Below, piece after piece: positions 1 to 64,000 of a DNA stretch of 64,000 bases. Made by a program: the position numbers and the translations under genes. Below the pieces are notes generated by a model. The model saw nothing but the letters and a program-made list of their open reading frames with translations. It had not been told where the DNA came from and did no database searches. The first letter of the stretch is position 1. Every line of letters starts with the position of its first letter. The DNA comes from a virus: positions 1-64,000 of IMG/VR virus record IMGVR_UViG_3300021375_000018; one strand, given 5' to 3'.

Positions 1-120
1 TGAACCAGCTTCTACTTCTTGACCAGCTTGTGAACCAGCTTCTACTTCTTGACCAGCTTGTGAACCAGCTTCTACTTCTTGACCAGCTTGTGAACCAGCT
101 TCTACTTCTTGACCAGCTTC
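1..120. repeat. Four tandem copies of a 30-bp repeat
   Basis: Four consecutive 30-bp units, identical except for the last base of the fourth copy, run from the window edge to 120. They are in frame with the minus-strand lipoprotein and encode its decapeptide repeat. More copies may lie to the left. Exact DNA identity suggests recent expansion by slippage. Confidence 0.9.
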
Positions 121-249
121 TTCTCCTCCACATTGATCAAGACATGTTGTTTCTTGGCTAGTGCTTGAATCTTCTTCGTCTTTTTCACATGCAATGAAAG
201 CAAGTGATAAAACCAATAGCATAACAGAAAGAACTCTGTAATTAAACAT
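1..249 (-). CDS. Repeat-containing lipoprotein, partial (C-terminus beyond left edge)
   Basis: This gene reads leftward and is open to the window edge, so its C-terminus is missing. The first 21 residues form a lipoprotein signal: a short charged start, a hydrophobic stretch and a lipobox-like FIAC with the cysteine at residue 21. An acidic linker follows, then a decapeptide repeated in tandem (QEVEAGSQAG), encoded by exact 30-bp DNA repeats. AGGAG about 10 bases before the ATG supports the start. Phage-encoded lipoproteins are usually outer-spanin subunits or superinfection-exclusion proteins; the acidic Gly/Ala repeat is typical of neither. It is divergent from the membrane-protein genes that begin at 326. 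The function is unknown; the lipoprotein call itself is fairly secure. Confidence 0.7.
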   Translation of the reverse strand, partial: MFNYRVLSVMLLVLSLAFIACEKDEEDSSTSQETTCLDQCGGEEAGQEVEAGSQAGQEVEAGSQAGQEVEAGSQAGQEVEAGS

Positions 250-325
250 AAAATAACTCCTTTTTATAATTTGTATTATATATTATATTAAGTTAAATGT
301 GATTTTATTAAAAAAAAGGATTAAA

Positions 326-694
326 ATGAAAAAGTATGTTGATTTATTTCAAAGTATAGTCAGTGATAAAGACTCAATAAAAAGTGGATTATTGATTTCT
401 TTAGTTATATGTTTGTTAATGATTGGTAGGATGTCTGTTTCTATGCCTATTAAATCTGAGTTTTGTAAAAAAGAGATTTTAAAAAATGATAGCTTAAAAG
501 TAGAAAACAATGATTTAAAGACAGTTATAGCAGAATTAGAAGATCAAATAAGTAAAATTCAAAAAGATAGATATAAAAAAGAAGTAGAAATAGTAGATTT
601 AGAAAGAAAAGAGTGCAATATAAAAATTGCAAAAAAGATAAAGTCAATAAAAAAAGTATATTTACAAGCAAAATGTAAAATATGTAATAAATAA
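326..694 (+). CDS. Small membrane-anchored coiled-coil protein
   Basis: About 122 residues. The ATG at 326 is preceded by AAAAGGA at a good distance and is preferred to a GTG at 299. Near the N-terminus a hydrophobic segment (SGLLISLVICLLMIG) should span the inner membrane. It is followed by a long Lys/Glu-rich helix with coiled-coil character. The C-terminus is basic and ends in a cysteine pair (CKIC). One N-terminal membrane anchor plus a periplasmic coiled coil is the general shape of an inner-membrane spanin, and two more small membrane proteins follow directly. I see no specific family signature, so a lysis role is an inference from shape and context only. Confidence 0.55.
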   Translation: MKKYVDLFQSIVSDKDSIKSGLLISLVICLLMIGRMSVSMPIKSEFCKKEILKNDSLKVENNDLKTVIAELEDQISKIQKDRYKKEVEIVDLERKECNIKIAKKIKSIKKVYLQAKCKICNK

Positions 695-712
695 AAGAAA
701 GATTTTTACAAA

Positions 713-1189
713 ATGAAAAAAATATTAGTATTGATAGCTTTTATTGTTTCGATTTATAGCTTAAGAGCACACAGTCAAGAGAATATAAATTCAAGTATAT
801 CTCTTGTTATAGATGAGTATTCTTTAGATACAAGCTTGTTTGAAAGTAATAAACAGCACAAGTTTTTAATTGATAGCGTCTGTTTAGACTTGTTTGATTT
901 TAAAGTGCTTCAAGGTTATGTTGATGAAGCTGAGGCGTCATGTATTGGTAGGATAAAAAAAAGAGACATGATTTGTCTAGACAATATTGAAAAGATACAG
1001 AAAGAGCACAAAGCTATACTTAACTCTTTACGTCTTAAGTACGACAACTTATTGAAAGATAAAGAAAAATTAAAGATAAGATTTGACAACAATGTAACTT
1101 TGCATAAAGAAAGGATATCTAAGTATAAATGGATAATTGGAACTAGCTCCATTTTATTTATATCAACAGTTGTTTTTATAGCTTTATAG
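713..1189 (+). CDS. Small protein with signal peptide, coiled coil and C-terminal membrane segment
   Basis: 158 residues, 18 bases after the preceding gene. Residues 1-21 look like a cleavable signal peptide (hydrophobic LVLIAFIVSIYSL ending near AHSQ), without a lipobox cysteine. The middle contains a Lys/Glu-rich helical stretch, and the last ~20 residues are hydrophobic (IIGTSSILFISTVVFIAL) and should insert in a membrane. An exported protein retained by a C-terminal membrane segment with a coiled coil between is reminiscent of unimolecular spanins, although these normally start with a lipobox. Function not recognised from sequence. Confidence 0.55.
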   Translation: MKKILVLIAFIVSIYSLRAHSQENINSSISLVIDEYSLDTSLFESNKQHKFLIDSVCLDLFDFKVLQGYVDEAEASCIGRIKKRDMICLDNIEKIQKEHKAILNSLRLKYDNLLKDKEKLKIRFDNNVTLHKERISKYKWIIGTSSILFISTVVFIAL

Positions 1190-1235
1190 ATATATTTAAT
1201 TTATACAGATTTAGTTAAGTAAAGAAAGAAAAAAA

Positions 1236-1487
1236 ATGGAAACAAATTTAGTATTATCTTTAGGCAGTATAATAGGCATAGTAAGTTTATTTTACGCTTG
1301 GCACAAAGAACAGAAAACAACGTCTAACAAGATATCAGTATTAGAAAACAAAATGGAAAATCTTTCTGAAAAAATGATAAGTCATGATCTTTTAATAACA
1401 CATATTCAACAGACGCTACAACAGATGGATTTGAAGTTGACAAGAATAGACACACAACTTTCTCAATTAATAGAAAGTAAAAGATAG
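1236..1487 (+). CDS. Small membrane protein with amphipathic coiled-coil tail
   Basis: 83 residues, AAGAAAG upstream of the ATG. An N-terminal hydrophobic segment (LVLSLGSIIGIVSLFYAW) is followed by a heptad-like helix containing short repeats (LENKMENLSEKM, IDTQLSQLIESK). The architecture, one transmembrane segment then a coiled coil, matches many small holin-associated or XhlA-like phage proteins, but no diagnostic motif is visible. It closes the run of three small membrane proteins that begins at 326. Confidence 0.5.
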   Translation: METNLVLSLGSIIGIVSLFYAWHKEQKTTSNKISVLENKMENLSEKMISHDLLITHIQQTLQQMDLKLTRIDTQLSQLIESKR

Positions 1488-1520
1488 TTAATAAACGAAG
1501 TATTTCAAAAGGAGAAAACA

Positions 1521-1745
1521 ATGAAATTATCTGAAAGCAAATTAAGAAGAATTATTTTAGAAGAACAGTCAAGATTAACTGGTACGCCAATAAAAGTTAC
1601 ATCGTCTTATATTAATAGAATAATCAAAGAAGAACTTGAACTTTATAAAGCAAGAAAGTTACAAGAAGCTAGAAAAGTTAGAAGAGATAAGAGAATTCAA
1701 GAAACAGCTAGAAAAGTTAGAAGACTAAGAAGACTCAGAAAATAA
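1521..1745 (+). CDS. Small basic protein with capsid-targeting-like N-terminus
   Basis: 74 residues, strongly basic in the second half (repeated ARKVRR/RRLRR). AGGAGA lies 5 bases before the ATG. The N-terminus MKLSESKLRRIILEE contains I-L-E, and a second similar block, INRIIKEELEL, follows around residue 31. N-terminal K-x-(S/T)-E-x-x-L-R-x-I-I-x-E-E segments are common on small proteins of T4-like phages, and (I/L)-x-E is the T4 prohead-protease recognition pattern. I infer a DNA-associated internal head protein, comparable with the basic proteins near 51-53 kb. This is an inference; no enzymatic domain is seen. Confidence 0.55.
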   Translation: MKLSESKLRRIILEEQSRLTGTPIKVTSSYINRIIKEELELYKARKLQEARKVRRDKRIQETARKVRRLRRLRK

Positions 1746-1850
1746 TTTATAATTTATTGTAAAAAAAATGTACAATCGTGAAATTGTGTTTATAATTCGT
1801 CTGCATTTAAAAATATTCAAATTATTATATTTAATGGAAAGGAATTATAG

Positions 1851-2117
1851 ATGCAGTTATCACCAGAACAAGTAAAAAGTATTAATGTTTTATTATCAGC
1901 TGTTCAAGTAGCACAAAGAAGAGGCGCATTTTCATTGCAAGATGCACATACACTACAAGAATCTGTTAATTTACTAGTGCCACCTGAGGAACAAGAAAGA
2001 CAACGTCAAGAAGCAGAGGCAGCTGCTGCAAGTCAAGAAGAAGCAGAGACAGTTATTGGTTTGAGCGAAGAGGGTGGAGATGATTCTGATATTGATGCAA
2101 GTGGGAACGATCAATAA
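1851..2117 (+). CDS. Small acidic head-region protein of unknown function
   Basis: 88 residues preceded by GGAAAGGAAT. The N-terminal ~45 residues form a helical segment (SPEQVKSINVLLSAVQVAQRRGAFSLQDAHTLQESV). A Gln/Glu/Ala-rich helix follows, and the C-terminal tail is very acidic (EEGGDDSDIDASG). Small proteins of this layout accompany the virion genes of marine T4-like phages, but I cannot name a function. An acidic helical protein beside virion genes could be a scaffold or core component; this is speculative. Confidence 0.5.
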   Translation: MQLSPEQVKSINVLLSAVQVAQRRGAFSLQDAHTLQESVNLLVPPEEQERQRQEAEAAAASQEEAETVIGLSEEGGDDSDIDASGNDQ

Positions 2118-2170
2118 AATTCTTCAGATGTTTAATTTATTTTTAAAAAGCATCTAGTAGATAATATATA

Positions 2171-2230
2171 ACAACAGGCCCGGTGCAAAACATAACAGCT
2201 GACCCCACCAGCGCATCGGAATCATGTGGA
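2171..2230. other. GC-richer intergenic patch
   Basis: A stretch of about 50 bases upstream of the next gene is much richer in G and C than its surroundings (ACAGGCCCGGTGC, GACCCCACCAGCGCATCGG). It contains the palindrome CAGCTG but no clear terminator, tRNA or long hairpin. It could be part of a structured leader or acquired sequence. Confidence 0.3.
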
Positions 2231-2258
2231 CAAGTTTATCACAGAAAGTGAGCGAGTT

Positions 2259-2717
2259 ATGGCAGTATCACGAGGAAGAAAGTCTACGAAAACGTCTAAG
2301 ACAACTGAGATCGATAAAAAAGCTGAAAAGAAAACTTTAGATAAAAAAGTAGCTAGAAAAGAAGAGAAAAAAGTAGAATTGCCTAAGGCACCTAAGGTAG
2401 AAGAAGTTAAGCAACCAGAAGTTGTTGTAGCTACGCCTGAGGTTAAGGAAGAAGTTGTTGCACCAAAAGTTGAGGAGCAACCTGCACCAGAGCCTGTTGT
2501 AGAAGAAGTTGTAGAAGTGCAACAAGTTCAGGTTGTGCAAGAAGAAGTAAGAGAAGTTCCTAGAGAAGTTGTAGTTGGATCAACTGTGATGATGCCATCA
2601 GGCAAAAGAGGAACAGTTATTAGGGTTGATAGAAAAGGACGTTATGAAGTTCAAAGTACATTAAATCCTAGAAAAACGTATTTATACGAAAAAACAAGTT
2701 TATCATTGGTTAAATAA
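2259..2717 (+). CDS. Low-complexity Lys/Glu/Pro/Val protein with C-terminal KOW/SH3-like domain
   Basis: About 152 residues from ATG 2259; an in-frame GTG at 2226 would add 11 residues. Neither start has a strong ribosome-binding site, so the start is uncertain. The first ~100 residues are low complexity: basic at first (KSTKTSKTTEIDKKAEKK), then repeats of valine, proline and glutamate. The last ~45 residues form a compact beta-type segment (VGSTVMMPSGKRGTVIRVDRK) resembling a KOW or small SH3-like barrel. This suggests a flexible tether ending in a small nucleic-acid or protein-binding module. Neighbouring genes point to a virion or head-assembly role. Function unknown. Confidence 0.5.
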   Translation: MAVSRGRKSTKTSKTTEIDKKAEKKTLDKKVARKEEKKVELPKAPKVEEVKQPEVVVATPEVKEEVVAPKVEEQPAPEPVVEEVVEVQQVQVVQEEVREVPREVVVGSTVMMPSGKRGTVIRVDRKGRYEVQSTLNPRKTYLYEKTSLSLVK

Positions 2718-2742
2718 CATAAAATAAAAAAGGAGATTTATT

Positions 2743-3135
2743 ATGCCAAAAGTCGAATATTCAAAATCAAAAGGTTTAGTACAGTCAACAGGTAGCGGAT
2801 TCGTTATGGCCGCAGAAACACTTACTACAGCAGGCGCTGCAGACCCAGGAGTTGCTCTTACAATTTGCAATGCAGGTGCAGATAATATTGCAATTACTCT
2901 AGCAGACGGTACATCAGTTGGCCAACTTAAATGGTTTGTATCAGTAGCTGGTAATGATTCAATAATCACACCAGCTACTACAAACGGAGCTTATTCAAAT
3001 ATTTCCCTAGACAATGCAGGAGAATCAGTTTGTTTAGTATGGTCAGGTACTACAGGATGGGCTTTATTGTCAAGAGGCTCAGGAGCTACTAATGTTGCAG
3101 CAAATGCAGTAGCAGGATTACCAGCAATTGCTTAG
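2743..3135 (+). CDS. Putative virion (decoration-type) protein
   Basis: 130 residues, AGGAG 8 bases upstream, followed directly by a terminator, which suggests a strongly expressed single gene. The sequence is rich in Ala, Gly, Thr and Ser with alternating hydrophobics and ends in a single beta-like domain (AGNDSIITPATTNGAYSNISL, then VCLVWSGTTGWALLSRG). This composition is typical of surface-exposed capsid decoration or small structural proteins in marine myophages. I recognise the style rather than a specific family, so the role is inferred from composition, context and the isolated transcription unit. Confidence 0.5.
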   Translation: MPKVEYSKSKGLVQSTGSGFVMAAETLTTAGAADPGVALTICNAGADNIAITLADGTSVGQLKWFVSVAGNDSIITPATTNGAYSNISLDNAGESVCLVWSGTTGWALLSRGSGATNVAANAVAGLPAIA

Positions 3136-3174
3136 TAATGATTAAAATTTATTGTTTTGATTATTTTCTATATT

Positions 3175-3213
3175 AAACCTCGTTGTGGTAGAGATACTAT
3201 ATTGGGGTTTTTT
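3175..3213 (+). terminator. Rho-independent terminator
   Basis: AAACCTC pairs with GGGGTTT across a ~22-base loop and is followed by a run of six T (3208-3213). It lies 40 bases after the stop of the putative decoration protein, between it and the neck-protein gene. Confidence 0.65.
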
Positions 3214-3294
3214 AGTATAAGCTGTTTGATAATTTAGTTGTTTTGTGAAGACATTTATAATTAGATATATATAGAATAAATAATAGGAGTTATT

Positions 3295-4737
3295 ATGGCT
3301 TCATTTGCGTTGACAACTAAACCGACACCTTTTGGTGTATATGACAATGATGATCACTTTAAAGAAGAAGCAGATAGTATAATACTATACGTTAAAAGAA
3401 AACTGGGTGATGATGTCATGTCAGTTGAGCTTACATCAAAGCAGATTTGGGCAAACTTTGAAGAATCTGTTCTTGTCTTCTCTAAACAAATAAATGCACA
3501 CCAAGCAGAATCATACATATCAAATCTGTTCGGTATGAAAATAGGTCAAAACGAAACTTTTAAGAAAAACTCTAATAATCTATACTACTATTTAGATAGT
3601 GGGCAAACTGAGTCTACAATTACAGAAGCTCAGAAAGATGCGCAACCACTTACTGTACAAGATACTTTTGATTCTAGATTTATAAATAATAATACAAAAG
3701 TAGATGGAACAACATCAGCTTCACCTGTTGTAGAAGATAGAATAGGACCTCATGGAAAAGAACAGAAATTTCCAAGAGAAACATTAGAATATCTTGTTAG
3801 AAGAGCAGAACCATATGCAGCAGAGTCTGGCGTAGGTGGTATTAGTGACTCTTTAAGAGGTTATATAAAACTAGAACAGGGCAAACAAGACTACAACATA
3901 TATAAAGACATGATTATACCATCTGATGATGGTAACACAGAGCTAAAATTAATAGATTATGATGGAACTGCAGAATCAAAAAGTTTGTTTAATCCTGTTT
4001 ATAGAGATAATTTATTAAAAACAGCAACACCAACTAAAATAAAGTTGTTTGAGATATTTCACTTTTCACCTCAAGCTGCTTACAGATTCTTTGATACAAC
4101 ATCAGCAATAAATTATTTAAATAATCAATTTGCTTTTGAATCGTTTACACCAGAAACTGTGTTTTATGTTTTACCTGTTTTTGAAGACATATTGAGGGCT
4201 GGACAATTAGATATATCAAATAGAATAAGAAGAAGTAATTTTAGTTATAAGATACAAGGACAAGATTTAAGAATTTTTCCAAGACCTACACAGTCTAATC
4301 CTATGAACTTGTTTATAAAGTTTGGTTTCCCTTCAGATCCTTATAAACCTAATCTTCCTTATGAAGATGAATCTATTAATGGCGTTTCAAATATAGCTAA
4401 TGTACCATTTGGAAATATTCCATTTAAAGGAATCAATTCAATGTGTAGGCAGTGGATAAGACAATATACATTAGCATCGTCTAAAGAAACATTAGGGCTT
4501 ATAAGATCTAAGTTTTCAACTGTGCCTATCCCTGGTAGTGATTTATCAATGAATGGCGCAGAATTAATAAGTCAAGGAAGAGAAGATAAATCAAAGTTAG
4601 TTGAAGGTTTAACAGAAACATTAGATAAGTTAACATATCAAAAAATAATTGAGTCTGATGCAGCACAGTCTGAATCTATGATGAATATTCTTAAGAGAGT
4701 GCCTGTCCCTAATGGCAGAGCAATAATAATGGGATAA
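3295..4737 (+). CDS. Neck / head-completion protein (gp13 position)
   Basis: 480 residues, AGGAG upstream. It is first in a run whose order matches T4 genes 13-14-15-18-19, so it occupies the gp13 position, although T4 gp13 is shorter (309). The N-terminal part is helical (HFKEEADSIILYVKRKLG, then IWANFEESVLVFSKQINA). The middle contains a variable Ser/Thr-rich insertion. The C-terminal third has FEDILRAGQLDISNRIRRSNF and a closing helical segment. Proteins of this kind form part of the collar joining the portal to the tail. Assignment rests mainly on gene order and general architecture. Confidence 0.55.
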   Translation: MASFALTTKPTPFGVYDNDDHFKEEADSIILYVKRKLGDDVMSVELTSKQIWANFEESVLVFSKQINAHQAESYISNLFGMKIGQNETFKKNSNNLYYYLDSGQTESTITEAQKDAQPLTVQDTFDSRFINNNTKVDGTTSASPVVEDRIGPHGKEQKFPRETLEYLVRRAEPYAAESGVGGISDSLRGYIKLEQGKQDYNIYKDMIIPSDDGNTELKLIDYDGTAESKSLFNPVYRDNLLKTATPTKIKLFEIFHFSPQAAYRFFDTTSAINYLNNQFAFESFTPETVFYVLPVFEDILRAGQLDISNRIRRSNFSYKIQGQDLRIFPRPTQSNPMNLFIKFGFPSDPYKPNLPYEDESINGVSNIANVPFGNIPFKGINSMCRQWIRQYTLASSKETLGLIRSKFSTVPIPGSDLSMNGAELISQGREDKSKLVEGLTETLDKLTYQKIIESDAAQSESMMNILKRVPVPNGRAIIMG

Positions 4738-4748
4738 GGTGATAAACT

Positions 4749-5405
4749 ATGGCTAGATTATTTGTAGGACAACGTGAAGTTGATTTTTTTGCTGACATTA
4801 CAAAAGAATTGATTAAAGATGTTGCTGGACAAAAAATATATTATTATACAGTTCGAGAAGATCTTTCTGATGTTCATGAAGTCTATGAAGAGTCTATTCA
4901 TAAAATATTTAATCCGCCTATTGAGATTGAATGTATGGTTGAATGGCAACCTTCAGAGGTAAAAACTACAAATTTTGGACAAGAGCAAATAAAAACTTTA
5001 ACTGTTTATCTTCATCCAAGAGACTTGTTAGATAGAAATATTGACTTTAAAGAAGGTGATTATTTTTCATATGGAGAGTTTTTCTTTGAAGCAACATCTA
5101 TAATTTATGATAAAATAGCATACGGTCAAATTGAAAGAACAGTTTCTTTAAAAGTTACAGGCAAACAAACTCGTATTGATCATATCGATAAAAGACCTAA
5201 TGGTCCACTATCAGAACAATTTACAGATGCTGATGCTATTCAAACAACGTTTGAGCAACAAAGAGGACAGACACCATCAGATAAACGTCAGTTGGTTGAA
5301 GATGGAGTTCTTGATAAACCTATTGGAGAACCTAGGAAAGTTTCACCAGATGGTACAGAGAAGTCTATAAACAATGTTGGATCTTCTTTTTATGGAGATG
5401 ATTAA
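4749..5405 (+). CDS. 14: Neck protein, gp14-like
   Basis: 218 residues, starting 11 bases after the previous gene with GGTGATAA before the ATG. The N-terminal half contains IYYYTVREDLSDVHEVYEES and KIFNPPIEIECMVEW, the region that in gp14-type neck proteins carries the 'Y-x-E-S/A ... K-x-F-x-P-P' segment. The C-terminal ~60 residues are hydrophilic and probably disordered. In T4, gp14 and gp13 form the neck between portal and tail terminator. Its stop overlaps the start region of the next gene, suggesting translational coupling. Confidence 0.65.
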   Translation: MARLFVGQREVDFFADITKELIKDVAGQKIYYYTVREDLSDVHEVYEESIHKIFNPPIEIECMVEWQPSEVKTTNFGQEQIKTLTVYLHPRDLLDRNIDFKEGDYFSYGEFFFEATSIIYDKIAYGQIERTVSLKVTGKQTRIDHIDKRPNGPLSEQFTDADAIQTTFEQQRGQTPSDKRQLVEDGVLDKPIGEPRKVSPDGTEKSINNVGSSFYGDD

Positions 5406-6625
5406 TGTCAACTAAATATGATGAAAACCCAAATAGATATGCACCTTCAGGTTACGAAGGACAAAACTTCTCTGAAGACTATTCTATTCCTTCATGCGGG
5501 TTAGAAGACGTAGACAAGGCAATGTTTAACTTGTTTGACAAGCAAATACCTTTGTATCATACCTTAAGCGGTGAAAAAAAGAGAGTGCCTATTATATTTG
5601 CTACTGGCGAGCGTTTTGCTTTGTTAAGAAGAAAAAAGCCAATTGTAGATAAAAAAGGCGCTTTAATACTTCCTCTCATATCTATTACAAGAAGCTCTTT
5701 AGAGAATGTTCCTTCAAAAGGGATATCAAATAATCAAATGTTTCCTCATGTAATAACAAAAAAGCTTTCAAAGAAAGATATGATATATCGTCAGCTTGAA
5801 AACAAAGAAAAGCTTTCTAATGTTCAAGACAATCCAAAAATAGATGAAGATTCAGACTTTTCTTTAGAATATAGCTTTAGAGATAATATTGTAGAGACTA
5901 TTGAAATTCCTCCCATTAAATATTTTGGTGCTAATTACGAGATTACAATATGGTCATCTTTCACACAGCAGATGAATAAAATATTGGAATCGATTATGGG
6001 AAGCTACACACTTAATCCTGGGCAGCAATTTCGAATAGAATCTGATAAAGGTTATTGGTTTCCTGCATTTGTTGAACAAAGTTTATCACAGGACGCATCT
6101 TATGCAGATTTTACAGATGCAGAAAGATATATTAAGTATTCAATGACAATATCAGCAACAGGGTATATTATTGCACCTAATATTGATAGTGGAAAAACTG
6201 CTTTAAGATCATTTATAAGTTCACCTAAAGTAAACTTTGAAGTTTCTTCAGACTATGTTGAGTTAGATCCAAAATATGAAGGAATTCAGGATTCTAATGC
6301 TAATGCTAATGTATATGATGATTTGAGAACTGAAGACTGTGAAATACCTGCAGGTATGATAGGTGTTGATTCTTTGAGAAATGTTGAAGAGTTGCAAAAA
6401 ATCGACAAAACAAAAGGATTTTCTTCTAGAGATAGAAATAAAAAATACGATTCAGATCTTGTAGGAATAAGAGGATCTGATTATAAAAAAGAAATAAAAA
6501 CATTCGTTAGAGATAAAAATGGTGAACTTGTACCAATTATGGCAAAAACATCAAGCTCACAAGGTGAGACTTTATATGACGCTAGACTAGGAGAAGTTTT
6601 ATTTAATATTTCTAACGAGGATTGA
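5405..6625 (+). CDS. 15: Proximal tail sheath stabilisation protein, gp15-like
   Basis: 406 residues versus 272 in T4 gp15. A segment around residues 50-90 (KKRVPIIFATGERFALL, then LPLISITRSS) and the block IKYFGANYEITIWSSFTQQM followed by GYWFPAFVEQSLSQDASY match the layout of gp15 tail-completion proteins, which cap the tube and sheath and dock the tail to the neck. The C-terminal ~130 residues are an extra hydrophilic extension. The start overlaps the end of the gp14-like gene. Its position between the neck genes and the sheath genes agrees with the call. Confidence 0.7.
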   Translation: MSTKYDENPNRYAPSGYEGQNFSEDYSIPSCGLEDVDKAMFNLFDKQIPLYHTLSGEKKRVPIIFATGERFALLRRKKPIVDKKGALILPLISITRSSLENVPSKGISNNQMFPHVITKKLSKKDMIYRQLENKEKLSNVQDNPKIDEDSDFSLEYSFRDNIVETIEIPPIKYFGANYEITIWSSFTQQMNKILESIMGSYTLNPGQQFRIESDKGYWFPAFVEQSLSQDASYADFTDAERYIKYSMTISATGYIIAPNIDSGKTALRSFISSPKVNFEVSSDYVELDPKYEGIQDSNANANVYDDLRTEDCEIPAGMIGVDSLRNVEELQKIDKTKGFSSRDRNKKYDSDLVGIRGSDYKKEIKTFVRDKNGELVPIMAKTSSSQGETLYDARLGEVLFNISNED

Positions 6626-6683
6626 TATTTCAATTTTTGTTACATATTTATTAAATGAATATATAAATTAGGAGTATATAGCT

Positions 6684-9600
6684 ATGGCTGAACAGACATT
6701 TAAGTCTCCAGGGTTTTTCGAAAGAGAAATCGAAATAATTAATAGACCAACATTTAGAAACTACTCTACACCTTATGGATTAATTGGACCTACTAATAAA
6801 GGTCCCGCATTTGTACCAACAACAGTTACTTCAATGGTTGAGTTTGAAAGAAAATTTGGTTCACCAGAACTAAATAGAGATACAGGACACGCAGCATCAG
6901 AATTTTTCTTAAATAACGGCAAAGCTCTTACTGTATGTAGAGTATTAGGATCAGGTTTCAACAAAGACGGAAGCAAAGCAGGCTTTAAAGTATCTGGCAG
7001 CATAGGAAATGTTGGTAGTAGTCTAGATGCAAAAAGATCATATGGCGCAGTTCAATTTATTGTTGCTAATCATACAGTTGCATCTCAAGAACATACTACT
7101 TTAGGTATTTTAAATGATAGCGACTCAATAACACTTGATGCTGGCGCTGCTGATGGTAGTGGCTTTACAGATAGGCTTGCACAGTTAGTTAGAGCAATGA
7201 TTTTTATGGAAAAAGATCATACTTTCTATATCACAGAACCTACAGCTAACATAACTAATGCTGTGACAGATGATGTTGCTACAGCAGCTAGCAGTAGATT
7301 TAAATTAATTATTGTTAAAAAAGATGACGCTGATGCAAAAATCAAAGAGTATTTGGTTTCATTAGATCCTGATGATGATGCTTATATTGCAAACGTATTA
7401 AATACTGACAAATTTAAACTTTCAGAGAAACTTCATTATTTATATGCAGATTTTCCTGTAGATAATCAAGTTGCTTCTGTTGGTAATCTTACAGTTGCTG
7501 TGCTAAGAGGTAATGATACACATATTAATAACTTTGGAAACTTTTCAAGTTCTTTTCAAACTCCTAAAACAACAATGTTTATTTCTCAACCTTATGGTGA
7601 AAGAGAATATGCGCTATTTAGATTTGAATCTCTAGATGATGGTGAATATGCTTCATCAAAATATAAAATAAGTATATCAGACTTAAGAGCATCAACAGAT
7701 CCAAATTATAAATATGGAACATTTACAGTTCAGTTAAGAGATCTTTATGATTCTGACTTAAATCCAACTGTTTACGAATCTTATTCTAGAGTATCTTTAG
7801 ATCCTCAAGCTGATAATTTCATTGCAAGAGTTATTGGCGATCAAAAAATCAAACTAAATCTAGCAACAGATGATGTTAACGAAAAAAGGCTTGTTAAAGA
7901 AGGTACATATAAAAACGTATCTGAAAGAATTAGAGTTGTAATATCAGATGATGTTTTAAATGGTGAAGCTCCAGATGATTCTCTTCCTTTTGGTTTTAAA
8001 GGAATTCAACAACTTAAAACAACTACTTCATTAATTGATGGAGCAACAACTGATGATTCTACAAAAAGTAATTTATCTGGATTGCAAGCTAGCCATAATA
8101 TATTTGGTAATGGTAACGGAGTAAATGCTTTAGGCTTCGCTGTTATGCCTCCTTTACCTTATAGAATGAAGGTAACATTAGGAGACATGAGAAAAAGCGG
8201 TACATCTCCTAAGGCATACTTTCAGACTTATTTAGGACAAGTTTTGTTAAATGGTAATTCTGTTAATGAAGAATCTGTTAATTCTAATTTATACTGGGGT
8301 CTTAATACAAGTAGAGTAACAAATATTCATAACCCTAACAGCGCTAAAGAAACTGAAAAGAACATGCTTGTTAAGAACTTAACAAAGTTATTAGGAACAG
8401 AAACTACACTTCTTACAAGTGGAGAAGATTCTGATATGTTTAATAACAATAAGTTTTCTCTAGCAAAAGTAGGTTTAAAAGCAAGTACAGCAACAGATAT
8501 TTCAGGTTCAGTAAGCGACGTATTTTTGGAAGCTGTTTATGTAAGAAATGCTGATATTTGGAAAACAGGAACTTCTGCAATATATGACACTACTACAGGT
8601 CAAATTCTTATGCATAAGACAGTTGATCCATTTTCAACAGAAGATGGAACAGCGGCCGCTGATGTTGATCGTTTAAGATTAAGTTTAGCTGGTTTATTAA
8701 AAGAGGATAAGACTAAGTTTAATAAGTATAATTCTATGGCTAAGTTTACTGCTCCTTTTTATGGTGGTTTTGATGGTGTTAATATTTTAGATAGAGACTC
8801 ATATTATTTTACTGATAGAGCATCTTCTGTTGAATCAGGTGGGCATGCAGATAATTACACAAGTGGTTTATTAGATACAAGTACAGGAATGAGTGGTGTT
8901 GAATTAGAGAACAATGCAGTTGCTTCTTATAGAAACGCTGTAAGATTAATGTCAGATCCACTTGTTATTGATCATAAAGTTTTAGTTATTCCTGGAATTA
9001 GAGGAAAATTAGTTACAGACTTTGCTGCAAGAAGAGTTAAGGATTATGGTAAAGCTATTTACTTAATGGATATTCCTAACTATGATGAAAGTGGAGCTAG
9101 ATTATATGTAGACTCAGCTGGAATATTATCTGGAACACCTGATCCTGATGAGACTTCTGTAAAGTTTGATTTAAGAGAAGTTAACAATAATTATGTTGCT
9201 TCATATTTCCCAGACGTTACAATAGTAGATAGTGGAGATTCACAAGAAGCAGCAGCAATTAATAATAGATTAGTACATGTACCATCTTCAGTAGCAGCTA
9301 TAGGAGCTTTAGCTAAAACAGACCAATCACAACCTTGGTTTGCACCAGCTGGTTTTTCTAGAGGTGCACTTAATAGAGTAAGTTCTGTTGATGTAAGACT
9401 TAGTGCAAGTGATCGCGATGTTCTTTATGAAGCAAGAATTAATCCAATTGCAAGTTTCCCAAATAATCAATTTGTAATATTTGGTCAAAAAACAACTCAA
9501 ATTGCTAGAACATCACTAGATAGAGTTAATGTAAGAAGACTTATGATTGAGATAAAGAGAGGAATTCAAAAAATTGCTTTGGGACTTTTATTCTCACAAA

Positions 9601-9836
9601 ACGACCAACAAACAAGAAGTAGCTTTATATCACAAGCAAGTACAGTTCTTAATAGAATCCAAGCAGGTTCAGGTATCGAAGACTTCCGTGTTATTATGGA
9701 CAATACAAACAATTCAGAAGCTGATGTTGAAAACAATAGATTGAATGGAAAAATAATCGTTGTACCGACTAGAGCAGTTGAATTCATAGCTATGGACTTT
9801 ATCATCACAAATAGTGGTGTAGAATTCCCATCATAA
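6684..9836 (+). CDS. 18: Contractile tail sheath protein, copy 1
   Basis: 1050 residues, far larger than T4 gp18 (659). The N-terminus has the standard sheath pattern SPGFFEREIEIINRP followed by GLIGPTNKGPAFVPTTVTS and a segment ending in KALTVCRVLG. The C-terminus is diagnostic: LDRVNVRRLMIEIKRGIQ, a helical stretch, and the terminal strand region VVPTRAVEFIAMDFII, the arm that links neighbouring sheath subunits. Extra length lies in the middle, where sheaths carry surface domains (FTAPFYGGFDGVNILDRDSY is a landmark). Good ribosome-binding site (AGGAG). It is one of three paralogues flanking one tube gene; by its intact termini it is likely a main sheath subunit. Confidence 0.93.
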   Translation: MAEQTFKSPGFFEREIEIINRPTFRNYSTPYGLIGPTNKGPAFVPTTVTSMVEFERKFGSPELNRDTGHAASEFFLNNGKALTVCRVLGSGFNKDGSKAGFKVSGSIGNVGSSLDAKRSYGAVQFIVANHTVASQEHTTLGILNDSDSITLDAGAADGSGFTDRLAQLVRAMIFMEKDHTFYITEPTANITNAVTDDVATAASSRFKLIIVKKDDADAKIKEYLVSLDPDDDAYIANVLNTDKFKLSEKLHYLYADFPVDNQVASVGNLTVAVLRGNDTHINNFGNFSSSFQTPKTTMFISQPYGEREYALFRFESLDDGEYASSKYKISISDLRASTDPNYKYGTFTVQLRDLYDSDLNPTVYESYSRVSLDPQADNFIARVIGDQKIKLNLATDDVNEKRLVKEGTYKNVSERIRVVISDDVLNGEAPDDSLPFGFKGIQQLKTTTSLIDGATTDDSTKSNLSGLQASHNIFGNGNGVNALGFAVMPPLPYRMKVTLGDMRKSGTSPKAYFQTYLGQVLLNGNSVNEESVNSNLYWGLNTSRVTNIHNPNSAKETEKNMLVKNLTKLLGTETTLLTSGEDSDMFNNNKFSLAKVGLKASTATDISGSVSDVFLEAVYVRNADIWKTGTSAIYDTTTGQILMHKTVDPFSTEDGTAAADVDRLRLSLAGLLKEDKTKFNKYNSMAKFTAPFYGGFDGVNILDRDSYYFTDRASSVESGGHADNYTSGLLDTSTGMSGVELENNAVASYRNAVRLMSDPLVIDHKVLVIPGIRGKLVTDFAARRVKDYGKAIYLMDIPNYDESGARLYVDSAGILSGTPDPDETSVKFDLREVNNNYVASYFPDVTIVDSGDSQEAAAINNRLVHVPSSVAAIGALAKTDQSQPWFAPAGFSRGALNRVSSVDVRLSASDRDVLYEARINPIASFPNNQFVIFGQKTTQIARTSLDRVNVRRLMIEIKRGIQKIALGLLFSQNDQQTRSSFISQASTVLNRIQAGSGIEDFRVIMDNTNNSEADVENNRLNGKIIVVPTRAVEFIAMDFIITNSGVEFPS

Positions 9837-9885
9837 GAATAGTTAATAAATAAAACAAGATTTAATATATAGGAGATTAATTAAC

Positions 9886-12800
9886 ATGGCTGGACAAAAA
9901 CAAGGATCAGCAAGAGTAACGTTAAGAGAAATTGACTTGTCGCAAGTAGGAAGCACTGAAATTCTACCGCAAGGTGTTCCAGCTGCTATTGTTGGTACTT
10001 CAAAAAAAGGTCCTGCCTTTGTACCTAAAACTTTCGCAAATATGCAGCAATTTAGTGAAGTATTTGGTAGTATGACATCAAGAGGAAGACTAAACAATAC
10101 TAACTTAATGGGACCATTAGCTTTGAATGAATGGATGAGAAACTCACAAGCTGGAACATTTTTACGTGTTTTAGGTGTTGGTGATGGTGACGCTTCAGCA
10201 ACAAACTCAGGTTTTGTTGTTGGTAGTGAACAAGTTCAATCATCAAACGGAAAAGTTGCAAAAAATCCATTTGCAACAATTGATGAAGATAGAAAAACAA
10301 AAGCGTCTGAAAATGCAAGAACACATATTCTTGGCTGTTTCATGACAGATGTATTAGGGTCAACATTATTAAAAGATTCTGGACTACAAACTGCATCTGG
10401 ATCTGGAGCAACTTTAGCTGAAGTTATTACAGTTGTTGGGAATAGTGTAGGTGATTCTTTCACTATATTTTTACCTAAGGAAGTAATACCAAGCGGAACA
10501 TCAGATATTACGTTAACTATTAAAACTGTAGATGCAGTATCTGCAGGTAATGTAGAAAAAAACGTTATAGAAATAAAACATGATGCTACAGCAAATAATG
10601 TTGCATCACGAATTGCAAATGTTTTAATAAAAAATTCAACTTCACATAGTCAAGCTGAGTATAAATTTTCTGATTTATCTGGAATAAATCCTTCTCAAGT
10701 ATTTAGTACAGTATTAAGCAATAACAAAGTAAATATTTCATTAGTTTCAACTGCTGTTGAAGGTGATTTTGTTAAGTTTACACAAACTGCTGGTAATACA
10801 TCATTATTAGGTGCAGCTAGTAAAACACTAAAAGGCGCAAATCCATCTGCACCTGTTATTAGAGGCATCTTAATGGCACCTCAAGGTGTTAAACCTTCTT
10901 TAGAGGTAGTTAAGTTAGAAGACGCACACTATGTAATGACTGATGAACCTGGATTGATTCTAAAGAATGAAGTTAATGAAAGAGTATTTGGTGTTACAGT
11001 AAATACACATTTAGCAGGATATTCAATTGGTGAAGTTGATAGTGCAAATCAATCGTTTAAAGTTATTCTTAACGGATATGATCCTAGTAAAGAAAGTACA
11101 ATCCAATCATCTAATAAAAACGTTTATACATGTTCTTTTGATCCACAGGCTGACAATTATTTTGCTAAAGTTCTGAATACAGATCCATCAAAGATTGAAG
11201 AACTTGGTCATTATTTGTACGCACATTGGGATATTGAAAAGACTGTTGCAATTCCTAGTAATAGTGGTTTGCTAAGAACGAATGCAGCAATTGCAGGTAC
11301 AAGCTACTCTAACATGATTGGCTTTTTAGCAGCTCAACCATCAAGTGCAGCTACTAACTATGAAAACTTTAAAAGTAGATTTAAAACTGCTAAGACTCCT
11401 TGGATGGTATCACAATTCTATTCAAGTTCAAACAAAAGTACAAGACCTTCATTAAGTGCTGATAAAACATATGATTTATTTAAGCTTCATATATTAGATG
11501 ATGGTGAAGTTGGTAATGACTTATATAGACTATTAGTATCAGACTTAAGACATGAAAACAACGACTTTGGATCTTTTACGTTAACACTTGAAAGATTTAG
11601 TTCAGATTCAGTTACAGGAACTCCAGTTATTTCTTGGAAGCAGTTAAATCTTGATCCAAGTCATAGAAACTATATTGGAAGAGTAATAGGTGATAAATAT
11701 ACTTATTATGATTTTGATGCTTCTAGTAATAGACAACGTCTTAGAACAAAAGGCACATATGAAGTTAAAAACAAATATGTTAGAGTTGAGTTATCTGATA
11801 CTTTGAAGAGAGGTGATCAACCTATTGATGCATTACCTGCAGGATTTAAAGGTCATGGTTATTTGGATACAACAACTTTAGGCTTTACAGAACCAGCAGC
11901 AAGTGCTGAAGCACAATTAGTATACTCAGGTGCAAATAATGCTAAAATAGATAAACTAGCTACCGCTAAAGTTTTACCATTACAATATGTTGATTCTATT
12001 AGCAGAAAGATTGTAGGAACAACTTTAGAAGCTTCTAGCGAATTAGCTTGGGGTGTTAAGTTTGGAATTAAAAAGAATGTAGACTTAACTGATCCTAAAG
12101 AATTATCTGAAAATGAATTTAATAAATCAATTGCAAGTTGGGCAAAGTTCTTCCCAACAGCAATTTTCAAAGAAGGCGACAACGCTGATTCATTCCAAAA
12201 ATCTTTCTTTAGCTTGGAAAAGATTTTAATTCCTACTTCTGGAATAGATGCAACAGATACAGTATCTATAACTTCATGGGATAACGCTGTATATAAGAGA
12301 GATACTTCTTTTGATCCAAGTGTAGGAAATGAAAGATTTGTAACAATATCTTCAGATGCTAAGGGTGGAAATGTTAAGTATCTTAAGTTCCGTTGTATGT
12401 TCCAAGGAGGTTTTGATGGTGTCAATATATTTGATAAAGAGAAATCAGAATTATCAGGTATTGCATCATCTAGAGAGGGTAGAGATGAAACTGGAGCAAG
12501 TAAGATAACAGGACCTACAGTGATGTCTTATAGAAAGGCTGTGGATGTATTAACTGATAAATCTGCTGCAGAGTTTCAATTAATAGCAATTCCTGGGCAA
12601 AGAACATCATCAGTAACTGATTACGCAATTACATCATGTGAAACAAGATTTGATGCTATGTTGATTTTGGATATTGATGAATATGATGAAAGTAATTCTG
12701 TTATTGAGAGTGCTGATGGTTTACCACATGTTTCTAACACTAGAAAGAAATTTGAAGATAGACTTTTAGATACATCTTTTGCTGCAGCTTATTTTCCTAA

Positions 12801-13395
12801 CATATTGATTAGAAGAACATCAGATGGTGCACCTTTAGAAGTGCCACCTTCTGTTGCAATGATTGGTGTGATGAGTCGCAGTGATGCTCTTGAAGCACCT
12901 TGGTTTGCTCCTGCTGGTTTATCTAGAGGTACTTTGATTAATTCTATTGATTCAAAGGTGCAAATGAACAGAGACCTTCTAGATGATCTTTATGATGCTG
13001 ATATAAATCCAATTTATGTTCCAGCGGGAAGACCTGGTGAAGTTTATGCATTTGGACAAAAAACGTTGTTGCAAAGTCAATCAGCGTTGGATAGAATTAA
13101 TGTGAGAAGACTTTTGATTGATTTACGTAGAAAAGTTCGTAAAGTTGGTGAAAAACTACTATTTGAACCTAATCGTGCATCAACATTGGAAAGATTCTCT
13201 TCATTAGTAGAACCTATTATGCAAGACGTTCAAAGAAGAAGAGGTGTTGTTAGATATAAAGTTCAGATTGATACATCAACAACAACTCAAAATGATATCG
13301 AAAATAATACCATTCGTGGTAAGATTTTCCTTCAACCTACAAAATCTGTTGAATTTATTTCACTAGACTTTGTTGTAGCAAACACAATTGATTAA
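9886..13395 (+). CDS. 18: Contractile tail sheath protein, copy 2
   Basis: 1169 residues, clearly paralogous to the preceding protein. Shared landmarks in order are: GTSKKGPAFVPKTFANM, TPWMVSQFYSS, FKLHILDDGEVGNDLYRLL, DPSHRNYIGRVIGDKYTYYD, MFQGGFDGVNIFDKE, and the C-terminal LDRINVRRLLIDLRRKVR and QPTKSVEFISLDFVV. Both interlocking termini are intact, so it should assemble into a contractile lattice. It has an additional ~120-residue insertion near residues 180-330 compared with copy 1. Lies directly upstream of the tube gene. AGGAG precedes the ATG. Confidence 0.93.
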   Translation: MAGQKQGSARVTLREIDLSQVGSTEILPQGVPAAIVGTSKKGPAFVPKTFANMQQFSEVFGSMTSRGRLNNTNLMGPLALNEWMRNSQAGTFLRVLGVGDGDASATNSGFVVGSEQVQSSNGKVAKNPFATIDEDRKTKASENARTHILGCFMTDVLGSTLLKDSGLQTASGSGATLAEVITVVGNSVGDSFTIFLPKEVIPSGTSDITLTIKTVDAVSAGNVEKNVIEIKHDATANNVASRIANVLIKNSTSHSQAEYKFSDLSGINPSQVFSTVLSNNKVNISLVSTAVEGDFVKFTQTAGNTSLLGAASKTLKGANPSAPVIRGILMAPQGVKPSLEVVKLEDAHYVMTDEPGLILKNEVNERVFGVTVNTHLAGYSIGEVDSANQSFKVILNGYDPSKESTIQSSNKNVYTCSFDPQADNYFAKVLNTDPSKIEELGHYLYAHWDIEKTVAIPSNSGLLRTNAAIAGTSYSNMIGFLAAQPSSAATNYENFKSRFKTAKTPWMVSQFYSSSNKSTRPSLSADKTYDLFKLHILDDGEVGNDLYRLLVSDLRHENNDFGSFTLTLERFSSDSVTGTPVISWKQLNLDPSHRNYIGRVIGDKYTYYDFDASSNRQRLRTKGTYEVKNKYVRVELSDTLKRGDQPIDALPAGFKGHGYLDTTTLGFTEPAASAEAQLVYSGANNAKIDKLATAKVLPLQYVDSISRKIVGTTLEASSELAWGVKFGIKKNVDLTDPKELSENEFNKSIASWAKFFPTAIFKEGDNADSFQKSFFSLEKILIPTSGIDATDTVSITSWDNAVYKRDTSFDPSVGNERFVTISSDAKGGNVKYLKFRCMFQGGFDGVNIFDKEKSELSGIASSREGRDETGASKITGPTVMSYRKAVDVLTDKSAAEFQLIAIPGQRTSSVTDYAITSCETRFDAMLILDIDEYDESNSVIESADGLPHVSNTRKKFEDRLLDTSFAAAYFPNILIRRTSDGAPLEVPPSVAMIGVMSRSDALEAPWFAPAGLSRGTLINSIDSKVQMNRDLLDDLYDADINPIYVPAGRPGEVYAFGQKTLLQSQSALDRINVRRLLIDLRRKVRKVGEKLLFEPNRASTLERFSSLVEPIMQDVQRRRGVVRYKVQIDTSTTTQNDIENNTIRGKIFLQPTKSVEFISLDFVVANTID

Positions 13396-13434
13396 TAATT
13401 AGATATATATTATAAAGATTTTAGGAGATTTTAA

Positions 13435-13926
13435 ATGGCTGAGACGTTATCTGTTACAGAAATGATACCAAACAAGTTCGAACCAAAGCGCAAAAATCGA
13501 TGGGTTTTCGCAATCGAAGGTATCGACGCTTTTCTTATGAAAACTGCTAGTAGACCATCATACAATACTAGCGAACAAGAATTAAACTTTATCAACTCAA
13601 AGAGATATGTTGCTGGTAAAACAACATTTGATACAATGAGTGTTACTTTACATGATCCAATTGCACCTTCAGGATCACAACAAGTCATGGAATGGATTCG
13701 TACACACTATGAATCAGTTTCAGGTCGTGCAGGATACGCTGATTTCTACAAAAGAGACTGTCAGCTAAAAATGTTAGACCCAGTTGGAACTGTTGTAGAA
13801 TTATGGGACATTAAAGGTGCATTTATAACTACAGCAAACTTTGGTGACTTATCATATGATGATGATAGTACAGTTCAAGAAATATCATTAACATTAAGAT
13901 ATGATAACTGTGTATTGCAATATTAA
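13435..13926 (+). CDS. 19: Tail tube protein, gp19-like
   Basis: 163 residues, the same length as T4 gp19. It begins after AGGAGATTTTAA. Landmarks are KRKNRWVFAIEGIDAFLMKT near the N-terminus, LHDPIAPSGSQQVMEWI in the middle and VELWDIKGAFITTANFGDLS toward the C-terminus, the usual pattern of myophage tube proteins. It polymerises into the inner tube through which DNA passes. It sits between sheath copies 2 and 3. A long inverted repeat follows the stop codon. Confidence 0.92.
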   Translation: MAETLSVTEMIPNKFEPKRKNRWVFAIEGIDAFLMKTASRPSYNTSEQELNFINSKRYVAGKTTFDTMSVTLHDPIAPSGSQQVMEWIRTHYESVSGRAGYADFYKRDCQLKMLDPVGTVVELWDIKGAFITTANFGDLSYDDDSTVQEISLTLRYDNCVLQY

Positions 13927-13942
13927 AATTTACATTTAAATT

Positions 13943-14005
13943 CTTTTTGTTGTTTAACTATTTTAATTAATTAAATATATATTAATAATACTAAGCAACA
14001 AAAAG
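13943..14005 (+). promoter_or_regulatory. Inverted repeat covering the ribosome-binding site of sheath copy 3
   Basis: CTTTTTGTTG (13943-13952) is perfectly complementary to CAACAAAAAG (13996-14005), with a 43-base AT-rich loop. The right arm runs into AAAAGAG, the only candidate Shine-Dalgarno site for the ATG at 14013. Folding in mRNA reading through from the tube gene would hide that site, whereas transcription starting inside the loop would not. There is no T-run after the stem. Confidence 0.5.
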
Positions 14006-14012
14006 AGTAATT

Positions 14013-17000
14013 ATGACAGATAATACCGTAAATATTGGCGGACCAGTACCACCTAGAAAAATATATCAAAACCCAGATGCTGAAGCAGAAACTTTAACAA
14101 TAATCGGAACAGCATACAAAGGGCCAGCATTCGTACCACAACAAGTAGTTCAACAAGGCAATAGCAACGACATTAAGAATACTTTTGTAGGCATTTTTGG
14201 TGATAGCGAAAAAAATAGATATAGAAGTCTTAAAGATGAATATGACTATCATATAGACTCTCAAGGATTTGTTGCTTCTGAAAATTGGTTTCAAAACGGA
14301 GGAGACCAAGTATCATATACAAGAGTATTAGGTATTGGAACAGGTATTAAAGATGATGATGGTCTTTATATAGATAGTGGGTTTAACGTATCAAATTTAA
14401 TATCTAGTGGTAGTATTAAAAGATCTGGAGATAACTTTTATTCAAACCCATATTCAGTAGCAGGAGGTCATAACGGATCGTTAAGTTTTTTAATTAAAAG
14501 ATTTAAAGACAAAAAAGTTGATGAAAATACAATAGATGGATTTAAAAACTATCTATCAGAGCTAGGAATATCTGCAAATACAAAAAAACTAATAACAGAT
14601 GTTATAATTTCGCCAAGTGGCGTTGTTCCCACGATACATGAAAGTTCAGCAACAAACTTACCTCAAGATGCATTTACAAAAGAAATAAATAGTTCAGAAG
14701 AATTTAATGCTATCTATAGAAATTTAAGATCTAAAGTATCATTGCTCAACTTTAGCGAAAGTACAGGATTGTATGGTAGTTATAAAGGTAAGACGCATCC
14801 AGATAGACTTTCTGACAGAATATATTTATACTTAAACGGTCTTGATAATAATAATATACATAATGTTGTAGAGATACCTGATGATTCAAATAGGTTTATT
14901 AAAAACAATAGATCATATAATGAAAATAAAACAAAAAATTATTTTAGCAATAGAATATTAGAAAAAGGTAATTTATTTTATTCAACATTTCAGAGTCTAA
15001 ACTCTTTATCAATATCTGCTAGTGCTAATGATAATGATCATAATATAAATTTAATAACTACAATAAAACATTCAGAGATATCTAGTAATACAAACTTGCC
15101 TGATTATAATGACTTTACAGATAGATTTAGGACAGCAAAAACACCTTGGATAACATCACAGCCTGTAAATAGAACAAGCCTTGATAGTAATAGAGAGAAA
15201 ATCCATGAAAACGTTTTAAAACTATTTAGAGTTCATTCAATTGACGATGGTGAGGTTGGAAATAGATTTAGGATTAAAATTCATCCAAAACAAATATTTA
15301 GTGAAAACGAAAGCAGATATTCAATATTTTCTCTATATGTATATGAATATTCAGCAACAAATAATACATATACTATTTTAGAGACTTATTCGAACTTAGA
15401 CTTAAATCCAGACAGTGAAGACTTTATTGGGAGAAGAATTGGAACTCAATATCAGTACTACGACATTGAAAGAAAAAGAATTTATACAAAAGGTTTTTAT
15501 CCTCTTATTAGTGATAATATAAGAATAGAATTACATGAGAAAGTAAATAACAAAACAATAAATACAAATTGTATACCTTCAGGATTTGAAGCTTATCCAC
15601 ATATTAGTTTTAATAAATTATCTTTTGAACATTATGATTCAATTGAATCAAACTTTTATAGTAGCTTAGGTAACATTGATCAAATGCCTGTTATTTATAC
15701 TCCTAGTTATATTAATGACGATACTGATAAAGATTTTAAAAGTTACTGGGGACCATTATTTTTCAATGTTGTAGAAAGAAAAAAAGAAGTTATATCTAAA
15801 AATTTTAATAAAAATGGAACATCAACATTTGATGAATTTAGTCTTATAAAAAACAATTATGTTAAAGACGAAAGAAATAATATGTTTTCTCCTCACTTTT
15901 TTTATACCAAATACTTTCAATCAAACAATAATAATAGTAATAAAAACGTGTTGATAGAAGAAACTAATTGGAATAACTCCTTTTTTCATTTAGAAAAAAT
16001 AATATATCCTGTAATTAAAGATACAAATACTAATTTAATTAAAAATGATTTTACTGAGGCTTTATATAAACGATCAGGTACAGCTATAACAAGTAGCTAT
16101 TTACCTAATGATCTTCATGATTACTATTCTTTTTTAAATATAGATGATGTTTTGAATGAAGAAAAAAACGATAATTACAAAGTAGATTCTAGATTTCTTA
16201 CTTTTGACTTATTTACTTATGGTGGCTATGATGGAACTAATATTCTCGATTATGATAAAAAGTCTTTAAATAATAATGCAATTGTTAGAGAAAGTTTTAG
16301 GGAAAACAAATCAATAACAAAGACTTCTTATGAAAAGTGTATAGAGTTAAGTACAAAGTATGAAAATTGTTTAGGCGATATACTCATATTACCCGGCATT
16401 AAAGAAGAAAGTTTAGTTAAAAAGTGTTTAAAAGACATACAAGAAGAAAATAGACTGATTTTTTGCTCAGACATTTCAGGTTTGACTACAACAAATGAAA
16501 TATTAGGAAGTTACTATAAAACTGTAAATGAAGTTGGTATAAATAGAAATTCATCACTTATAAAAGATATAGAAGAAGATTCAGAAGGCATTAGAACAAA
16601 TCCCTATAGAGAGTTAGTAAAAACAAATTTTTCAAATTTTAGCTTGTTTGACAGAACTAATTTTGACAGTAAATCTTTCGTTCCTTTGTTAGGTGATGTA
16701 ATAGATGAGAGTAGAAAAATAGTTCTATGCCCTACGATATATACAACAGGATTAATGGCAAAAACAATATCTGAAAATATAAATGATATTGATTTGCAAT
16801 ACAATATTGGATCTGAGTTATTAGATGATGAAAATTTTAAATCTTCAAATGAAAAATTTATAATAAATGAAAAAAGGTTCAAAGACAATGGATTAAACAT
16901 TATCTTTGAAGATAATTCTACTTTAGAAGGTACACCTATAAAGTTAATGACGTATAACACTACATTTGGTATAAGAAGTTCTGTATATAGACAAGCTTCA

Positions 17001-17378
17001 ACAGCTAGAATTTTAAATTACATTAAGAAAAAAATTGAGTTTTTATTAATATTAGGTCCAAACAGTGTGCTATTTAATTCAGCATCACAGATTTCTAATA
17101 TATATCAAAACGTTAAATATTCTCTTGATAGTCTTATGACTTCTATTAAAGATGAAGGCATTATATCAAACTATAGTGTATCAATACCTCAAGATGACTA
17201 TGCAAGTAATAATTCAGATATAGTAGAGAACTTATTAAGTGGTAAGATATATATTCAATTAAGTGATACAAACAACAAGGATGCAGACTTTACAACAATA
17301 ACATTAGGTGAGTTAGATAAAGAAATAAAGTCGTTTACAAACTTGTTAGATTCTATTAAAATATTAAGCGTAAACTAG
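14013..17378 (+). CDS. Divergent tail sheath-like protein, copy 3
   Basis: 1121 residues, recognisably a sheath paralogue: KGPAFVPQQVVQQG near the N-terminus, FTDRFRTAKTPWITSQ, LFRVHSIDDGEVGNRF, DSEDFIGRRIGTQYQYYD and FDLFTYGGYDGTNILDYD occur in the same order as in copies 1 and 2. It is far more divergent, richer in Asn, Ser and Lys, and its C-terminus differs. The RIN/RVNVRRL block is replaced by STARILNYIKKKIEFLL, and the canonical terminal strand is replaced by a sequence ending SFTNLLDSIKILSVN. In T4-type sheaths that C-terminal arm mediates subunit interlocking, so this copy may be a specialised end or minor component rather than bulk sheath. Confidence 0.75.
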   Translation: MTDNTVNIGGPVPPRKIYQNPDAEAETLTIIGTAYKGPAFVPQQVVQQGNSNDIKNTFVGIFGDSEKNRYRSLKDEYDYHIDSQGFVASENWFQNGGDQVSYTRVLGIGTGIKDDDGLYIDSGFNVSNLISSGSIKRSGDNFYSNPYSVAGGHNGSLSFLIKRFKDKKVDENTIDGFKNYLSELGISANTKKLITDVIISPSGVVPTIHESSATNLPQDAFTKEINSSEEFNAIYRNLRSKVSLLNFSESTGLYGSYKGKTHPDRLSDRIYLYLNGLDNNNIHNVVEIPDDSNRFIKNNRSYNENKTKNYFSNRILEKGNLFYSTFQSLNSLSISASANDNDHNINLITTIKHSEISSNTNLPDYNDFTDRFRTAKTPWITSQPVNRTSLDSNREKIHENVLKLFRVHSIDDGEVGNRFRIKIHPKQIFSENESRYSIFSLYVYEYSATNNTYTILETYSNLDLNPDSEDFIGRRIGTQYQYYDIERKRIYTKGFYPLISDNIRIELHEKVNNKTINTNCIPSGFEAYPHISFNKLSFEHYDSIESNFYSSLGNIDQMPVIYTPSYINDDTDKDFKSYWGPLFFNVVERKKEVISKNFNKNGTSTFDEFSLIKNNYVKDERNNMFSPHFFYTKYFQSNNNNSNKNVLIEETNWNNSFFHLEKIIYPVIKDTNTNLIKNDFTEALYKRSGTAITSSYLPNDLHDYYSFLNIDDVLNEEKNDNYKVDSRFLTFDLFTYGGYDGTNILDYDKKSLNNNAIVRESFRENKSITKTSYEKCIELSTKYENCLGDILILPGIKEESLVKKCLKDIQEENRLIFCSDISGLTTTNEILGSYYKTVNEVGINRNSSLIKDIEEDSEGIRTNPYRELVKTNFSNFSLFDRTNFDSKSFVPLLGDVIDESRKIVLCPTIYTTGLMAKTISENINDIDLQYNIGSELLDDENFKSSNEKFIINEKRFKDNGLNIIFEDNSTLEGTPIKLMTYNTTFGIRSSVYRQASTARILNYIKKKIEFLLILGPNSVLFNSASQISNIYQNVKYSLDSLMTSIKDEGIISNYSVSIPQDDYASNNSDIVENLLSGKIYIQLSDTNNKDADFTTITLGELDKEIKSFTNLLDSIKILSVN

Positions 17379-17399
17379 TTTAAGGAGAAATAATAATTT

Positions 17400-18245
17400 A
17401 TGAGTAATTCGCTAGACAACCCAATTGACCACAGTACTTTGGAAAGTGGTCCAATTAAAACAAGTAATGTAATGAAAGATGAATTTGGTTTTGAAATACC
17501 TATTGAAAGTGTTCCACTACCATCTAGAGGAATAATTTATAGTCCTGAAAGTGGTTTATATGATAATGATACTTTAGATATCTCACCTATGACTGCAAAA
17601 GAAGAAGATATTTTAACATCAAGAGCATATATTAAAAATGGAACAGTATTAACACAGCTTATTAGATCTTGTCTAGTTAATAAGTCTATCAATCCAGATG
17701 ATTTAATTAGTGGTGATAGAAATGCTTTATTAGTTTCTCTTAGAATAACTGGTTATGGCGCAGATTATGATGTAGAACTTGACTGTCCAGCATGTGGTGC
17801 TTTATGCAAACCAACTTTTGATTTATCAAGTCTAGAGATAAAAAGATTGTCTGTTGACCCTATTGAACCAGGAAATAATCTATTTCAGATTCAGCTACCT
17901 GTTACAAAAAAGAATGTAAAAGTAAAGTTCTTAAATGGTCATGATGAAAGAGAAATGATGATAATTGCTGAACGTAAAAAGAAGTCTGGTATTTCTAGAG
18001 ACAGTACCATTACAGATAGATTAGTTAGGTCTATTACGGAAATAGAAGGAATAACTGACAAAAACAAAATTAGATTGTTTGTAAATAAAATGCCTGCTAG
18101 AGATTCTCTTTCTTTAAGAAGATTTCTTGATAAGCACGAACCAGGCGTTAAAATGAAGTCTTGGATGACATGCAACACTTGTCATGAAGAAAGTGAGGTT
18201 TCAATCCCTATGGGTGCCTCATTTTTTTGGCCTGACACCGAATAA
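17400..18245 (+). CDS. 26: Baseplate hub subunit, gp26-like
   Basis: 281 residues, AAGGAG upstream. The N-terminal part has FEIPIESVPLPSRGIIYSP and LDISPMTAKEEDILTSRAYI, the pattern of gp26-type hub assembly proteins (also found as small baseplate/chaperone proteins in many myophages). A zinc-ribbon is likely: CPAC (129-132) in the middle and CNTC near residue 258. In T4, gp26 works with gp51 in assembling the central hub. The next small gene overlaps its 3' end in another frame, the arrangement expected for a gp51-like partner. Confidence 0.8.
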   Translation: MSNSLDNPIDHSTLESGPIKTSNVMKDEFGFEIPIESVPLPSRGIIYSPESGLYDNDTLDISPMTAKEEDILTSRAYIKNGTVLTQLIRSCLVNKSINPDDLISGDRNALLVSLRITGYGADYDVELDCPACGALCKPTFDLSSLEIKRLSVDPIEPGNNLFQIQLPVTKKNVKVKFLNGHDEREMMIIAERKKKSGISRDSTITDRLVRSITEIEGITDKNKIRLFVNKMPARDSLSLRRFLDKHEPGVKMKSWMTCNTCHEESEVSIPMGASFFWPDTE

Positions 18246-18459
18246 TTTTGACGTTGTTTTAGAACAAATATATATATTAGTTTATCATATAGGCTTTTCT
18301 TATAAAGATGCTTATAATTTACCTGTGTGGAAAAGAGAGTGGTTTTTAAATAAATTCTTACATGACATGAAAGTTTCAAGTGAAGCTAATAATAATGGAA
18401 GTCATGCACCTTCACGAAAAAGTTCTAGAGGTAATAAAATATTCTCAAAGGCTTTTTAG
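18184..18459 (+). CDS. Small baseplate hub assembly protein (gp51-like candidate)
   Basis: Up to 91 residues; the start is uncertain. ATG 18184 gives the longest form and GTG 18214 a form of 81; neither has a strong Shine-Dalgarno site, so translation is probably coupled to the upstream gene, which it overlaps. The core ILVYHIGFSYKDAYNLPVWKREWFLNKF follows the pattern 'F-S-x-x-D-A-Y-N-(I/L)-P-(x3)-R-x-W-F' found in small proteins after gp26 in T4-like phages. A basic, Ser-rich tail follows. The hub assembly call is based on this pattern and on position. Confidence 0.55.
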   Translation: MKKVRFQSLWVPHFFGLTPNNFDVVLEQIYILVYHIGFSYKDAYNLPVWKREWFLNKFLHDMKVSSEANNNGSHAPSRKSSRGNKIFSKAF

Positions 18460-18501
18460 TTAATATATAATTATATTTATAGATTAATATCGGAGAAAAA
18501 A

Positions 18502-18759
18502 ATGAATGCTTCAAATAAACAAAGAGAACTTAAACTTCATATAATGGCAGCAAATCATATTATAGGTAAAAAAAGTGTAGTTCAAGAATCTAGTGACATA
18601 AAAAGTAAAACATACATTAAACTAGTTAACAAATGTAAAGAATTAAAAGAAGCTTTAGATAATAATACAGATATAGAGAGCATTGGTAAGTTATTAGATG
18701 AAAAAAGATGTTTATCAATTGACTTTGAAAATCTTACTGGAATAAAGTGGAGACTATAA
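18502..18759 (+). CDS. Small hypothetical protein in the baseplate cluster
   Basis: 85 residues, CGGAGAAAAAA upstream of the ATG. It is charged and predicted helical (KTYIKLVNKCKELKEALDN), with no membrane segment. It lies 3 bases before the tape-measure candidate, which lacks a clear ribosome-binding site, so the two are probably translationally coupled. A tape-measure chaperone role would fit the position, but no family signature is seen. Confidence 0.5.
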   Translation: MNASNKQRELKLHIMAANHIIGKKSVVQESSDIKSKTYIKLVNKCKELKEALDNNTDIESIGKLLDEKRCLSIDFENLTGIKWRL

Positions 18760-18762
18760 TAA

Positions 18763-21700
18763 ATGTCTGTTGATAAAACTGTTAATGTTGAACAGGTAAA
18801 TAGTCAAACTGATTCAATCAATAGTCTTACAAAATCAATTGACAAACTTTTTGGATCAGTAAATAAATTATCTAAGTCTTACGAAAGTCAATCTTCGATT
18901 TTAAATAATTATAGCAGTTCATTTCAGCAAAGCGCAAATGCAATGTCAAACTTTAATGATATGTCTGATTTAAGCATAAACAGCATTTCAAGTTTAGATG
19001 ATGCAACAAAGGATTTAAGTGATACAATTGGTAGTCAATTAACATCTAGTTTAGAAGATGCTTCAAAAAAATTAAAAAGCACGCGCGAAAGTTTTCAAAA
19101 ATTTGAAGAAAATATGAAGAAGTCAAGTGATGTTCTTAGCATTTTCACTCAGCCACTAAGTAAGATTACTGCTTTAATTCCTGGGCTTAACAAAGCTTTT
19201 AAGTCTATTGGTGGGTTTACAAAGTCAAGCTACTCTTTATATAAGTCAGTTAGTTTAACAACAGATACATTTGGAAAATTTGCTTTAGTGTCTAAGGGTA
19301 TCGGTGCAGTTCTAGGTGGTGTTGTAGGTGCAGGTTTAGGTGTTGTAAGTTTTGCATTTAATGCTGTTACAAAAGCAGCTGGGTTTGCGCTTAGTGCTGT
19401 TAGCGGATTTGCTTCTTTTGCAATGAATGTATTTAAAGGAATAAAAGATGTTGCTTTTGGTTTTGTAAAAACTATAATGACAATTCCCTTGCAAATAGCA
19501 AAGGTATCAGCAGAAGTTGGTAATAAATTAAGAAAAATAATTGTAGAACAAATTGGGAACGCAAGTGAAGATTCAAAAAAGCTATTTGACCATTCTTCAG
19601 AGTTAGGTAAAACTATTGCTAGTGTAAGTTTGCAAACAATAGGCTTGATAGGCGCATTTACTCAAACAAATAGCGAAGCAACTAGACTATTTGGTACTTT
19701 TGAAAACTATCAGAAAAAACAATATGAAGCTGTTGATAGTTTAGGTCAGTTCGCAGATCTGTATGGCGCACAGTTAGCTAGAGGAACAAAGGAAGCTTAT
19801 TATTTTGAGCAAGCTCAGCAGGCTTTAAGTTTAACTGCTACAGATAACTTATATCTTGTAACAGAAGCTGCTAAAAATGGTGAGGCTGTATACTCTACTA
19901 TAGAAAGAAGAAGATTTGCTCTTGAAAGTGTAAGTAAAGAGTTTGATTTAGACAGGAAAAGACTTTCTACTAACTTTAATAAATTAAGAGTAGACATTAC
20001 AAACTTTGGACATTTGTCAGATAACGAGCTTTATAAAGTAACAGCAAGAGCAACTGAGTTAGGCCTTGAAGTTAAAGGATTAACAAGTATATTTAGTAAG
20101 TTTGATACATTTGAAGGTGCAGCAACCTCAGCAGCACAATTATCTCAAATGTTTGGTATGAATGTTGATGCTTTAGACTTGATTAGAGCCAAAGATCCTA
20201 TGGAAATTGTTGATATGTTTAGAGAAGCAATGTTTCAAACTGGAAGAAGCTTTGATGACATGAATCGACATGAAAAGTCTTTACTTGCATCTCAAACAGG
20301 AATGTCTGCAGAACAGCTTAAAATTGCTATGAACTTTAGAACTATGGGTAAGTCAGCTGAAGAAACTAGAGCAGCAATGGCTGCAGCTACTCCTGAAGGT
20401 AAACAAATAAAAGCAATTAAAGAAATGTCAGGGGTTATAAAATCTTTTAAGAAAACTTTAGAGTTTAACAACTTATTTGATTCGATAAAGCATGGCTTTG
20501 ACAATATGATTATAAGAAATGCAAAACTCAGAAAAGCTTTCATGGGAATGAGTTTAGGTTATGAAGGAATAGCAAACTTCATAACAGGATTATCAAAAAA
20601 CAAAGATGTAACAGGCGCATTAGAGGCTTTAGCAGGTGTTGTAAGACAAATTACAACAATTCTTACAGGTCCTGATATGAAAAAAGCAATAACTACAGGT
20701 ATAAAGTTTATATCTAATGCAATACAGTATATAATGTTTGAATATAATCGACTTGCAAACAATACTGATATTAATGAATTTGGAACAAAGCTAGAAGGCA
20801 ATATTAGAAGTCTATTTGGACCAAAGAGTGTTTTATATAAAATTGCTGATTCACTTTGGAAAGTAGGCAAAAAAATTGCTAAGGGAATTATTTTTGGATT
20901 TTTACTTGTATTTCCAGATATTGCATCAAGTCTTTTTGATACTTTTAGAAATGCAATTACATCAATATCAAGAATGTTAAAAGGTGACGAAAGTACTAAA
21001 GGATTTAAAAAATGGGTAATGAGTTTATTTGGAAGTTCAGAAAAAGAAGCAAATAAAATAGCAGGAGAATGGTCGAATTTATTTACTAAAATAAAAGATG
21101 AGTGGAACAAAGATGGAGGAATATTTGATCTCGATACAGGTCCGTTTGCTACTATGTTTGATTACTTAACTAATAAGTTAAAGAGTGTAGGACTTCCTAT
21201 AGGTGCAGCAATAGGTGATGCTATTACAAAATCAATAGCGTCAAATTTTCCAAAACTTGCAAGTTTTTTTGGTATGAGTGATGATGATATTGAAAAGTAT
21301 AATAGAAAACAAGGGAAAACACTTCTAACTGACGCTAGAAGTAAAGTAGGTAAAAAAGGTGGCGTAAAAGGATTAGAAGAAGCAACTGGTAAATTAGAAA
21401 AGAAAGTTTTTCATCATGACGTTTTTGACGATGATTGGACATCATCTGCAACAAAAAGTATGGTAAAGGGTGCCTTGGATAATTCAGCCTTACAACAATC
21501 AAATCAACTACTTTTAGCAGCAAAAGAAGCTGAGATGGCTGCAAAATATAAAGATGTAAATAGTGCTGATATAGTAAGTAAATTGAAAAAAGAGCAGACT
21601 GAGGAATGGTTTGGCAATATTGAAGAAGATAATATTAGTGGATATATTGAAAAAGCTGCAGCAAATCAAGGTGAAATGACAACAGATCAATTGCATAGAT

Positions 21701-22278
21701 TTAGAAAAGATATGAAACAGCTTCTTTTATTGAGATTTAAGGAAAGTATGTATTCTGAAGGAAGTCGTGGATATGAAAAAAATAGAGACTTTGCTGAACA
21801 TTTCTTGGGTGCAATTAACGATTACAAGCCTAAAGACAAAACAGGATCAATATTTAACTATAACAAGTCACAGGGTGAAATTAATGAATCAGCTGCTTCT
21901 TTACAAAGTTTGAAAATGGGTGAATCAAACGCAAAATATTCTCAAAATTATAAAAGCAACATTAAAGCAAGAGACCAAATTGATTCAATACGTAATCAAC
22001 TTATAGAAAAAGCACTTTCTGATGGTAAAGTAACTACTCAAGAGTTACAAGCAATTAGAGAATTAATTACTGCTTTTAAAAATGGTACTCAAAAATCTGT
22101 AGAGCTAACATTAAATGATGAAGTTATAGCCACATCATTCATAAACTTATTGGGTGATCCTAATATGAATGCAAATCTTCAAAATACTATACAATCTCTA
22201 AGCGCAAACAATGGCGTTGCTTTACAACCTGCTAATGGTAATTCACGGACTAATAGACAAGCTGCAAATGACAAGTAA
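18763..22278 (+). CDS. Tail tape measure protein
   Basis: 1171 residues. The N-terminal ~130 residues are heptad-like helices rich in Ser, Asn and Gln. From ~160 to ~250 come repeated hydrophobic glycine-rich segments (GIGAVLGGVVGAGLGVVSFA, then FALSAVSGFASFAMNVF), typical of tape-measure proteins, which line the tube and reach the membrane on injection. Helical segments continue (SAAQLSQMFGMNVDALDLI, then TGMSAEQLKIAMNF). The C-terminal third is hydrophilic. It sits in the hub cluster, where T4 places its tape measure (gp29). Length exceeds T4 gp29 (590), which would predict a longer tail if the usual length rule holds. Confidence 0.75.
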   Translation: MSVDKTVNVEQVNSQTDSINSLTKSIDKLFGSVNKLSKSYESQSSILNNYSSSFQQSANAMSNFNDMSDLSINSISSLDDATKDLSDTIGSQLTSSLEDASKKLKSTRESFQKFEENMKKSSDVLSIFTQPLSKITALIPGLNKAFKSIGGFTKSSYSLYKSVSLTTDTFGKFALVSKGIGAVLGGVVGAGLGVVSFAFNAVTKAAGFALSAVSGFASFAMNVFKGIKDVAFGFVKTIMTIPLQIAKVSAEVGNKLRKIIVEQIGNASEDSKKLFDHSSELGKTIASVSLQTIGLIGAFTQTNSEATRLFGTFENYQKKQYEAVDSLGQFADLYGAQLARGTKEAYYFEQAQQALSLTATDNLYLVTEAAKNGEAVYSTIERRRFALESVSKEFDLDRKRLSTNFNKLRVDITNFGHLSDNELYKVTARATELGLEVKGLTSIFSKFDTFEGAATSAAQLSQMFGMNVDALDLIRAKDPMEIVDMFREAMFQTGRSFDDMNRHEKSLLASQTGMSAEQLKIAMNFRTMGKSAEETRAAMAAATPEGKQIKAIKEMSGVIKSFKKTLEFNNLFDSIKHGFDNMIIRNAKLRKAFMGMSLGYEGIANFITGLSKNKDVTGALEALAGVVRQITTILTGPDMKKAITTGIKFISNAIQYIMFEYNRLANNTDINEFGTKLEGNIRSLFGPKSVLYKIADSLWKVGKKIAKGIIFGFLLVFPDIASSLFDTFRNAITSISRMLKGDESTKGFKKWVMSLFGSSEKEANKIAGEWSNLFTKIKDEWNKDGGIFDLDTGPFATMFDYLTNKLKSVGLPIGAAIGDAITKSIASNFPKLASFFGMSDDDIEKYNRKQGKTLLTDARSKVGKKGGVKGLEEATGKLEKKVFHHDVFDDDWTSSATKSMVKGALDNSALQQSNQLLLAAKEAEMAAKYKDVNSADIVSKLKKEQTEEWFGNIEEDNISGYIEKAAANQGEMTTDQLHRFRKDMKQLLLLRFKESMYSEGSRGYEKNRDFAEHFLGAINDYKPKDKTGSIFNYNKSQGEINESAASLQSLKMGESNAKYSQNYKSNIKARDQIDSIRNQLIEKALSDGKVTTQELQAIRELITAFKNGTQKSVELTLNDEVIATSFINLLGDPNMNANLQNTIQSLSANNGVALQPANGNSRTNRQAANDK

Positions 22279-22304
22279 CCAAGCTGCAACAGAAAGATAA
22301 TAAA

Positions 22305-22556
22305 ATGAAAGTAATAGATATAGACCCAAAGAAGAATACAGATGGCGCAAAGATTATAGAAATGATGTCTGTTATAATTTCTAAGAAAATGAATATGGAA
22401 TATGATATAGTTTATAAAATGTTAAACAGCAGTGTAGAAAATAGGTTAGAAGTATTAGCTAAAAACATTTCAGATAATAAGTATAATGGTAATATATCAT
22501 CAAAACTTAAAGATATGAATTTAGAAGATATATTAGACAAGTCAATTAAGGACTAA
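22305..22556 (+). CDS. Small hypothetical baseplate-cluster protein
   Basis: 83 residues, starting 26 bases after the tape measure. AGAAAGATAATAAA precedes the ATG. It is a charged, mainly helical protein (KIIEMMSVIISKKMNMEYDI, then LKDMNLEDILDKSIKD) without cysteines or membrane segments. It is 4 bases upstream of the large baseplate gene. Function not recognised. Confidence 0.5.
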   Translation: MKVIDIDPKKNTDGAKIIEMMSVIISKKMNMEYDIVYKMLNSSVENRLEVLAKNISDNKYNGNISSKLKDMNLEDILDKSIKD

Positions 22557-22560
22557 AATA

Positions 22561-25128
22561 ATGAAAAAGTATGTTCTATTAAAAAATGGTGATGTTAAAG
22601 TTGTTACTTTTGATGATGATGGTCAGGTTGAAGACGAAAAAGGTAAAGACATATCAGCAAAGCTTGCTAGTAAGCAAGTAAGAGACAGTATCTATGATAA
22701 CTCAGAAAAGTCTATAATAAAACAAGATTCTTCTTTTGGAAACAATAACGAAACAATAGAAACATACAGTAACCTTTACAAAAATGAGTCTATATACGCA
22801 ACTGAATTTGAAATGCTCACAGGATACAGACTAGGTGGATCTAGAAAAGAAAAGTTTGACGTTCAAGAAATATTTAGTTTTTTAGGTGACATTATAGCTG
22901 ATATTGCTTTTATAGAGACAATTGTAGAAGTTAATAAAATATTGCAAGGTGAAAATAACGTAGAAGAGAATTACAGCTTTAGATTTGGAAACTATACAAT
23001 ACCTTCTTTAGACATAATTTCAGAATATATTTTCAAAGTATTAAATTATCCAAAAGAAAAAGTTTCTTTAACCGAAAGATTTGTTTCTTTTTTTGCTGGA
23101 TTTAATTTGTGGTTAAAACCTGATAATATATTGGATTTAGATGAGCTATTAAAAGAAGTATCTGGTGGTTTAGGTAGTGAATTTAATAGTTTATATGATT
23201 TAGTTCCTAAAGTAGCTTTTAAAGTACCTTTACTTGATATTGCATTATCAATTGCTATACTAGGAATTGAAAACTTAATTACATTTTCAAACTCACAAGA
23301 CAAAAGAATGAAGTTACTATTTAATAAATTTAAAATGGAAAGAGAATGGAAAAATAATTATCTTTATAAATCCAAAGGGAAAGGCACATTATCAAAAGAT
23401 TTAGATCTACCAAAGATTGAAGATAATGTAAACTTAGTTGAACTAGATTATTACTTTTTTAGATTTTATATTGAAAGAATTCATGTAGGTTCTAAACTAG
23501 TAAAGTATCAATTAAAAAGAAAGACACCTTTACCTTTAAGGACAAAAGAGTCACCTTTTACAAGAGTAGGTAGTAGTAGATTTCAAAATATATTAAAACA
23601 CGAGATAAATAGTGATAAAAAATATAATTGGAGTTCTGAAAATACAAAAACAAACGGTAAGATTCATGAACAGTCAACAAGACTAAGATCTCTACCACAA
23701 GGATTGATGTTACATGATGATATAATTGAAACAATAATTTTAAATTCTAATTTAAACGAAAAAGACTCAGTTTTATCAATAGGTGATGACTTATTACAAA
23801 ACTTTTATAAAGCAAAAGATAAAGAAAAAAGATTACCTTCAAAATTAGTTCAAGAAATAGAAAACACATTAGAAGCTGAGTATATGCCTTTTTATTTGCA
23901 TGACGTAAGAACAAATGAAATAATATCAATGCATGCTTTTATAGATAACATAGCAGACTCATTTAGCCCAGAATATACAACAACTTCAGGCTTTGGTAGG
24001 ATAGATGATGTTAGATCATATGTTAAAACAAATAGACAAATAAACTTAACTTTTAAAATTGTTTCAACTTCTCAAAGTGATCATGACTTAATGTGGTATC
24101 AAGTCAACAAAATTGTTTCAATGGTTTACCCACAATGGTCAGATGCTTTCCCAGCATTTAAAACAGATGATAATGACAATAAAACTTTTGCAAATTTTAA
24201 GTATCCATTTTCTCAAGTTCCAACTTCTTCACCACTTGTAAGACTTAGAGTAGGTGATGTTATAAAGTCAAACTATAGCAGAACAAGTCTTTCAAGATTA
24301 CATGGACTTACAAGTTTTGCTAATCCTAATAAAATGACTAAAAACGTCAAGATAAACAATAAAAAAACAGAAGTTACAGATAAAAGTATAGTGTTTGAAA
24401 AAGGATCCGATGAGCATATACTTTTGCCCGGCATGTACAGAGATAATGCGTTTTCTGGAGAAAATTTTTTAGACTCTGTATCAGACTTTGATATGGGATA
24501 TTTTAATATTAAAAAGCCTGTTAAAGTTAAAAATATAGGTAGTTCATTTTCAATAGGTAAAAGCTTTGTTTCTAAAGTAAAAGTTATTGAAGAAAATCAC
24601 CCAGCAAAAGATAAGGTGCTAACTGTTGATGTAAGAAGTATTATTAATAAAAAAAGTATGTATAAATTAGAGCAAGAAGATACAACCTCGACAACCACTG
24701 ATGTTATCCCAAAGCCTAAAAAAGATATAAAAATGGATAATATGTCTTTGGGTGATACTAATAAGATAATGAGTCCTGTTGATAGTGAGGGTAGACAAAA
24801 CAATCCAATAACAAAAGCTTATGAGAGTGGTATGAGTAGAGGTTTAGCAGGATTTATAACAAATTTAGATATAAGTTATAACGAGTTTACTTGGGAAACA
24901 AGCAGAGTAGGATCTAAAGCACCAATGATGGTTTCTGTTACAATGGCATTTGCTCCAATACATGATATACCGCCAGGTTTAGATCATAATGGAATGATGA
25001 GAGCACCAATATATAATGTTGGAAGAATAAACAACGAAATTTTTGGTGATCCGCATGATGGAGACAATGGATTAAATTCAGGGCGTAGAGAAACTTTAAA
25101 ATATCTTAAAAAGTTTATTAAGGAGTAA
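22561..25128 (+). CDS. Large baseplate protein, probable tube-initiator or hub component
   Basis: 855 residues. Residues ~1-440 have no clear signature. The second half has landmarks seen in baseplate/tube-fold proteins of myophages: IISMHAFIDNIADSF, GFGRIDDVRSYVKTNRQINL, then PLVRLRVGDVIKSNYS, and near the C-terminus GFITNLDISYNEFTWETS and VTMAFAPIHDIPPGLDHNG. An IGPxFGR-like motif, then 'R-x-I-x-L-x-F', then 'P-P/S-L-V-R-(L/V)-R-x-G-D' is typical of proteins that sit where tube meets baseplate. Immediately followed by a LysM-like gp53-type gene. I assign a baseplate hub/tube initiation role without choosing between gp48, gp54 or gp27 equivalents. Confidence 0.6.
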   Translation: MKKYVLLKNGDVKVVTFDDDGQVEDEKGKDISAKLASKQVRDSIYDNSEKSIIKQDSSFGNNNETIETYSNLYKNESIYATEFEMLTGYRLGGSRKEKFDVQEIFSFLGDIIADIAFIETIVEVNKILQGENNVEENYSFRFGNYTIPSLDIISEYIFKVLNYPKEKVSLTERFVSFFAGFNLWLKPDNILDLDELLKEVSGGLGSEFNSLYDLVPKVAFKVPLLDIALSIAILGIENLITFSNSQDKRMKLLFNKFKMEREWKNNYLYKSKGKGTLSKDLDLPKIEDNVNLVELDYYFFRFYIERIHVGSKLVKYQLKRKTPLPLRTKESPFTRVGSSRFQNILKHEINSDKKYNWSSENTKTNGKIHEQSTRLRSLPQGLMLHDDIIETIILNSNLNEKDSVLSIGDDLLQNFYKAKDKEKRLPSKLVQEIENTLEAEYMPFYLHDVRTNEIISMHAFIDNIADSFSPEYTTTSGFGRIDDVRSYVKTNRQINLTFKIVSTSQSDHDLMWYQVNKIVSMVYPQWSDAFPAFKTDDNDNKTFANFKYPFSQVPTSSPLVRLRVGDVIKSNYSRTSLSRLHGLTSFANPNKMTKNVKINNKKTEVTDKSIVFEKGSDEHILLPGMYRDNAFSGENFLDSVSDFDMGYFNIKKPVKVKNIGSSFSIGKSFVSKVKVIEENHPAKDKVLTVDVRSIINKKSMYKLEQEDTTSTTTDVIPKPKKDIKMDNMSLGDTNKIMSPVDSEGRQNNPITKAYESGMSRGLAGFITNLDISYNEFTWETSRVGSKAPMMVSVTMAFAPIHDIPPGLDHNGMMRAPIYNVGRINNEIFGDPHDGDNGLNSGRRETLKYLKKFIKE

Positions 25129-25131
25129 TCA

Positions 25132-25398
25132 ATGGCTGTAATTAATAGATATGATAGCTTTGGAAATAGTATTGCTAATAAAATATATTTTGCAAGACAA
25201 AACAACCAAATAGACACAAAAGTTGTTGTAACTGAATCTTCAAAAAGACTTGATCATTATGCATATGAGGAGTACGATGAAGGATTAAATTGGTGGATAA
25301 TCGCAGCTGCAAGTGGTATAGGATGGTGGCTTCAAGTACCTCCTGGAACAGTTCTATATATTCCAACAGACTTACAACAAATCGAAAACTTAAAATAA
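25132..25398 (+). CDS. Small LysM-like baseplate wedge protein (gp53/tail protein X type)
   Basis: 88 residues, AAGGAGTAATCA upstream. The C-terminal half, GLNWWIIAAASGI followed by VPPGTVLYIPTDLQQIE, is the familiar pattern 'W-x-I-(x3)-N/S-x-I ... G-x-x-L-x-I-P' of LysM-like baseplate proteins, related to T4 gp53 and P2 protein X. These link hub and wedge. It lies between two large baseplate genes with almost no spacing. The call is well supported by motif and context, though the exact T4 equivalent is not certain. Confidence 0.7.
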   Translation: MAVINRYDSFGNSIANKIYFARQNNQIDTKVVVTESSKRLDHYAYEEYDEGLNWWIIAAASGIGWWLQVPPGTVLYIPTDLQQIENLK

Positions 25399-25415
25399 AA
25401 AAAGTAGATTAAATA

Positions 25416-28400
25416 ATGAGTAAAAATTCAATTTCAGCTTTAAGAGCTAGTAAAGTAAGTAAATTTTTAAATATTCTATCTGAATCTGATACAGTAAAAC
25501 ATTTAAATAGACAAAAAGAATCAGGCACTAGCTCTGATGAAATTACAAGTAGCGCAGCTGATGCAATATCTGATATGTTTCAATCGATTTCAAGAGAAGC
25601 AATGACAACATATGAGATTCTAAAGCATATGCATGAAAACTACACTGATGCAGATATAAAAAAAGTCTCAGATAAAATAAAAATCTTGCATAGCTCTTTA
25701 ACTTATGACATAACAACAAAACCAAAAACAACACCAAAATCAGAAGTCGGCAATCCAACAAATGCAAACTCTCCTTTTATTTTAAAACAAAACGATAAAT
25801 ACTTTGGAAGATTTAATTCAAAGTATAGAAAAGACGTAATGGGAATAAATAGTCCTGATCCTGATGTTGTTGTAGGTATTGAAGCTTTTGGTCAGTTTAA
25901 CAAAGACAATAAAGCAAAAAACACACAAGATAAAAAGATGATAAGTGTGAATAGTAAACCAAAAAGCCCTAATCCAATTGCACCAGGATTATCAATTATA
26001 TTGCATAACGATGCTAATTTTAGATGTGGATCAAGAAATGCTTTGGAACTTGCTACTTTTTGGAATATACTAAGTAATATTGAGATGAGTAAATGCTATC
26101 CATTCTTAAATGCAACTTTTTCTTTACCTAAGATATTAAGACAAAAGAGTTCAGTTACTTCATTTAAAACAAGCACAATAAATCAATTTATTGACGGTAC
26201 TTTAGTGCCAGAAAACAAAACTGATACTTATGATTTTTTTGAAGCGTCTATAGGAAAAACCTTAAATAATAAAAGTAAAAAGAGAGAGACTGAATTGGGT
26301 GTTGATGCAAACTTTTCTATTTTTACTTCTCCTCAAACTTTAAACAATTTCAATGAAAATTCTGGACATTTAGAAAATTTTATGTCTAAAGAGGGAAATT
26401 CTTTTAAAAGTTCTATAAAAAATAGAATAACTACACCTCATGACTTAACTAGACCTTTTATGACTATTAAATCGTTTGATATAGATGTAGCACCTTCGCA
26501 AGGTCTTATGTCATTTAAGACTGGAAGACTTAGTCTTGTTTTACATGATAGAACAAGAATGGGAGATATTGCACCTTTTATTAAACCTGATCTGTTTGGA
26601 TCGTTTGGTGCTGAGATTACTATTGAGTATGGTTGGTCACATATAGATGTTGGTGATAATAAAACTAGCGATAATAAAAATTATATTGCTGAATTTTTAA
26701 ATGATTCTAGAGTTGTTGAAAAATATATTATTACAAACTCTTCGTTTAGAATAGACAAAGCAGGACTTGTAAATATTGACTTAGCAATAGCTATGAGAGG
26801 CCCACTAGATATTAGACAAGCATTTATAGAAGGTAATTCTTCAAAAAAAGTGTCATCAAATCAAATTAAACTTGATTTAAACAATTTACAAGGTAATTTG
26901 ATTAAATTACAACGAGAGTGCATAAGATTTAATAACGATGATGCAGCCAATAATCCAGAAAACAAATCAGTTATAATTAACGGACTTAATGATTCACTTT
27001 TAAATTTTATTAAAAAAACAGCTTTAGATAGCTTTACTATTAAAGTATATAAAAAGGATAAAGCTTTTAATAAAGCTATAAAAGATTTTGTTAATCTAGA
27101 GGGAAAAAAACTTAATAAAAAATTTAACAAAATAAATAATGATGATTCTGAAAATGATTTGTTTAAGTTTTCTAGTGGTCAGGAAAAATCTTTAATAAAT
27201 AATGATGGTATAAACAGCGTAAAAAAAGAAGTTATTAAAAGTATAAAATCATTACAAGCTTCAATTATTGGACATATTGTTAGTCTAAGAGGCAATAAAA
27301 AAGATAGAGAAGACATTTTTAATGATCTTCATTTCAATGTTGAGATTGATGCTTTTTTTGATAAAAACTGGTATGTATCAAGAACTGGCAAGAAAAATGC
27401 AACAGGTAAAGACAAGAATAAAGCTCTAAAAGAATTAAAAGAAGGCACAACTTTTGATGGATATATTACTTTTGGTTCTATAATAAATAAAATAGTAGCG
27501 ACGCACTTGACAAATTTAGGTAAGTTTGATGAAACTCAAGTAATTTTTTATACTGCTAATGAATTTTGTGGAGAGATGTCTTCTAGAAATATTGCTTCTT
27601 TTCTTATAAGTAAGGAAGAATATAAATTATTTTTAAATGATATTTTTACAAATAAGAACAGATATACTATCGAGTCTTTTCTTGGGTTAGTAATTAAAGA
27701 GTTTATAGAAGATAAAAGTCAAATAATGTATGGCTTTAGTGACTTATTTAAAAAGAAGGACACAAATTCATATAAAAAAGTGCCTATTGAAAAAAAGACA
27801 GAAGATTTTAAGGAAAAAGTAGACGCTAGATTGAAAGAAATATATGCAGCGCAGGCTGGAGGTAAAAAACTAAATAAAAGTTTTGATTTTAAAATGCCAA
27901 GAGTAGGATTTACTTTTGACACGTTGACTTCAAAAGAAGATAATTATAATAGAGTAATTAGTAGATTATCTATTTATGATAAAAACGATAATCCTTTTGG
28001 TTCATTAAACAGTATTATGAAAGAGTTAAATGCTTCTGAGGGTGTTTTAAAATTAAACAATGAACTAACAAAGCTCAGGAAAGAACACGCAAGTAAAAGT
28101 GGAAGTAGTTTGCCATATGAATTTTATGAAAAAAGTCAAAAAATAATTGAAAAATTTACTCCTAATTTTATAGAAGAAGATCCAAACAATAAAGGTGTAT
28201 ATATTATAAAAAACTCATCAAATGGAGTTGCTAGTTTAAAAAACAAGTTTAAAGAAATGATGCCTTCAATAACATATGGATCTCAAAATTCTGGTATAAT
28301 AGATGCTTCTTTGACTACAGTTAATGAATCAAAAATGAATACAGTGTTTCTTACTAGACCTGATCGTAATAAGGTTATTAGCAATGTCTTAACTTCTTTT

Positions 28401-29696
28401 GACAAAGACTTACCTTTAAGAGTATTGCCATCCCAGGCTTCTATTACAATGTTTGGATGTCCTTACTTAAACTTTGCACAATTTATTTACTTAGACTTTG
28501 AAACAGGAACAACAATTGACAATACTTATAGCGTCGCTAGTCTTAAACATAGCATAACACCCGGGTCTTTTAAAACAACAGCAACACTTACTTATGGAGA
28601 TGTTTATGGAAAATATGAAGTTGCACAAGGTATTATATCAGATGTGATAAAAAGAATAGATGATATAGAGGAACCTAAAACAGTTGAAATTGGCAATAAT
28701 GATAGCACAAAAGTTAAAGTTGCAAGCAATAATAGTAGTATTAAAAAGACTATTGTTATAAGGAAAATTAAAAGAGAAGATGTTTTTGACAAAGAATTAA
28801 GTATCTTCTTGTTTTCGTTAGCAAAAGAATATAAATTTAATTTTAACGTAAACTTTAAAAACAGCAATAAAAACAAAATACATTTTGAAATTGACAACAA
28901 TAAAGGTAGAAAAATAGCAGCAAAGTCTAGCCTTAATAATATCAACTCAAATATTGAAATTACCAGCGAAAGTTCTGTTACAAAATTTGACTTTAAATAC
29001 GATGCTTTTATATTTAAAAATTTTAGTAATACAGAAAAACTAACAGAAATACCTTTTGTAATAAAGTCTTATGAGATAAACAAGAAAAATAAATTGTTTG
29101 CTATTGATCTTTTGCAAACTGAAAAAAATGAAAGTATTCTTACAAATATCTTTAGTCATAACTTCTTTTTAAAATTTAAAAATATTCCAACATCTATAAT
29201 AGGAAGTTGTTCAGGCTCAACTTTAGAAATAGACGCTTTTTATATTGATTTTACTTCTAATAAACATAAAAAAGTTTTAGAAATAGAAAATGGTACAGAA
29301 ATTAATTTTCTTGGTAGCATTTTTCCTCTTATAAATCCAGACATAGATACGATTGCAAATCCTCCTATAATAAGTTATTATATAACAAGAGAAATAGAAG
29401 TAGTAAACAAATTATATTTTGTAACTGTAGAGGTTTCACAAGATAAAGATATTGTTGATCAATTAAAATCAAAATATGAGTCAAGAATTGTAATTAATAA
29501 TATTAGTTTAAACGATTTAAGTAGAAAATATGTTAATGATATTAAAAAACTTCCTGATGATTTAACGAAAGTTGTTAAAGATACGTTTTATAGTAAACAC
29601 AGTGACAAACCAGAAGAAGAAAAATTTAAAATTTATATCCCAGTCAGTATAATAACAAATTTATTTTTTCAAAATATATTTGAAGTTATAAATTAA
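25416..29696 (+). CDS. Very large baseplate hub protein (gp27/gpD-like domains)
   Basis: 1426 residues, the largest protein in the window. Around residues 345-475 there is a hub-type segment: MTIKSFDIDVAPSQGLMSF, LSLVLHDRTRMGDIAPFI, EITIEYGWSHI and IDLAIAMRGPLDIRQAFIEG. Around residue 1000 a second segment appears: LPLRVLPSQASITMFGCPYL, YLDFETGTTIDNTY and HSITPGSFKTTATLTYGDV, which resembles the later part of hub/late-control-D folds. Long Lys/Asn-rich linkers separate them. The arrangement suggests a hub protein expanded by insertions. No lysozyme or metallopeptidase motif was found. It ends the virion block just before a strong promoter. Confidence 0.6.
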   Translation: MSKNSISALRASKVSKFLNILSESDTVKHLNRQKESGTSSDEITSSAADAISDMFQSISREAMTTYEILKHMHENYTDADIKKVSDKIKILHSSLTYDITTKPKTTPKSEVGNPTNANSPFILKQNDKYFGRFNSKYRKDVMGINSPDPDVVVGIEAFGQFNKDNKAKNTQDKKMISVNSKPKSPNPIAPGLSIILHNDANFRCGSRNALELATFWNILSNIEMSKCYPFLNATFSLPKILRQKSSVTSFKTSTINQFIDGTLVPENKTDTYDFFEASIGKTLNNKSKKRETELGVDANFSIFTSPQTLNNFNENSGHLENFMSKEGNSFKSSIKNRITTPHDLTRPFMTIKSFDIDVAPSQGLMSFKTGRLSLVLHDRTRMGDIAPFIKPDLFGSFGAEITIEYGWSHIDVGDNKTSDNKNYIAEFLNDSRVVEKYIITNSSFRIDKAGLVNIDLAIAMRGPLDIRQAFIEGNSSKKVSSNQIKLDLNNLQGNLIKLQRECIRFNNDDAANNPENKSVIINGLNDSLLNFIKKTALDSFTIKVYKKDKAFNKAIKDFVNLEGKKLNKKFNKINNDDSENDLFKFSSGQEKSLINNDGINSVKKEVIKSIKSLQASIIGHIVSLRGNKKDREDIFNDLHFNVEIDAFFDKNWYVSRTGKKNATGKDKNKALKELKEGTTFDGYITFGSIINKIVATHLTNLGKFDETQVIFYTANEFCGEMSSRNIASFLISKEEYKLFLNDIFTNKNRYTIESFLGLVIKEFIEDKSQIMYGFSDLFKKKDTNSYKKVPIEKKTEDFKEKVDARLKEIYAAQAGGKKLNKSFDFKMPRVGFTFDTLTSKEDNYNRVISRLSIYDKNDNPFGSLNSIMKELNASEGVLKLNNELTKLRKEHASKSGSSLPYEFYEKSQKIIEKFTPNFIEEDPNNKGVYIIKNSSNGVASLKNKFKEMMPSITYGSQNSGIIDASLTTVNESKMNTVFLTRPDRNKVISNVLTSFDKDLPLRVLPSQASITMFGCPYLNFAQFIYLDFETGTTIDNTYSVASLKHSITPGSFKTTATLTYGDVYGKYEVAQGIISDVIKRIDDIEEPKTVEIGNNDSTKVKVASNNSSIKKTIVIRKIKREDVFDKELSIFLFSLAKEYKFNFNVNFKNSNKNKIHFEIDNNKGRKIAAKSSLNNINSNIEITSESSVTKFDFKYDAFIFKNFSNTEKLTEIPFVIKSYEINKKNKLFAIDLLQTEKNESILTNIFSHNFFLKFKNIPTSIIGSCSGSTLEIDAFYIDFTSNKHKKVLEIENGTEINFLGSIFPLINPDIDTIANPPIISYYITREIEVVNKLYFVTVEVSQDKDIVDQLKSKYESRIVINNISLNDLSRKYVNDIKKLPDDLTKVVKDTFYSKHSDKPEEEKFKIYIPVSIITNLFFQNIFEVIN

Positions 29697-29704
29697 AATT
29701 AATT

Positions 29705-29733
29705 GTGTAAAAATAAAAAAATGTATATATTAT
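29705..29733 (+). promoter_or_regulatory. Promoter GTGTAA-N17-TATTAT before the mini Pol I gene
   Basis: GTGTAA at 29705-29710, 17 bases, TATTAT at 29728-29733. The likely transcription start falls about 7 bases later, on or next to the ATG at 29740, and no Shine-Dalgarno sequence is present, so the transcript may be leaderless. Confidence 0.6.
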
Positions 29734-29739
29734 ATTTTT

Positions 29740-30798
29740 ATGAAAGATGAATATAAATTATATAATATAGAAGATATAAATAAGTATGATAAATTCTTTA
29801 GTATGTTTAGTAATAAATTATCTATAGAAGTAATATTAGAAGTTTTACCTGAATTTTACAAAAAAGAATTTATTAAAGATTTAGAAATTTGTGATTCTAA
29901 GCTATTAGAATTAGATAAATACTTTAATTATTTAGACATTTTCTCAAAAAAACAAAAAATATTTAGTAATTTAAATAGAGCTAAGATTAATAAAATATCT
30001 TATAAAGTATTTAAAGAGCTAGAAAAAAACGAAACACTACAATCAAATCTTAATAGCTTTAAGCCTATTAGAGGTTATGCAGAAGTTGTATCATATGAAC
30101 AAATAAAAACAATTTCAGGACGATTGATAAATAAAACTTCAAGTCCTAAGATATTGACATTACCTGTAAGACATAGAAAGATATTTGAATCTAGATGGAC
30201 TCAAGAAGGTGACTTATTACAAATTGATTTTAAGTCTCTTGAACCTAGAGTTATAAGAAAGATAAATGGAAAAGATGCAGGTGATGATATCTATATGGAT
30301 ATTGCTGATGGTTTAGACTTTAAAGTTGATCGTCTTATTATTAAAAGAGCAATCATATCAATACTATACGGAAGCAACTCTCAAATAGACGGCTTAAGTA
30401 AAGAAAGAAGTGATATCGTATTAAATGCAACAAAAGAATATTTTGATATTAAAGCAACATTGCAAAAGGCATCAAAAGAATACGACGTTGATTGCAGAAG
30501 CAATTTCTATGGAAGACCTATATGGAATATCAAAGAAACAAAAGAAAACAAAATCGTAAACAACTACATACAATCTACAGCTGTTGATGTGGCATTATTA
30601 TACTTCTCAGAATTATGTGATAAATTAGATCTTGATTTATGCAAACCGCTTTTTATAATTCACGATGCTTTGGTATGTGACGTACATAAAAGCTATAAAG
30701 AAGAATTCTCAAAAATTGTAAATGAAGGTTATAACTGTAACAAACTAGGAAACTTTCCTGTTGAAATAACTAATGTATTGGAGTCAATATATGAATAA
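29740..30798 (+). CDS. Minimal family-A (Pol I type) DNA polymerase
   Basis: 352 residues, against ~600 or more for a Klenow-type enzyme. All three polymerase motifs are visible: motif A QIDFKSLEPR with Asp163, motif B R198-x3-K202-x7-Y210-G211 (RLIIKRAIISILYG), and motif C IHDALV with His308-Asp309. The usual Glu after HD in motif C is Ala310. A TGRL-like segment, SGRLINKTSSPK, precedes motif A. There is no 3'-5' or 5'-3' exonuclease domain; a separate FEN-type nuclease is encoded at 33940. Because the phage also has a Pol III alpha gene, this enzyme may act in gap filling or repair rather than as the main replicase. Confidence 0.85.
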   Translation: MKDEYKLYNIEDINKYDKFFSMFSNKLSIEVILEVLPEFYKKEFIKDLEICDSKLLELDKYFNYLDIFSKKQKIFSNLNRAKINKISYKVFKELEKNETLQSNLNSFKPIRGYAEVVSYEQIKTISGRLINKTSSPKILTLPVRHRKIFESRWTQEGDLLQIDFKSLEPRVIRKINGKDAGDDIYMDIADGLDFKVDRLIIKRAIISILYGSNSQIDGLSKERSDIVLNATKEYFDIKATLQKASKEYDVDCRSNFYGRPIWNIKETKENKIVNNYIQSTAVDVALLYFSELCDKLDLDLCKPLFIIHDALVCDVHKSYKEEFSKIVNEGYNCNKLGNFPVEITNVLESIYE

Positions 30799-31402
30799 AC
30801 TAATTGAAAGAGATGTAGAATCTCTTTGGAATAAATATGAAAAGCTACTTTCAGTCTTAAACGATGAAGGAGTTAATAAACTAATTGAAGATCATGGACA
30901 AAGAATTATAGAATGTTCATACTCACAAAAAATATCAGAACCTTACTGTGGAATCGGTGGTCTTGTAGCTTACAGTCTAGACTTAGCAAAAAATGCGAAA
31001 GTATTATCACAAACATTAAAATATGATATTACAGCGCACTCTATTATAAAATGTGCTTTACTATCTGAAGTTGGTAGAATTGGTACAGAGCATATTAGTA
31101 GATTTATACTTTCAACTTCAGACTGGCACAAAGAAAAATTAGGAATGTATTTTGATTGGAATGAATCATGTCCAAAATATAATGTATATCATATGTCTTT
31201 GTGGTACATTCAAAAATATAAAATTCATCTTTCTTGGGAAGAGTGGCAAACAATTATGCTAATGACTTCGCAGTCTTCTGAAGATTCAAAGTTTTATGGC
31301 AATCATAAATCAAATCTTTCTTTATTACTTTCTATTTCTAAAGATATAGTGATTAAAAAAGAAAAAGATGTTATTGATGGTGTAGATAGGATTCCTTTTT
31401 AA
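30791..31402 (+). CDS. HD-domain-like phosphohydrolase family protein
   Basis: About 203 residues from ATG 30791, chosen because GGAG lies 7 bases upstream; it overlaps the end of the polymerase gene. The core HSIIKCALLSEVGRIG followed by SDWHKEKLGMYFDWN and YHMSLWYIQKYKIHLSWEEW matches an HD-like family common in T4-like phages ('H..IK.AL..(D/E)xG+IG ... WH..KLG ... H.SL..IQ..xI.LS..EW'). The aspartate of the HD pair appears replaced by Glu (SEVG), so catalytic activity is uncertain. Probable role in nucleotide metabolism or signalling; no substrate can be assigned. Confidence 0.65.
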   Translation: MNKLIERDVESLWNKYEKLLSVLNDEGVNKLIEDHGQRIIECSYSQKISEPYCGIGGLVAYSLDLAKNAKVLSQTLKYDITAHSIIKCALLSEVGRIGTEHISRFILSTSDWHKEKLGMYFDWNESCPKYNVYHMSLWYIQKYKIHLSWEEWQTIMLMTSQSSEDSKFYGNHKSNLSLLLSISKDIVIKKEKDVIDGVDRIPF

Positions 31403-31425
31403 TATTTATATAAAAAGGAGTCAAC

Positions 31426-31725
31426 ATGAATGAAAATGATTTATATTATCTTGTTTTAGAATCACTAATAGAAGAAGCAGAGCTTAATGAATTCAGCACA
31501 ATGGGTGGAGGTGCTGTGGGTGGAGTATCAGTACCTTTAGGCGCTGGACCAAGTGGAAAAGTTATTTATAGAGACGGAAACGATAAAAGTGATTCTGCAT
31601 ACAAAGAAAAACCAGGAAATAACAAGAAGAAGAAAAAGAGTAGAAAGAAAAAAACTTACAATAAGTCAGTTCAGCATTACTTAAAAAATGGTGGTGAGAA
31701 GACAAGAAAAAGATCATTTAAATAA
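31426..31725 (+). CDS. Small basic protein with capsid-targeting-like acidic N-terminus
   Basis: 99 residues, AAAAAGGAG upstream. The N-terminal ~24 residues are acidic and hydrophobic with three (I/L)-x-E-type sites (LVLESLIEEAELNEFS). A Gly-rich segment follows (TMGGGAVGGVSVPLGAGPSG), then a very basic tail with NKKKKKSRKKKTYNK. The design, a removable acidic helix followed by a DNA-neutralising body, parallels T4 internal head proteins and the Lys-rich proteins at 51-53 kb here. It is placed directly upstream of the gp32 promoter. Internal-protein role inferred. Confidence 0.55.
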   Translation: MNENDLYYLVLESLIEEAELNEFSTMGGGAVGGVSVPLGAGPSGKVIYRDGNDKSDSAYKEKPGNNKKKKKSRKKKTYNKSVQHYLKNGGEKTRKRSFK

Positions 31726-31746
31726 AAAATTAAAATTATAAAAAAT

Positions 31747-31775
31747 GTGTAAATATTAAAACAATAAATTATAAT
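31747..31775 (+). promoter_or_regulatory. Promoter GTGTAA-N17-TATAAT before gene 32
   Basis: GTGTAA 31747-31752, 17-base spacer, TATAAT 31770-31775. It leaves a ~60-base leader before the gp32-like gene. Confidence 0.7.
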
Positions 31776-31784
31776 TCAAATGTA

Positions 31785-31826
31785 TTAAACAAATACAAAT
31801 TAAAAAATGCCAAATTAAAAATTAAA
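31785..31826 (+). promoter_or_regulatory. UUAAA-repeat leader, candidate gp32 translational operator
   Basis: TTAAA occurs at 31785, 31800, 31815 and 31822 in an A-rich leader with little secondary structure, ending just before the Shine-Dalgarno GGAAAGGA. T4 gene 32 mRNA carries UUAAA-type repeats upstream of and around its start, where gp32 binds cooperatively and represses its own translation. Same arrangement here; function inferred. Confidence 0.5.
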
Positions 31827-31844
31827 TATTCGGAAAGGAATAAC

Positions 31845-32651
31845 ATGGCTATAGATTTAAGTGCAATTCGAAAAAAGTTAAACCAATTAAGTGGACAAAA
31901 CAATAAGAAAAATGTATTATGGAGACCTGAAGAAGGTTCTGAAACAACAGTAAGACTTTTAGCATATCCTGATAATGATGGACAACCCTTTAAAGAGATG
32001 ATGTTTTACTACAATATCGGAAATAACCCGGGTTTGCTATCACCATACCAATTTGGAAAAGCTGATCCTATTCAAGAGCTTATTACGAAACTTCGCGATG
32101 AAGGTTCAAAGGAAAGTTATGAATTAGCTAAAAAGCTTTATCCTAAGATGAGATGTTATGCTCCAGTTATTGTTAGAGGTGAAGAAGATAAGGGCGTAAG
32201 ATTATGGGCTTTTGGGAAGCAACTATATCAAACGTTTTTAAACTTTATGCTTGACGAAGACTATGGTGACATTACTGATCCTATGGAAGGAAGAGATATT
32301 CGTGTAGTATGTACAAAAACTCCTGGTCGTATGTGGGCAACAACTGAAGTAAGACCTCGAGGTAAAGATACACCTTTATCTGAAAATCAAGGACAAGTTA
32401 AAAAATGGCTTGACAATATTCCTGATGTCAACGATTTATACACGCTTAAGTCTTACGAAGAATTAGAGAATATCGTAAATGAATGGCTCAATGGTGATGA
32501 AGAAGAAAGTAAAGAATCATCTCGAGGTTGGGGAAATAGTGAAAGTAAGAGTGAAAGCAACAGTAGCAGTAGCAGTGATGATTCACCAGATGCTATTAAT
32601 AGCAAATACAAGTCTCTTGATGATGCATTTGCTGATCTTGACTCGCTATAA
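31845..32651 (+). CDS. 32: Single-stranded DNA binding protein, gp32-like
   Basis: 268 residues. The N-terminus (LSAIRKKLNQLSGQNNKK) resembles the basic LAST-type segment through which gp32 binds cooperatively. The core contains VLWRPEEGSETTVRLLAYP, MMFYYNIG and RMWATTEVRPRGKDTPLSE. The C-terminus is a Ser/Glu/Asp-rich tail ending DDAFADLDSL, as expected for recruiting replication partners. The Cys/His zinc ligands of T4 gp32 are not seen (only two cysteines), so this is a zinc-free variant. It coats single-stranded DNA in replication and recombination and is followed by the recombinase gene. Confidence 0.88.
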   Translation: MAIDLSAIRKKLNQLSGQNNKKNVLWRPEEGSETTVRLLAYPDNDGQPFKEMMFYYNIGNNPGLLSPYQFGKADPIQELITKLRDEGSKESYELAKKLYPKMRCYAPVIVRGEEDKGVRLWAFGKQLYQTFLNFMLDEDYGDITDPMEGRDIRVVCTKTPGRMWATTEVRPRGKDTPLSENQGQVKKWLDNIPDVNDLYTLKSYEELENIVNEWLNGDEEESKESSRGWGNSESKSESNSSSSSDDSPDAINSKYKSLDDAFADLDSL

Positions 32652-32678
32652 TAAAGAATCTTTATAGATTTATTTTTA

Positions 32679-32692
32679 CTGGACAAATCCAG
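32679..32692 (+). other. Small perfect hairpin between gene 32 and uvsX
   Basis: CTGGA and TCCAG pair around a four-base loop. The T-run lies before, not after, the stem, so it is a poor terminator; it may protect the 3' end of the gene 32 mRNA or mark a processing site. Confidence 0.35.
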
Positions 32693-32727
32693 AATTTCTG
32701 TATTCCTAACATAACAAGAAGGATTAA

Positions 32728-33927
32728 ATGTCAAAATCAAAAAAACAAAAAGAAAATCTTGATGATTTTACATCAGATCTAATAAAGTCTCTCAACAAAG
32801 AAAGAGGGACAAGAGTAGCTTATAATTTAAGTTGTGATGAGTCACCAACACATGTTAATAGATGGATAAGTACTGGATCAAAGCAGCTAGATTATATTAT
32901 TTCTAATAGACGCGATGGCGGATTACCAGAAGGCAGGATTGTTGAAATATTCGGTCCGCCTAGTATTGGTAAATCACATATTGCAACTCAAATTGCAAAA
33001 TCAACCCAACAAATGGGAGGTATTGTTGTATACATTGATACAGAAAATGCAACATCAGTACAAAACCTTAGATCGTTAGGCGTTGATATTACAAAAAGAT
33101 TTGTATATGTTGATACACACTGCACGGAAGAAGTACTATCAATTTCAGAAAGCACAATCATAAAAGCTAAAGCAATGGACAAAGATGTTCCTGTAACAAT
33201 TATATGGGATTCTGTAGCAGCAACTTCACCAAAAGCTGAATTAACTGGTGATTATGATAAAGAGTCGATAGGATTGCAAGCAAGAGCAATATCAAAGGGT
33301 ATGCGTAAGATCACAGGTGTAATTGCTAATCAAAAAGTTCTTATGGTTTGTTTGAATCAAATTAGAACAAAAGTTGGTGTATTATACGGTGATCCTACTA
33401 CTACACCTGGAGGAATGGCTATACCATTTCACAGTTCAGTTAGAATTAAACTAGGAGCTGGTTCACAAATTCTAAACAAAGATAAAGAACCTATTGGAAT
33501 AAACGTATCAGCAAAAACAATTAAAAACAAGGTTTCAGCGCCGTTTAGAAAGTGTGATTTTGAAATACACTTTGGTAAAGGAATTGTTGAACATGAGCAA
33601 TTGTTTGATTTATTAAGAAAGAATGGCCCTGAATCTACTAATGGATATCAAATTGAAGTATCAGGAACAGGTGCTTGGAAACATTTAAATGTTTATGATG
33701 AGTCTGGTGAAATGATTGTAGACAAAAAATTCTATAAATCTAATTTTGATGAAATTATAGATCATCCAGAGTTTGGTAAATATATCGATATGCTACTAGA
33801 AAAATCAATGATTAGAAAAAATAGTGATGATGAACCTGATATCGATGCAGAAAGCTATGAAGAAGTTAAAGCAATTCATGATGAAATAATGGATATTCAC
33901 GAAGATGCTTTTAAGGAACTATCATAA
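32728..33927 (+). CDS. uvsX: RecA/UvsX-type recombinase
   Basis: 399 residues. Walker A is GPPSIGKS (residues 76-83), Walker B is VTIIWDSVAAT with Asp161, and the loop region contains NQIRTKVGVLYGDPTTTPGG followed by ALxF-like MAIPFHSSVRIKLG, closer to bacterial RecA than to T4 UvsX. The C-terminal part is acidic. It forms filaments on single-stranded DNA and pairs homologous duplexes, supporting recombination-dependent replication together with the gp32-like protein upstream. AGAAGGATTAA precedes the ATG. Gene symbol is by T4 analogy; recA-like would serve equally. Confidence 0.92.
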   Translation: MSKSKKQKENLDDFTSDLIKSLNKERGTRVAYNLSCDESPTHVNRWISTGSKQLDYIISNRRDGGLPEGRIVEIFGPPSIGKSHIATQIAKSTQQMGGIVVYIDTENATSVQNLRSLGVDITKRFVYVDTHCTEEVLSISESTIIKAKAMDKDVPVTIIWDSVAATSPKAELTGDYDKESIGLQARAISKGMRKITGVIANQKVLMVCLNQIRTKVGVLYGDPTTTPGGMAIPFHSSVRIKLGAGSQILNKDKEPIGINVSAKTIKNKVSAPFRKCDFEIHFGKGIVEHEQLFDLLRKNGPESTNGYQIEVSGTGAWKHLNVYDESGEMIVDKKFYKSNFDEIIDHPEFGKYIDMLLEKSMIRKNSDDEPDIDAESYEEVKAIHDEIMDIHEDAFKELS

Positions 33928-33939
33928 AAAGGATATAAC

Positions 33940-34899
33940 ATGAGCAAGCCTGAAATTTATATTGATGGCTTGAATGTTTTTATGCGACATTTTGCTGCAA
34001 ATCCTGCAAAGTCTATGAATGGACAATTGTGTGGTGGAATAGTAGGAATGTTAAAAAACATTCAACATCTATCAGAAAGATTTTCACCGCAAAAGATTGT
34101 TATAGTCTGGGAAGGTGGTGGGTCTGTAAGAAGAAAGTCTATCGATACAAACTATAAAAATGGTAGAAGGCCAGTTAGACTAAATAGAAGTGAATTAATT
34201 GGTGATATACCTGATACTGTTGAGAATAGAGACTTTCAGTTAAAAACTCTTATTAAGATACTGTATAAAACTCCACTTACGCAGGTTTACGTGAATGATT
34301 GTGAAGCTGATGACGTTATTTCTTATCTTTGTAAAACAAAAAAAACAAGTAACAAAAAAATAATTGTGACATCAGATAAAGATTATTACCAGTTAATAGA
34401 TGAGAATACAAAAATTTGGTCGCCAAATAAAAAAGTTTTGATTGATTCTCAATACGTAATGGACAAATGGAAAATAAAATCAGAAAATTTTTGCCTTGCA
34501 AGATGCTTTGCTGGAGATCAAAGTGACGGGCTCAAAGGAGTTAAAGGTGCAGGATTTAAAGTTATGGTTAAAAGATTTCCAGAATTAGGTGTGTGTAATA
34601 ATTTGACAATCAATGATATTATTATCAAGTCTAGACAAGAAATTGAAAATGGTAGCAAACTAAAGGTATTTAAAGAAATAATAGAATCAGAGAAAACATT
34701 ACTAAAAAACTGGAAACTTATGTACTTAGACTCTGCAATGGTAAGTGCCGATCAAGTTAAAGCTATTAACTACCAATATGAAAACAAAGAAGAACGAATT
34801 AATAAAATGGAGCTTCTAAAAATAATGAACCAGCAAGGTCTTAATATGTTTGATATCCACACATTCTTTTTAACTTTAAAAGCGAGTACAAGGATTTAA
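33940..34899 (+). CDS. 5'-3' exonuclease / RNase H of the FEN family
   Basis: 319 residues, AAAAAGGATATAAC upstream. FEN-type acidic residues are in place: Asp9 in IYIDGLNVF, Glu122-Asp124-Asp125 in CEADDVIS, Asp146 and Asp148 in VTSDKDYYQL, and Asp193/Asp196 in GDQSDGLKGVKGAG, which includes the helix-hairpin-helix glycine loop. In T4 the equivalent (RNase H) removes RNA primers from lagging-strand fragments. Here it would complement the exonuclease-free mini Pol I. It overlaps no neighbour and is followed closely by the helicase gene. Confidence 0.9.
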   Translation: MSKPEIYIDGLNVFMRHFAANPAKSMNGQLCGGIVGMLKNIQHLSERFSPQKIVIVWEGGGSVRRKSIDTNYKNGRRPVRLNRSELIGDIPDTVENRDFQLKTLIKILYKTPLTQVYVNDCEADDVISYLCKTKKTSNKKIIVTSDKDYYQLIDENTKIWSPNKKVLIDSQYVMDKWKIKSENFCLARCFAGDQSDGLKGVKGAGFKVMVKRFPELGVCNNLTINDIIIKSRQEIENGSKLKVFKEIIESEKTLLKNWKLMYLDSAMVSADQVKAINYQYENKEERINKMELLKIMNQQGLNMFDIHTFFLTLKASTRI

Positions 34900-34905
34900 T
34901 AATAA

Positions 34906-36276
34906 ATGAGTTTAGAAAAAAACTTTTCAAAATTTGGTAAACCTTTTCAAGAAAAAGTATTCCAAAGTATGTTATCTGATCAACCGTGGTCAGCACAAAT
35001 GATAGAAGTTGTAGACCCTGGATATTTTGATTTAAGATACTTAGCTTATCTTTGCCAGAAATATTTTGCGTATTACAATAAGTACAAAACATTTCCAACA
35101 CTTACTATATTAATCACAATAATAAAAGAAGATCTCACTAAGTCTAAAGACATTGTGTTAAGAGATCAAATCATTGAATATCTACATAGAATGAAAACAA
35201 ATCCTGACATGGGAGATTTGCAATATGTAAAAGACAAGTCGTTGGAGTTTTGCAAAAGACAAGCTTTCAAAGAAGCGTTAGAGCAGAGTGTAGAGCTTAT
35301 TCAAACTGAAAAGTATGAATCAGTTATTAACATTATGAAAACAGCAATTTCTGTAGGCATGCCTAATTCAACAGGGCATGACTTCTTTGATGATATAGAA
35401 GCAAGATTTGTTCAAATCAATAGGCAAGTTTGCCCCACAGGCTTAGAAAGAATTGATGCTCAAGATATACTAAGAGGAGGGTTAGGAAGAGGAGAGTTAG
35501 GTGTTATTGCAGCAAATACTGGAGTTGGAAAATCCCACTTTTTAGTAGCTATGGGATGCGCAGCTATGAGAGCAGGAAAAAACGTAGTACATTATACATT
35601 TGAGCTATCAGAGCATGAAACAGGTAAAAGATATGATTCAAATCTATGTAACATAGCAAGTAATGAAGTGATTGAAAGAAAAAAAGAAGTAGTTGATAAG
35701 TATAAAAACATGTCGTTAGGAAGATTGATTATAAAAGAGTATCCTACTGGGTCTGCATCTGTAATGACATTAAGAAATCACATTGAAAAGCTTACGCTGA
35801 AAGGACTAAAACCAAGTTTAGTAACAGTTGACTATGCTGACGTAATGAAGTCTTCCAAGGCATACGATTCATTACGTCATGAACTAAAATTAATATATAC
35901 AGAATTAAGAAATCTTGCTGTTGACTTACAAATACCTATATGGACAGCTTCTCAAGCTAATAAAGACTCTTCTAAAACTGACATTGTAGGTCTTGAAAAT
36001 TTAGGTGAATGTTACGGTAAAGCTCAAGTAGCTGACGTTGTCTTATCAATAAGCAGAAAGCCTATGGAAAAGTCAACAGGCGGTGGCAGAATCTTTGTTG
36101 CTAAGAATAGAGCAGGAAGAGATGGACTACTATTTCCTGTTAATATAGATACAGCAATGTCTAAATTTACTATACTTGATGATTCTGAATTGTCACTAAA
36201 CGAAGCTGTTTCGCAAGATCAGCATAGCATAAAACAAAAGTTAAAAGAAAAATGGAATGAGGTTAATAAAAAATGA
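34906..36276 (+). CDS. 41: Replicative DNA helicase, DnaB/gp41-like
   Basis: 456 residues. The N-terminal ~150 residues are helical, the C-terminal RecA-like domain has Walker A ANTGVGKS (203-210), a conserved GLERID...RGGLGRGELGVI lead-in, Walker B LVTVDYADVM with Asp309, and the later segments WTASQANKDS and VLSISRKP. This is the hexameric 5'-3' helicase that unwinds the fork. No primase domain is fused and no primase gene is evident in the window. The stop overlaps the next start (ATGA), indicating coupling to dUTPase. Confidence 0.9.
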   Translation: MSLEKNFSKFGKPFQEKVFQSMLSDQPWSAQMIEVVDPGYFDLRYLAYLCQKYFAYYNKYKTFPTLTILITIIKEDLTKSKDIVLRDQIIEYLHRMKTNPDMGDLQYVKDKSLEFCKRQAFKEALEQSVELIQTEKYESVINIMKTAISVGMPNSTGHDFFDDIEARFVQINRQVCPTGLERIDAQDILRGGLGRGELGVIAANTGVGKSHFLVAMGCAAMRAGKNVVHYTFELSEHETGKRYDSNLCNIASNEVIERKKEVVDKYKNMSLGRLIIKEYPTGSASVMTLRNHIEKLTLKGLKPSLVTVDYADVMKSSKAYDSLRHELKLIYTELRNLAVDLQIPIWTASQANKDSSKTDIVGLENLGECYGKAQVADVVLSISRKPMEKSTGGGRIFVAKNRAGRDGLLFPVNIDTAMSKFTILDDSELSLNEAVSQDQHSIKQKLKEKWNEVNKK

Positions 36277-36761
36277 TAAATATTTTTTGCAATAAAGCGT
36301 TAAAAAAGTTATTAAAAGACAAAGAAATAACACACTATACACCAGCCTATGAAGGTGAAAGTGCAGGAATAGATTTGTATAATTGTGGCGATGATGTTAT
36401 ACTTAAACCAATAGAAACGTTTGATAGTGAAAACACAACTGCTACTACAAGCATTAAAACTGGAGTTCACTTAATAGTGCCTAAAGGTTACGTTGCGCTT
36501 GTTAAAGAAAGAGGCTCTATCGTAAAGAACACACTAAAGTCTAGAGCAGGTGTAATAGACGCTGGATATACAGGCGAAGTTTTTGTTAATCTAGTCAACT
36601 TATCAAATAAAACAAAAAAAATTATGTACGGAGAAAAGCTGCCAGTACAAATAGTTGTTGTAAAATGTGACAATCACTTCAATACAATAGACGAAGAAGA
36701 ATACTTAAAATTATCCGGCAAGTCTTTAAGAAAAAAAGGAAAAGTCGGAAGTTCAGATTAA
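36273..36761 (+). CDS. dut: dUTP diphosphatase (trimeric dUTPase)
   Basis: 162 residues. Motif 1 SAGIDLY (30-36), motif 2 ERGSIVK (79-85), motif 3 RAGVIDAGYTGEV (91-103, with the catalytic Asp and Tyr) and motif 4 GEKLPVQIVV (120-129) are all present. Motif 5 at the C-terminus is weak (RKKGKVGSSD). It hydrolyses dUTP to dUMP, keeping uracil out of DNA and feeding ThyX. It overlaps the helicase stop by 4 bases and leads into the ribonucleotide reductase genes. Confidence 0.93.
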   Translation: MINIFCNKALKKLLKDKEITHYTPAYEGESAGIDLYNCGDDVILKPIETFDSENTTATTSIKTGVHLIVPKGYVALVKERGSIVKNTLKSRAGVIDAGYTGEVFVNLVNLSNKTKKIMYGEKLPVQIVVVKCDNHFNTIDEEEYLKLSGKSLRKKGKVGSSD

Positions 36762-36773
36762 AAAGAGGTTTAA

Positions 36774-38561
36774 ATGATTAAAAGGTATTTTGGTATTGAT
36801 ATTGATCTTAGCAGAGATAATATCTTAACAGAATTTTCAAAAAAGCTACTTAAAAACTATTACATGAAAGATAGCGAATCATCGCCGCAAGAAAGTTTAG
36901 CACGAGCAGCAATAGCATATTCAGACAATGACATGTCTTTAGCTCAAAGAATATATAACTACTCATCAAAACAGTGGTTCATGTATAGCTCTCCTATTCT
37001 TTCAAACTCGCCTAGCATAGGTGAAGAGTCAAAAGGAATGCCGATAAGTTGTTTTTTGACTTATGTAGATGATACTTTAGAAGGTCTTATCGAACATTCT
37101 GATGAACTAAGATGGATGTCAGTAAAAGGTGGCGGCGTCGGAGGTCATTGGAGTAGTATTAGATCAAATAGTGACATATCTCCTGGACCTATTCCTTTCT
37201 TGAAAACAGTAGACAGCGACATGACAGCTTATAGGCAAGGAAAAACTAGAAAAGGAAGCTATGCAGCGTACATTAATATAGATCACCCAGACATATTAGA
37301 ATTTTTAAACATGCGGGTTCCAACAGGTGGTGATATAAATCGTAAATGCTTTAACATTAATAATGCAATAAACATTACAGATATGTTTATGAATGCTGTA
37401 ATTGAAGATAAAGAGTGGAATCTTATAGACCCTAATGACAATTCTGTAAGAGACACACTAAGTGCTAGATCATTATGGGAAAGGATACTTGAGGTAAGAT
37501 TTCGTACAGGAGAACCGTACCTTTGTTTTATAGATGAAGCGAATAGAAAACTACCAGAGTATCAAAAGAAACTTAATCTTAGAATAAACGGAAGTAATCT
37601 ATGTTCAGAAATTTATTTACCTACTTCTACTGATAGAAGCGCTGTATGTTGTTTAAGTTCGCTTAACTTGGCAAAGTACGAAGAGTGGAAAGATTCTAAT
37701 ATAGTAGAAGATTTAATAACATATCTAGACAATGTTATAACATTTTTTATAACAAATGCTCCCGATTCTTTAAAAAAAGCAAAATATTCAGCATTCCGAG
37801 AAAGAAGTTTAGGATTAGGGACAATGGGATTTCATTCACTCTTGCAGTCTAAAAACGTGCCGTTTGAATCTGTAATTGCAAAGTCAATGAATATAAACAT
37901 ATTCAAAGAAATACAAACTAAAGCTAAACAGAGAACATTTGAACTTGCCAAAGAAAAAGGTTCATGCCCAGATGCAGGAAACTTAATTATTAGAAACTCA
38001 CACTTAATAGCAATAGCTCCAAATGCAAACTCTTCTATTATAGGCTGCACTAGTCCATCTATTGAACCATGGAAAAGTAACGCTTTCACACACAGAACAC
38101 GAGTTGGATCACATTTAGTTAAAAACCCACACTTAGAAAAAGTATTGATGAGCTATTGGTCTAATAATGATTTTGATTCAGACTATGACTTGTGGCTTTC
38201 TAAACAGTGGAAGTCTATAATTCTTGCTGAAGGTTCTGTACAACACTTAGACTACATGTCAGACTGGCATAAAGAAGTTTTTAAAACAGCATTTGAGTTA
38301 GATCAGCGCTGGATTATAGATCATGCAGGTGATCGACAAGAATTTATATGTCAAGGTCAAAGTCTTAATCTATTTTTTCCTGCAGGAACAGAAAAGAGCG
38401 TAGTAAATAAAGTACACATAAGAGCTTGGAAGAGTAAAGTAAAAGGATTATACTACTTAAGAACAAATTCAGGCGCTTCTGCAGAAAAAGTTAGTCAAAA
38501 AGTTGAACAAAATAGGCTAAAAGACTTCGAAGAAGAAGACTGTTTAAGCTGTCAAGGATAG
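36774..38561 (+). CDS. nrdA: Ribonucleotide reductase, class I alpha subunit
   Basis: 595 residues, shorter than the E. coli enzyme (761) because the N-terminal ATP cone is absent, so dATP inhibition through that domain is unlikely. The active site has NLCSE (Asn275, Cys277, Glu279), paired redox cysteines at Cys93 and the Cys292/293 region, and a C-terminal shuttle pair DCLSCQG (Cys590, Cys593). VKGGGVGGHWSSIRS is a further family landmark. It reduces ribonucleoside diphosphates with the NrdB radical subunit encoded 8 bases downstream and a thioredoxin encoded after that. Confidence 0.95.
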   Translation: MIKRYFGIDIDLSRDNILTEFSKKLLKNYYMKDSESSPQESLARAAIAYSDNDMSLAQRIYNYSSKQWFMYSSPILSNSPSIGEESKGMPISCFLTYVDDTLEGLIEHSDELRWMSVKGGGVGGHWSSIRSNSDISPGPIPFLKTVDSDMTAYRQGKTRKGSYAAYINIDHPDILEFLNMRVPTGGDINRKCFNINNAINITDMFMNAVIEDKEWNLIDPNDNSVRDTLSARSLWERILEVRFRTGEPYLCFIDEANRKLPEYQKKLNLRINGSNLCSEIYLPTSTDRSAVCCLSSLNLAKYEEWKDSNIVEDLITYLDNVITFFITNAPDSLKKAKYSAFRERSLGLGTMGFHSLLQSKNVPFESVIAKSMNINIFKEIQTKAKQRTFELAKEKGSCPDAGNLIIRNSHLIAIAPNANSSIIGCTSPSIEPWKSNAFTHRTRVGSHLVKNPHLEKVLMSYWSNNDFDSDYDLWLSKQWKSIILAEGSVQHLDYMSDWHKEVFKTAFELDQRWIIDHAGDRQEFICQGQSLNLFFPAGTEKSVVNKVHIRAWKSKVKGLYYLRTNSGASAEKVSQKVEQNRLKDFEEEDCLSCQG

Positions 38562-38568
38562 AAATATT

Positions 38569-39531
38569 ATGTCATTATTAAAATATAGCACAACTTATAA
38601 GCCCTTTAAATACTCATGGGCAATGGAAATTGCAGAGTCTCACGAAAAAATTCACTGGGGAAGCTGGGAGGCAAAGTTGCAGGAGGATGTTAATCAATGG
38701 AAAGGTGGAAAGATTTCTTCTATAGAAAAAAATCATATTACACAAATTCTAAGATTATTTACGCAGTCTGATGTACAAGTAGGCGGCAATTACTGTGATC
38801 TCTTTATCCCTAAATTTAAAAACAATGAGATAAGGAGCATGCTACTAACTTTTGCAAACCGAGAAGGAACTCATCAACGTAGCTATGCCTTACTTAACGA
38901 TACATTAGGTTTGCCTGAAGCAGAGTATAGCGCATTTTTAGAATATAAGGAAATGAGTGATAAAATTAGTTTTATGCAAAATAATGATGTGTCTACTAGA
39001 AAAGGTTTAGGACTTGCATTAGCACAATCTGCGTGTAATGAAGGAATGAGTTTATTCTCAGCATTTGTTATGCTACTTAATTATCAAAGATACGGTAAAA
39101 TGAAAGGGACATGCGAGATTGTTGAATGGTCAATAAGAGATGAAACAATGCATGTTCAAGGAATGACGCAACTCTTTAGAGAATATATAAGCGAGCATCC
39201 AAGAATCGTAAATGATAAATTTAAAAAAGATATTTATCAAATGTATAGATACGCTGTGAAACTAGAAGATAAAGTCATTGATCTTGCTTACGAAATGGGA
39301 GCTATTGAAGGATTAGATAAAGAAGATGTAAAACAATACATTAGATATCTTGCTGATAGACGTCTTATTCAATTAGGACTAAAACCTAACTTTAAAGTAA
39401 AAGACAATCCGCTAGACTGGGTAGACTGGATTATTAATGGTGACTCTTTTAAAAATTTCTTCGAAGGTACTGTAACTGATTATAATGCTGATGGCATGAG
39501 CGGTGAAGACTGGGGATGGAAAAGTTTATAA
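38569..39531 (+). CDS. nrdB: Ribonucleotide reductase, class I beta (radical) subunit
   Basis: 320 residues, AAGGATAGAAATATT upstream. Di-iron ligands line up with class Ia: Asp68, Glu99 and His102 in REGTHQRSY, Glu158 in NEGMSLF, Glu192 and His195 in RDETMHVQG. Tyr106, seven residues after Glu99, matches the radical tyrosine. It supplies the radical to NrdA. Followed after ~55 bases by a thioredoxin, making a complete phage reduction system. Confidence 0.94.
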   Translation: MSLLKYSTTYKPFKYSWAMEIAESHEKIHWGSWEAKLQEDVNQWKGGKISSIEKNHITQILRLFTQSDVQVGGNYCDLFIPKFKNNEIRSMLLTFANREGTHQRSYALLNDTLGLPEAEYSAFLEYKEMSDKISFMQNNDVSTRKGLGLALAQSACNEGMSLFSAFVMLLNYQRYGKMKGTCEIVEWSIRDETMHVQGMTQLFREYISEHPRIVNDKFKKDIYQMYRYAVKLEDKVIDLAYEMGAIEGLDKEDVKQYIRYLADRRLIQLGLKPNFKVKDNPLDWVDWIINGDSFKNFFEGTVTDYNADGMSGEDWGWKSL

Positions 39532-39586
39532 ATTTTATTTATAAAATAAATATAAGATTTATATAATACAAAAAAGGACTAAACTT

Positions 39587-39835
39587 ATGAATAAAACAAA
39601 AATTATGTTTTTTAGCGCTAGCACGTGTGGACCATGTTGTTTAGTAAAGTCGCAGATGAGTGATGATATTGTTAAAGAACTAAATATTGAAATTATAGAT
39701 GAAAAAGACAAAAGCACTTTTGCAATGTATCATATTGAAAATGTTCCTGCTTTTATTAAAGTAAGCTTAGATAACAATGAAGAGCTAAACAGACAATTTG
39801 GATACAAAAGTATAAAAGAGTTAAGGAGACTATAG
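39587..39835 (+). CDS. Small thioredoxin/glutaredoxin
   Basis: 82 residues with the active site TCGPCC (Cys14, Cys17) at the end of the first strand and a cis-proline region VPAFIKV. The size suits a NrdH/glutaredoxin-like or minimal thioredoxin. By position directly after nrdB it most likely re-reduces the C-terminal cysteines of NrdA. AAAAAGGACTAAACTT precedes the ATG. Confidence 0.88.
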   Translation: MNKTKIMFFSASTCGPCCLVKSQMSDDIVKELNIEIIDEKDKSTFAMYHIENVPAFIKVSLDNNEELNRQFGYKSIKELRRL

Positions 39836-39839
39836 AAGA

Positions 39840-40442
39840 ATGCATTATCATACTGATATTTCACCATTTATAAAAGAAGTTGAATTAAGACAACAACCAG
39901 TTATAATTACAGTAAATGAATTTACAGAATCTTCTGTTTTGAAATTCAATGAACAAATGTCTTACGCTCAAAATAGCGGACAAAAAGTAATACCTATTGA
40001 AATTGACTCTTTTGGAGGTCAAGTGTACTCATTAATGGCAATGATATCATCAATAAAGTCTTCTAGAATTCCAATATCAACAATAGTACAAGGAAAGGCT
40101 ATGTCATGCGGAGCAATACTTGCATCTTTCGGTACTAAAGGTCTAAGGTTTATGGATAAAGATGCAACAATGATGATACACGATGTGTCTTCTTTTGCTT
40201 TTGGGAAAATAGAAGAATTAAAATCAGACGTAAGAGAGTCTGAAAGGCTTAATAAGAAAGTATATACAATGATGGCTAGAAACTGTGTTAAATCAGATGA
40301 CTATTTTACTAAGTTAATACATGATAAAGGACACTCAGATTGGTTTCTTGACGCTGAAGAAGCTAAAAAGCATGGATTGATTGATCATATAAGAGTGCCA
40401 GAAATGAAAATAAAGGTAGATGTTAGTATTACTGTAGAATAG
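39840..40442 (+). CDS. clpP: ClpP-like serine protease
   Basis: 200 residues. The fold landmarks of ClpP are present: IEIDSFGGQVYSLMAM, the nucleophile in GKAMSCGA (Ser89), His114 in MMIHDVSS (replacing the common MIHQP) and Asp171 in FLDAEEAKKHGLID. No N-terminal propeptide is obvious and no ATPase partner is encoded nearby, so it would have to work alone or with a host Clp ATPase. ClpP-like proteases occur as accessory proteins in marine myophages; some other phages use ClpP-like enzymes as head-maturation proteases. The nucleotide-metabolism context favours an accessory role. Confidence 0.85.
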   Translation: MHYHTDISPFIKEVELRQQPVIITVNEFTESSVLKFNEQMSYAQNSGQKVIPIEIDSFGGQVYSLMAMISSIKSSRIPISTIVQGKAMSCGAILASFGTKGLRFMDKDATMMIHDVSSFAFGKIEELKSDVRESERLNKKVYTMMARNCVKSDDYFTKLIHDKGHSDWFLDAEEAKKHGLIDHIRVPEMKIKVDVSITVE

Positions 40443-40470
40443 TTATCTTAATAAATACAAGGATAAATTT

Positions 40471-41250
40471 ATGGAACAGTTTAAACATATAAATAAAAAT
40501 AAAAGTTATGTAAGAGAGCTACAAGAAGAAGTAGGCGCTGCTGTAGACGGTGTATATGGATCAGGAACACATAACGCAGTTAGAGAATATTATGGAAACG
40601 TAATATTTCATATGGGAAAAGTAGTTCCTATTGATTTCGACGTAGAAGTAGATATGTCTGCACCTTTATATGAACTTGATGATGGTACACAAAACTGGTA
40701 TACTAGAAAGGATGACCCTGATTCTATTTGTGTACACTGGGGCGGTTTAAATTCAAGACATTGCTATAATGTATTTAATATGGCAAGAGGTCGTCATGTA
40801 TCTTCACATTTCTTGTTAGGATACAATCATAAGCAACAAAAGTTAGAAGTACTTCAATGTTTAGATACGGGACTTGTAGCTTATCATGCAGGTAAGTTTA
40901 ATAAATACTCTATTGGTATTGATATTTGCATGCATCCTCAAGCTAAATATTGGGAGAAAACTAAAAAGTGGTATCCTGATGCTTACTTGTCAGAGTATAA
41001 AGGTGAAGACACTAGAGTTCCTCGAGGAGAAATAGCTATGATTGGTGATGATTTCTCTTTATTCTGTGAAGACTTTTTAAGTGCGCTAATGGAAGCTGTT
41101 GATTTACAAGATAAACCTGTATGTAAAGATAATAAAGTATATTCTGTTAAAGCTGCTTCACAGTTTAGTATTGTAGGCCATCATAACATTTCAGCTAAAA
41201 AATGGGATGTTATACCTTGGGCAGAAAAATTATATTATAATATTAATTAA
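40471..41250 (+). CDS. N-acetylmuramoyl-L-alanine amidase (endolysin)
   Basis: 259 residues, AAGGATAAATTT upstream. Residues ~8-45 (YVRELQEEVGAAVDGVYGSG) resemble a short peptidoglycan-binding domain. From ~85 on comes an Amidase_2 fold: SICVHWGGLNSRH with zinc ligand His89, LDTGLVAYHAGKFNKYSIGI, and C-terminal GHHNISAKKWDVIPW supplying the second histidine. The enzyme cuts the bond between N-acetylmuramic acid and L-alanine. No signal peptide is seen, so a holin would be needed for release. It converges on the minus-strand fibre genes with a one-base gap. Confidence 0.88.
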   Translation: MEQFKHINKNKSYVRELQEEVGAAVDGVYGSGTHNAVREYYGNVIFHMGKVVPIDFDVEVDMSAPLYELDDGTQNWYTRKDDPDSICVHWGGLNSRHCYNVFNMARGRHVSSHFLLGYNHKQQKLEVLQCLDTGLVAYHAGKFNKYSIGIDICMHPQAKYWEKTKKWYPDAYLSEYKGEDTRVPRGEIAMIGDDFSLFCEDFLSALMEAVDLQDKPVCKDNKVYSVKAASQFSIVGHHNISAKKWDVIPWAEKLYYNIN

Positions 41251-41251
41251 A

Positions 41252-41716
41252 CTATAAAATAGAATACATCATTACAGTTGGATAGTAAACTTCATTTGAG
41301 TCTGTATCTTTGTGTAAATTTATTTCATATGAATTAGAGCTAGTTCTTCCTCTTAATTTATAAGATCTAGAACCTGTATACTGTGCAAGTATAAATTTAA
41401 TTGAAATTAAATTATTAAGTTTTTGTGAATCTATAGCAGCACCTTCAATACAATAATTATTGCCTAAACCAGACCAGCTAGACCCACCATCAATAGATTC
41501 AAATAATTCAAGAAAATGAGTGCTATTATTATCAGGCCTGTATACATATTGAGCTTTAAATTCATATATTACATGTTTGCAATTTTCAATAGGTGTATAT
41601 GTGATAGATGATCCTGTAATATCTGATACTGTAGAATCAATTTCTTGATTTGTCACAGAGTTATTAAAAATTACATTTTCTTTTCCAATATTATTATTAT
41701 TAATTAAATAGCTCAT
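41252..41716 (-). CDS. Fibre/virion paralogue 3 of 3
   Basis: About 154 residues from the ATG at 41716, chosen because GAGGAATTA lies just upstream and the start overlaps the previous stop as TAATG; an upstream in-frame ATG at 41737 has no such signal. It shares the core S-x-I-x-Y-T-P-(x5)-(H/Y)-(V/I)-I-Y-E-(F/Y) with the two genes upstream, followed by a variable segment around GGSSWSGLGNN and a conserved ending YYPTVMMYS. The pattern suggests a small beta-sandwich virion protein, probably a receptor-binding tip or head fibre. Function inferred from the tandem paralogue arrangement beside the lysis gene. Confidence 0.6.
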   Translation of the reverse strand: MSYLINNNNIGKENVIFNNSVTNQEIDSTVSDITGSSITYTPIENCKHVIYEFKAQYVYRPDNNSTHFLELFESIDGGSSWSGLGNNYCIEGAAIDSQKLNNLISIKFILAQYTGSRSYKLRGRTSSNSYEINLHKDTDSNEVYYPTVMMYSIL

Positions 41717-42237
41717 TAATTCCTCACTGAGTAACATGTAACAAAAGGTTTATAGTATCTATCACCAGTTAATCCACTTGAATCATAAAATGTATCTAGT
41801 TTATGTAATAAAGTCGAAGATGATGAAAAAATAACACTTCCTTGCACTTTCAATTTTTTAGAAGTGTTCCCCCAACTATTCAGGCATAATCTTAAGTTTG
41901 TTAAACTTCTTATTTGAACTTCTGCCTTTGTTGAACCAAATATAGTATTAGTATTATTACCCCAATCAGACCAGCTTGATCCATCATCATCGCTATAAAC
42001 TAATTTACATCTTATGTTGATTGCTCCAGCATCACCCTTTGTCCTCATAAACCAGTATTCATATATAATATAATCTGAATTAACTGCAGGTGTATAAGAT
42101 ATCTCAGAACCTGCAAGATCTGTCCATAATGAATTATCTACAGAATATGTATCTATTATCTGTGAAGTTTCAGAAGATTCAATGATCTTGTAGTTTAATA
42201 AATAATTATTGTTTTTTTCTTCAAATAAATGTGACAT
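41716..42237 (-). CDS. Fibre/virion paralogue 2 of 3
   Basis: 173 residues. The shared core is SEISYTPAVNSDYIIYEYWF, then KLVYSDDDGSSWSDWGNN, and the closing YYKPFVTCYSV. The N-terminal ~15 residues (MSHLFEEKNNNYLLN) resemble those of paralogue 1 (MTHLLKNKDEF). Middle loops differ strongly among the three, while framework positions are kept, which is what diversification of a binding surface would produce. It is translationally coupled to paralogue 3. Confidence 0.6.
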   Translation of the reverse strand: MSHLFEEKNNNYLLNYKIIESSETSQIIDTYSVDNSLWTDLAGSEISYTPAVNSDYIIYEYWFMRTKGDAGAINIRCKLVYSDDDGSSWSDWGNNTNTIFGSTKAEVQIRSLTNLRLCLNSWGNTSKKLKVQGSVIFSSSSTLLHKLDTFYDSSGLTGDRYYKPFVTCYSVRN

Positions 42238-42246
42238 GTTTTTATC

Positions 42247-42753
42247 CTACTTCGAGTATATTATTACAAAGCTATTAAAAAGATCTATATTTGGGGTTGA
42301 GTCCCAACCTAGACCACTTCTTATTCCGTTAAAGTTAGATTTATGAGAGTCATCTGAGTGTTTTGCTTGCGTTACTAGTACTTTTTCTCCACTCCACGAA
42401 GGTATTGTATAAGATAAAGTTATCTGCTCTGTCAACCGTGTATAGGAAGTCCAACCTTCACTTCCCCACTGATTAATATAACCAACGTTATCTGTAGTTA
42501 TATCTTCTAAGTTGCTTATGTCGCTGCCATATTGAAGTTGAAACGTTATATTATGAAAATTATTCGAGTTATAGCTTCCAACTGTTGTAAATTCATAAAT
42601 AACATAATCTGATCCGCTTTCTGGCGTATAAGAAATTTGTGATCCTGTGACATTTTGCCATGAGCCTGTTGTTAATCCAATTTGTGTTATAGTAGTCTTA
42701 GCTACTTTTATGTTTTTTTTAAACTCATCTTTGTTTTTTAGTAAGTGTGTCAT
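42247..42753 (-). CDS. Fibre/virion paralogue 1 of 3
   Basis: 168 residues, first gene of a minus-strand three-gene unit set in an otherwise plus-strand region. Landmarks are SQISYTPESGSDYVIYEFTT, ITFQLQYGSDIS, WTSYTRLTEQITLSY and the closing NSFVIIYSK. No known catalytic motif. Single-domain beta-rich proteins with this Y-T-P...Y-V-I-Y-E signature occur as virion proteins in marine myophages. A role in host recognition is inferred, not shown. Confidence 0.6.
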   Translation of the reverse strand: MTHLLKNKDEFKKNIKVAKTTITQIGLTTGSWQNVTGSQISYTPESGSDYVIYEFTTVGSYNSNNFHNITFQLQYGSDISNLEDITTDNVGYINQWGSEGWTSYTRLTEQITLSYTIPSWSGEKVLVTQAKHSDDSHKSNFNGIRSGLGWDSTPNIDLFNSFVIIYSK

Positions 42754-42773
42754 TTATAAACTTTCAAATTTTC

Positions 42774-42802
42774 GTGTAAATTTATTTTTATTTATTTATA
42801 AT
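42774..42802 (+). promoter_or_regulatory. Promoter GTGTAA-N17-TATAAT before thyX
   Basis: GTGTAA 42774-42779, 17-base spacer, TATAAT 42797-42802, 20 bases before the thyX start codon. Confidence 0.7.
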
Positions 42803-42822
42803 TATACAAAACAGGAGATTAA

Positions 42823-43533
42823 ATGAAGCATTATTTATATAATGACAAAGTTGGTTCAATAGAGCTGATTGATCATATGGGAAGTGATATTACTGTAGTT
42901 AATTCTGCAAGAGTTTCTTACGGTGTGCATAAAAAAGAGTTAGACAACAAAGATAAGAAGTTAATAAGCTATTTAATTAAACATAAACACACATCAACTT
43001 TAGAACATAATATAGCAACTTTTAGAATTAAAGTGCCTTTATTTATTAGAAGTCAGCATCATAGGCACAGAACATGGAGCTATAATGAAATATCAAGAAG
43101 ATATACAGAATTCAACATGGAGTTTTATGAACCTGAATCATTCAGAACTCAACACAAAATTAATAGACAAGCGTCTAATAATGAGTTAATTAATCCTAAT
43201 ATTATTTCAAAAGAAATAACAACTTTAATGACAGCTGATGTCCCTGTATTTACTTTAAGTGAAGCTGTTAAATATCATCATAATCAAAGTATTAACTTGT
43301 ATAATAGAATGCTGGATTTAGGTGTGAGTAAAGAGCAAGCAAGAGGAGTTTTACCACAAAATTTATATACTGAGTATTATGCAACAGCTAACTTGAATAA
43401 TATATTAAAGTTTGTTGGATTAAGATCTCACGAAGGAGCACAATGGGAAATACAAAAGCTTTCAGATTATATGTTAGAATTAATAAGAGGAATTTGGCCT
43501 GTTGTAGTTGACAGCTATATAAAAAATGTGTAA
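42823..43533 (+). CDS. thyX: Flavin-dependent thymidylate synthase
   Basis: 236 residues, AGGAGATTAA before the ATG. The ThyX signature is RHRTWSYNEISRRY (Arg81 to Tyr94). TSTLEHNIATFRIKVPLFI precedes it and SHEGAQWEIQKLSDYM follows. It methylates dUMP to dTMP using FADH2, taking the product of the dUTPase upstream. The stop codon is part of the next promoter (GTGTAA). Confidence 0.94.
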   Translation: MKHYLYNDKVGSIELIDHMGSDITVVNSARVSYGVHKKELDNKDKKLISYLIKHKHTSTLEHNIATFRIKVPLFIRSQHHRHRTWSYNEISRRYTEFNMEFYEPESFRTQHKINRQASNNELINPNIISKEITTLMTADVPVFTLSEAVKYHHNQSINLYNRMLDLGVSKEQARGVLPQNLYTEYYATANLNNILKFVGLRSHEGAQWEIQKLSDYMLELIRGIWPVVVDSYIKNV

Positions 43534-43556
43534 AAACAAAAAAAGATTATTATAAT
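43528..43556 (+). promoter_or_regulatory. Promoter GTGTAA-N17-TATAAT overlapping the thyX stop
   Basis: GTGTAA 43528-43533 includes the last codon and stop of thyX; TATAAT at 43551-43556. It drives the small-gene cluster that follows. Confidence 0.7.
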
Positions 43557-43596
43557 AACTTAATAATATTTACCATTAGCAAAGAAGGATTTTGAA

Positions 43597-43968
43597 ATGG
43601 ATAAAAATTTACTGCTAGAAAGCCATAAAGACTTAGAGATTATTCTTGTTAGATGTAGGATTATGATAGAAGACAGAGAAGATCCTACTGTGCTTGATAT
43701 AATGACAGAAATGAGAGCGTTAGAAGGTATTGTAACAGTTAGACAGACAAGACCTATAAGCGACACAGTAACAAACAATGGTCATAGAATAATAGAGCTT
43801 AATGTATCATATCTTCCAACTTTTATAGAAGGAAAAAACTCACAAAAAAAGCTTGTTAAAGTTTCGAAAGAATTTAAGAGTGTTGAGGGTATTGATATGG
43901 TAAAAGTTATAGAACATGATAATGATATAATAAACGCAAGACTAACAAAATCACCACTTATATTATAA
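43597..43968 (+). CDS. Conserved phage protein of unknown function
   Basis: 123 residues, AAAGAAGGATTTTGAA upstream. A helical N-terminus (LLLESHKDLEIILVRCRIMI) is followed by MTEMRALEGIVTVRQTRPIS and IIELNVSYLPTF, a combination I associate with small proteins of large marine T4-like phages, without known function. The C-terminal half alternates strands and helices. It begins a cluster that continues with another unknown protein and nucleotide-pool enzymes. Confidence 0.55.
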   Translation: MDKNLLLESHKDLEIILVRCRIMIEDREDPTVLDIMTEMRALEGIVTVRQTRPISDTVTNNGHRIIELNVSYLPTFIEGKNSQKKLVKVSKEFKSVEGIDMVKVIEHDNDIINARLTKSPLIL

Positions 43969-43977
43969 GGAGAAAAA

Positions 43978-44211
43978 ATGAAATCAAATAAGTTAGATGA
44001 TACAGTTGTATCACATATTGCAAAGTTGCTACAAGTAGCTTTATTAACTGGAACAGACATTATTGATCACATGAGAATGATTAGACTATCCCAACATACA
44101 CAAGACAATTCGGTCTTAGTATTAGAAGAAGAGTATAGAAAAATATTTGATAATACAATTGAAGTTATGATTGAAAATGCAAATAAAACATCTAGCGATG
44201 AAAGTATATAA
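43978..44211 (+). CDS. Small helical phage protein of unknown function
   Basis: 77 residues, AAGGAGAAAAA upstream. The segment HIAKLLQVALLTGTDIIDHMRMI is the most distinctive part, and the rest is acidic and helical. It lies 9 bases after the preceding gene and overlaps the start region of the MazG-like gene, so these three are probably co-translated. Confidence 0.55.
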   Translation: MKSNKLDDTVVSHIAKLLQVALLTGTDIIDHMRMIRLSQHTQDNSVLVLEEEYRKIFDNTIEVMIENANKTSSDESI

Positions 44212-44596
44212 ATTGAAAAAGTCTGATGATATGTTAGAACAAATATTTAATAATAGAGAATCTTTTATGCACTTAATAAAAGAAAAATATACGAAAGCTT
44301 ATCCAACATGGCCTGTTGATTTATCTTTAAAGCAGTCACAAACTGTTTGTAGAGAAACAGCTTTAAAAGGAGTTGAAGAAATGTTTGAAGCTTTAGGACA
44401 TCTTAAGAACTGGAAACCTCATAGACAAACCGATATGCCTGAAATTGATCGTGAAGAATTTTTAGAAGAAATTGTTGATGCTTTTAATTATTTTTTTAGT
44501 TTAATAATTCTTATAGGCGTAGATGTTGAAGAGTTTTACAAAGCTTTTAAGAAAAAAGACAAAGTTATTAGAGACCGTATTTTAAACGGATACTAA
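44198..44596 (+). CDS. MazG-like/all-alpha dUTPase family NTP pyrophosphohydrolase
   Basis: About 132 residues from ATG 44198; TTG 44171 and ATG 44177 are in-frame alternatives and none has a clear ribosome-binding site. The core has the acidic metal-binding pattern of the all-alpha NTP pyrophosphatases: KGVEEMFEALGHLKNWKPHR, then REEFLEEIVDAFNYFFSLII and VDVEEFYKAFKKKDKVIRDR. Such enzymes hydrolyse dUTP or other NTPs. A second, trimeric dUTPase is encoded at 36273, so this one may act on a different nucleotide. Confidence 0.75.
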   Translation: MKVYKLKKSDDMLEQIFNNRESFMHLIKEKYTKAYPTWPVDLSLKQSQTVCRETALKGVEEMFEALGHLKNWKPHRQTDMPEIDREEFLEEIVDAFNYFFSLIILIGVDVEEFYKAFKKKDKVIRDRILNGY

Positions 44597-44598
44597 CT

Positions 44599-45243
44599 AT
44601 GATCAAGCTTGAACAAATTTACTATGAAAATAAATTTAGAGCTTCAAGCTTAACTAGGTTAATTTGGAAAGATATAATAGAAGAAGAAGTTATTTATTTT
44701 CTAGGACTAATGAAAAAGTTTTATTTAAACATAACTTTAGACTCTGTTGGCTATACGTTAATTATTTTTGATTCGTTGTTGTTTAAAAGAAAGACTGTAG
44801 AAAAAAAGATTATATACAACCACTACTTTTTTAATAATTTAATGACATCAATAACTATTGATATTACGTTTAATAATCATAATAAGTATATGATTGTTAA
44901 AGATCAAACAAGATTTTTTTACTCAGAAAGCGATAACTTTGATCCTGGTATTGTTGATTGTAGTATTGAAGTAAATTGTTCAGTACAGTCAGTTAACGAA
45001 TTCAAGAAAAGTCTATTACCATCGCTGTCAAGAGAAGTGCAATATTCAATATTAAGAAATATAAATGGTATTTCTCTTGAAAGTGAAAATAGAATATTAA
45101 ACTTCGCAGAATTTGAATACTTTTTATTATATACAGAAATATCTCAAAAAGATTTTATTGGGTATATTAACAAAGTTGTAAAAGAAAAAAGCACTAAAAA
45201 AGACATAATTTCAATATACAAACAGATAAAAGGGATTAAATGA
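44599..45243 (+). CDS. Hypothetical protein
   Basis: 214 residues, starting 2 bases after the preceding stop. It is rich in Ile, Phe, Tyr and Lys, with predicted alternating strands (LNITLDSVGYTLIIFD, MTSITIDITFNNHNKYMI) and a helical C-terminus (SQKDFIGYINKVVKEKSTKK). No cysteine pattern, membrane segment or catalytic motif was recognised. The stop overlaps the next start, and the nucleotide-pool genes on both sides suggest, but do not show, a related role. Confidence 0.5.
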   Translation: MIKLEQIYYENKFRASSLTRLIWKDIIEEEVIYFLGLMKKFYLNITLDSVGYTLIIFDSLLFKRKTVEKKIIYNHYFFNNLMTSITIDITFNNHNKYMIVKDQTRFFYSESDNFDPGIVDCSIEVNCSVQSVNEFKKSLLPSLSREVQYSILRNINGISLESENRILNFAEFEYFLLYTEISQKDFIGYINKVVKEKSTKKDIISIYKQIKGIK

Positions 45244-46181
45244 ACTTTAATAACTTGCTAGAAAAACATAAAGAATTTACTAAAGACTACTATACAACAG
45301 ACCTGCTTTTAGACAAACAAAAAGAAGAATTGCTAAAAACTTTATGTCTTGCGCTTCATCATGAAGTATCACAAATAGTATCAGCAACTAACTTTAAAGT
45401 ATTTGATAAGTCTACATACGAGACTAATAAAAATAAAGTAATATATAACTCAGTAGACTCTTTTAGATATATTTTAGCTATATTAGGCCTTTACAACATA
45501 TCATCAGATGAATTTATAGAAGCGTATAAAGAAAAAGATCTTTATCTAAAGAAAAGAAAACATTTGAAACAACAAATTGAAGGTCAACCTGTAGCAATAA
45601 TTGACATTGATGATATCTTATGTGAATTTAGAGCTTACTTTAATGAATGGTTATATAAAACATATAATATAAAAATAGATAAAAACAGTACCTCATATTA
45701 TTCTTCTAAAGAAGTTAAAGATTATGGAATGAGTCCAGAAGGTGTTTTTGAAAGCTTTATCCAAGAAGATCAACTTTTAAATATACCTGCGATATATGAT
45801 TCCATTGAAGCAATTAATATATTAAAAGAAAACAATTATTACATTCAGTTGCTTACAAGTAGACCTGAAGAAAATTTAAAATGTAAATATCAAACGTACA
45901 TGTGGTTAGACAATAACGGGATTAGTTTTGACAGCTTGGCTTTTGCTTCTGAGAAGTACATATGGGTTGCAAAGCAAAGTTATTATACTACAGGTGATGT
46001 AAAGTTTGCTATAGATGATAGTCCTAAACATTCAATGGAATACGCTACACATGATATTGATGTTTTAATGCCTAATTTACCATACAATAAGAATGTATCA
46101 CATGAAAACGTTAAGATATTTGAAAGAAATGAAATGACATGTTTGATAAAAAGAATTATTAAAAAGTGTAAATCAATATAA
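45240..46181 (+). CDS. Fusion of all-alpha NTP pyrophosphatase-like and HAD phosphatase domains
   Basis: 313 residues. Residues 1-115 (LALHHEVSQIVSATNF, then SVDSFRYILAILGLYNISSDEFIEAYKEK) follow the all-alpha dUTPase/MazG layout but lack several of the usual acidic residues. Residues ~118-313 form a HAD-type phosphatase: VAIIDIDDILCEF (motif I, D-x-D-D), LLTSRPEE (motif II, T/S) and FAIDDSPKH (motif IV). The C-terminal half resembles 5'(3')-deoxyribonucleotidases. A pyrophosphatase next to a nucleotidase would take a dNTP to deoxynucleoside. Whether the N-terminal domain is active is doubtful. Confidence 0.65.
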   Translation: MNFNNLLEKHKEFTKDYYTTDLLLDKQKEELLKTLCLALHHEVSQIVSATNFKVFDKSTYETNKNKVIYNSVDSFRYILAILGLYNISSDEFIEAYKEKDLYLKKRKHLKQQIEGQPVAIIDIDDILCEFRAYFNEWLYKTYNIKIDKNSTSYYSSKEVKDYGMSPEGVFESFIQEDQLLNIPAIYDSIEAINILKENNYYIQLLTSRPEENLKCKYQTYMWLDNNGISFDSLAFASEKYIWVAKQSYYTTGDVKFAIDDSPKHSMEYATHDIDVLMPNLPYNKNVSHENVKIFERNEMTCLIKRIIKKCKSI

Positions 46182-46194
46182 AAAAAATTATAAT
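46166..46194 (+). promoter_or_regulatory. Promoter GTGTAA-N17-TATAAT before the second ThyX-like gene
   Basis: GTGTAA 46166-46171 lies in the last codons of the HAD fusion gene; TATAAT 46189-46194, 30 bases before the TTG start. Confidence 0.7.
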
Positions 46195-46223
46195 AAAAAC
46201 ACAATAAACAAGGAGAATAAAAA

Positions 46224-47198
46224 TTGCCTATTAATAATAAATTAGATCCTGTAAAATTACCAATGAAACTTAAATTCAATCAAGAAGTAAAAACAAAATT
46301 TATAAACAATCTTGATTCTTTAAATATAGAGTTAATTGAAGGTCCAACTAGACATCAAGCAATGAATATTGCATGGAATATGACTAAAGCAACTTGGGCT
46401 GATGATCCTTCATTAACACAATTAAGTCCATTCCAACTTAAAGAAGCATCTCAAAATCTACAAGATGTATTAAACTTTAGAGCACTTCCTACTCCTATGG
46501 AATGTCTAGGCTTTACATTTAAAATCAGCGGAATTGATACTCAAACTGTTACTCATTTAATTAGACATAGAGCAGGATCATTTGCTGCACAGTGCACAGG
46601 TGATAGAGATCTTAGATTTGACAATATTTTAGTTCCTGAATCTGTAGAAAATTCAACTTTTTATAATAGATTTCAAAAAATTGCTAACGATGCAAAAAAA
46701 CTATACGCAGACATGACAGATAGTAAGTGTATCTCAATGATGGACGCTCGAGTAATTCTTCCTAAATGCACAGAAACATTTTACATTGCTAGATTCAATC
46801 TTAAAGATTTGATTGGGTTTATCAAACAACGTCAAGATGTTCAAATTCAACCTGAGGTTGATAACATAATTGCAACAAGAATTGCGAGATTAGTTGTTGA
46901 TAGAATTCCTGAAGTTTCTACATGTTTAGACTTTGAAAAACCTGATATGCACTATGTTCGAACATTTAGAGTTGAAATGCCTAATGGCGAGTATACTTCA
47001 AGAGGCACTAACTTGTACCAACCAGAACCTAAAAATGATTTATTTGAATATAACGTGAATGATTCTATTTATCAATGTAGAAGAGAAGAGCTCAACGGAG
47101 ATGTTCCTACAGATAACTCTAAAAACTTTACAATTATGTGGAACAAAGACGTACAATATATTAGTAATATTAAGAAACAATTTGAGGTGACCCTATGA
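46224..47198 (+). CDS. Divergent ThyX-family protein
   Basis: 324 residues from a TTG start with a strong AAGGAG 9 bases upstream. The centre matches the ThyX fold (MECLGFTFKISGIDTQTVTHL, then IRHRAGSFAAQCTGDRDLR) but the S-x-x-x-x-S-x-R-Y part of the signature is changed to C-T-G-D-R-D-L-R. It has an extra N-terminal ~85 residues and a longer C-terminus than ThyX. A canonical ThyX is already encoded at 42823, so this paralogue may use another pyrimidine or make a modified base. It overlaps a deoxyribosyltransferase-like gene. Confidence 0.7.
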   Translation: MPINNKLDPVKLPMKLKFNQEVKTKFINNLDSLNIELIEGPTRHQAMNIAWNMTKATWADDPSLTQLSPFQLKEASQNLQDVLNFRALPTPMECLGFTFKISGIDTQTVTHLIRHRAGSFAAQCTGDRDLRFDNILVPESVENSTFYNRFQKIANDAKKLYADMTDSKCISMMDARVILPKCTETFYIARFNLKDLIGFIKQRQDVQIQPEVDNIIATRIARLVVDRIPEVSTCLDFEKPDMHYVRTFRVEMPNGEYTSRGTNLYQPEPKNDLFEYNVNDSIYQCRREELNGDVPTDNSKNFTIMWNKDVQYISNIKKQFEVTL

Positions 47199-47641
47199 AA
47201 ATTTATTTAGCAAGTGGATGGTTTAATCCAGCGCAAGCAGAAGAATTAACACAATTAGAAAGAATATTTGACGAAAGAGAATCTTTCTTTGATTTAGCGT
47301 CACCTAGAAGAATATTTGTATGTCCTCCAAATGCACCACAATCAGTTCAAGATGACACTTTCAAAGGAAATCTTCATCATATTGAAACAGCTGATTTTGT
47401 CCTAGTAAACACTAGAGACAAAGATATTGGTACAATTTGGGAAGCTGGTTACGCATACGCTCATAAAAAACCAATCATATATTTTTGTGCTGGCTTACCT
47501 GACGGCGCTAAATTTAATTTAATGTTAGCTAAAAGCGGAATTAAAGTTTGCACTTCTTTAGAAGAGCTTGAAGTGTATCTTGATAGAGTTATCAAAATAC
47601 AAGAACTAATAAATGAGCCTTATAACAAAAGTATAGAGTAA
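47195..47641 (+). CDS. Nucleoside 2-deoxyribosyltransferase-like protein
   Basis: 148 residues, GAGGTGACCCT before the ATG, overlapping the previous stop by 4 bases. The N-terminal strand MKIYLASGWF and the segment ADFVLVNTRDKDIGTIWEAGYAYAHKKPIIYF (with Asp75 and Glu83) match the nucleoside deoxyribosyltransferase family, whose glutamate forms the covalent deoxyribosyl intermediate. These enzymes exchange bases on deoxyribonucleosides or hydrolyse deoxynucleotides. Coupled to the divergent ThyX, it suggests a dedicated nucleotide modification or salvage branch. Confidence 0.8.
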   Translation: MKIYLASGWFNPAQAEELTQLERIFDERESFFDLASPRRIFVCPPNAPQSVQDDTFKGNLHHIETADFVLVNTRDKDIGTIWEAGYAYAHKKPIIYFCAGLPDGAKFNLMLAKSGIKVCTSLEELEVYLDRVIKIQELINEPYNKSIE

Positions 47642-47644
47642 ATA

Positions 47645-47863
47645 ATGAGCACAAAATCAACTATATTTCACAACAATAAATTACATTTCTATAAAGATGT
47701 TTTTGATGAAGAAAGTGTATATCTAGATCTATATGATATAGAAGAAGCGTCTATACAAATATTTACAAATTACTCGTCTAATGATAAAAAAAACAAAATT
47801 ACTATTAAGATAGAAAAAAAAGACTTTCAGTCTATTATAGAAAAAATTAAATCAATAAAATAA
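47645..47863 (+). CDS. Small conserved phage protein
   Basis: 72 residues, 3 bases after the deoxyribosyltransferase gene. It begins STKSTIFHNNKLHFYKDVFD and continues with VYLDLYDIEEASIQIF; small proteins of this pattern occur in diverse phages and bacteria without known function. The C-terminal part is a basic helix. Confidence 0.5.
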   Translation: MSTKSTIFHNNKLHFYKDVFDEESVYLDLYDIEEASIQIFTNYSSNDKKNKITIKIEKKDFQSIIEKIKSIK

Positions 47864-47885
47864 AAAACTAAATTGTGGAGCTAAA

Positions 47886-48869
47886 ATGAGAATAGCAATA
47901 ACAGGTGAAGACGGCTTTATAGCAAGTAACTTAATTAATAAAATAATTGATTTTGACCATTCATTTGTTTCATTAAAAAAACACGCATACTTTTTATCTT
48001 CTAGATTAAGTGATACTAACGAACCTTGTGTTCATAGTAATACAGAGGAGAATTGGTATAGAACTTTCACTACATTAGACATAGATGTAATTGTTCACAA
48101 CGCAGCTATTGTAGGAACTGATGTTGTTGCTTTAAATGGAAAAGACTCAAACTTAACAAACATTTATGGGACGCAAGTAATTACAAATGCAGCAAATAGA
48201 GCAGGTATTTTAAATGTTTACATAGGCACATCAGTAATATACGACACTAAAATATATCAAGACAAAGAAATAACTGAAGAAAGCGTAGTATTTCCTAGAA
48301 CTCTTTACGCTATTCAAAAGCATGCAGGAGAAATGATTGTTAGAAACACAGCAAAAGAGTATCTAGTAATTAGACCTTTATTTGCTTACGGTGGTGAAGG
48401 TGATATGAACTCTTTAATTGCAAAGTCAATGTTTGCTGTAAAAAACAATATAGAAAAAGTTGACATGTTTTTAGATCCAGAAAAAATAAAAGATTATATG
48501 CATGTAATGGATTTTTGTCACGCAATTATGACTGCTGTAGATTCTAATATTAGAAATAATGATTATAACGTTTCAGCAAACAATCCCTATAAGACTTCAA
48601 TAATTATTGACAAAGTACAAAGTCATATTAATGCTGATCTTAGTAACATTTTAAAATGGCATAAAGAAACTGATTACTTAGGAAATCATAGACTTTCAAG
48701 TGATAAATTTAGAAAAGATTTTGACTGGAAAAATCAAATATCTTTCGACGAAGGTATAGCAATATCATGGAAGTCAATACAAAATTCTAGTGATGACTAT
48801 AATCCTTTAAAATACTTAGAGCAAGCTAAAGAATCAAATATAAATTTAAAAAATTTCTTTCCTAAATAA
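47886..48869 (+). CDS. NAD-dependent epimerase/dehydratase (extended SDR)
   Basis: 327 residues, GTGGAGCTAAA upstream. The Rossmann nucleotide-binding loop is TGEDGFIASNL (residues 6-16), VIVHNAAIVGTD follows, and the catalytic Y-x-x-x-K is YAIQK. Segments VIRPLFAYGGEGD and DYMHVMDFCHAI are typical of sugar-nucleotide epimerases/dehydratases. It may modify nucleotide sugars for surface glycans or DNA/virion glycosylation. No glycosyltransferase is nearby, so its substrate is open. Confidence 0.85.
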   Translation: MRIAITGEDGFIASNLINKIIDFDHSFVSLKKHAYFLSSRLSDTNEPCVHSNTEENWYRTFTTLDIDVIVHNAAIVGTDVVALNGKDSNLTNIYGTQVITNAANRAGILNVYIGTSVIYDTKIYQDKEITEESVVFPRTLYAIQKHAGEMIVRNTAKEYLVIRPLFAYGGEGDMNSLIAKSMFAVKNNIEKVDMFLDPEKIKDYMHVMDFCHAIMTAVDSNIRNNDYNVSANNPYKTSIIIDKVQSHINADLSNILKWHKETDYLGNHRLSSDKFRKDFDWKNQISFDEGIAISWKSIQNSSDDYNPLKYLEQAKESNINLKNFFPK

Positions 48870-48872
48870 AAT

Positions 48873-50039
48873 TTACGTTAGCTTGCCGTCTATAATAATT
48901 ATTTTGTTTTTAAAATATTCAAACCATTTATCGACAGCGGGTTTTACGTTTTCAATTAAACTTATTAAAACTTTATTAATGTTATCTTTTTTAAATTTGT
49001 TAAATTCTTCTTCGCTTTCAAGAATCTTAGTCAAATAATCTTCTTCTAAATGTAAACTTAAAAAATAATTACTATATTCATGATTTTTTTTATTTTCAAC
49101 TATGTCTTGTAATTCTTTTCTGCTTACGTGAGTATTTTCTAAAAAATTTAATGCATCTTGCTCTGACATATATATAATTTGAGAATATACAGATGCTGAA
49201 TTGTCACCTGTTAGAAATGATTCTTCCATTCCTTTTACTTTAAAAAAACAATCAATTCCCTTATCTTCATGTTCTTCTGGATTGTTATCTGGCATCTTAA
49301 CTTTATAATTATTTTTATTTTTTTTAACTTGTCTAGCCAAAGTTCCAAAAAGATGCATAAAATCGTGAGAAAATAGCCACTTTAAAAAAGATTCTTGTGT
49401 ATCTTCACTTAGCTTGCTAATTTTAAATAAACCTCCAGTTGAAGTTTCAAATTCATAGCTAAAGTAACTTGCGTGAATTGAAAGAAAGCAAGGAAGATCA
49501 TCATCTTTACTTCCACACATTATACTTTTTATTTCGTTGAAAAAAGCTTCTAAGTCTTCTGTTATTTCTTTTTTTGAAAAGTAACCTTTTTGTAGACTAA
49601 ATCTTAAGTCCCCGTAAGAAGAATCTTGTACATCACCATATTCATTAGGCTTACCAAGATCATATTCTTCATATTCTTCGTTATTAGAATCTTTGTAAAA
49701 CTCTATAATATCTTTTTTTATTAAATTGTAATTAAATTCACTTTTTTCAAGAATATAAATATCCTCTCCCGTTATTGCGTTTTTTTTGTATATACTGTGC
49801 TTTTCATGTACGTTAGGAAAAACATTCTCTAATCTTGTTTGATAATTGTTATCTGGGACTGGAATAGTAATTAAGTGTGCAGGATAATTTAGATTTTTTA
49901 AAACACTTTTACCAAAATCTGATATTTCACCTTCAAAGCCTTCACCTGCTCTAAACGAATGAATGCTTCTTTCACTAATAAAATTATTTCTCCACTCAAT
50001 CAATAACTCTTTAAATTCTCTTCTACTCAACTTATTCAT
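48873..50039 (-). CDS. Capsid-targeted cargo protein candidate with HDxxH domain
   Basis: 388 residues. The N-terminus MNKLSRREFKELLIEW is the shared segment of the accessory family, with an (I/L)-x-E site at Ile21-Ser22-Glu23. The body has an unusual motif W-L-F-S-H-D-F-M-H-L-F-G (His225-Asp226, His229) followed by GDNSASVYSQI (278-288); both recur in the gene at 55467. A metal-dependent enzyme is possible. AAGGATTATAAA precedes the ATG. I infer packaging in the head and release of residues 24-388 by the prohead protease. It converges on the epimerase gene. Function of the mature protein is unknown. Confidence 0.6.
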   Translation of the reverse strand: MNKLSRREFKELLIEWRNNFISERSIHSFRAGEGFEGEISDFGKSVLKNLNYPAHLITIPVPDNNYQTRLENVFPNVHEKHSIYKKNAITGEDIYILEKSEFNYNLIKKDIIEFYKDSNNEEYEEYDLGKPNEYGDVQDSSYGDLRFSLQKGYFSKKEITEDLEAFFNEIKSIMCGSKDDDLPCFLSIHASYFSYEFETSTGGLFKISKLSEDTQESFLKWLFSHDFMHLFGTLARQVKKNKNNYKVKMPDNNPEEHEDKGIDCFFKVKGMEESFLTGDNSASVYSQIIYMSEQDALNFLENTHVSRKELQDIVENKKNHEYSNYFLSLHLEEDYLTKILESEEEFNKFKKDNINKVLISLIENVKPAVDKWFEYFKNKIIIIDGKLT

Positions 50040-50133
50040 TTATAATCCTTGTTTGATTTAACAATATATATATTAATCATATAACAAATTATTTTTTACT
50101 CGACATACTTACCCTATAAAGGAGGAATCTTTT

Positions 50134-50913
50134 ATGGGAAGAAAAAGTAATAAAGTATTATTAACATGTATACATTGTAAAAAAGAATATAAAATTGCGC
50201 CGTCTAAAGCAAAAAGCTCTAAATTCTGCGCAAAAGAGTGTATGGACAATTCTAGAGATGAAAAAATTACTTACAAATGCAAAGTATGTAGCAAAGAATT
50301 TAAGTCAGGAAGACCTAAAACTTATTGTTCAAGAGTATGTTATGAAAAAGATGTTAAAAAAGAAAGAGTAGATTTGAAATGTCATAGCTGTGGTAAAGAC
50401 TATAAAAAGCCAAAGGGCAGAGAAACAAAATATTGCAGCAGAGATTGCACGTTTATAGCTCAAAGTAGCGGTCTCGCTGATATACCTTCAAATGGTAGAA
50501 AAGGATTTAGAAAAGACTTAAACCCTAAGTACTTCTTTAAGTCTTCTTTAGAAGCTGACTATGCTAGATACTGTGATGCAATAGGCAAAAAGTACATTTA
50601 TGAACACAAGACGTTTAAAGTTTCGTACGGAAACAAAGAAAAAGTTTATACTCCTGATTTTTATCATCCAGACGAAGACAAATACGTTGAAACAAAAGCA
50701 ATTAGAAGAGATAGAAAATTCAATTCAAACTTGTTAGCTGCTGATATTTTAAAGCAACAAGGTATTAATATTGACGTTGTTTTAATGGATGAATTTTATA
50801 GACTTATAAAACAAAGTGGTCATTACTGGCTAATCGACAATATTGAAAACAAAAACTATGATGGCACTAGACATCTAATATATTTAAAAAAGAAAGTTAA
50901 TAGTAGTGTTTAA
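50134..50913 (+). CDS. Zinc-finger PD-(D/E)XK endonuclease, free-standing homing type
   Basis: 259 residues, AAAGGAGGAATCTTTT upstream. Three C-x2-C...(F/Y)-C-x3-C zinc fingers occupy residues ~12-105 (CIHC/FCAKEC, CKVC/YCSRVC, CHSC/YCSRDC). The nuclease domain follows: a helix SSLEADYARY with Glu140, then YTPDFYHPDEDKYVETKA with Pro174-Asp175 and Glu186-x-Lys188, the PD-(D/E)XK pattern. The second half is clearly homologous to the intein-associated endonuclease at 61483. It is set between capsid-targeted cargo genes and is probably a selfish element that may drive recombination there. Confidence 0.75.
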   Translation: MGRKSNKVLLTCIHCKKEYKIAPSKAKSSKFCAKECMDNSRDEKITYKCKVCSKEFKSGRPKTYCSRVCYEKDVKKERVDLKCHSCGKDYKKPKGRETKYCSRDCTFIAQSSGLADIPSNGRKGFRKDLNPKYFFKSSLEADYARYCDAIGKKYIYEHKTFKVSYGNKEKVYTPDFYHPDEDKYVETKAIRRDRKFNSNLLAADILKQQGINIDVVLMDEFYRLIKQSGHYWLIDNIENKNYDGTRHLIYLKKKVNSSV

Positions 50914-51097
50914 AGTTAATGAATTAGTTAAAATTTATCTTGGGCCAACAAGATCTTTATGCCGTAGAAGTAAAAGTACTTACTCAATAGGCTTAGTACT
51001 TAATAAGAATGAAAGTATAGAAGAAAGTTATGTATATGAAATATTAGTAGATAATAATAGGATTTATATGATAGATCACTATATAAAAAAGATATGA
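50906..51097 (+). CDS. Small SH3-like hypothetical protein
   Basis: 63 residues from a GTG that overlaps the endonuclease stop; AAGAAAGTTAATAGTA precedes it. It consists of short strands (FKVNELVKIYLG, SIGLVLNKN, YVYEILVDNNRIYMI) typical of small phage proteins with an SH3-like barrel. Function unknown; existence moderately likely given coupling and composition. Confidence 0.45.
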   Translation: MFKVNELVKIYLGPTRSLCRRSKSTYSIGLVLNKNESIEESYVYEILVDNNRIYMIDHYIKKI

Positions 51098-51101
51098 TTT
51101 A

Positions 51102-51218
51102 TTATGAGCCTAAGTTTCCAGCAAACAATATTTTGTTCTTTATTAATGACATTCCTTCAATAGCTTCTTTAGTCAAGTTATAGAACTCTTTAAATTCTCT
51201 TCTACACATTCTATTCAT
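51102..51218 (-). CDS. Short remnant carrying a degenerate capsid-targeting segment
   Basis: 38 codons: MNRMCRREFKEFYNLTKE followed by AIEGMSLIKNK and a stop. The first 12 residues match the shared N-terminus (M-N-K-L-S-R-R-E-F-K-E-L), but the rest is not related to any cargo here. AAGAAAG lies ~10 bases before the ATG. Best read as a broken cargo gene or a residue of cassette exchange. Confidence 0.45.
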   Translation of the reverse strand: MNRMCRREFKEFYNLTKEAIEGMSLIKNKILFAGNLGS

Positions 51219-51244
51219 AAAATAAAACTTTCTTATAGCTAATA

Positions 51245-51580
51245 TTATTTTTTCTTTTTAGCTTTTGATTTTTTTACACAAGCCCAAGGTTTAGAAGGCG
51301 TTGCAGAATTAACTCTTGCCATTGCCCATTGATGTTGTGTCATTCCGGGTCTACTTCCGCTTGTATAAAATGCAGCTAATCCTTTTCTATACTCTTGATA
51401 AACTGAACCGGGAGTAAGACCTCTACTTTCAGCTTTCTTTTTTAAAGTAGCTTTTGTTTTAGCAGAAAGACCACCCGCTGATGATTTTCTTTGTGCAGCT
51501 TTTCTTTTCTTTTTTTTTTTTTTAGCTTCATCTAGTAAAGCTTCTTTAATAAATTCTTCTAATAAAATTAAATCTTCCAT
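51245..51580 (-). CDS. Small Lys-rich internal-protein candidate with S-G-S-R-P-G motif
   Basis: 111 residues. The N-terminal 18 residues, MEDLILLEEFIKEALLDE, contain several (I/L)-x-E sites and end in a run of lysines (AKKKKKKRK). The same N-terminus occurs on the next gene with an unrelated body. The body has GLSAKTKATLKKKAESRG, then YRKGLAAFYTSGSRPGMTQH and WAMARVNSA, a pattern common in small proteins of T4-like phages and giant viruses with no known function. It is very basic, so DNA contact within the head is plausible. Confidence 0.6.
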   Translation of the reverse strand: MEDLILLEEFIKEALLDEAKKKKKKRKAAQRKSSAGGLSAKTKATLKKKAESRGLTPGSVYQEYRKGLAAFYTSGSRPGMTQHQWAMARVNSATPSKPWACVKKSKAKKKK

Positions 51581-51582
51581 TT

Positions 51583-51861
51583 TTAACTCTTTTTCGTATC
51601 ATATCTAGGTGTGTTTGTCCAGCTTTTCTTTTTTCTTTCTTTTTCTTCTTGATCATCTCGAATTTTATACGAAAGTGCTCTTTTAGCTGGATCTTTACTT
51701 TTAGCAAGTTTAGTAGCTCTGTCTAATGTCTTTTTTCTTTTACCTTTAGCCTTATATTGACTTGGGTATTTATTAGACTTTTTTCTTTTCTTTTTTTTAT
51801 TTTTAGCTTCATCTAGTAAAGCTTCTTTAATAAATTCTTCTAACAAAAATAAATTATTCAT
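51583..51861 (-). CDS. Small Lys-rich internal-protein candidate
   Basis: 92 residues, MNNLFLLEEFIKEALLDE at the N-terminus, nearly identical to the gene downstream, including the DNA (the block TTTAGCTTCATCTAGTAAAG is shared). The body is different: NKYPSQYKAKGKRKKTLDRA followed by AKSKDPAKRALSYKIRDDQ and a basic tail. The exact sharing of the N-terminal segment between unrelated bodies is the key evidence that the segment is a detachable tag. Confidence 0.6.
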   Translation of the reverse strand: MNNLFLLEEFIKEALLDEAKNKKKKRKKSNKYPSQYKAKGKRKKTLDRATKLAKSKDPAKRALSYKIRDDQEEKERKKKSWTNTPRYDTKKS

Positions 51862-51879
51862 AATAACCTCTAAAAATAA

Positions 51880-52269
51880 TTATTTCTTTAATTTAGATTT
51901 ATTTAATCTTTTTGTTTTTCTTTTTGAAGCTTCTTTTCTTTGTTTAGCATAGTCATACGCTCTTTTAAGACGAGCTTTTGTTTTTGGATCTTTTGCATTC
52001 TTATAAGCAGCTCTAACTCTTTGATGTATTAAATTTATAATTTGAGATTGTCTTACATGAGATTTTGATTTAAAAGACTTTTTTGATAAAGTTTTTCTGA
52101 TGTCTGAAGCAGTTCTAAATTTTACACTTACAGTATCTTTAGGATTTTCATCTGTATATAATCTTCTGGCGCTACCTTTTGGTTTTTTTCCAGTACCTGT
52201 TTTAGGATCACGCTTTTTCCTAACTTCGTACAATAAAACTTCTAAAATGTAGCTTTCTAGATTATTCAT
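51880..52269 (-). CDS. Small basic internal-protein candidate (RRLYTDENPKDT family)
   Basis: 129 residues. Acidic hydrophobic start MNNLESYILEVLLYE with ILE and LYE sites, then a basic body: KPKGSARRLYTDENPKDTVS, FRTASDIRKTLSKKSFKSK and HVRQSQIINLIHQRVRAAY. This body matches a family of unknown function seen in large phages and giant DNA viruses. The C-terminus is highly basic. The start overlaps the end of the next minus-strand gene (cupin-like). Confidence 0.6.
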   Translation of the reverse strand: MNNLESYILEVLLYEVRKKRDPKTGTGKKPKGSARRLYTDENPKDTVSVKFRTASDIRKTLSKKSFKSKSHVRQSQIINLIHQRVRAAYKNAKDPKTKARLKRAYDYAKQRKEASKRKTKRLNKSKLKK

Positions 52270-52553
52270 TTATATTTTTTAACCTCAATAATTAGTTTTG
52301 TTCTGTTTTTATTAATTATTCTATGCCAAGTATAACTAGGTATTTTATAGACACTGTCATTAGACATTAAAACAGGCAGCTCATTGTCCATTTGTATGTA
52401 CCACTCTTCACCTTCTTTTAAAATAATGTCTCTATCTTCTTTATCTCTATGCCAAACTAATTCTTTATCATCTAAGTTTTTATTAAATGTTCTTTCTACT
52501 AAAATAAAACTATTGTTTTCTTCTATTGATTTCTCTTCAAAAGGTAAATTCAT
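52266..52553 (-). CDS. Cupin-like small phage protein
   Basis: 95 residues. The core KELVWHRDKEDRDIILKEG, then EWYIQMDNELPVLM and YKIPSYTWHRIINK, forms a small cupin-like barrel with histidines positioned to bind a metal (WHRD, TWHR). This family is frequent in cyanophages and pelagiphages; its function is unknown. It lacks the capsid-targeting start of its neighbours but is in the same minus-strand unit and overlaps the next gene by 4 bases. Confidence 0.65.
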   Translation of the reverse strand: MNLPFEEKSIEENNSFILVERTFNKNLDDKELVWHRDKEDRDIILKEGEEWYIQMDNELPVLMSNDSVYKIPSYTWHRIINKNRTKLIIEVKKYK

Positions 52554-53168
52554 CTACCACCACCCAGGAATATTTCTTCCAAAAAGTTTTGTTAGTCTAC
52601 AAGACCAATATCCAGGTTTAGTTTTGTCTTTCTTTTTACTGCACTGATGTCTGTCTCCAAAAGATTTTCTTCTTTTTTTATGGGCATCACTATCACCCAT
52701 TGCTGAAGGCATTGAAGATCCAAAAGTTACTTTTTTTACTTTCCTTGACCCGTCTTTATTTTTCTTGCCTGTATAAACATACACACAAGCTTTACCGTTT
52801 CCAATTCTTTTTGCGCCTTCTTTTCCAATCTTTACTTTTTTACCTTTGTATGTAGCTTCAAATACTAAATGTTCATCTTCGTACATAGGATAGTCAATAG
52901 GAACTAAATTACCTTCATACATATCAAAAACACCTACATCTAATTCTGATATATACATTTTATCTATATCATGACTTAGCTCTATCAATCCCTCATTATA
53001 TAAAGATCTAGTTTCACTAAACAAATTAAAATATTTTTCTGATCCTCTTCTGTAAATGTTTGTACTTATTGGTATGTTTTCATTTATATGAAATCTTAGA
53101 CCTTCTGAAAGAATATTGTTTTTATCTTTAATAACTTCTATTATATACTTTTCTATTATTTTAGACAT
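52554..53168 (-). CDS. Internal-protein candidate with C-terminal YWSCR domain
   Basis: 204 residues. The start MSKIIEKYIIEVIKDKNNILSEG carries IIE and ILSE sites. A middle region has beta character (VGVFDMYEGNLVPIDYPMYE). The C-terminal ~85 residues (GKKVKIGKEGAKRIGNGKAC, KKVTFGSSMPSAMGDSDAHK, RRKSFGDRHQC, GYWSCRLTKLFGRN) match a widespread T4-like phage family of unknown function with a 'RRKSF-x-x-R-H-x-C ... Y-W-S-C' signature, probably zinc-binding. It heads the minus-strand unit that runs to 51245 and diverges from the UV endonuclease gene. Confidence 0.6.
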   Translation of the reverse strand: MSKIIEKYIIEVIKDKNNILSEGLRFHINENIPISTNIYRRGSEKYFNLFSETRSLYNEGLIELSHDIDKMYISELDVGVFDMYEGNLVPIDYPMYEDEHLVFEATYKGKKVKIGKEGAKRIGNGKACVYVYTGKKNKDGSRKVKKVTFGSSMPSAMGDSDAHKKRRKSFGDRHQCSKKKDKTKPGYWSCRLTKLFGRNIPGWW

Positions 53169-53189
53169 TTTTACCCTTTAATCATTTAT

Positions 53190-53218
53190 GTGTATATTAT
53201 AAAAATAAATATTATAAT
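53190..53218 (+). promoter_or_regulatory. Promoter GTGTAT-N17-TATAAT before uvsE
   Basis: GTGTAT 53190-53195, 17-base spacer, TATAAT 53213-53218; one mismatch in the upstream element. Confidence 0.65.
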
Positions 53219-53259
53219 AATAAAAAAACTAATTATAAAATTTATATAAAGGTTTGAAA

Positions 53260-54171
53260 ATGAATAGATTTGGTTACGCATGTATTAATATGGAGCTAAG
53301 AGAACAAGGTATATTTAATTCTAGAACAATGCGCAAAAAAACATTCTTAGAAAAAGGCATAGCTTATGCTTCTCAGCTAGTGTTACAAAACGTAAAAGAT
53401 ATGATGCCTATATTTGAGTGGAATAATAAAAACAATGTAAAAGTATTTAGAATCTCTTCAGAAGTTACTCCTTGGGCCTCTGAGTATAAATTAAGTGATC
53501 TACCAGACTATGAAGAAATATGTCATCACTTAAAAGTAGCAGGTGACTATACAAAACTTACAGGTCAAAGAATATCATTTCATCCTGGTCAATTTAATTG
53601 TTTAGCTTCAGAAAAAGATCATGTAATTAAAAATAGCATAAAAGACTTAGAAATACATGGCAAACTTTTTGACTTAATGGGTATGGATAGAAATCATAAC
53701 TCTAAAATAAATATTCACTTAGGCTCAACTTGTGGTGGTAACTTAAAACTAGCAGCTGACAATTTTAATAAAAACTTTTTACTTCTTTCAGAAGCTGTTA
53801 GGTCTAGACTAACTGTAGAGAATGATGATAAACCTGCTATGTTTAGCTCGAAGTTTTTGTATGAAAACGTTTATAGAATTTCTAAAGTCCCAATTGTTTT
53901 CGACGCTCACCACTTCGAGATCGGGCCACAAGATGTTAATTATGAAGAAAGCTTTCAAATGGCTTACGATTCTTGGCCAAATGGTATACGTCCTACTTGT
54001 CATCACTCTAATGGCAAAAAAGAGTATGAGGACAGTTCAATTCGTTCAAAAGCAGCACATTCTAATTATTACTATAAACCTTTTAACAGTTGCGGAAAGT
54101 CAGTAGATGTTATGTTAGAAGCTAAAGCTAAAGAAAAAGCGCTTAAAAAGTATTTACATGACTTTGGTTAA
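53260..54171 (+). CDS. uvsE: UV damage endonuclease (UvdE/UvsE family)
   Basis: About 303 residues from ATG 53260, which has AAAGG 7 bases upstream; a TTG two codons earlier is less likely. TIM-barrel landmarks of UV damage endonucleases are all present: FGYACINMELRE, RISSEVTPWASEY, RISFHPGQFNCL, NIHLGSTCGGN, LTVENDDK, VPIVFDAHHFEIGP and TCHHSNGKKEYED, supplying the metal-binding His/Glu/Asp residues. The enzyme nicks 5' of UV photoproducts. It is the last plus-strand gene before the cargo insertions. Confidence 0.93.
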   Translation: MNRFGYACINMELREQGIFNSRTMRKKTFLEKGIAYASQLVLQNVKDMMPIFEWNNKNNVKVFRISSEVTPWASEYKLSDLPDYEEICHHLKVAGDYTKLTGQRISFHPGQFNCLASEKDHVIKNSIKDLEIHGKLFDLMGMDRNHNSKINIHLGSTCGGNLKLAADNFNKNFLLLSEAVRSRLTVENDDKPAMFSSKFLYENVYRISKVPIVFDAHHFEIGPQDVNYEESFQMAYDSWPNGIRPTCHHSNGKKEYEDSSIRSKAAHSNYYYKPFNSCGKSVDVMLEAKAKEKALKKYLHDFG

Positions 54172-54174
54172 TAT

Positions 54175-54203
54175 GTGTAAATTAAATATTAATTAATTAT
54201 AAT
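54175..54203 (+). promoter_or_regulatory. dnaE-type promoter, copy 1
   Basis: GTGTAA 54175-54180, 17 bases, TATAAT 54198-54203. Identical in both elements and spacing to the promoters at 55333 and 59446. Confidence 0.7.
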
Positions 54204-54290
54204 AAATAAAACAAGAAAGGTATATAATTTGTCTATTGAGTTAATAACACCACCAAATAGATTCGTATCTCTTCACTCACACTCAACATT
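54175..54290 (+). repeat. dnaE leader, copy 1 (promoter plus ~20 codons)
   Basis: Promoter, the ribosome-binding site AAGAAAGG and a TTG start (54229) followed by codons for SIELITPPNRFVSLHSHSTF, the conserved start of the PHP domain of DNA polymerase III alpha. Homology to dnaE stops at the TTT of the last F, then the sequence runs into the 3' end of the minus-strand cargo gene. The reading frame continues to 54423 antisense to that gene with no meaningful sequence. Confidence 0.8.
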
Positions 54291-54308
54291 TAAAAGTATA
54301 AATTTAAA

Positions 54309-55307
54309 TTATTTTCCACCATTTAACTTTTTATATAATAAATTTAAATTTCTTTCTAATGATTCTTCTCTATTACCTACTTCAAATTCATCTAATTCGT
54401 TTTCATACTTACTAAAGATATAACCTTTTTTAGATACTTCAACATCTAAATCATATGCTAAATCACAATCTTCAATAATACCTGATAATGCTTCATATAA
54501 CGCTTCTAAATCTTCTTCTCTATTTGTACTAAAATTAAAAGGACTTACTTCTTCTAAATATTGAGACATAGTTGACATGTAAAATCTAGGAGTACTAAAA
54601 ATTCTATCTCTACAGTCAATAGTGTCAACTATTATTTCATGACTACTACTGAATATATTAAATATTCCTTTTCCTCTTTTTAATAATTCTGACATTTCTT
54701 TCGACTTCGGAACAAACCTTATTTCAAGTATATTGTCTACTTTACATGATGACAAGTCTTTCAAAGAGTCTTCAAGTTTAAACGAAAGATAATTGCTGTG
54801 TGATGACTCAGGTAAATATAATGCCATATACCAATTATTATCGCTAATATTACCTTTATTTGTAATAGGAGTAATATTATGGATAGCTTTAAGCTGTAAG
54901 TCTATCATATAGTCATGATAGTCTCTGTCAAGATTTTCTTGGTTGTCTAAATAGTCAGTATATTTTTTTTGATCAAAAAAGAAGTGATCTGGATCTTTAA
55001 TACTTGGATCGACATAATCTTTACTTTCTGCATCTAATTCGTTTTCTTCTGGTCTTGTAAGACTAAATCTTGTCATGTCATACCACCAAGTTGCGTATAT
55101 AGATTTTCCACCACCACCACCTCCTCGTCTTTTCTGTAATTCTCCATTGTTTCCTCCTCCACCACTGCCACTTTTCTTTAATTCATTTTCTATGGTATTG
55201 AAAAAGTAGGTTTGTTTTTCTTTTGACGAATCACGAAACTCATTAATAAAATTCTGTTTCCATTCAGTTAATAGTTCTTTAAACTCGCTTCTGTTTAGTT
55301 TACTCAT
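54309..55307 (-). CDS. Capsid-targeted cargo protein candidate A
   Basis: 332 residues. The N-terminus MSKLNRSEFKELLTEW is the family tag, with a cleavage-like Ile21-Asn22-Glu23. A Gly-rich linker with SGSGGGGNNG and RRGGGGGGKS (residues ~46-68) separates tag and body. The body (ATWWYDMTRFSLTRPEE and beyond) is acidic and has no recognised motif. AAAGGATTATAA precedes the ATG. It sits antisense between dnaE leader copies 1 and 2. The combination of tag, flexible Gly linker and unique body suits a delivered effector; its activity is unknown. Confidence 0.6.
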   Translation of the reverse strand: MSKLNRSEFKELLTEWKQNFINEFRDSSKEKQTYFFNTIENELKKSGSGGGGNNGELQKRRGGGGGGKSIYATWWYDMTRFSLTRPEENELDAESKDYVDPSIKDPDHFFFDQKKYTDYLDNQENLDRDYHDYMIDLQLKAIHNITPITNKGNISDNNWYMALYLPESSHSNYLSFKLEDSLKDLSSCKVDNILEIRFVPKSKEMSELLKRGKGIFNIFSSSHEIIVDTIDCRDRIFSTPRFYMSTMSQYLEEVSPFNFSTNREEDLEALYEALSGIIEDCDLAYDLDVEVSKKGYIFSKYENELDEFEVGNREESLERNLNLLYKKLNGGK

Positions 55308-55332
55308 TTATAATCCTTTGTAATTTTAATAT

Positions 55333-55361
55333 GTGTAAATTAAATATCAATTAATTATAAT
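55333..55361 (+). promoter_or_regulatory. dnaE-type promoter, copy 2
   Basis: GTGTAA 55333-55338, 17-base spacer, TATAAT 55356-55361. Confidence 0.7.
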
Positions 55362-55455
55362 AAATAAAAAACAAATAAATAAAAAACAAATAAATAAAAA
55401 CAAGAAAGGTATATAATTTGTCTATTGAATTAATAAAACCACCCGATAGATTTGT
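55333..55455 (+). repeat. dnaE leader, copy 2 (decayed)
   Basis: Promoter, three short AAATAAATAAAAAAC-type repeats, AAGAAAGG, and a TTG start at 55418 followed by SIELIKPPDRFVPF. The last conserved part is decayed relative to copies 1 and 3 (LHSHST is lost), and the frame stops at 55522 inside the antisense cargo gene. It appears to be an older or degraded copy. Confidence 0.75.
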
Positions 55456-55466
55456 CCCATTTTTAT

Positions 55467-56459
55467 CTATCCATGCGAGTATGTTTGAAGTAATATTTTA
55501 TCTTCTAAAAAGCTTCCAATAAAGTTGTAACACATGTGTACTTTACTAAAAAACAGTTTTAAATATTCTATATCTTCTTGAGAAATTTCTGACACAATGC
55601 TTGAGCATTGATTTAAAAAAGCTTCTATTCCTTTTTCGTTATTTGGCAAAGACCTTATATGGTGTGCTACGCTTGCAAAGTTATCACCATCTCCTACACT
55701 GCTGCCTAATCTTGTCAAACCGTCAGCTGACTGCCCGCCGGCGGCACCTTCTACAACAAATTTTTTAATGATCATGTTTAGATTCTTTTTATTATTAAAT
55801 AAATCATTAAGCTCGATATAAGGCGCAAAACTTTCGTTGGCAAGTATATCTTCAAAGTAGTGAAAGACATCATGCTTTAATTCCCATTGTAAGTGACTCT
55901 TCCACACTTTTTGATCAGAAATATTAAGTATATTGTTGATCGATCCACTAGCCATTTCATCAACCATATTAATCATTCTAGGGAAGTATATCATGAGACC
56001 AACATTGTCGCTAGCTAATCTTTGCAAGTCTCTTTTTGACTGGGCTATTTGGTCTTTTATGTTTTGTTTTTTTTCTTCAACCTTTACGTTATTCATACTC
56101 ATATCTTTATAAAACAAATTCTCTTTGTTAAGAAGATCATTGAAAACTAAATCTAATATCTCTAGAATCTCTGTAATACTATTTTTATGAAGAATAATGC
56201 TACTTTCGTAGGCTTTGTAAACACTTTTGCTCCTAGACATAACATCATGCATAAAACTACCGAATGTATGCTCACTTATAGAAAAATCTCCGATAGCATA
56301 CAAATTTAAATCAATTGGGACTTTTTTGACATAATCTTTTTGTGTAGGCGTTAACCCTTTAAAATCAACTAAATTTGTATTGACAGTTCTTTCATTTATA
56401 AAGTTTTGTTTCCATTCAGTTAACAACTCTTTAAATTCTTTTCTACTTAACTTGCTCAT
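55467..56459 (-). CDS. Capsid-targeted cargo protein candidate B with HDxxH domain
   Basis: 330 residues starting MSKLSRKEFKELLTEW with Ile21-Asn22-Glu23. The body shares two landmarks with the 388-residue protein at 48873: W-E-L-K-H-D-V-F-H-Y-F (His196-Asp197, His200) and GDNFASVAHHI (258-268). The rest is helical. Overall sequence identity to that protein is low, so the shared His/Asp residues are good candidates for a metal site. GTAATCC-type upstream region corresponds to the AAGGATTACAA ribosome-binding site. It lies antisense between dnaE leader copies 2 and 3. Confidence 0.6.
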   Translation of the reverse strand: MSKLSRKEFKELLTEWKQNFINERTVNTNLVDFKGLTPTQKDYVKKVPIDLNLYAIGDFSISEHTFGSFMHDVMSRSKSVYKAYESSIILHKNSITEILEILDLVFNDLLNKENLFYKDMSMNNVKVEEKKQNIKDQIAQSKRDLQRLASDNVGLMIYFPRMINMVDEMASGSINNILNISDQKVWKSHLQWELKHDVFHYFEDILANESFAPYIELNDLFNNKKNLNMIIKKFVVEGAAGGQSADGLTRLGSSVGDGDNFASVAHHIRSLPNNEKGIEAFLNQCSSIVSEISQEDIEYLKLFFSKVHMCYNFIGSFLEDKILLQTYSHG

Positions 56460-56501
56460 TTGTAATCCTTAGTAATTTTTATACGTGTGATTAAATATTA
56501 T

Positions 56502-56555
56502 TTAATTCATTTCAGTTAATAACTCTTTAAATTCTCTTCTGCTTAACTTGTTCAT
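56502..56555 (-). CDS. Orphan capsid-targeting tag mini-gene
   Basis: 17 codons: MNKLSRREFKELLTEMN, then stop. It is the family tag with nothing attached. It has its own AAGGATTATAA ribosome-binding site, lying in the last codons of the 954-residue gene, whose TAA directly abuts this ATG. It is probably the 5' stump left when a downstream cargo body was lost or replaced. A decayed promoter (GTGTGA at 56485) is just beyond it. Confidence 0.6.
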   Translation of the reverse strand: MNKLSRREFKELLTEMN

Positions 56556-59420
56556 TTATAATCCTTGGTAACTTATTATTTCTTTAATATATCTTTCTAG
56601 CAAAATTTTAGAATTTTCTAAATATTTAACTTCTATTAAATTTAAATTTTTAAGAGCTTTTTCAAGATTTATTCTATTCTTTTTAATAGACATTCCTTTT
56701 TCACTACTAATCAAAGAATTATAAAAAGTTATCATTGATTTTGTTGATATATCTAATTTAGATAAAATATCCAACGACGTTCTGCCCCTGTGATTAACAT
56801 TAGAATTGTATTCAAGTTTTTCATACATTTCAACAACAATCTTATTTAATAAAGACTTGTTAGCTAATTTTACAAATTCATTTGAAATTTCAGGTATCTC
56901 TAGCATTTTATATGTTTTATTTATATACATCAAATCATGATAAACAAAAGAAGGACCTCTTCCTTTTTTAGGTAGTGTATTTCTAATTATATACAAATAA
57001 TTTTCTGTAGAAGTGTAATCATATTCTAAGAAAAACTTTATACTATCATAATCTGACGTTTTTAAATTTTTAATAATATTTTTTTGTTGATTATGATTAA
57101 TTAATATTTTGTTTTGACTTATGACGCCTACCAGGATATTCATTGCATGCTTTGTTATTTTTATTTTTTTCATTCTATTAATAATATTATTAATTAAAAG
57201 AACAATGACACTGTCATCTATATCTAAAGACTCACGTAATGTATATAAGTCAAAAATAACTGTTGTAAGCTTTTTCTCTGAATTAGCATTTAAAGATAAA
57301 GAATTAAGTAACTCAATATTATCTGACATGTTTTTTTCTAATTTACTCTTTTTTTCTTCTGGCAATAAATGTTTAAAATTGCTAGTAAAGTATAGAATAC
57401 AATAACTATTTTTATCATTTGAATTTTGATCCTCTTCAGCAATGCTATGTTTTTTAGGAAGTTTGTTGCTCTTTATATTAGCATCAAGCGAATCAATTTG
57501 TTCTAAGAAATCATAAGTTGCATTTACAAGTTTTTTCATGTAGATACTATCTGTATTTAGAAAACTAATTATTGGACCGTCTTCATTAAAAAATCTATAT
57601 GATGAATAAAGTAGACTAAAAAGTCTTTCAATGTCTGATGTAATTTTTAATTTTTTTAATCTAGCCTTGTCATTTAAAATGACAAATAGCTCATAAAATG
57701 ATTTTGTTGGGTCAATATTTTGTTCATCATCACTTTTTAATATTTTTAATACTTCAGATACACTTCCATAAAAATCGTGGTCTGGAGATTCAAAATAAGT
57801 TAATAGTTCTTCATATTCTTCATAACTTTCTTGCTTTACTTTGTTTAAGTAATTAATAGAATAGTCTAATTTCTTTAAACTAGAATTGTTTGTCAAAAGA
57901 CTCATGTTGTATTCTTTGTCAAATTCTTCAGGAAATTTTTCTACAAGAGCTTTGGTGTATTCTATATTTTTTATTATAATTTTTTTAATTTCATCGTATT
58001 CGTGTTTAACTAAAAATGATAAGAGACTTAAGCTTTTATCAATTTCAATTAAATCTTTTCTACGAGACAAACTTTTAGATGAAGCCCTATCTTTTTTAAT
58101 TGTCTCAATAACATCTTGATTAAAGCTCTCAATTTTTGCTCTATCTATAATGAGACTTCTAATTTTAATATTTTTATCTTCTATTAAAACTTCTACAACA
58201 TATTCATAAATATCATCGTCCATTAAATGCATATTGTATACTAGTGCTTGTCTAATGTAAACATTCTCGTCATCACAAGAGTAAACTATAATTTTATTTC
58301 TATCTCTAGAATGTCTAATTATCATATTAAATTGTTGTACGAATTCTGATGGGTTTTCTTGTACTCTTCTTGTATTTACGTATGCTTCAAAGCTTACTGT
58401 TTTAAGGTAAGCAATGTAGTCAAAATCTTTTTTTTCTGGAAGCTTGGAGTTTTCTTCGATTATGTTAAAAACATTTCCTAATGTAGATTTAAACCACTCA
58501 ATATCTCTTGAGCTATTGTTACCGTCAACGCACATGTATGGTTGTTTATTTCCAGCAAATTCTATTCTATTGTTTAATTTAACAAATGATAAACAAAGCT
58601 TTCTTTTAGAAAATTCTTCTTTTTGTATTTTGTCACCTTTTTCTAAAGAATTAAACTCATTTAAATCATCAAAGCTTTTAAACTTTTTAATTGCATAGTA
58701 CATGTGCATATTGCCTGATTTAAATTGTAAAAATGCATTTGCGCCTTCAGAAGAAGTACACCAAGTCATTTTTTTTGTAAGTTTACCGTAACCGGTTATA
58801 GCTGTTTTATCGTATACTAACTCTTTTCCTATATATACACTTCTAGCTAATATTTTTGATGCAAATTGTTTATTTGGATAAAATACTATCCAGTCATTAT
58901 CTTCATATATTAATTCAAAAATATTGCTTTTTTTTGAATATGATTGCTTAAATTCTTTAGATAATACATCTTGTGTTTTCTTACTTGATAAACCGGATTT
59001 TTCTCTTCTAACATTTAACCATGAAATAATATCTTGATACGTTGCTGTTTGCGCTGGATCATTATGACCTTTATTAAAATTTAACTTTTCATTTAAATCA
59101 TGTTTAGTTCCATCACTTAGTTCTATTACTAAGTCTTCTGTCCTATTTCTTTTAGATAAAATATGTGTTTTATATTCTTCGTATAACAATATAAATTCTT
59201 CAACGCCGTGTATATCTCCTGAATTGTAAGAATTAATTATTATAGCATTAAAATAAACATCTTGAAGTTTTCCTAATCTACTTTTATTAATATTAAATTC
59301 ATTATAGATTTCTTCATCTAAATTTAATTTTAAATCTTTTTCTGAAGCCTCAGAAAGAATTAAAAAATCTTTCCAGTCTATTAAAATCTTTTTAGCTTCT
59401 TTTCTGTTTAGTTTGCTCAT
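56556..59420 (-). CDS. Capsid-targeted cargo protein candidate C, large helical-repeat protein
   Basis: 954 residues. The tag is a diverged form, MSKLNRKEAKKILIDW, with Leu22-Ser23-Glu24. Around residues 200-250 is a compact domain, AITGYGKLTKKMTWCTSSEG then SGNMHMYYAIKK; similar 'W-C-T-(A/S)' domains occur in large-phage proteins of unknown function. From ~340 onward the protein is a long series of helix pairs (IIVYSCDDENVYIRQALVYN, then DDDIYEYVVEVLIEDKNIKI) resembling HEAT repeats. AAGGATTATAA precedes the ATG. It is large for a packaged internal protein but comparable with T4 Alt (about 680 residues), which is packaged and injected. Confidence 0.6.
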   Translation of the reverse strand: MSKLNRKEAKKILIDWKDFLILSEASEKDLKLNLDEEIYNEFNINKSRLGKLQDVYFNAIIINSYNSGDIHGVEEFILLYEEYKTHILSKRNRTEDLVIELSDGTKHDLNEKLNFNKGHNDPAQTATYQDIISWLNVRREKSGLSSKKTQDVLSKEFKQSYSKKSNIFELIYEDNDWIVFYPNKQFASKILARSVYIGKELVYDKTAITGYGKLTKKMTWCTSSEGANAFLQFKSGNMHMYYAIKKFKSFDDLNEFNSLEKGDKIQKEEFSKRKLCLSFVKLNNRIEFAGNKQPYMCVDGNNSSRDIEWFKSTLGNVFNIIEENSKLPEKKDFDYIAYLKTVSFEAYVNTRRVQENPSEFVQQFNMIIRHSRDRNKIIVYSCDDENVYIRQALVYNMHLMDDDIYEYVVEVLIEDKNIKIRSLIIDRAKIESFNQDVIETIKKDRASSKSLSRRKDLIEIDKSLSLLSFLVKHEYDEIKKIIIKNIEYTKALVEKFPEEFDKEYNMSLLTNNSSLKKLDYSINYLNKVKQESYEEYEELLTYFESPDHDFYGSVSEVLKILKSDDEQNIDPTKSFYELFVILNDKARLKKLKITSDIERLFSLLYSSYRFFNEDGPIISFLNTDSIYMKKLVNATYDFLEQIDSLDANIKSNKLPKKHSIAEEDQNSNDKNSYCILYFTSNFKHLLPEEKKSKLEKNMSDNIELLNSLSLNANSEKKLTTVIFDLYTLRESLDIDDSVIVLLINNIINRMKKIKITKHAMNILVGVISQNKILINHNQQKNIIKNLKTSDYDSIKFFLEYDYTSTENYLYIIRNTLPKKGRGPSFVYHDLMYINKTYKMLEIPEISNEFVKLANKSLLNKIVVEMYEKLEYNSNVNHRGRTSLDILSKLDISTKSMITFYNSLISSEKGMSIKKNRINLEKALKNLNLIEVKYLENSKILLERYIKEIISYQGL

Positions 59421-59445
59421 TTATAATCCTTAGTAATTTTTATAT

Positions 59446-59474
59446 GTGTAAATTAAATATTAATTAATTATAAT
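59446..59474 (+). promoter_or_regulatory. dnaE-type promoter, copy 3
   Basis: GTGTAA 59446-59451, 17-base spacer, TATAAT 59469-59474. Confidence 0.7.
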
Positions 59475-59562
59475 AAATAAAAACAAAAAAGGTATATAAT
59501 TTGTCTATTGAATTAATAACACCACCAAATAGATTTGTATCTCTTCACTCACACTCAACTTT
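59446..59562 (+). repeat. dnaE leader, copy 3
   Basis: Promoter, AAAAAAGG, and TTG at 59501 followed by SIELITPPNRFVSLHSHSTF, nearly identical in DNA to copy 1. Homology ends at the same point as in copy 1. The frame then reads LKLSMLFWEGK and stops at 59614. No cargo gene follows; a ~100-base AT-rich spacer leads to the promoter of the functional dnaE. Confidence 0.8.
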
Positions 59563-59604
59563 TTTAAAACTTAGTATGTTATTTTGGGAAGGCAAATTAA
59601 ATAC

Positions 59605-59633
59605 GTGTAAATAACAATATTATATTTTATAAT
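59605..59633 (+). promoter_or_regulatory. dnaE: Promoter of the functional dnaE
   Basis: GTGTAA 59605-59610, 17-base spacer, TATAAT 59628-59633. The sequence between the elements differs from the three leader copies, so it is not a simple fourth copy. Confidence 0.7.
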
Positions 59634-59668
59634 AAACCATAATTTAAATAATCTACATAAGGAATAAA

Positions 59669-59776
59669 ATGAATAATACATTTAATACGGAAAGGAGGTA
59701 TCTAGAGAAGGTTGAACTTGAACTGCTTACACCTAACAGATTTGTTAGCTTGCATTCGCATTCAACCTTCTCGTAG
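59669..59776 (+). other. dnaE: Rewritten dnaE 5' end, closed by an in-frame TAG
   Basis: ATG 59669 has AAGGA upstream. After ~15 codons of new sequence it encodes VELELLTPNRFVSLHSHSTFS, the same protein start as the leader copies, but almost every synonymous position differs (for example CAT TCG CAT for CAC TCA CAC). It then meets TAG at 59774-59776, followed in the same frame by ATA TCT ACG TTT GAT GGA, which continues the PHP domain. Preservation of protein with changed codons implies that the segment is, or recently was, translated as part of DnaE. Confidence 0.65.
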
Positions 59777-59784
59777 ATATCTAC
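59699..59784 (+). promoter_or_regulatory. Stem-loop and palindrome around the dnaE TAG codon
   Basis: TATCTAGAGAAGGTTGAA (59699-59716) pairs with the sequence at 59761-59779 (TTCAACCTTCTCgTAGATA) through 18 base pairs with a single bulged G, enclosing a 44-base loop. The right arm contains the TAG. The same TAG lies in a perfect 14-bp palindrome, CGTAGATATCTACG. A strong AAAGGAGG (59691-59698) abuts the left arm. Confidence 0.7.
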
Positions 59785-59845
59785 GTTTGATGGATTAGGT
59801 TATCCAGCAGATCACATCAACTTTGTTCTTTCTGAATCTCAAGGT

Positions 59846-61444
59846 ATGGATGCTTGGGCTTTAACAGATCATGGAAACGGCAACGGTCTTGCTCATGCTC
59901 ATTCACATGCTGTTAAAATGCAAAAGAAAGGTCAAAAGTTTAGACAAATCTACGGTGTTGAATTCTATTTTGTACCTTCTCTAGAACAATGGTCAAAAGA
60001 ATACTCAGATCATCGTCAAGCAGTCAAAGATGCAAAAACAGCAGCAGCTGCTGAAAAGAAATCAAAAGAAAAAGTTGATATCGATGCTGATGATGAAAGT
60101 GGTGGTTTAGTTATTGAAGACGAAGAAGAAACAAAGAAAATCGATATCCTTAAAGATGAATGGAAACGACGTTATCACCTTGTAGTCACTGCACGCAATA
60201 GAAAAGGCTTAAACAATCTTTTTACTCTTGTTAAGAAATCATATAAATATGGATTCTATCGATATCCTCGAATTGACTTTAAAATGTTAAAAGAACACGG
60301 TGAAGGTCTTCATGTATCAACAGCATGTTTAGGCGGACTTTTTAGCAATAGAATTCTAAGAGGTAATGCTCACAATAAATCACGTGATGAAATACAAAAA
60401 GATCTTCTAAACTTAACAGATAGATTTACAGACGCAGTTGGTTTAGAAAACTTTAAACTAGAACTACAATTTAACAAACTTAATAAGCAACACATTGTCA
60501 ATGATTATTTGATAGAACATCATAAGCTAACAGGTATTCCATTGATATCTACAGCAGACTCACACTATCCAACAAATGATAAATGGCAAGCAAGAGAACT
60601 ATACAAGAAACTTGGATGGTTAGGAAAAAAAGATGGAATGACTTTACCTACATTTGAAGATCTTAAATGTGAGTTATATCCAAAAAATGCACAACAAATG
60701 TGGGATGAGTTTTTAGAATCATATCCTCTATATGATTTCTATAAAGGTAACGAAGAACTAGTCAAAGAATCAATTGAAAGAACACATGATATTGTATGGG
60801 AAAACTTTGAAGATACATGGATCGATGTAGGTGCAAAACTACCTACGATATCAATTCCTAATAAAACGCCATTTCAGCACTTATGTGATTTAGTTAAAAG
60901 TGCTTTAATCAAAGAAGAACTTCATAGTAATAAAGAATACGTTGAACGCGCAAAGTATGAATTATCTGATATTAAATACTTAGGCCATGCAGCTTATTTT
61001 ATTACAATGTATGAGATCTTTAAAAAAGCTGAAACAAAGACTTTATTTGGAGCAGGACGTGGATCAGGTGCAGGTAGCTTAGTTAATTATCTTTTAGGTA
61101 TTACTCAAATTGATCCGATACCTTACAACTTACTTTGGAGCAGATTCTTAGGTAGACATAGATGTTTGGATGAAGACATATACATAATGTCTGAAAGTGG
61201 TAAAAAGAAACTTAAAGATGTTGTTGAAGGCGAAAAAGTATTAACACATACAGGACAATATCAAAGAATTCTTGACAAAGCTGTGACACAACATGACATG
61301 GCAATTGAAATAAAGTTTAATGGTCGCAATATTATTTGTTCTCCTAATCATAGATGGATTATTAATCGCGATGGCGCCGAAGTAGAAACGATGGCATGTC
61401 ACTTAAAAAAAGGTGACAAACTTATAAAAAATATACATACTTGA
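59846..61444 (+). CDS. dnaE: DNA polymerase III alpha subunit, N-terminal piece, ending in a split-intein N half
   Basis: 532 residues if started at ATG 59846 (AAGG upstream); the frame is open back to the TAG at 59774, and that part encodes DGLGYPADHINFVLSESQG. Residues 1-~220 are the PHP domain (ALTDHGNGNGLAHA); the H-x-H of its first motif lies before the TAG. The polymerase region follows, with TLFGAGRGSGAGSLVNYLLG and LLWSRFLGRHR. Then an intein begins at Cys440 (61163) and runs 93 residues to the stop. The catalytic PDIDTD is encoded on the next dnaE piece at 62342. This is the N-terminal exon of a fractured replicase gene. Confidence 0.85.
   Translation: MDAWALTDHGNGNGLAHAHSHAVKMQKKGQKFRQIYGVEFYFVPSLEQWSKEYSDHRQAVKDAKTAAAAEKKSKEKVDIDADDESGGLVIEDEEETKKIDILKDEWKRRYHLVVTARNRKGLNNLFTLVKKSYKYGFYRYPRIDFKMLKEHGEGLHVSTACLGGLFSNRILRGNAHNKSRDEIQKDLLNLTDRFTDAVGLENFKLELQFNKLNKQHIVNDYLIEHHKLTGIPLISTADSHYPTNDKWQARELYKKLGWLGKKDGMTLPTFEDLKCELYPKNAQQMWDEFLESYPLYDFYKGNEELVKESIERTHDIVWENFEDTWIDVGAKLPTISIPNKTPFQHLCDLVKSALIKEELHSNKEYVERAKYELSDIKYLGHAAYFITMYEIFKKAETKTLFGAGRGSGAGSLVNYLLGITQIDPIPYNLLWSRFLGRHRCLDEDIYIMSESGKKKLKDVVEGEKVLTHTGQYQRILDKAVTQHDMAIEIKFNGRNIICSPNHRWIINRDGAEVETMACHLKKGDKLIKNIHT
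61163..61441 (+). other. Split intein N half (DnaE intein 1)
   Basis: 93 codons after the extein residues RFLGRHR. Block A is CLDEDIYIMSESGKKKL with Cys1; block B is NIICSPNHRWIINRDG with the T/S-x-x-H-type SPNHRW. The sequence ends at a normal stop codon soon after GDKLIKNIH, with no endonuclease domain, as in known split inteins. Confidence 0.85.
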
Positions 61445-61482
61445 TATAGTTAATCCAAGAAAACATTTCCGGAGAAAGTTTT

Positions 61483-62406
61483 ATGGAAGAAAAAGAATAT
61501 CGAAAAAATATTAGCTGCAAAAACTGTAAGATAGAATTTATTGTAAGATTTAAAATGTCAGATCAAGGTTCTATTGCAAAGTGCAATAAACTATATTGTA
61601 GTAAATTATGCAAAAAAGAATATCTTAAAAAAAATGGTACAAGTAATTCTATAGAACTTGTGTGTAGATATTGCAAATGCACTTACTATAAGCCTGAATC
61701 ACTTTCAAAAAACTCAAAATTCTGTAGTAGAGTTTGCCAAAATAGAAGTTATGCCAGTAGAAACAAGAAAGAAAAAAAGAACATTAATTGTAAAAACTGC
61801 AATAAAACTTTTATTGTTATAGAAAACTCTAAAAGAAAGTACTGCAGTCATGAATGTAGTCATGCTGGACAAAAAGGCAAGACAAAAATATTTACATGTG
61901 CAGTCTGCAAGGAAGAAAAGCACATACTTGAAAATGACAATAGGATGTATTGTGGTAGAAATTGCCAGTATAAGGCACAGTCTTTAGGTTTAATTAAGAT
62001 TCCAACAAAAGGAAGATCAGGTTATAGAACTGATTTGCCTGATGATATGCGTTTTAAAAGTTCACTTGAAGCAGACTATGCAAGATTTTTAAAATATAAA
62101 AAAATAGACTTTAAATATGAAAGTAAGTGCTTTGAGCTTATTGACAAAGGTAAAATAAGAAGATATACACCAGACTTTTACATAGAAAAAGAAGGCTTAT
62201 ATGTTGAATTAAAAGCAGGTAGAAAAGACAAGAAATACTCTAAAAATTTAGAGTGCGTGCAATTAGTAAAAAATATTGGTTACAATATAAAAGTAATATA
62301 CATGTCGGAATTTTATGACATGCTTAAGAAAGAAAAATTATATGAGGAGATTCCAAACATTGAAAGACGCAACTACAAAAAGTCAAGACACCTTATACGA
62401 AATTGA
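61483..62406 (+). CDS. Free-standing zinc-finger PD-(D/E)XK homing endonuclease between intein halves
   Basis: 307 residues, GGAGAAAGTTTT before the ATG, 38 bases after the N-piece stop. Four zinc fingers of the C-x2-C...C-x3-C type span residues ~12-165 (CKNC, CRYC, CKNC, CAVC and their partners). The nuclease domain has SSLEADYARF (Glu196), YTPDFYIEKEGLYVELKAG (Pro230-Asp231, Glu242-x-Lys244) and a conserved end. It is homologous to the gene at 50134. Homing would spread the split intein into intein-free dnaE. Its 3' end overlaps the start of the next dnaE piece by about 65 bases. Confidence 0.82.
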   Translation: MEEKEYRKNISCKNCKIEFIVRFKMSDQGSIAKCNKLYCSKLCKKEYLKKNGTSNSIELVCRYCKCTYYKPESLSKNSKFCSRVCQNRSYASRNKKEKKNINCKNCNKTFIVIENSKRKYCSHECSHAGQKGKTKIFTCAVCKEEKHILENDNRMYCGRNCQYKAQSLGLIKIPTKGRSGYRTDLPDDMRFKSSLEADYARFLKYKKIDFKYESKCFELIDKGKIRRYTPDFYIEKEGLYVELKAGRKDKKYSKNLECVQLVKNIGYNIKVIYMSEFYDMLKKEKLYEEIPNIERRNYKKSRHLIRN

Positions 62407-64000
62407 AGAAATTAATTTTGTTCACTATACTCGAGATATGATTGATATTGAAGTAGAAGGTGATCACACTTTCTATATTTCAGAAAATCCTGACGCTGAT
62501 TTTGTTTTGACACATAATACAAGCTGGCCAGACATTGATACTGATGCAGGTGATAGAGATGAACTAATAAATGCTGCAAGAGAATTATATGGTAACGATG
62601 CTGTTATCCCAGTTTCAAACTTCAACACTCTTAAGCTTAAGTCTCTTGTCAAAGATATTGCAAAGTTTTATGATATTCCTTTTGACGAAGTCAATAAAGT
62701 CACAGGACCTTTACAAGAACAAGTCATGCAACTTGCTATGGATAAAAATCAAGAAAAGTCTGTATTTGTTTTAAAACATGAAGATTGTATGAAATATTCA
62801 GTTGAATATAATGAGTTTATGACAAAGTATCCAGAAGTTGCTGAACATGTTGAAACTCTGTTTATGCAAAACAGAGCTATTGGTAGACATGCTGGAGGTG
62901 TTATAATAGCAGATGCTGATAAGCTTGAACAATCAATGCCAATTGTTGGTGTTCGAGGTGAATTACAAACACCCTGGACTGAAGGTATGAACTTTAGAAA
63001 TCTTGAAGATAATGGCTTTCTTAAGTTTGATTTCTTAGGATTAACACTGCTTAAAGATGTAGAAAATTGTATTTATCGTATTCTTAAAAAGAAGGGTAAT
63101 GAAAATCCAACATTTTTAGATGCAAGATCTTTCTTTGACAAACATTTAAATTGTAGATACGTTAAACAAGATGATCTTAAAGTTTGGGAACACGTTTATA
63201 AAAATGGTAGATTTTGTGGAATATTTCAATTTACTGCTCCTGGCGCTAGAAATTTTGCAATAGAAGCTGAACCTGATTCTATTGAGGAATTGGCTGCGCT
63301 AACTGCGATTTATCGTCCGGGACCACTTAAAGCAAATGTCCATAAGAAATATGTTAAGGCTAAAAGAAATGTTGCAGACATCAAGTATGATCACCCTATC
63401 ATTGAAAAGATACTAGGCCCAACATACAACTATGTAGTATTTCAGGAACAATTTATGTTATTGGCTCAAGAGCTAAGTGGCTTTAATCCTGGTGAAGCTG
63501 ATAAACTTAGAAAAACATTAGTTAAAAAATCATTAGATACACTTCATTCTAAAGGATCAGAGAAAGCAATTGCTAGAGAAAAGTTTATAAAGGGTGCTAA
63601 AGAGTTGAACGACGTTCCCGAGCACATATCGTCTAAGTTATGGGCAGACATAGAAAACTTCGCGGTTTACGGCTTTAATAAAAGTTTACTGTTTAATACT
63701 TTAGTAGATACTTATGATTATAATGGAAATTATTTAGAAACAAAGGAGATTAAAGATGTTATTCCTGGGGTTTATGTTAAGTCAAGAGACGAAGAAACAA
63801 AAGAAGATATCTTTACACAAGTATTGGCAAATCATGATCATGGAGAAGTGCCAACTTTTAAGATTACATTGGAGGATGGACAAAGTGTTGAATGTACAAT
63901 GCATCATAAGTTTAGAGTTGAAGATGGAAGGATGTTGCCGCTATGGTACATAATACAAGAAGATCTTTCGATTGTGTGTGTGGAAAAAGTTTTGCAAACA
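62342..64000 (+). CDS. dnaE: DNA polymerase III alpha subunit, middle piece: intein C half, palm region, start of a second intein (partial)
   Basis: Open to the right edge. Start candidates in frame are ATG 62342, ATG 62315 and TTG 62360; the TTG has AGGAGA 9 bases upstream (62345-62350). The intein C half ends ...FVLTHN (Asn at 62516-62518), then the extein resumes at Thr with TSWPDIDTDAGDRDEL, bearing two catalytic aspartates. Further landmarks are AIGRHAGGVIIADADKLEQS, FLGLTLLKDVE, AIYRPGPLKANVHKKYV and FNPGEADKLRKTLVKKS. After FAVYGFNK a second intein starts at Ser (63683). This piece carries the polymerase active site. Confidence 0.85.
   Translation, partial: MRRFQTLKDATTKSQDTLYEIEEINFVHYTRDMIDIEVEGDHTFYISENPDADFVLTHNTSWPDIDTDAGDRDELINAARELYGNDAVIPVSNFNTLKLKSLVKDIAKFYDIPFDEVNKVTGPLQEQVMQLAMDKNQEKSVFVLKHEDCMKYSVEYNEFMTKYPEVAEHVETLFMQNRAIGRHAGGVIIADADKLEQSMPIVGVRGELQTPWTEGMNFRNLEDNGFLKFDFLGLTLLKDVENCIYRILKKKGNENPTFLDARSFFDKHLNCRYVKQDDLKVWEHVYKNGRFCGIFQFTAPGARNFAIEAEPDSIEELAALTAIYRPGPLKANVHKKYVKAKRNVADIKYDHPIIEKILGPTYNYVVFQEQFMLLAQELSGFNPGEADKLRKTLVKKSLDTLHSKGSEKAIAREKFIKGAKELNDVPEHISSKLWADIENFAVYGFNKSLLFNTLVDTYDYNGNYLETKEIKDVIPGVYVKSRDEETKEDIFTQVLANHDHGEVPTFKITLEDGQSVECTMHHKFRVEDGRMLPLWYIIQEDLSIVCVEKVLQT
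62360..62518 (+). other. Split intein C half (DnaE intein 1)
   Basis: About 53 codons from TTG 62360 (59 from ATG 62342). Block F is MIDIEVEGDHTFYI and block G is FVLTHN followed by Thr as the +1 nucleophile. Only the last ~40 residues look conserved, the usual size of an intein C half. Confidence 0.82.
63683..64000 (+). other. Second DnaE intein, N-terminal part (partial)
   Basis: Inserted between K and the S-H-A-A-A-Y expected in the conserved Pol III alpha segment FxVYGFNKSHAAAY. Block A is SLLFNTLVDTYDYNG, beginning with Ser1 rather than Cys. Block B is GQSVECTMHHKFRVEDG with T-x-x-H. Continues past the window. Confidence 0.78.

Follow-up and report, generated by a model that had tools for sequence, protein, structure and literature searches.

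The window, a stretch of 64,000 nucleotides, is part of an IMG/VR virus record (IMGVR_UViG_3300021375_000018) of 87,118 bp that represents a linear fragment. Its tail genes form a T4-like cassette with the local order Ad2-type adaptor, gp15-type stabiliser, first sheath protein (S1), second sheath protein (S2), gp19-type tube protein, third sheath paralogue (S3) and gp26-type hub (Table 1). The gp15-type gene lies directly upstream of S1, a placement that is conserved among relatives. Downstream of the cassette, large unassigned proteins are encoded, followed by a T4-like replication set comprising UvsX, a DnaB-type helicase, DNA polymerase and ribonucleotide reductase. An earlier note on this DNA had described three giant sheath paralogues of 1050, 1169 and 1121 residues and one 163-residue tube gene, and the coordinates, lengths and order of these genes were all confirmed. 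No further sheath or tube gene is present in the 87-kb record, which makes three sheath genes and one tube gene in all. The score of the tube protein against PF06841 was 27.4 bits, slightly below the cut-off of 28.2.

Table 1. Tail genes and associated features in the window.
Feature	Position	Strand	Evidence
gp15-type tail sheath stabiliser/terminator, 406 aa	5405..6625	+	PF16724 1.4e-6; phrog_227 7.8e-5
S1, tail sheath protein 1, 1050 aa	6684..9836	+	PF17482 2.5e-9, PF04984; phrog_23 1.1e-52
S2, tail sheath protein 2, 1169 aa	9886..13395	+	PF17482 9e-7; phrog_23 9.2e-45
S2 hypervariable insert, about residues 168-310	10387..10815	+	S2 family alignment, block lengths
gp19-type tail tube protein, 163 aa	13435..13926	+	phrog_4542 1.1e-30; sole tube gene of record
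RNA hairpin between tube and S3 genes, 17-bp stem	13940..14008	+	arms 13940-13956 and 13992-14008
S3, third sheath paralogue, 1121 aa	14013..17378	+	homology, fold model, column retention
gp26-type baseplate hub protein, 281 aa	17400..18245	+	PF12322 6.1e-16; phrog_150 1.5e-20

S1 and S2 have the features of complete sheath subunits. The termini of S1 are SPGFFEREIE and VEFIAMDFIITNSGVEFP, those of S2 are VTLREIDLSQ and VEFISLDFVVANT, and in both proteins the N- and C-terminal interlocking arms are present. These end sequences bear out the earlier suggestion that copies 1 and 2 keep both interlocking termini, although S2 of the window's clade has lost the SPG motif and retains REIDL. The C-terminal sheath domain and the universal wall motifs (PWFAPAG and GQKT..SALDRxNVRRL) are present in S1 and S2 as well. 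Retention was scored at 109 positions shared universally by single sheaths, S1 and S2. By this measure, S1 and S2 kept 82-100% in every region across all lineages, with values in the window's clade of 95-100% of the universal columns in each region for S1 and 94-100% for S2. The insert of S2, in which a Pfam scan found no domain, is always at one place and varies from zero length in L018 to more than 700 residues in L015; the last 210 residues of S2 are almost constant in length across the family. Since both proteins retain all known requirements of a lattice-forming sheath subunit, their sequences make a mixed or segmented sheath of S1 and S2 plausible.

S3 gave no family match in Pfam or PHROG. 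It is homologous to S2 (BLASTP 6e-36) and to S1 (4e-20) over hundreds of residues, and its retention of universal positions was 0.88 in the N-core and 0.80 in the middle region, 0.48 in the N-arm (a score of four positions only, the initiator Met among them), 0.15 for PWFAPAG, 0.25 for DRINVRR, 42% in the C-domain and 0.14 in the C-arm. By ancestry and fold S3 thus falls within the sheath family, but it lacks the wall signature and the interlocking arms. At its C-terminus a short strand (residues 1094-1097) followed by a helix is predicted in place of the arm strand of S1 and S2, in agreement with the earlier observation that copy 3 is without the canonical C-terminal strand. The losses extend further, to the N-terminal arm and most of the wall and C-domain signature.

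An AlphaFold model of S3, computed from a 68-row alignment of S3, S2 and S1 rows, had a pLDDT of 77.9 and a pTM of 0.84; because S1 and S2 rows were included, these values show that S3 fits the sheath fold and are not an independent discovery of that fold (with the 8 S3 rows alone, pLDDT was 41). The model is disordered at both ends, with residues 1-17 and 1104-1121 below 50. In a Foldseek search its best PDB match was T4 gp18 (E 4.6e-11), and other sheaths were also among the best matches.

S3 is the fastest-evolving protein of the cluster, with a mean identity of 0.32 as compared to 0.54 for S2, 0.59 for S1 and 0.82 for the tube protein. The dN/dS values of 0.24-0.41 for S3, 0.15-0.25 for S1 and 0.22-0.30 for S2 are rough because synonymous sites are near saturation. 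The S3 frame is intact, at 1051-1231 aa, in all complete records other than L151, where S3 is truncated to 276 aa. Judged from these sequence comparisons, S3 is a sheath derivative, even if unmatched by any family, and it is under purifying selection.

To place the cluster among its relatives, viral contigs were scanned with S2 and with alignments of the tube protein and of S1, which gave about 170 loci, and every ORF of these loci was typed by profiles of S1, S2, S3, tube, gp15 and gp26. With S3 as sole query against the viral contigs no relative was found, and among 50,697 annotated phage records it had just two matches, both weak and each covering 14% of S3. The outer relatives have one sheath protein of about 710-910 aa, and their tube and gp26 genes are near each other. 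A large two-sheath group encodes S1 and S2, mostly of about 1000 aa each, with tube and gp26 genes that are mostly adjacent. In the three-sheath phages, the order S1-S2-tube-S3-gp26 was found in all 16 distinct records with complete tube and gp26 genes, and the gap between these two genes is always 3.3-3.9 kb and occupied by a single S3 frame. No S3 remnant was found in an S3-sized gap of 3.2 kb in L038. In long records, one-, two- and three-sheath phages carry one, two and three sheath genes, respectively, and none extra. The triple set is neither a chance pattern nor an assembly artefact, since it recurs across many independent contigs. The carriers are uncultured phages, many of them very large; record sizes range up to 278 kb, and one two-sheath relative is a 306-kb contig that was binned in a metagenome-assembled bacterial genome.

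In a tree of tube and gp26 sequences, the labels one, two, three and three-b require three changes, and no smaller number is possible. All records with S3 fall in a single clade of this tree (SH-aLRT 99), with S3 gained once. The sheath tree, inferred under a site-mixture model and rooted on the single-sheath relatives, recovered S1 as one clade (100). It placed S3 as sister to S2 of the same phages (98), which points to an origin of S3 by duplication of S2, the exact sister relation being provisional because the trees are quick and S3 is a long branch.

A further third copy occurs in the three-b lineage (L057, L163, L167, L169 and L180), which has the order S1-S2-S2b-tube-gp26. S2b derives from S2 of that lineage (99, sheath tree), and its retention was 0.96-0.97 in the N-core and middle regions, 0.60 in the N-arm, 0.67 in the C-domain and 0.49 in the C-arm. 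By these scores S2b is eroded like S3, only more mildly. L171 has a partial, inverted third copy that is S2-like and without firm placement in the tree. The comparison of copy number with relatives that the earlier note had proposed as a check gave a clean series of one, two and three sheath genes with two independent third copies. The duplication that separated S1 and S2 appears to be old, and third copies appear to have arisen at least twice, each from S2.

The start regions of the sheath and tube genes differ in the quality of their ribosome-binding sites. A full AGGAG core was present upstream of S1 in 16 of 16 cases, of S2 in 21 of 22 and of the tube gene in 26 of 26, as opposed to 1 of 25 for S3 and none of 5 for S2b. 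S3 and S2b are the only sheath or tube genes in their respective clusters without a strong Shine-Dalgarno site; weak sites are also found at gp15 in two-sheath and three-b relatives. Both S3 and S2b are preceded by structured RNA. In the window, the 3' arm of the hairpin overlies the Shine-Dalgarno stretch of S3, and folding had a z of -3.83 against 200 shuffles, none of which folds as well. For the S3 start regions the mean z was -2.8, with 11 of 25 below -3, whereas the start regions of S1, S2, tube and gp26 in the S3 clade are not structured and none of them has a z below -3. An apparent intrinsic terminator precedes four of the five S2b genes. The tube-gp26 boundary of the two-sheath phages is also structured (mean z -2.4). 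This weakens the idea that the post-tube hairpin arose as a lock on the ribosome site of S3 in particular, and the hairpin is probably ancestral and predates S3. Matches to the T4-type late promoter TATAAATA gave no signal (19 found, 16.4 expected).

The cluster resembles several known systems in part. Like T4, it has a sheath of the gp18 family and neighbouring gp15- and gp19-type genes. Whereas T4 has one sheath protein, for which the 659 residues quoted earlier agree with gp18 in PDB entries, three of 1050-1169 aa are encoded here. Microcystis phage Mel-JY01 and similar phages have the local order gp15-sheath-tube-gp26 in common with the cluster, but Mel-JY01 encodes one sheath protein of 812 aa and its tube and gp26 genes are adjacent. 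The uncultured 484-kb phage LR756508 likewise has more than one sheath gene, with two paralogues; it differs in that both are 824 aa, the tube gene lies about 7 kb downstream, and one of the sheaths is a long unplaced branch. Two paralogous sheath proteins that originate from gene duplication are described for the Pseudomonas jumbo phage PaBG and the Lupandier group, both as components of the tail sheath (PMC7412058). The phage studied here is like PaBG in encoding two paralogues with complete sheath signatures, S1 and S2. Unlike PaBG, with two copies of about 58 kDa and no degenerate third, it has three sheath proteins of 1050-1169 aa, and its relation to the PaBG sheath is distant (identity of 27.6% across 28% of S1). 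A phage with three tail sheath proteins was not found in the open-access papers searched.

Three sheath paralogues together with a tube protein do occur in the antifeeding prophage, Afp (Afp2, Afp3 and Afp4), and in the Photorhabdus virulence cassettes, PVC (Pvc2, Pvc3 and Pvc4), which are not phages. In Afp, all three paralogues polymerise to form the sheath (PMC12961389). Pvc3 accounts for 6 chains in one PDB entry, and the two extra PlPVC1 sheath paralogues are modelled in 9qgl, a baseplate entry, as well as in 9qgp, and are absent from the cap entry 9qgn. PVC and Afp thus indicate that a sheath paralogue can be devoted to a single ring. The C-terminal half of Pvc3 matches S1 over the wall and C-domain, whereas that of S3 does not; S3 has lost more than Pvc3, which makes the analogy with PVC rings loose.

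In the sheaths of XM1 and Mu, the N-arm of a subunit pairs with the neighbouring subunit's C-arm in a handshake sheet that sits on domain I of the ring below, and at the sheath ends a gp25-like protein and the tail terminator take the partner role (PMC10457771, PMC11915804). Lacking arms, S3 would be unable to act as an ordinary lattice subunit or to join the stack by such a handshake. The loss of the interlocking and wall signatures, combined with a weak and occluded ribosome site, suggests that S3 is a minor specialised part rather than bulk sheath.

We therefore favour a scheme in which S1 and S2, as full subunits, would jointly form a two-component contractile sheath around one tube protein, similar to PaBG. 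S3 would have been born by duplication of S2, would have shed its interlocking arms and wall signature, and would be produced sparingly to serve as a specialised ring or cap. For its site the baseplate end is slightly favoured, because the S3 gene abuts the gp26 hub gene and the extra PVC and Afp paralogues are modelled in baseplate entries. We give this combination, a sheath of S1 and S2 with S3 as a scarce sheath-derived ring or cap, an even chance. What can be read from the sequences is the existence of three paralogues, their origins, the losses of each, purifying selection and the weak, occluded initiation site; the presence of S3 in the virion, its low dose and position, and the co-assembly of S1 and S2 we infer. 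Two possibilities had been raised in the earlier note, a sheath that is mixed or segmented and a specialised end cap, and each guess appears partly right, for different copies: S1 and S2 keep the lattice signatures that a mixed or segmented sheath would need, and S3 can be argued to be a minor specialised part, but S3 as bulk sheath is improbable. Replacement of gp25, the usual sheath-initiation platform, by S3 was rejected, as gp25 is present in long three-sheath relatives.

Because the losses of S3 exceed those of Pvc3, a peripheral position is a serious alternative to a ring or cap in the stack, although we consider it unlikely. S3 would then be a decoration, collar or baseplate-rim protein that is attached in the virion outside the sheath stack by its retained outer (middle) domains. 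Such a role would agree with the selective survival of the N-core and middle domains after the wall, domain I and arm signatures had gone, and with the rapid evolution of S3 relative to S1 and S2. On the other hand, the position of the gene is fixed between tube and gp26, and the predicted fold is still like that of whole sheath proteins.

It is improbable that S1, S2 and S3 are all interchangeable or segment-specific bulk subunits of one mixed lattice. Their homology and conserved synteny, as well as the sheaths of PaBG with two proteins (PMC7412058) and of Afp with three (PMC12961389), would be in line with this, but S3 has neither arms nor wall signature, and its initiation site is weaker than any other in the cluster. 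Slightly more doubtful still is a sheath in which only one of S1 and S2 provides the bulk and the other forms terminal rings together with S3, as the extra PVC paralogues appear to do. Far more chains are modelled for Pvc2 than for paralogues 3 and 4 in the PVC entries of the PDB, and one protein is enough in single-sheath relatives; however, S1 and S2 both carry all lattice signatures and have equally strong Shine-Dalgarno sites, and the large variable insert of S2 would suit an abundant exposed protein. That S3 is no virion protein at all, and instead an assembly chaperone, a regulator or a decaying duplicate, is very improbable, since its fast divergence, weak Shine-Dalgarno site, lost signatures and truncation in L151 are countered by the intact frame in all other complete records and by its dN/dS.

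The scheme with S1 and S2 as sheath and S3 as a scarce ring or cap can be extended to the three-b lineage. With some hesitation, we propose that a division of labour evolved independently at least twice, in which two interlocking bulk sheath proteins are accompanied by an armless, translationally restrained third copy that would act as a terminal or peripheral tail part. What the present data add is a conserved progression from one to two to three sheath genes, an independently acquired third copy that shows parallel losses, and the contrast in expression signals. Annotators should label S3 as a sheath derivative despite the absence of a family match. The contractile sheath is usually regarded as a single repeated protein. 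Here, an entire lineage maintains two sheath proteins that are complete together with one that would lack the normal means of interlocking, and evolution produced a third copy on two occasions by similar routes. Because the one-, two- and three-sheath relatives have common neighbouring tail genes, they can be compared with each other, and the specification of sheath ends and of heteropolymeric sheaths becomes testable by such comparison.

A third sheath-like reading frame was found in the relative L171, where it lies inverted and upstream of gp15, the gene of the sheath stabiliser/terminator type. This partial frame is S2-like, lacks the N-terminal interlocking REID arm, and is perhaps another independent third sheath copy. 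The uncultured 484-kb phage L029 (LR756508) has two sheath genes, separated by about 1 kb, and its tube gene is located about 7 kb downstream of them.

In the lineage carrying S2b, its own third sheath copy, a hairpin resembling a terminator (TTAAGGGCTTC...GAGGCCCTTAA with T's after it) lies upstream of S2b in the S2-S2b gaps of L163, L167, L169 and L180. These gaps also have in common a motif around TATAGATT...CATAGTTATGAAC, which could be a promoter. The 3.2-kb stretch between the tube gene and gp26 (baseplate hub type) of L038 holds only short ORFs, and a search of it for S3 similarity found none. S3 is shortened in L151 and S2 is split over two frames in L026 and L075, which may reflect either true disruption or assembly error.

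Coordinates of sheath, tube and other features
Feature	Locus	Position	Strand	Size	Remark
Partial third sheath-like ORF	L171	3-2570	-	856 aa	truncated by contig end
Two sheath genes	L029	8047-14010		824 aa each	
Tube gene	L029	21342-21830			
Tube-gp26 stretch	L038	3050-6225			
Short S3	L151	10493-11323		276 aa	
Two-frame S2	L026	8463-11920			
S2 hypervariable insert	window	10387-10815			
Large protein 1 after gp26	window	18763-22278		1171 aa	coiled-coil-like N-terminus
Large protein 2 after gp26	window	22561-25128		855 aa	
Large protein 3 after gp26	window	25416-29696		1426 aa	
DNA polymerase match	window	29740-30798			
DNA polymerase match	window	59846-61444			

None of the three large proteins encoded after gp26 gave a match in a PHROG search; the first is a candidate tape measure. 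Two distinct genes, about 29 kb apart, match DNA polymerase, suggesting a split polymerase.

Across the window and L006-L027, S2 showed a single hypervariable insert site, with lengths ranging from no insert in L018 to more than 700 residues in L015. A Pfam search of the insert returned no match, and it may form a surface-exposed decoration of the sheath.
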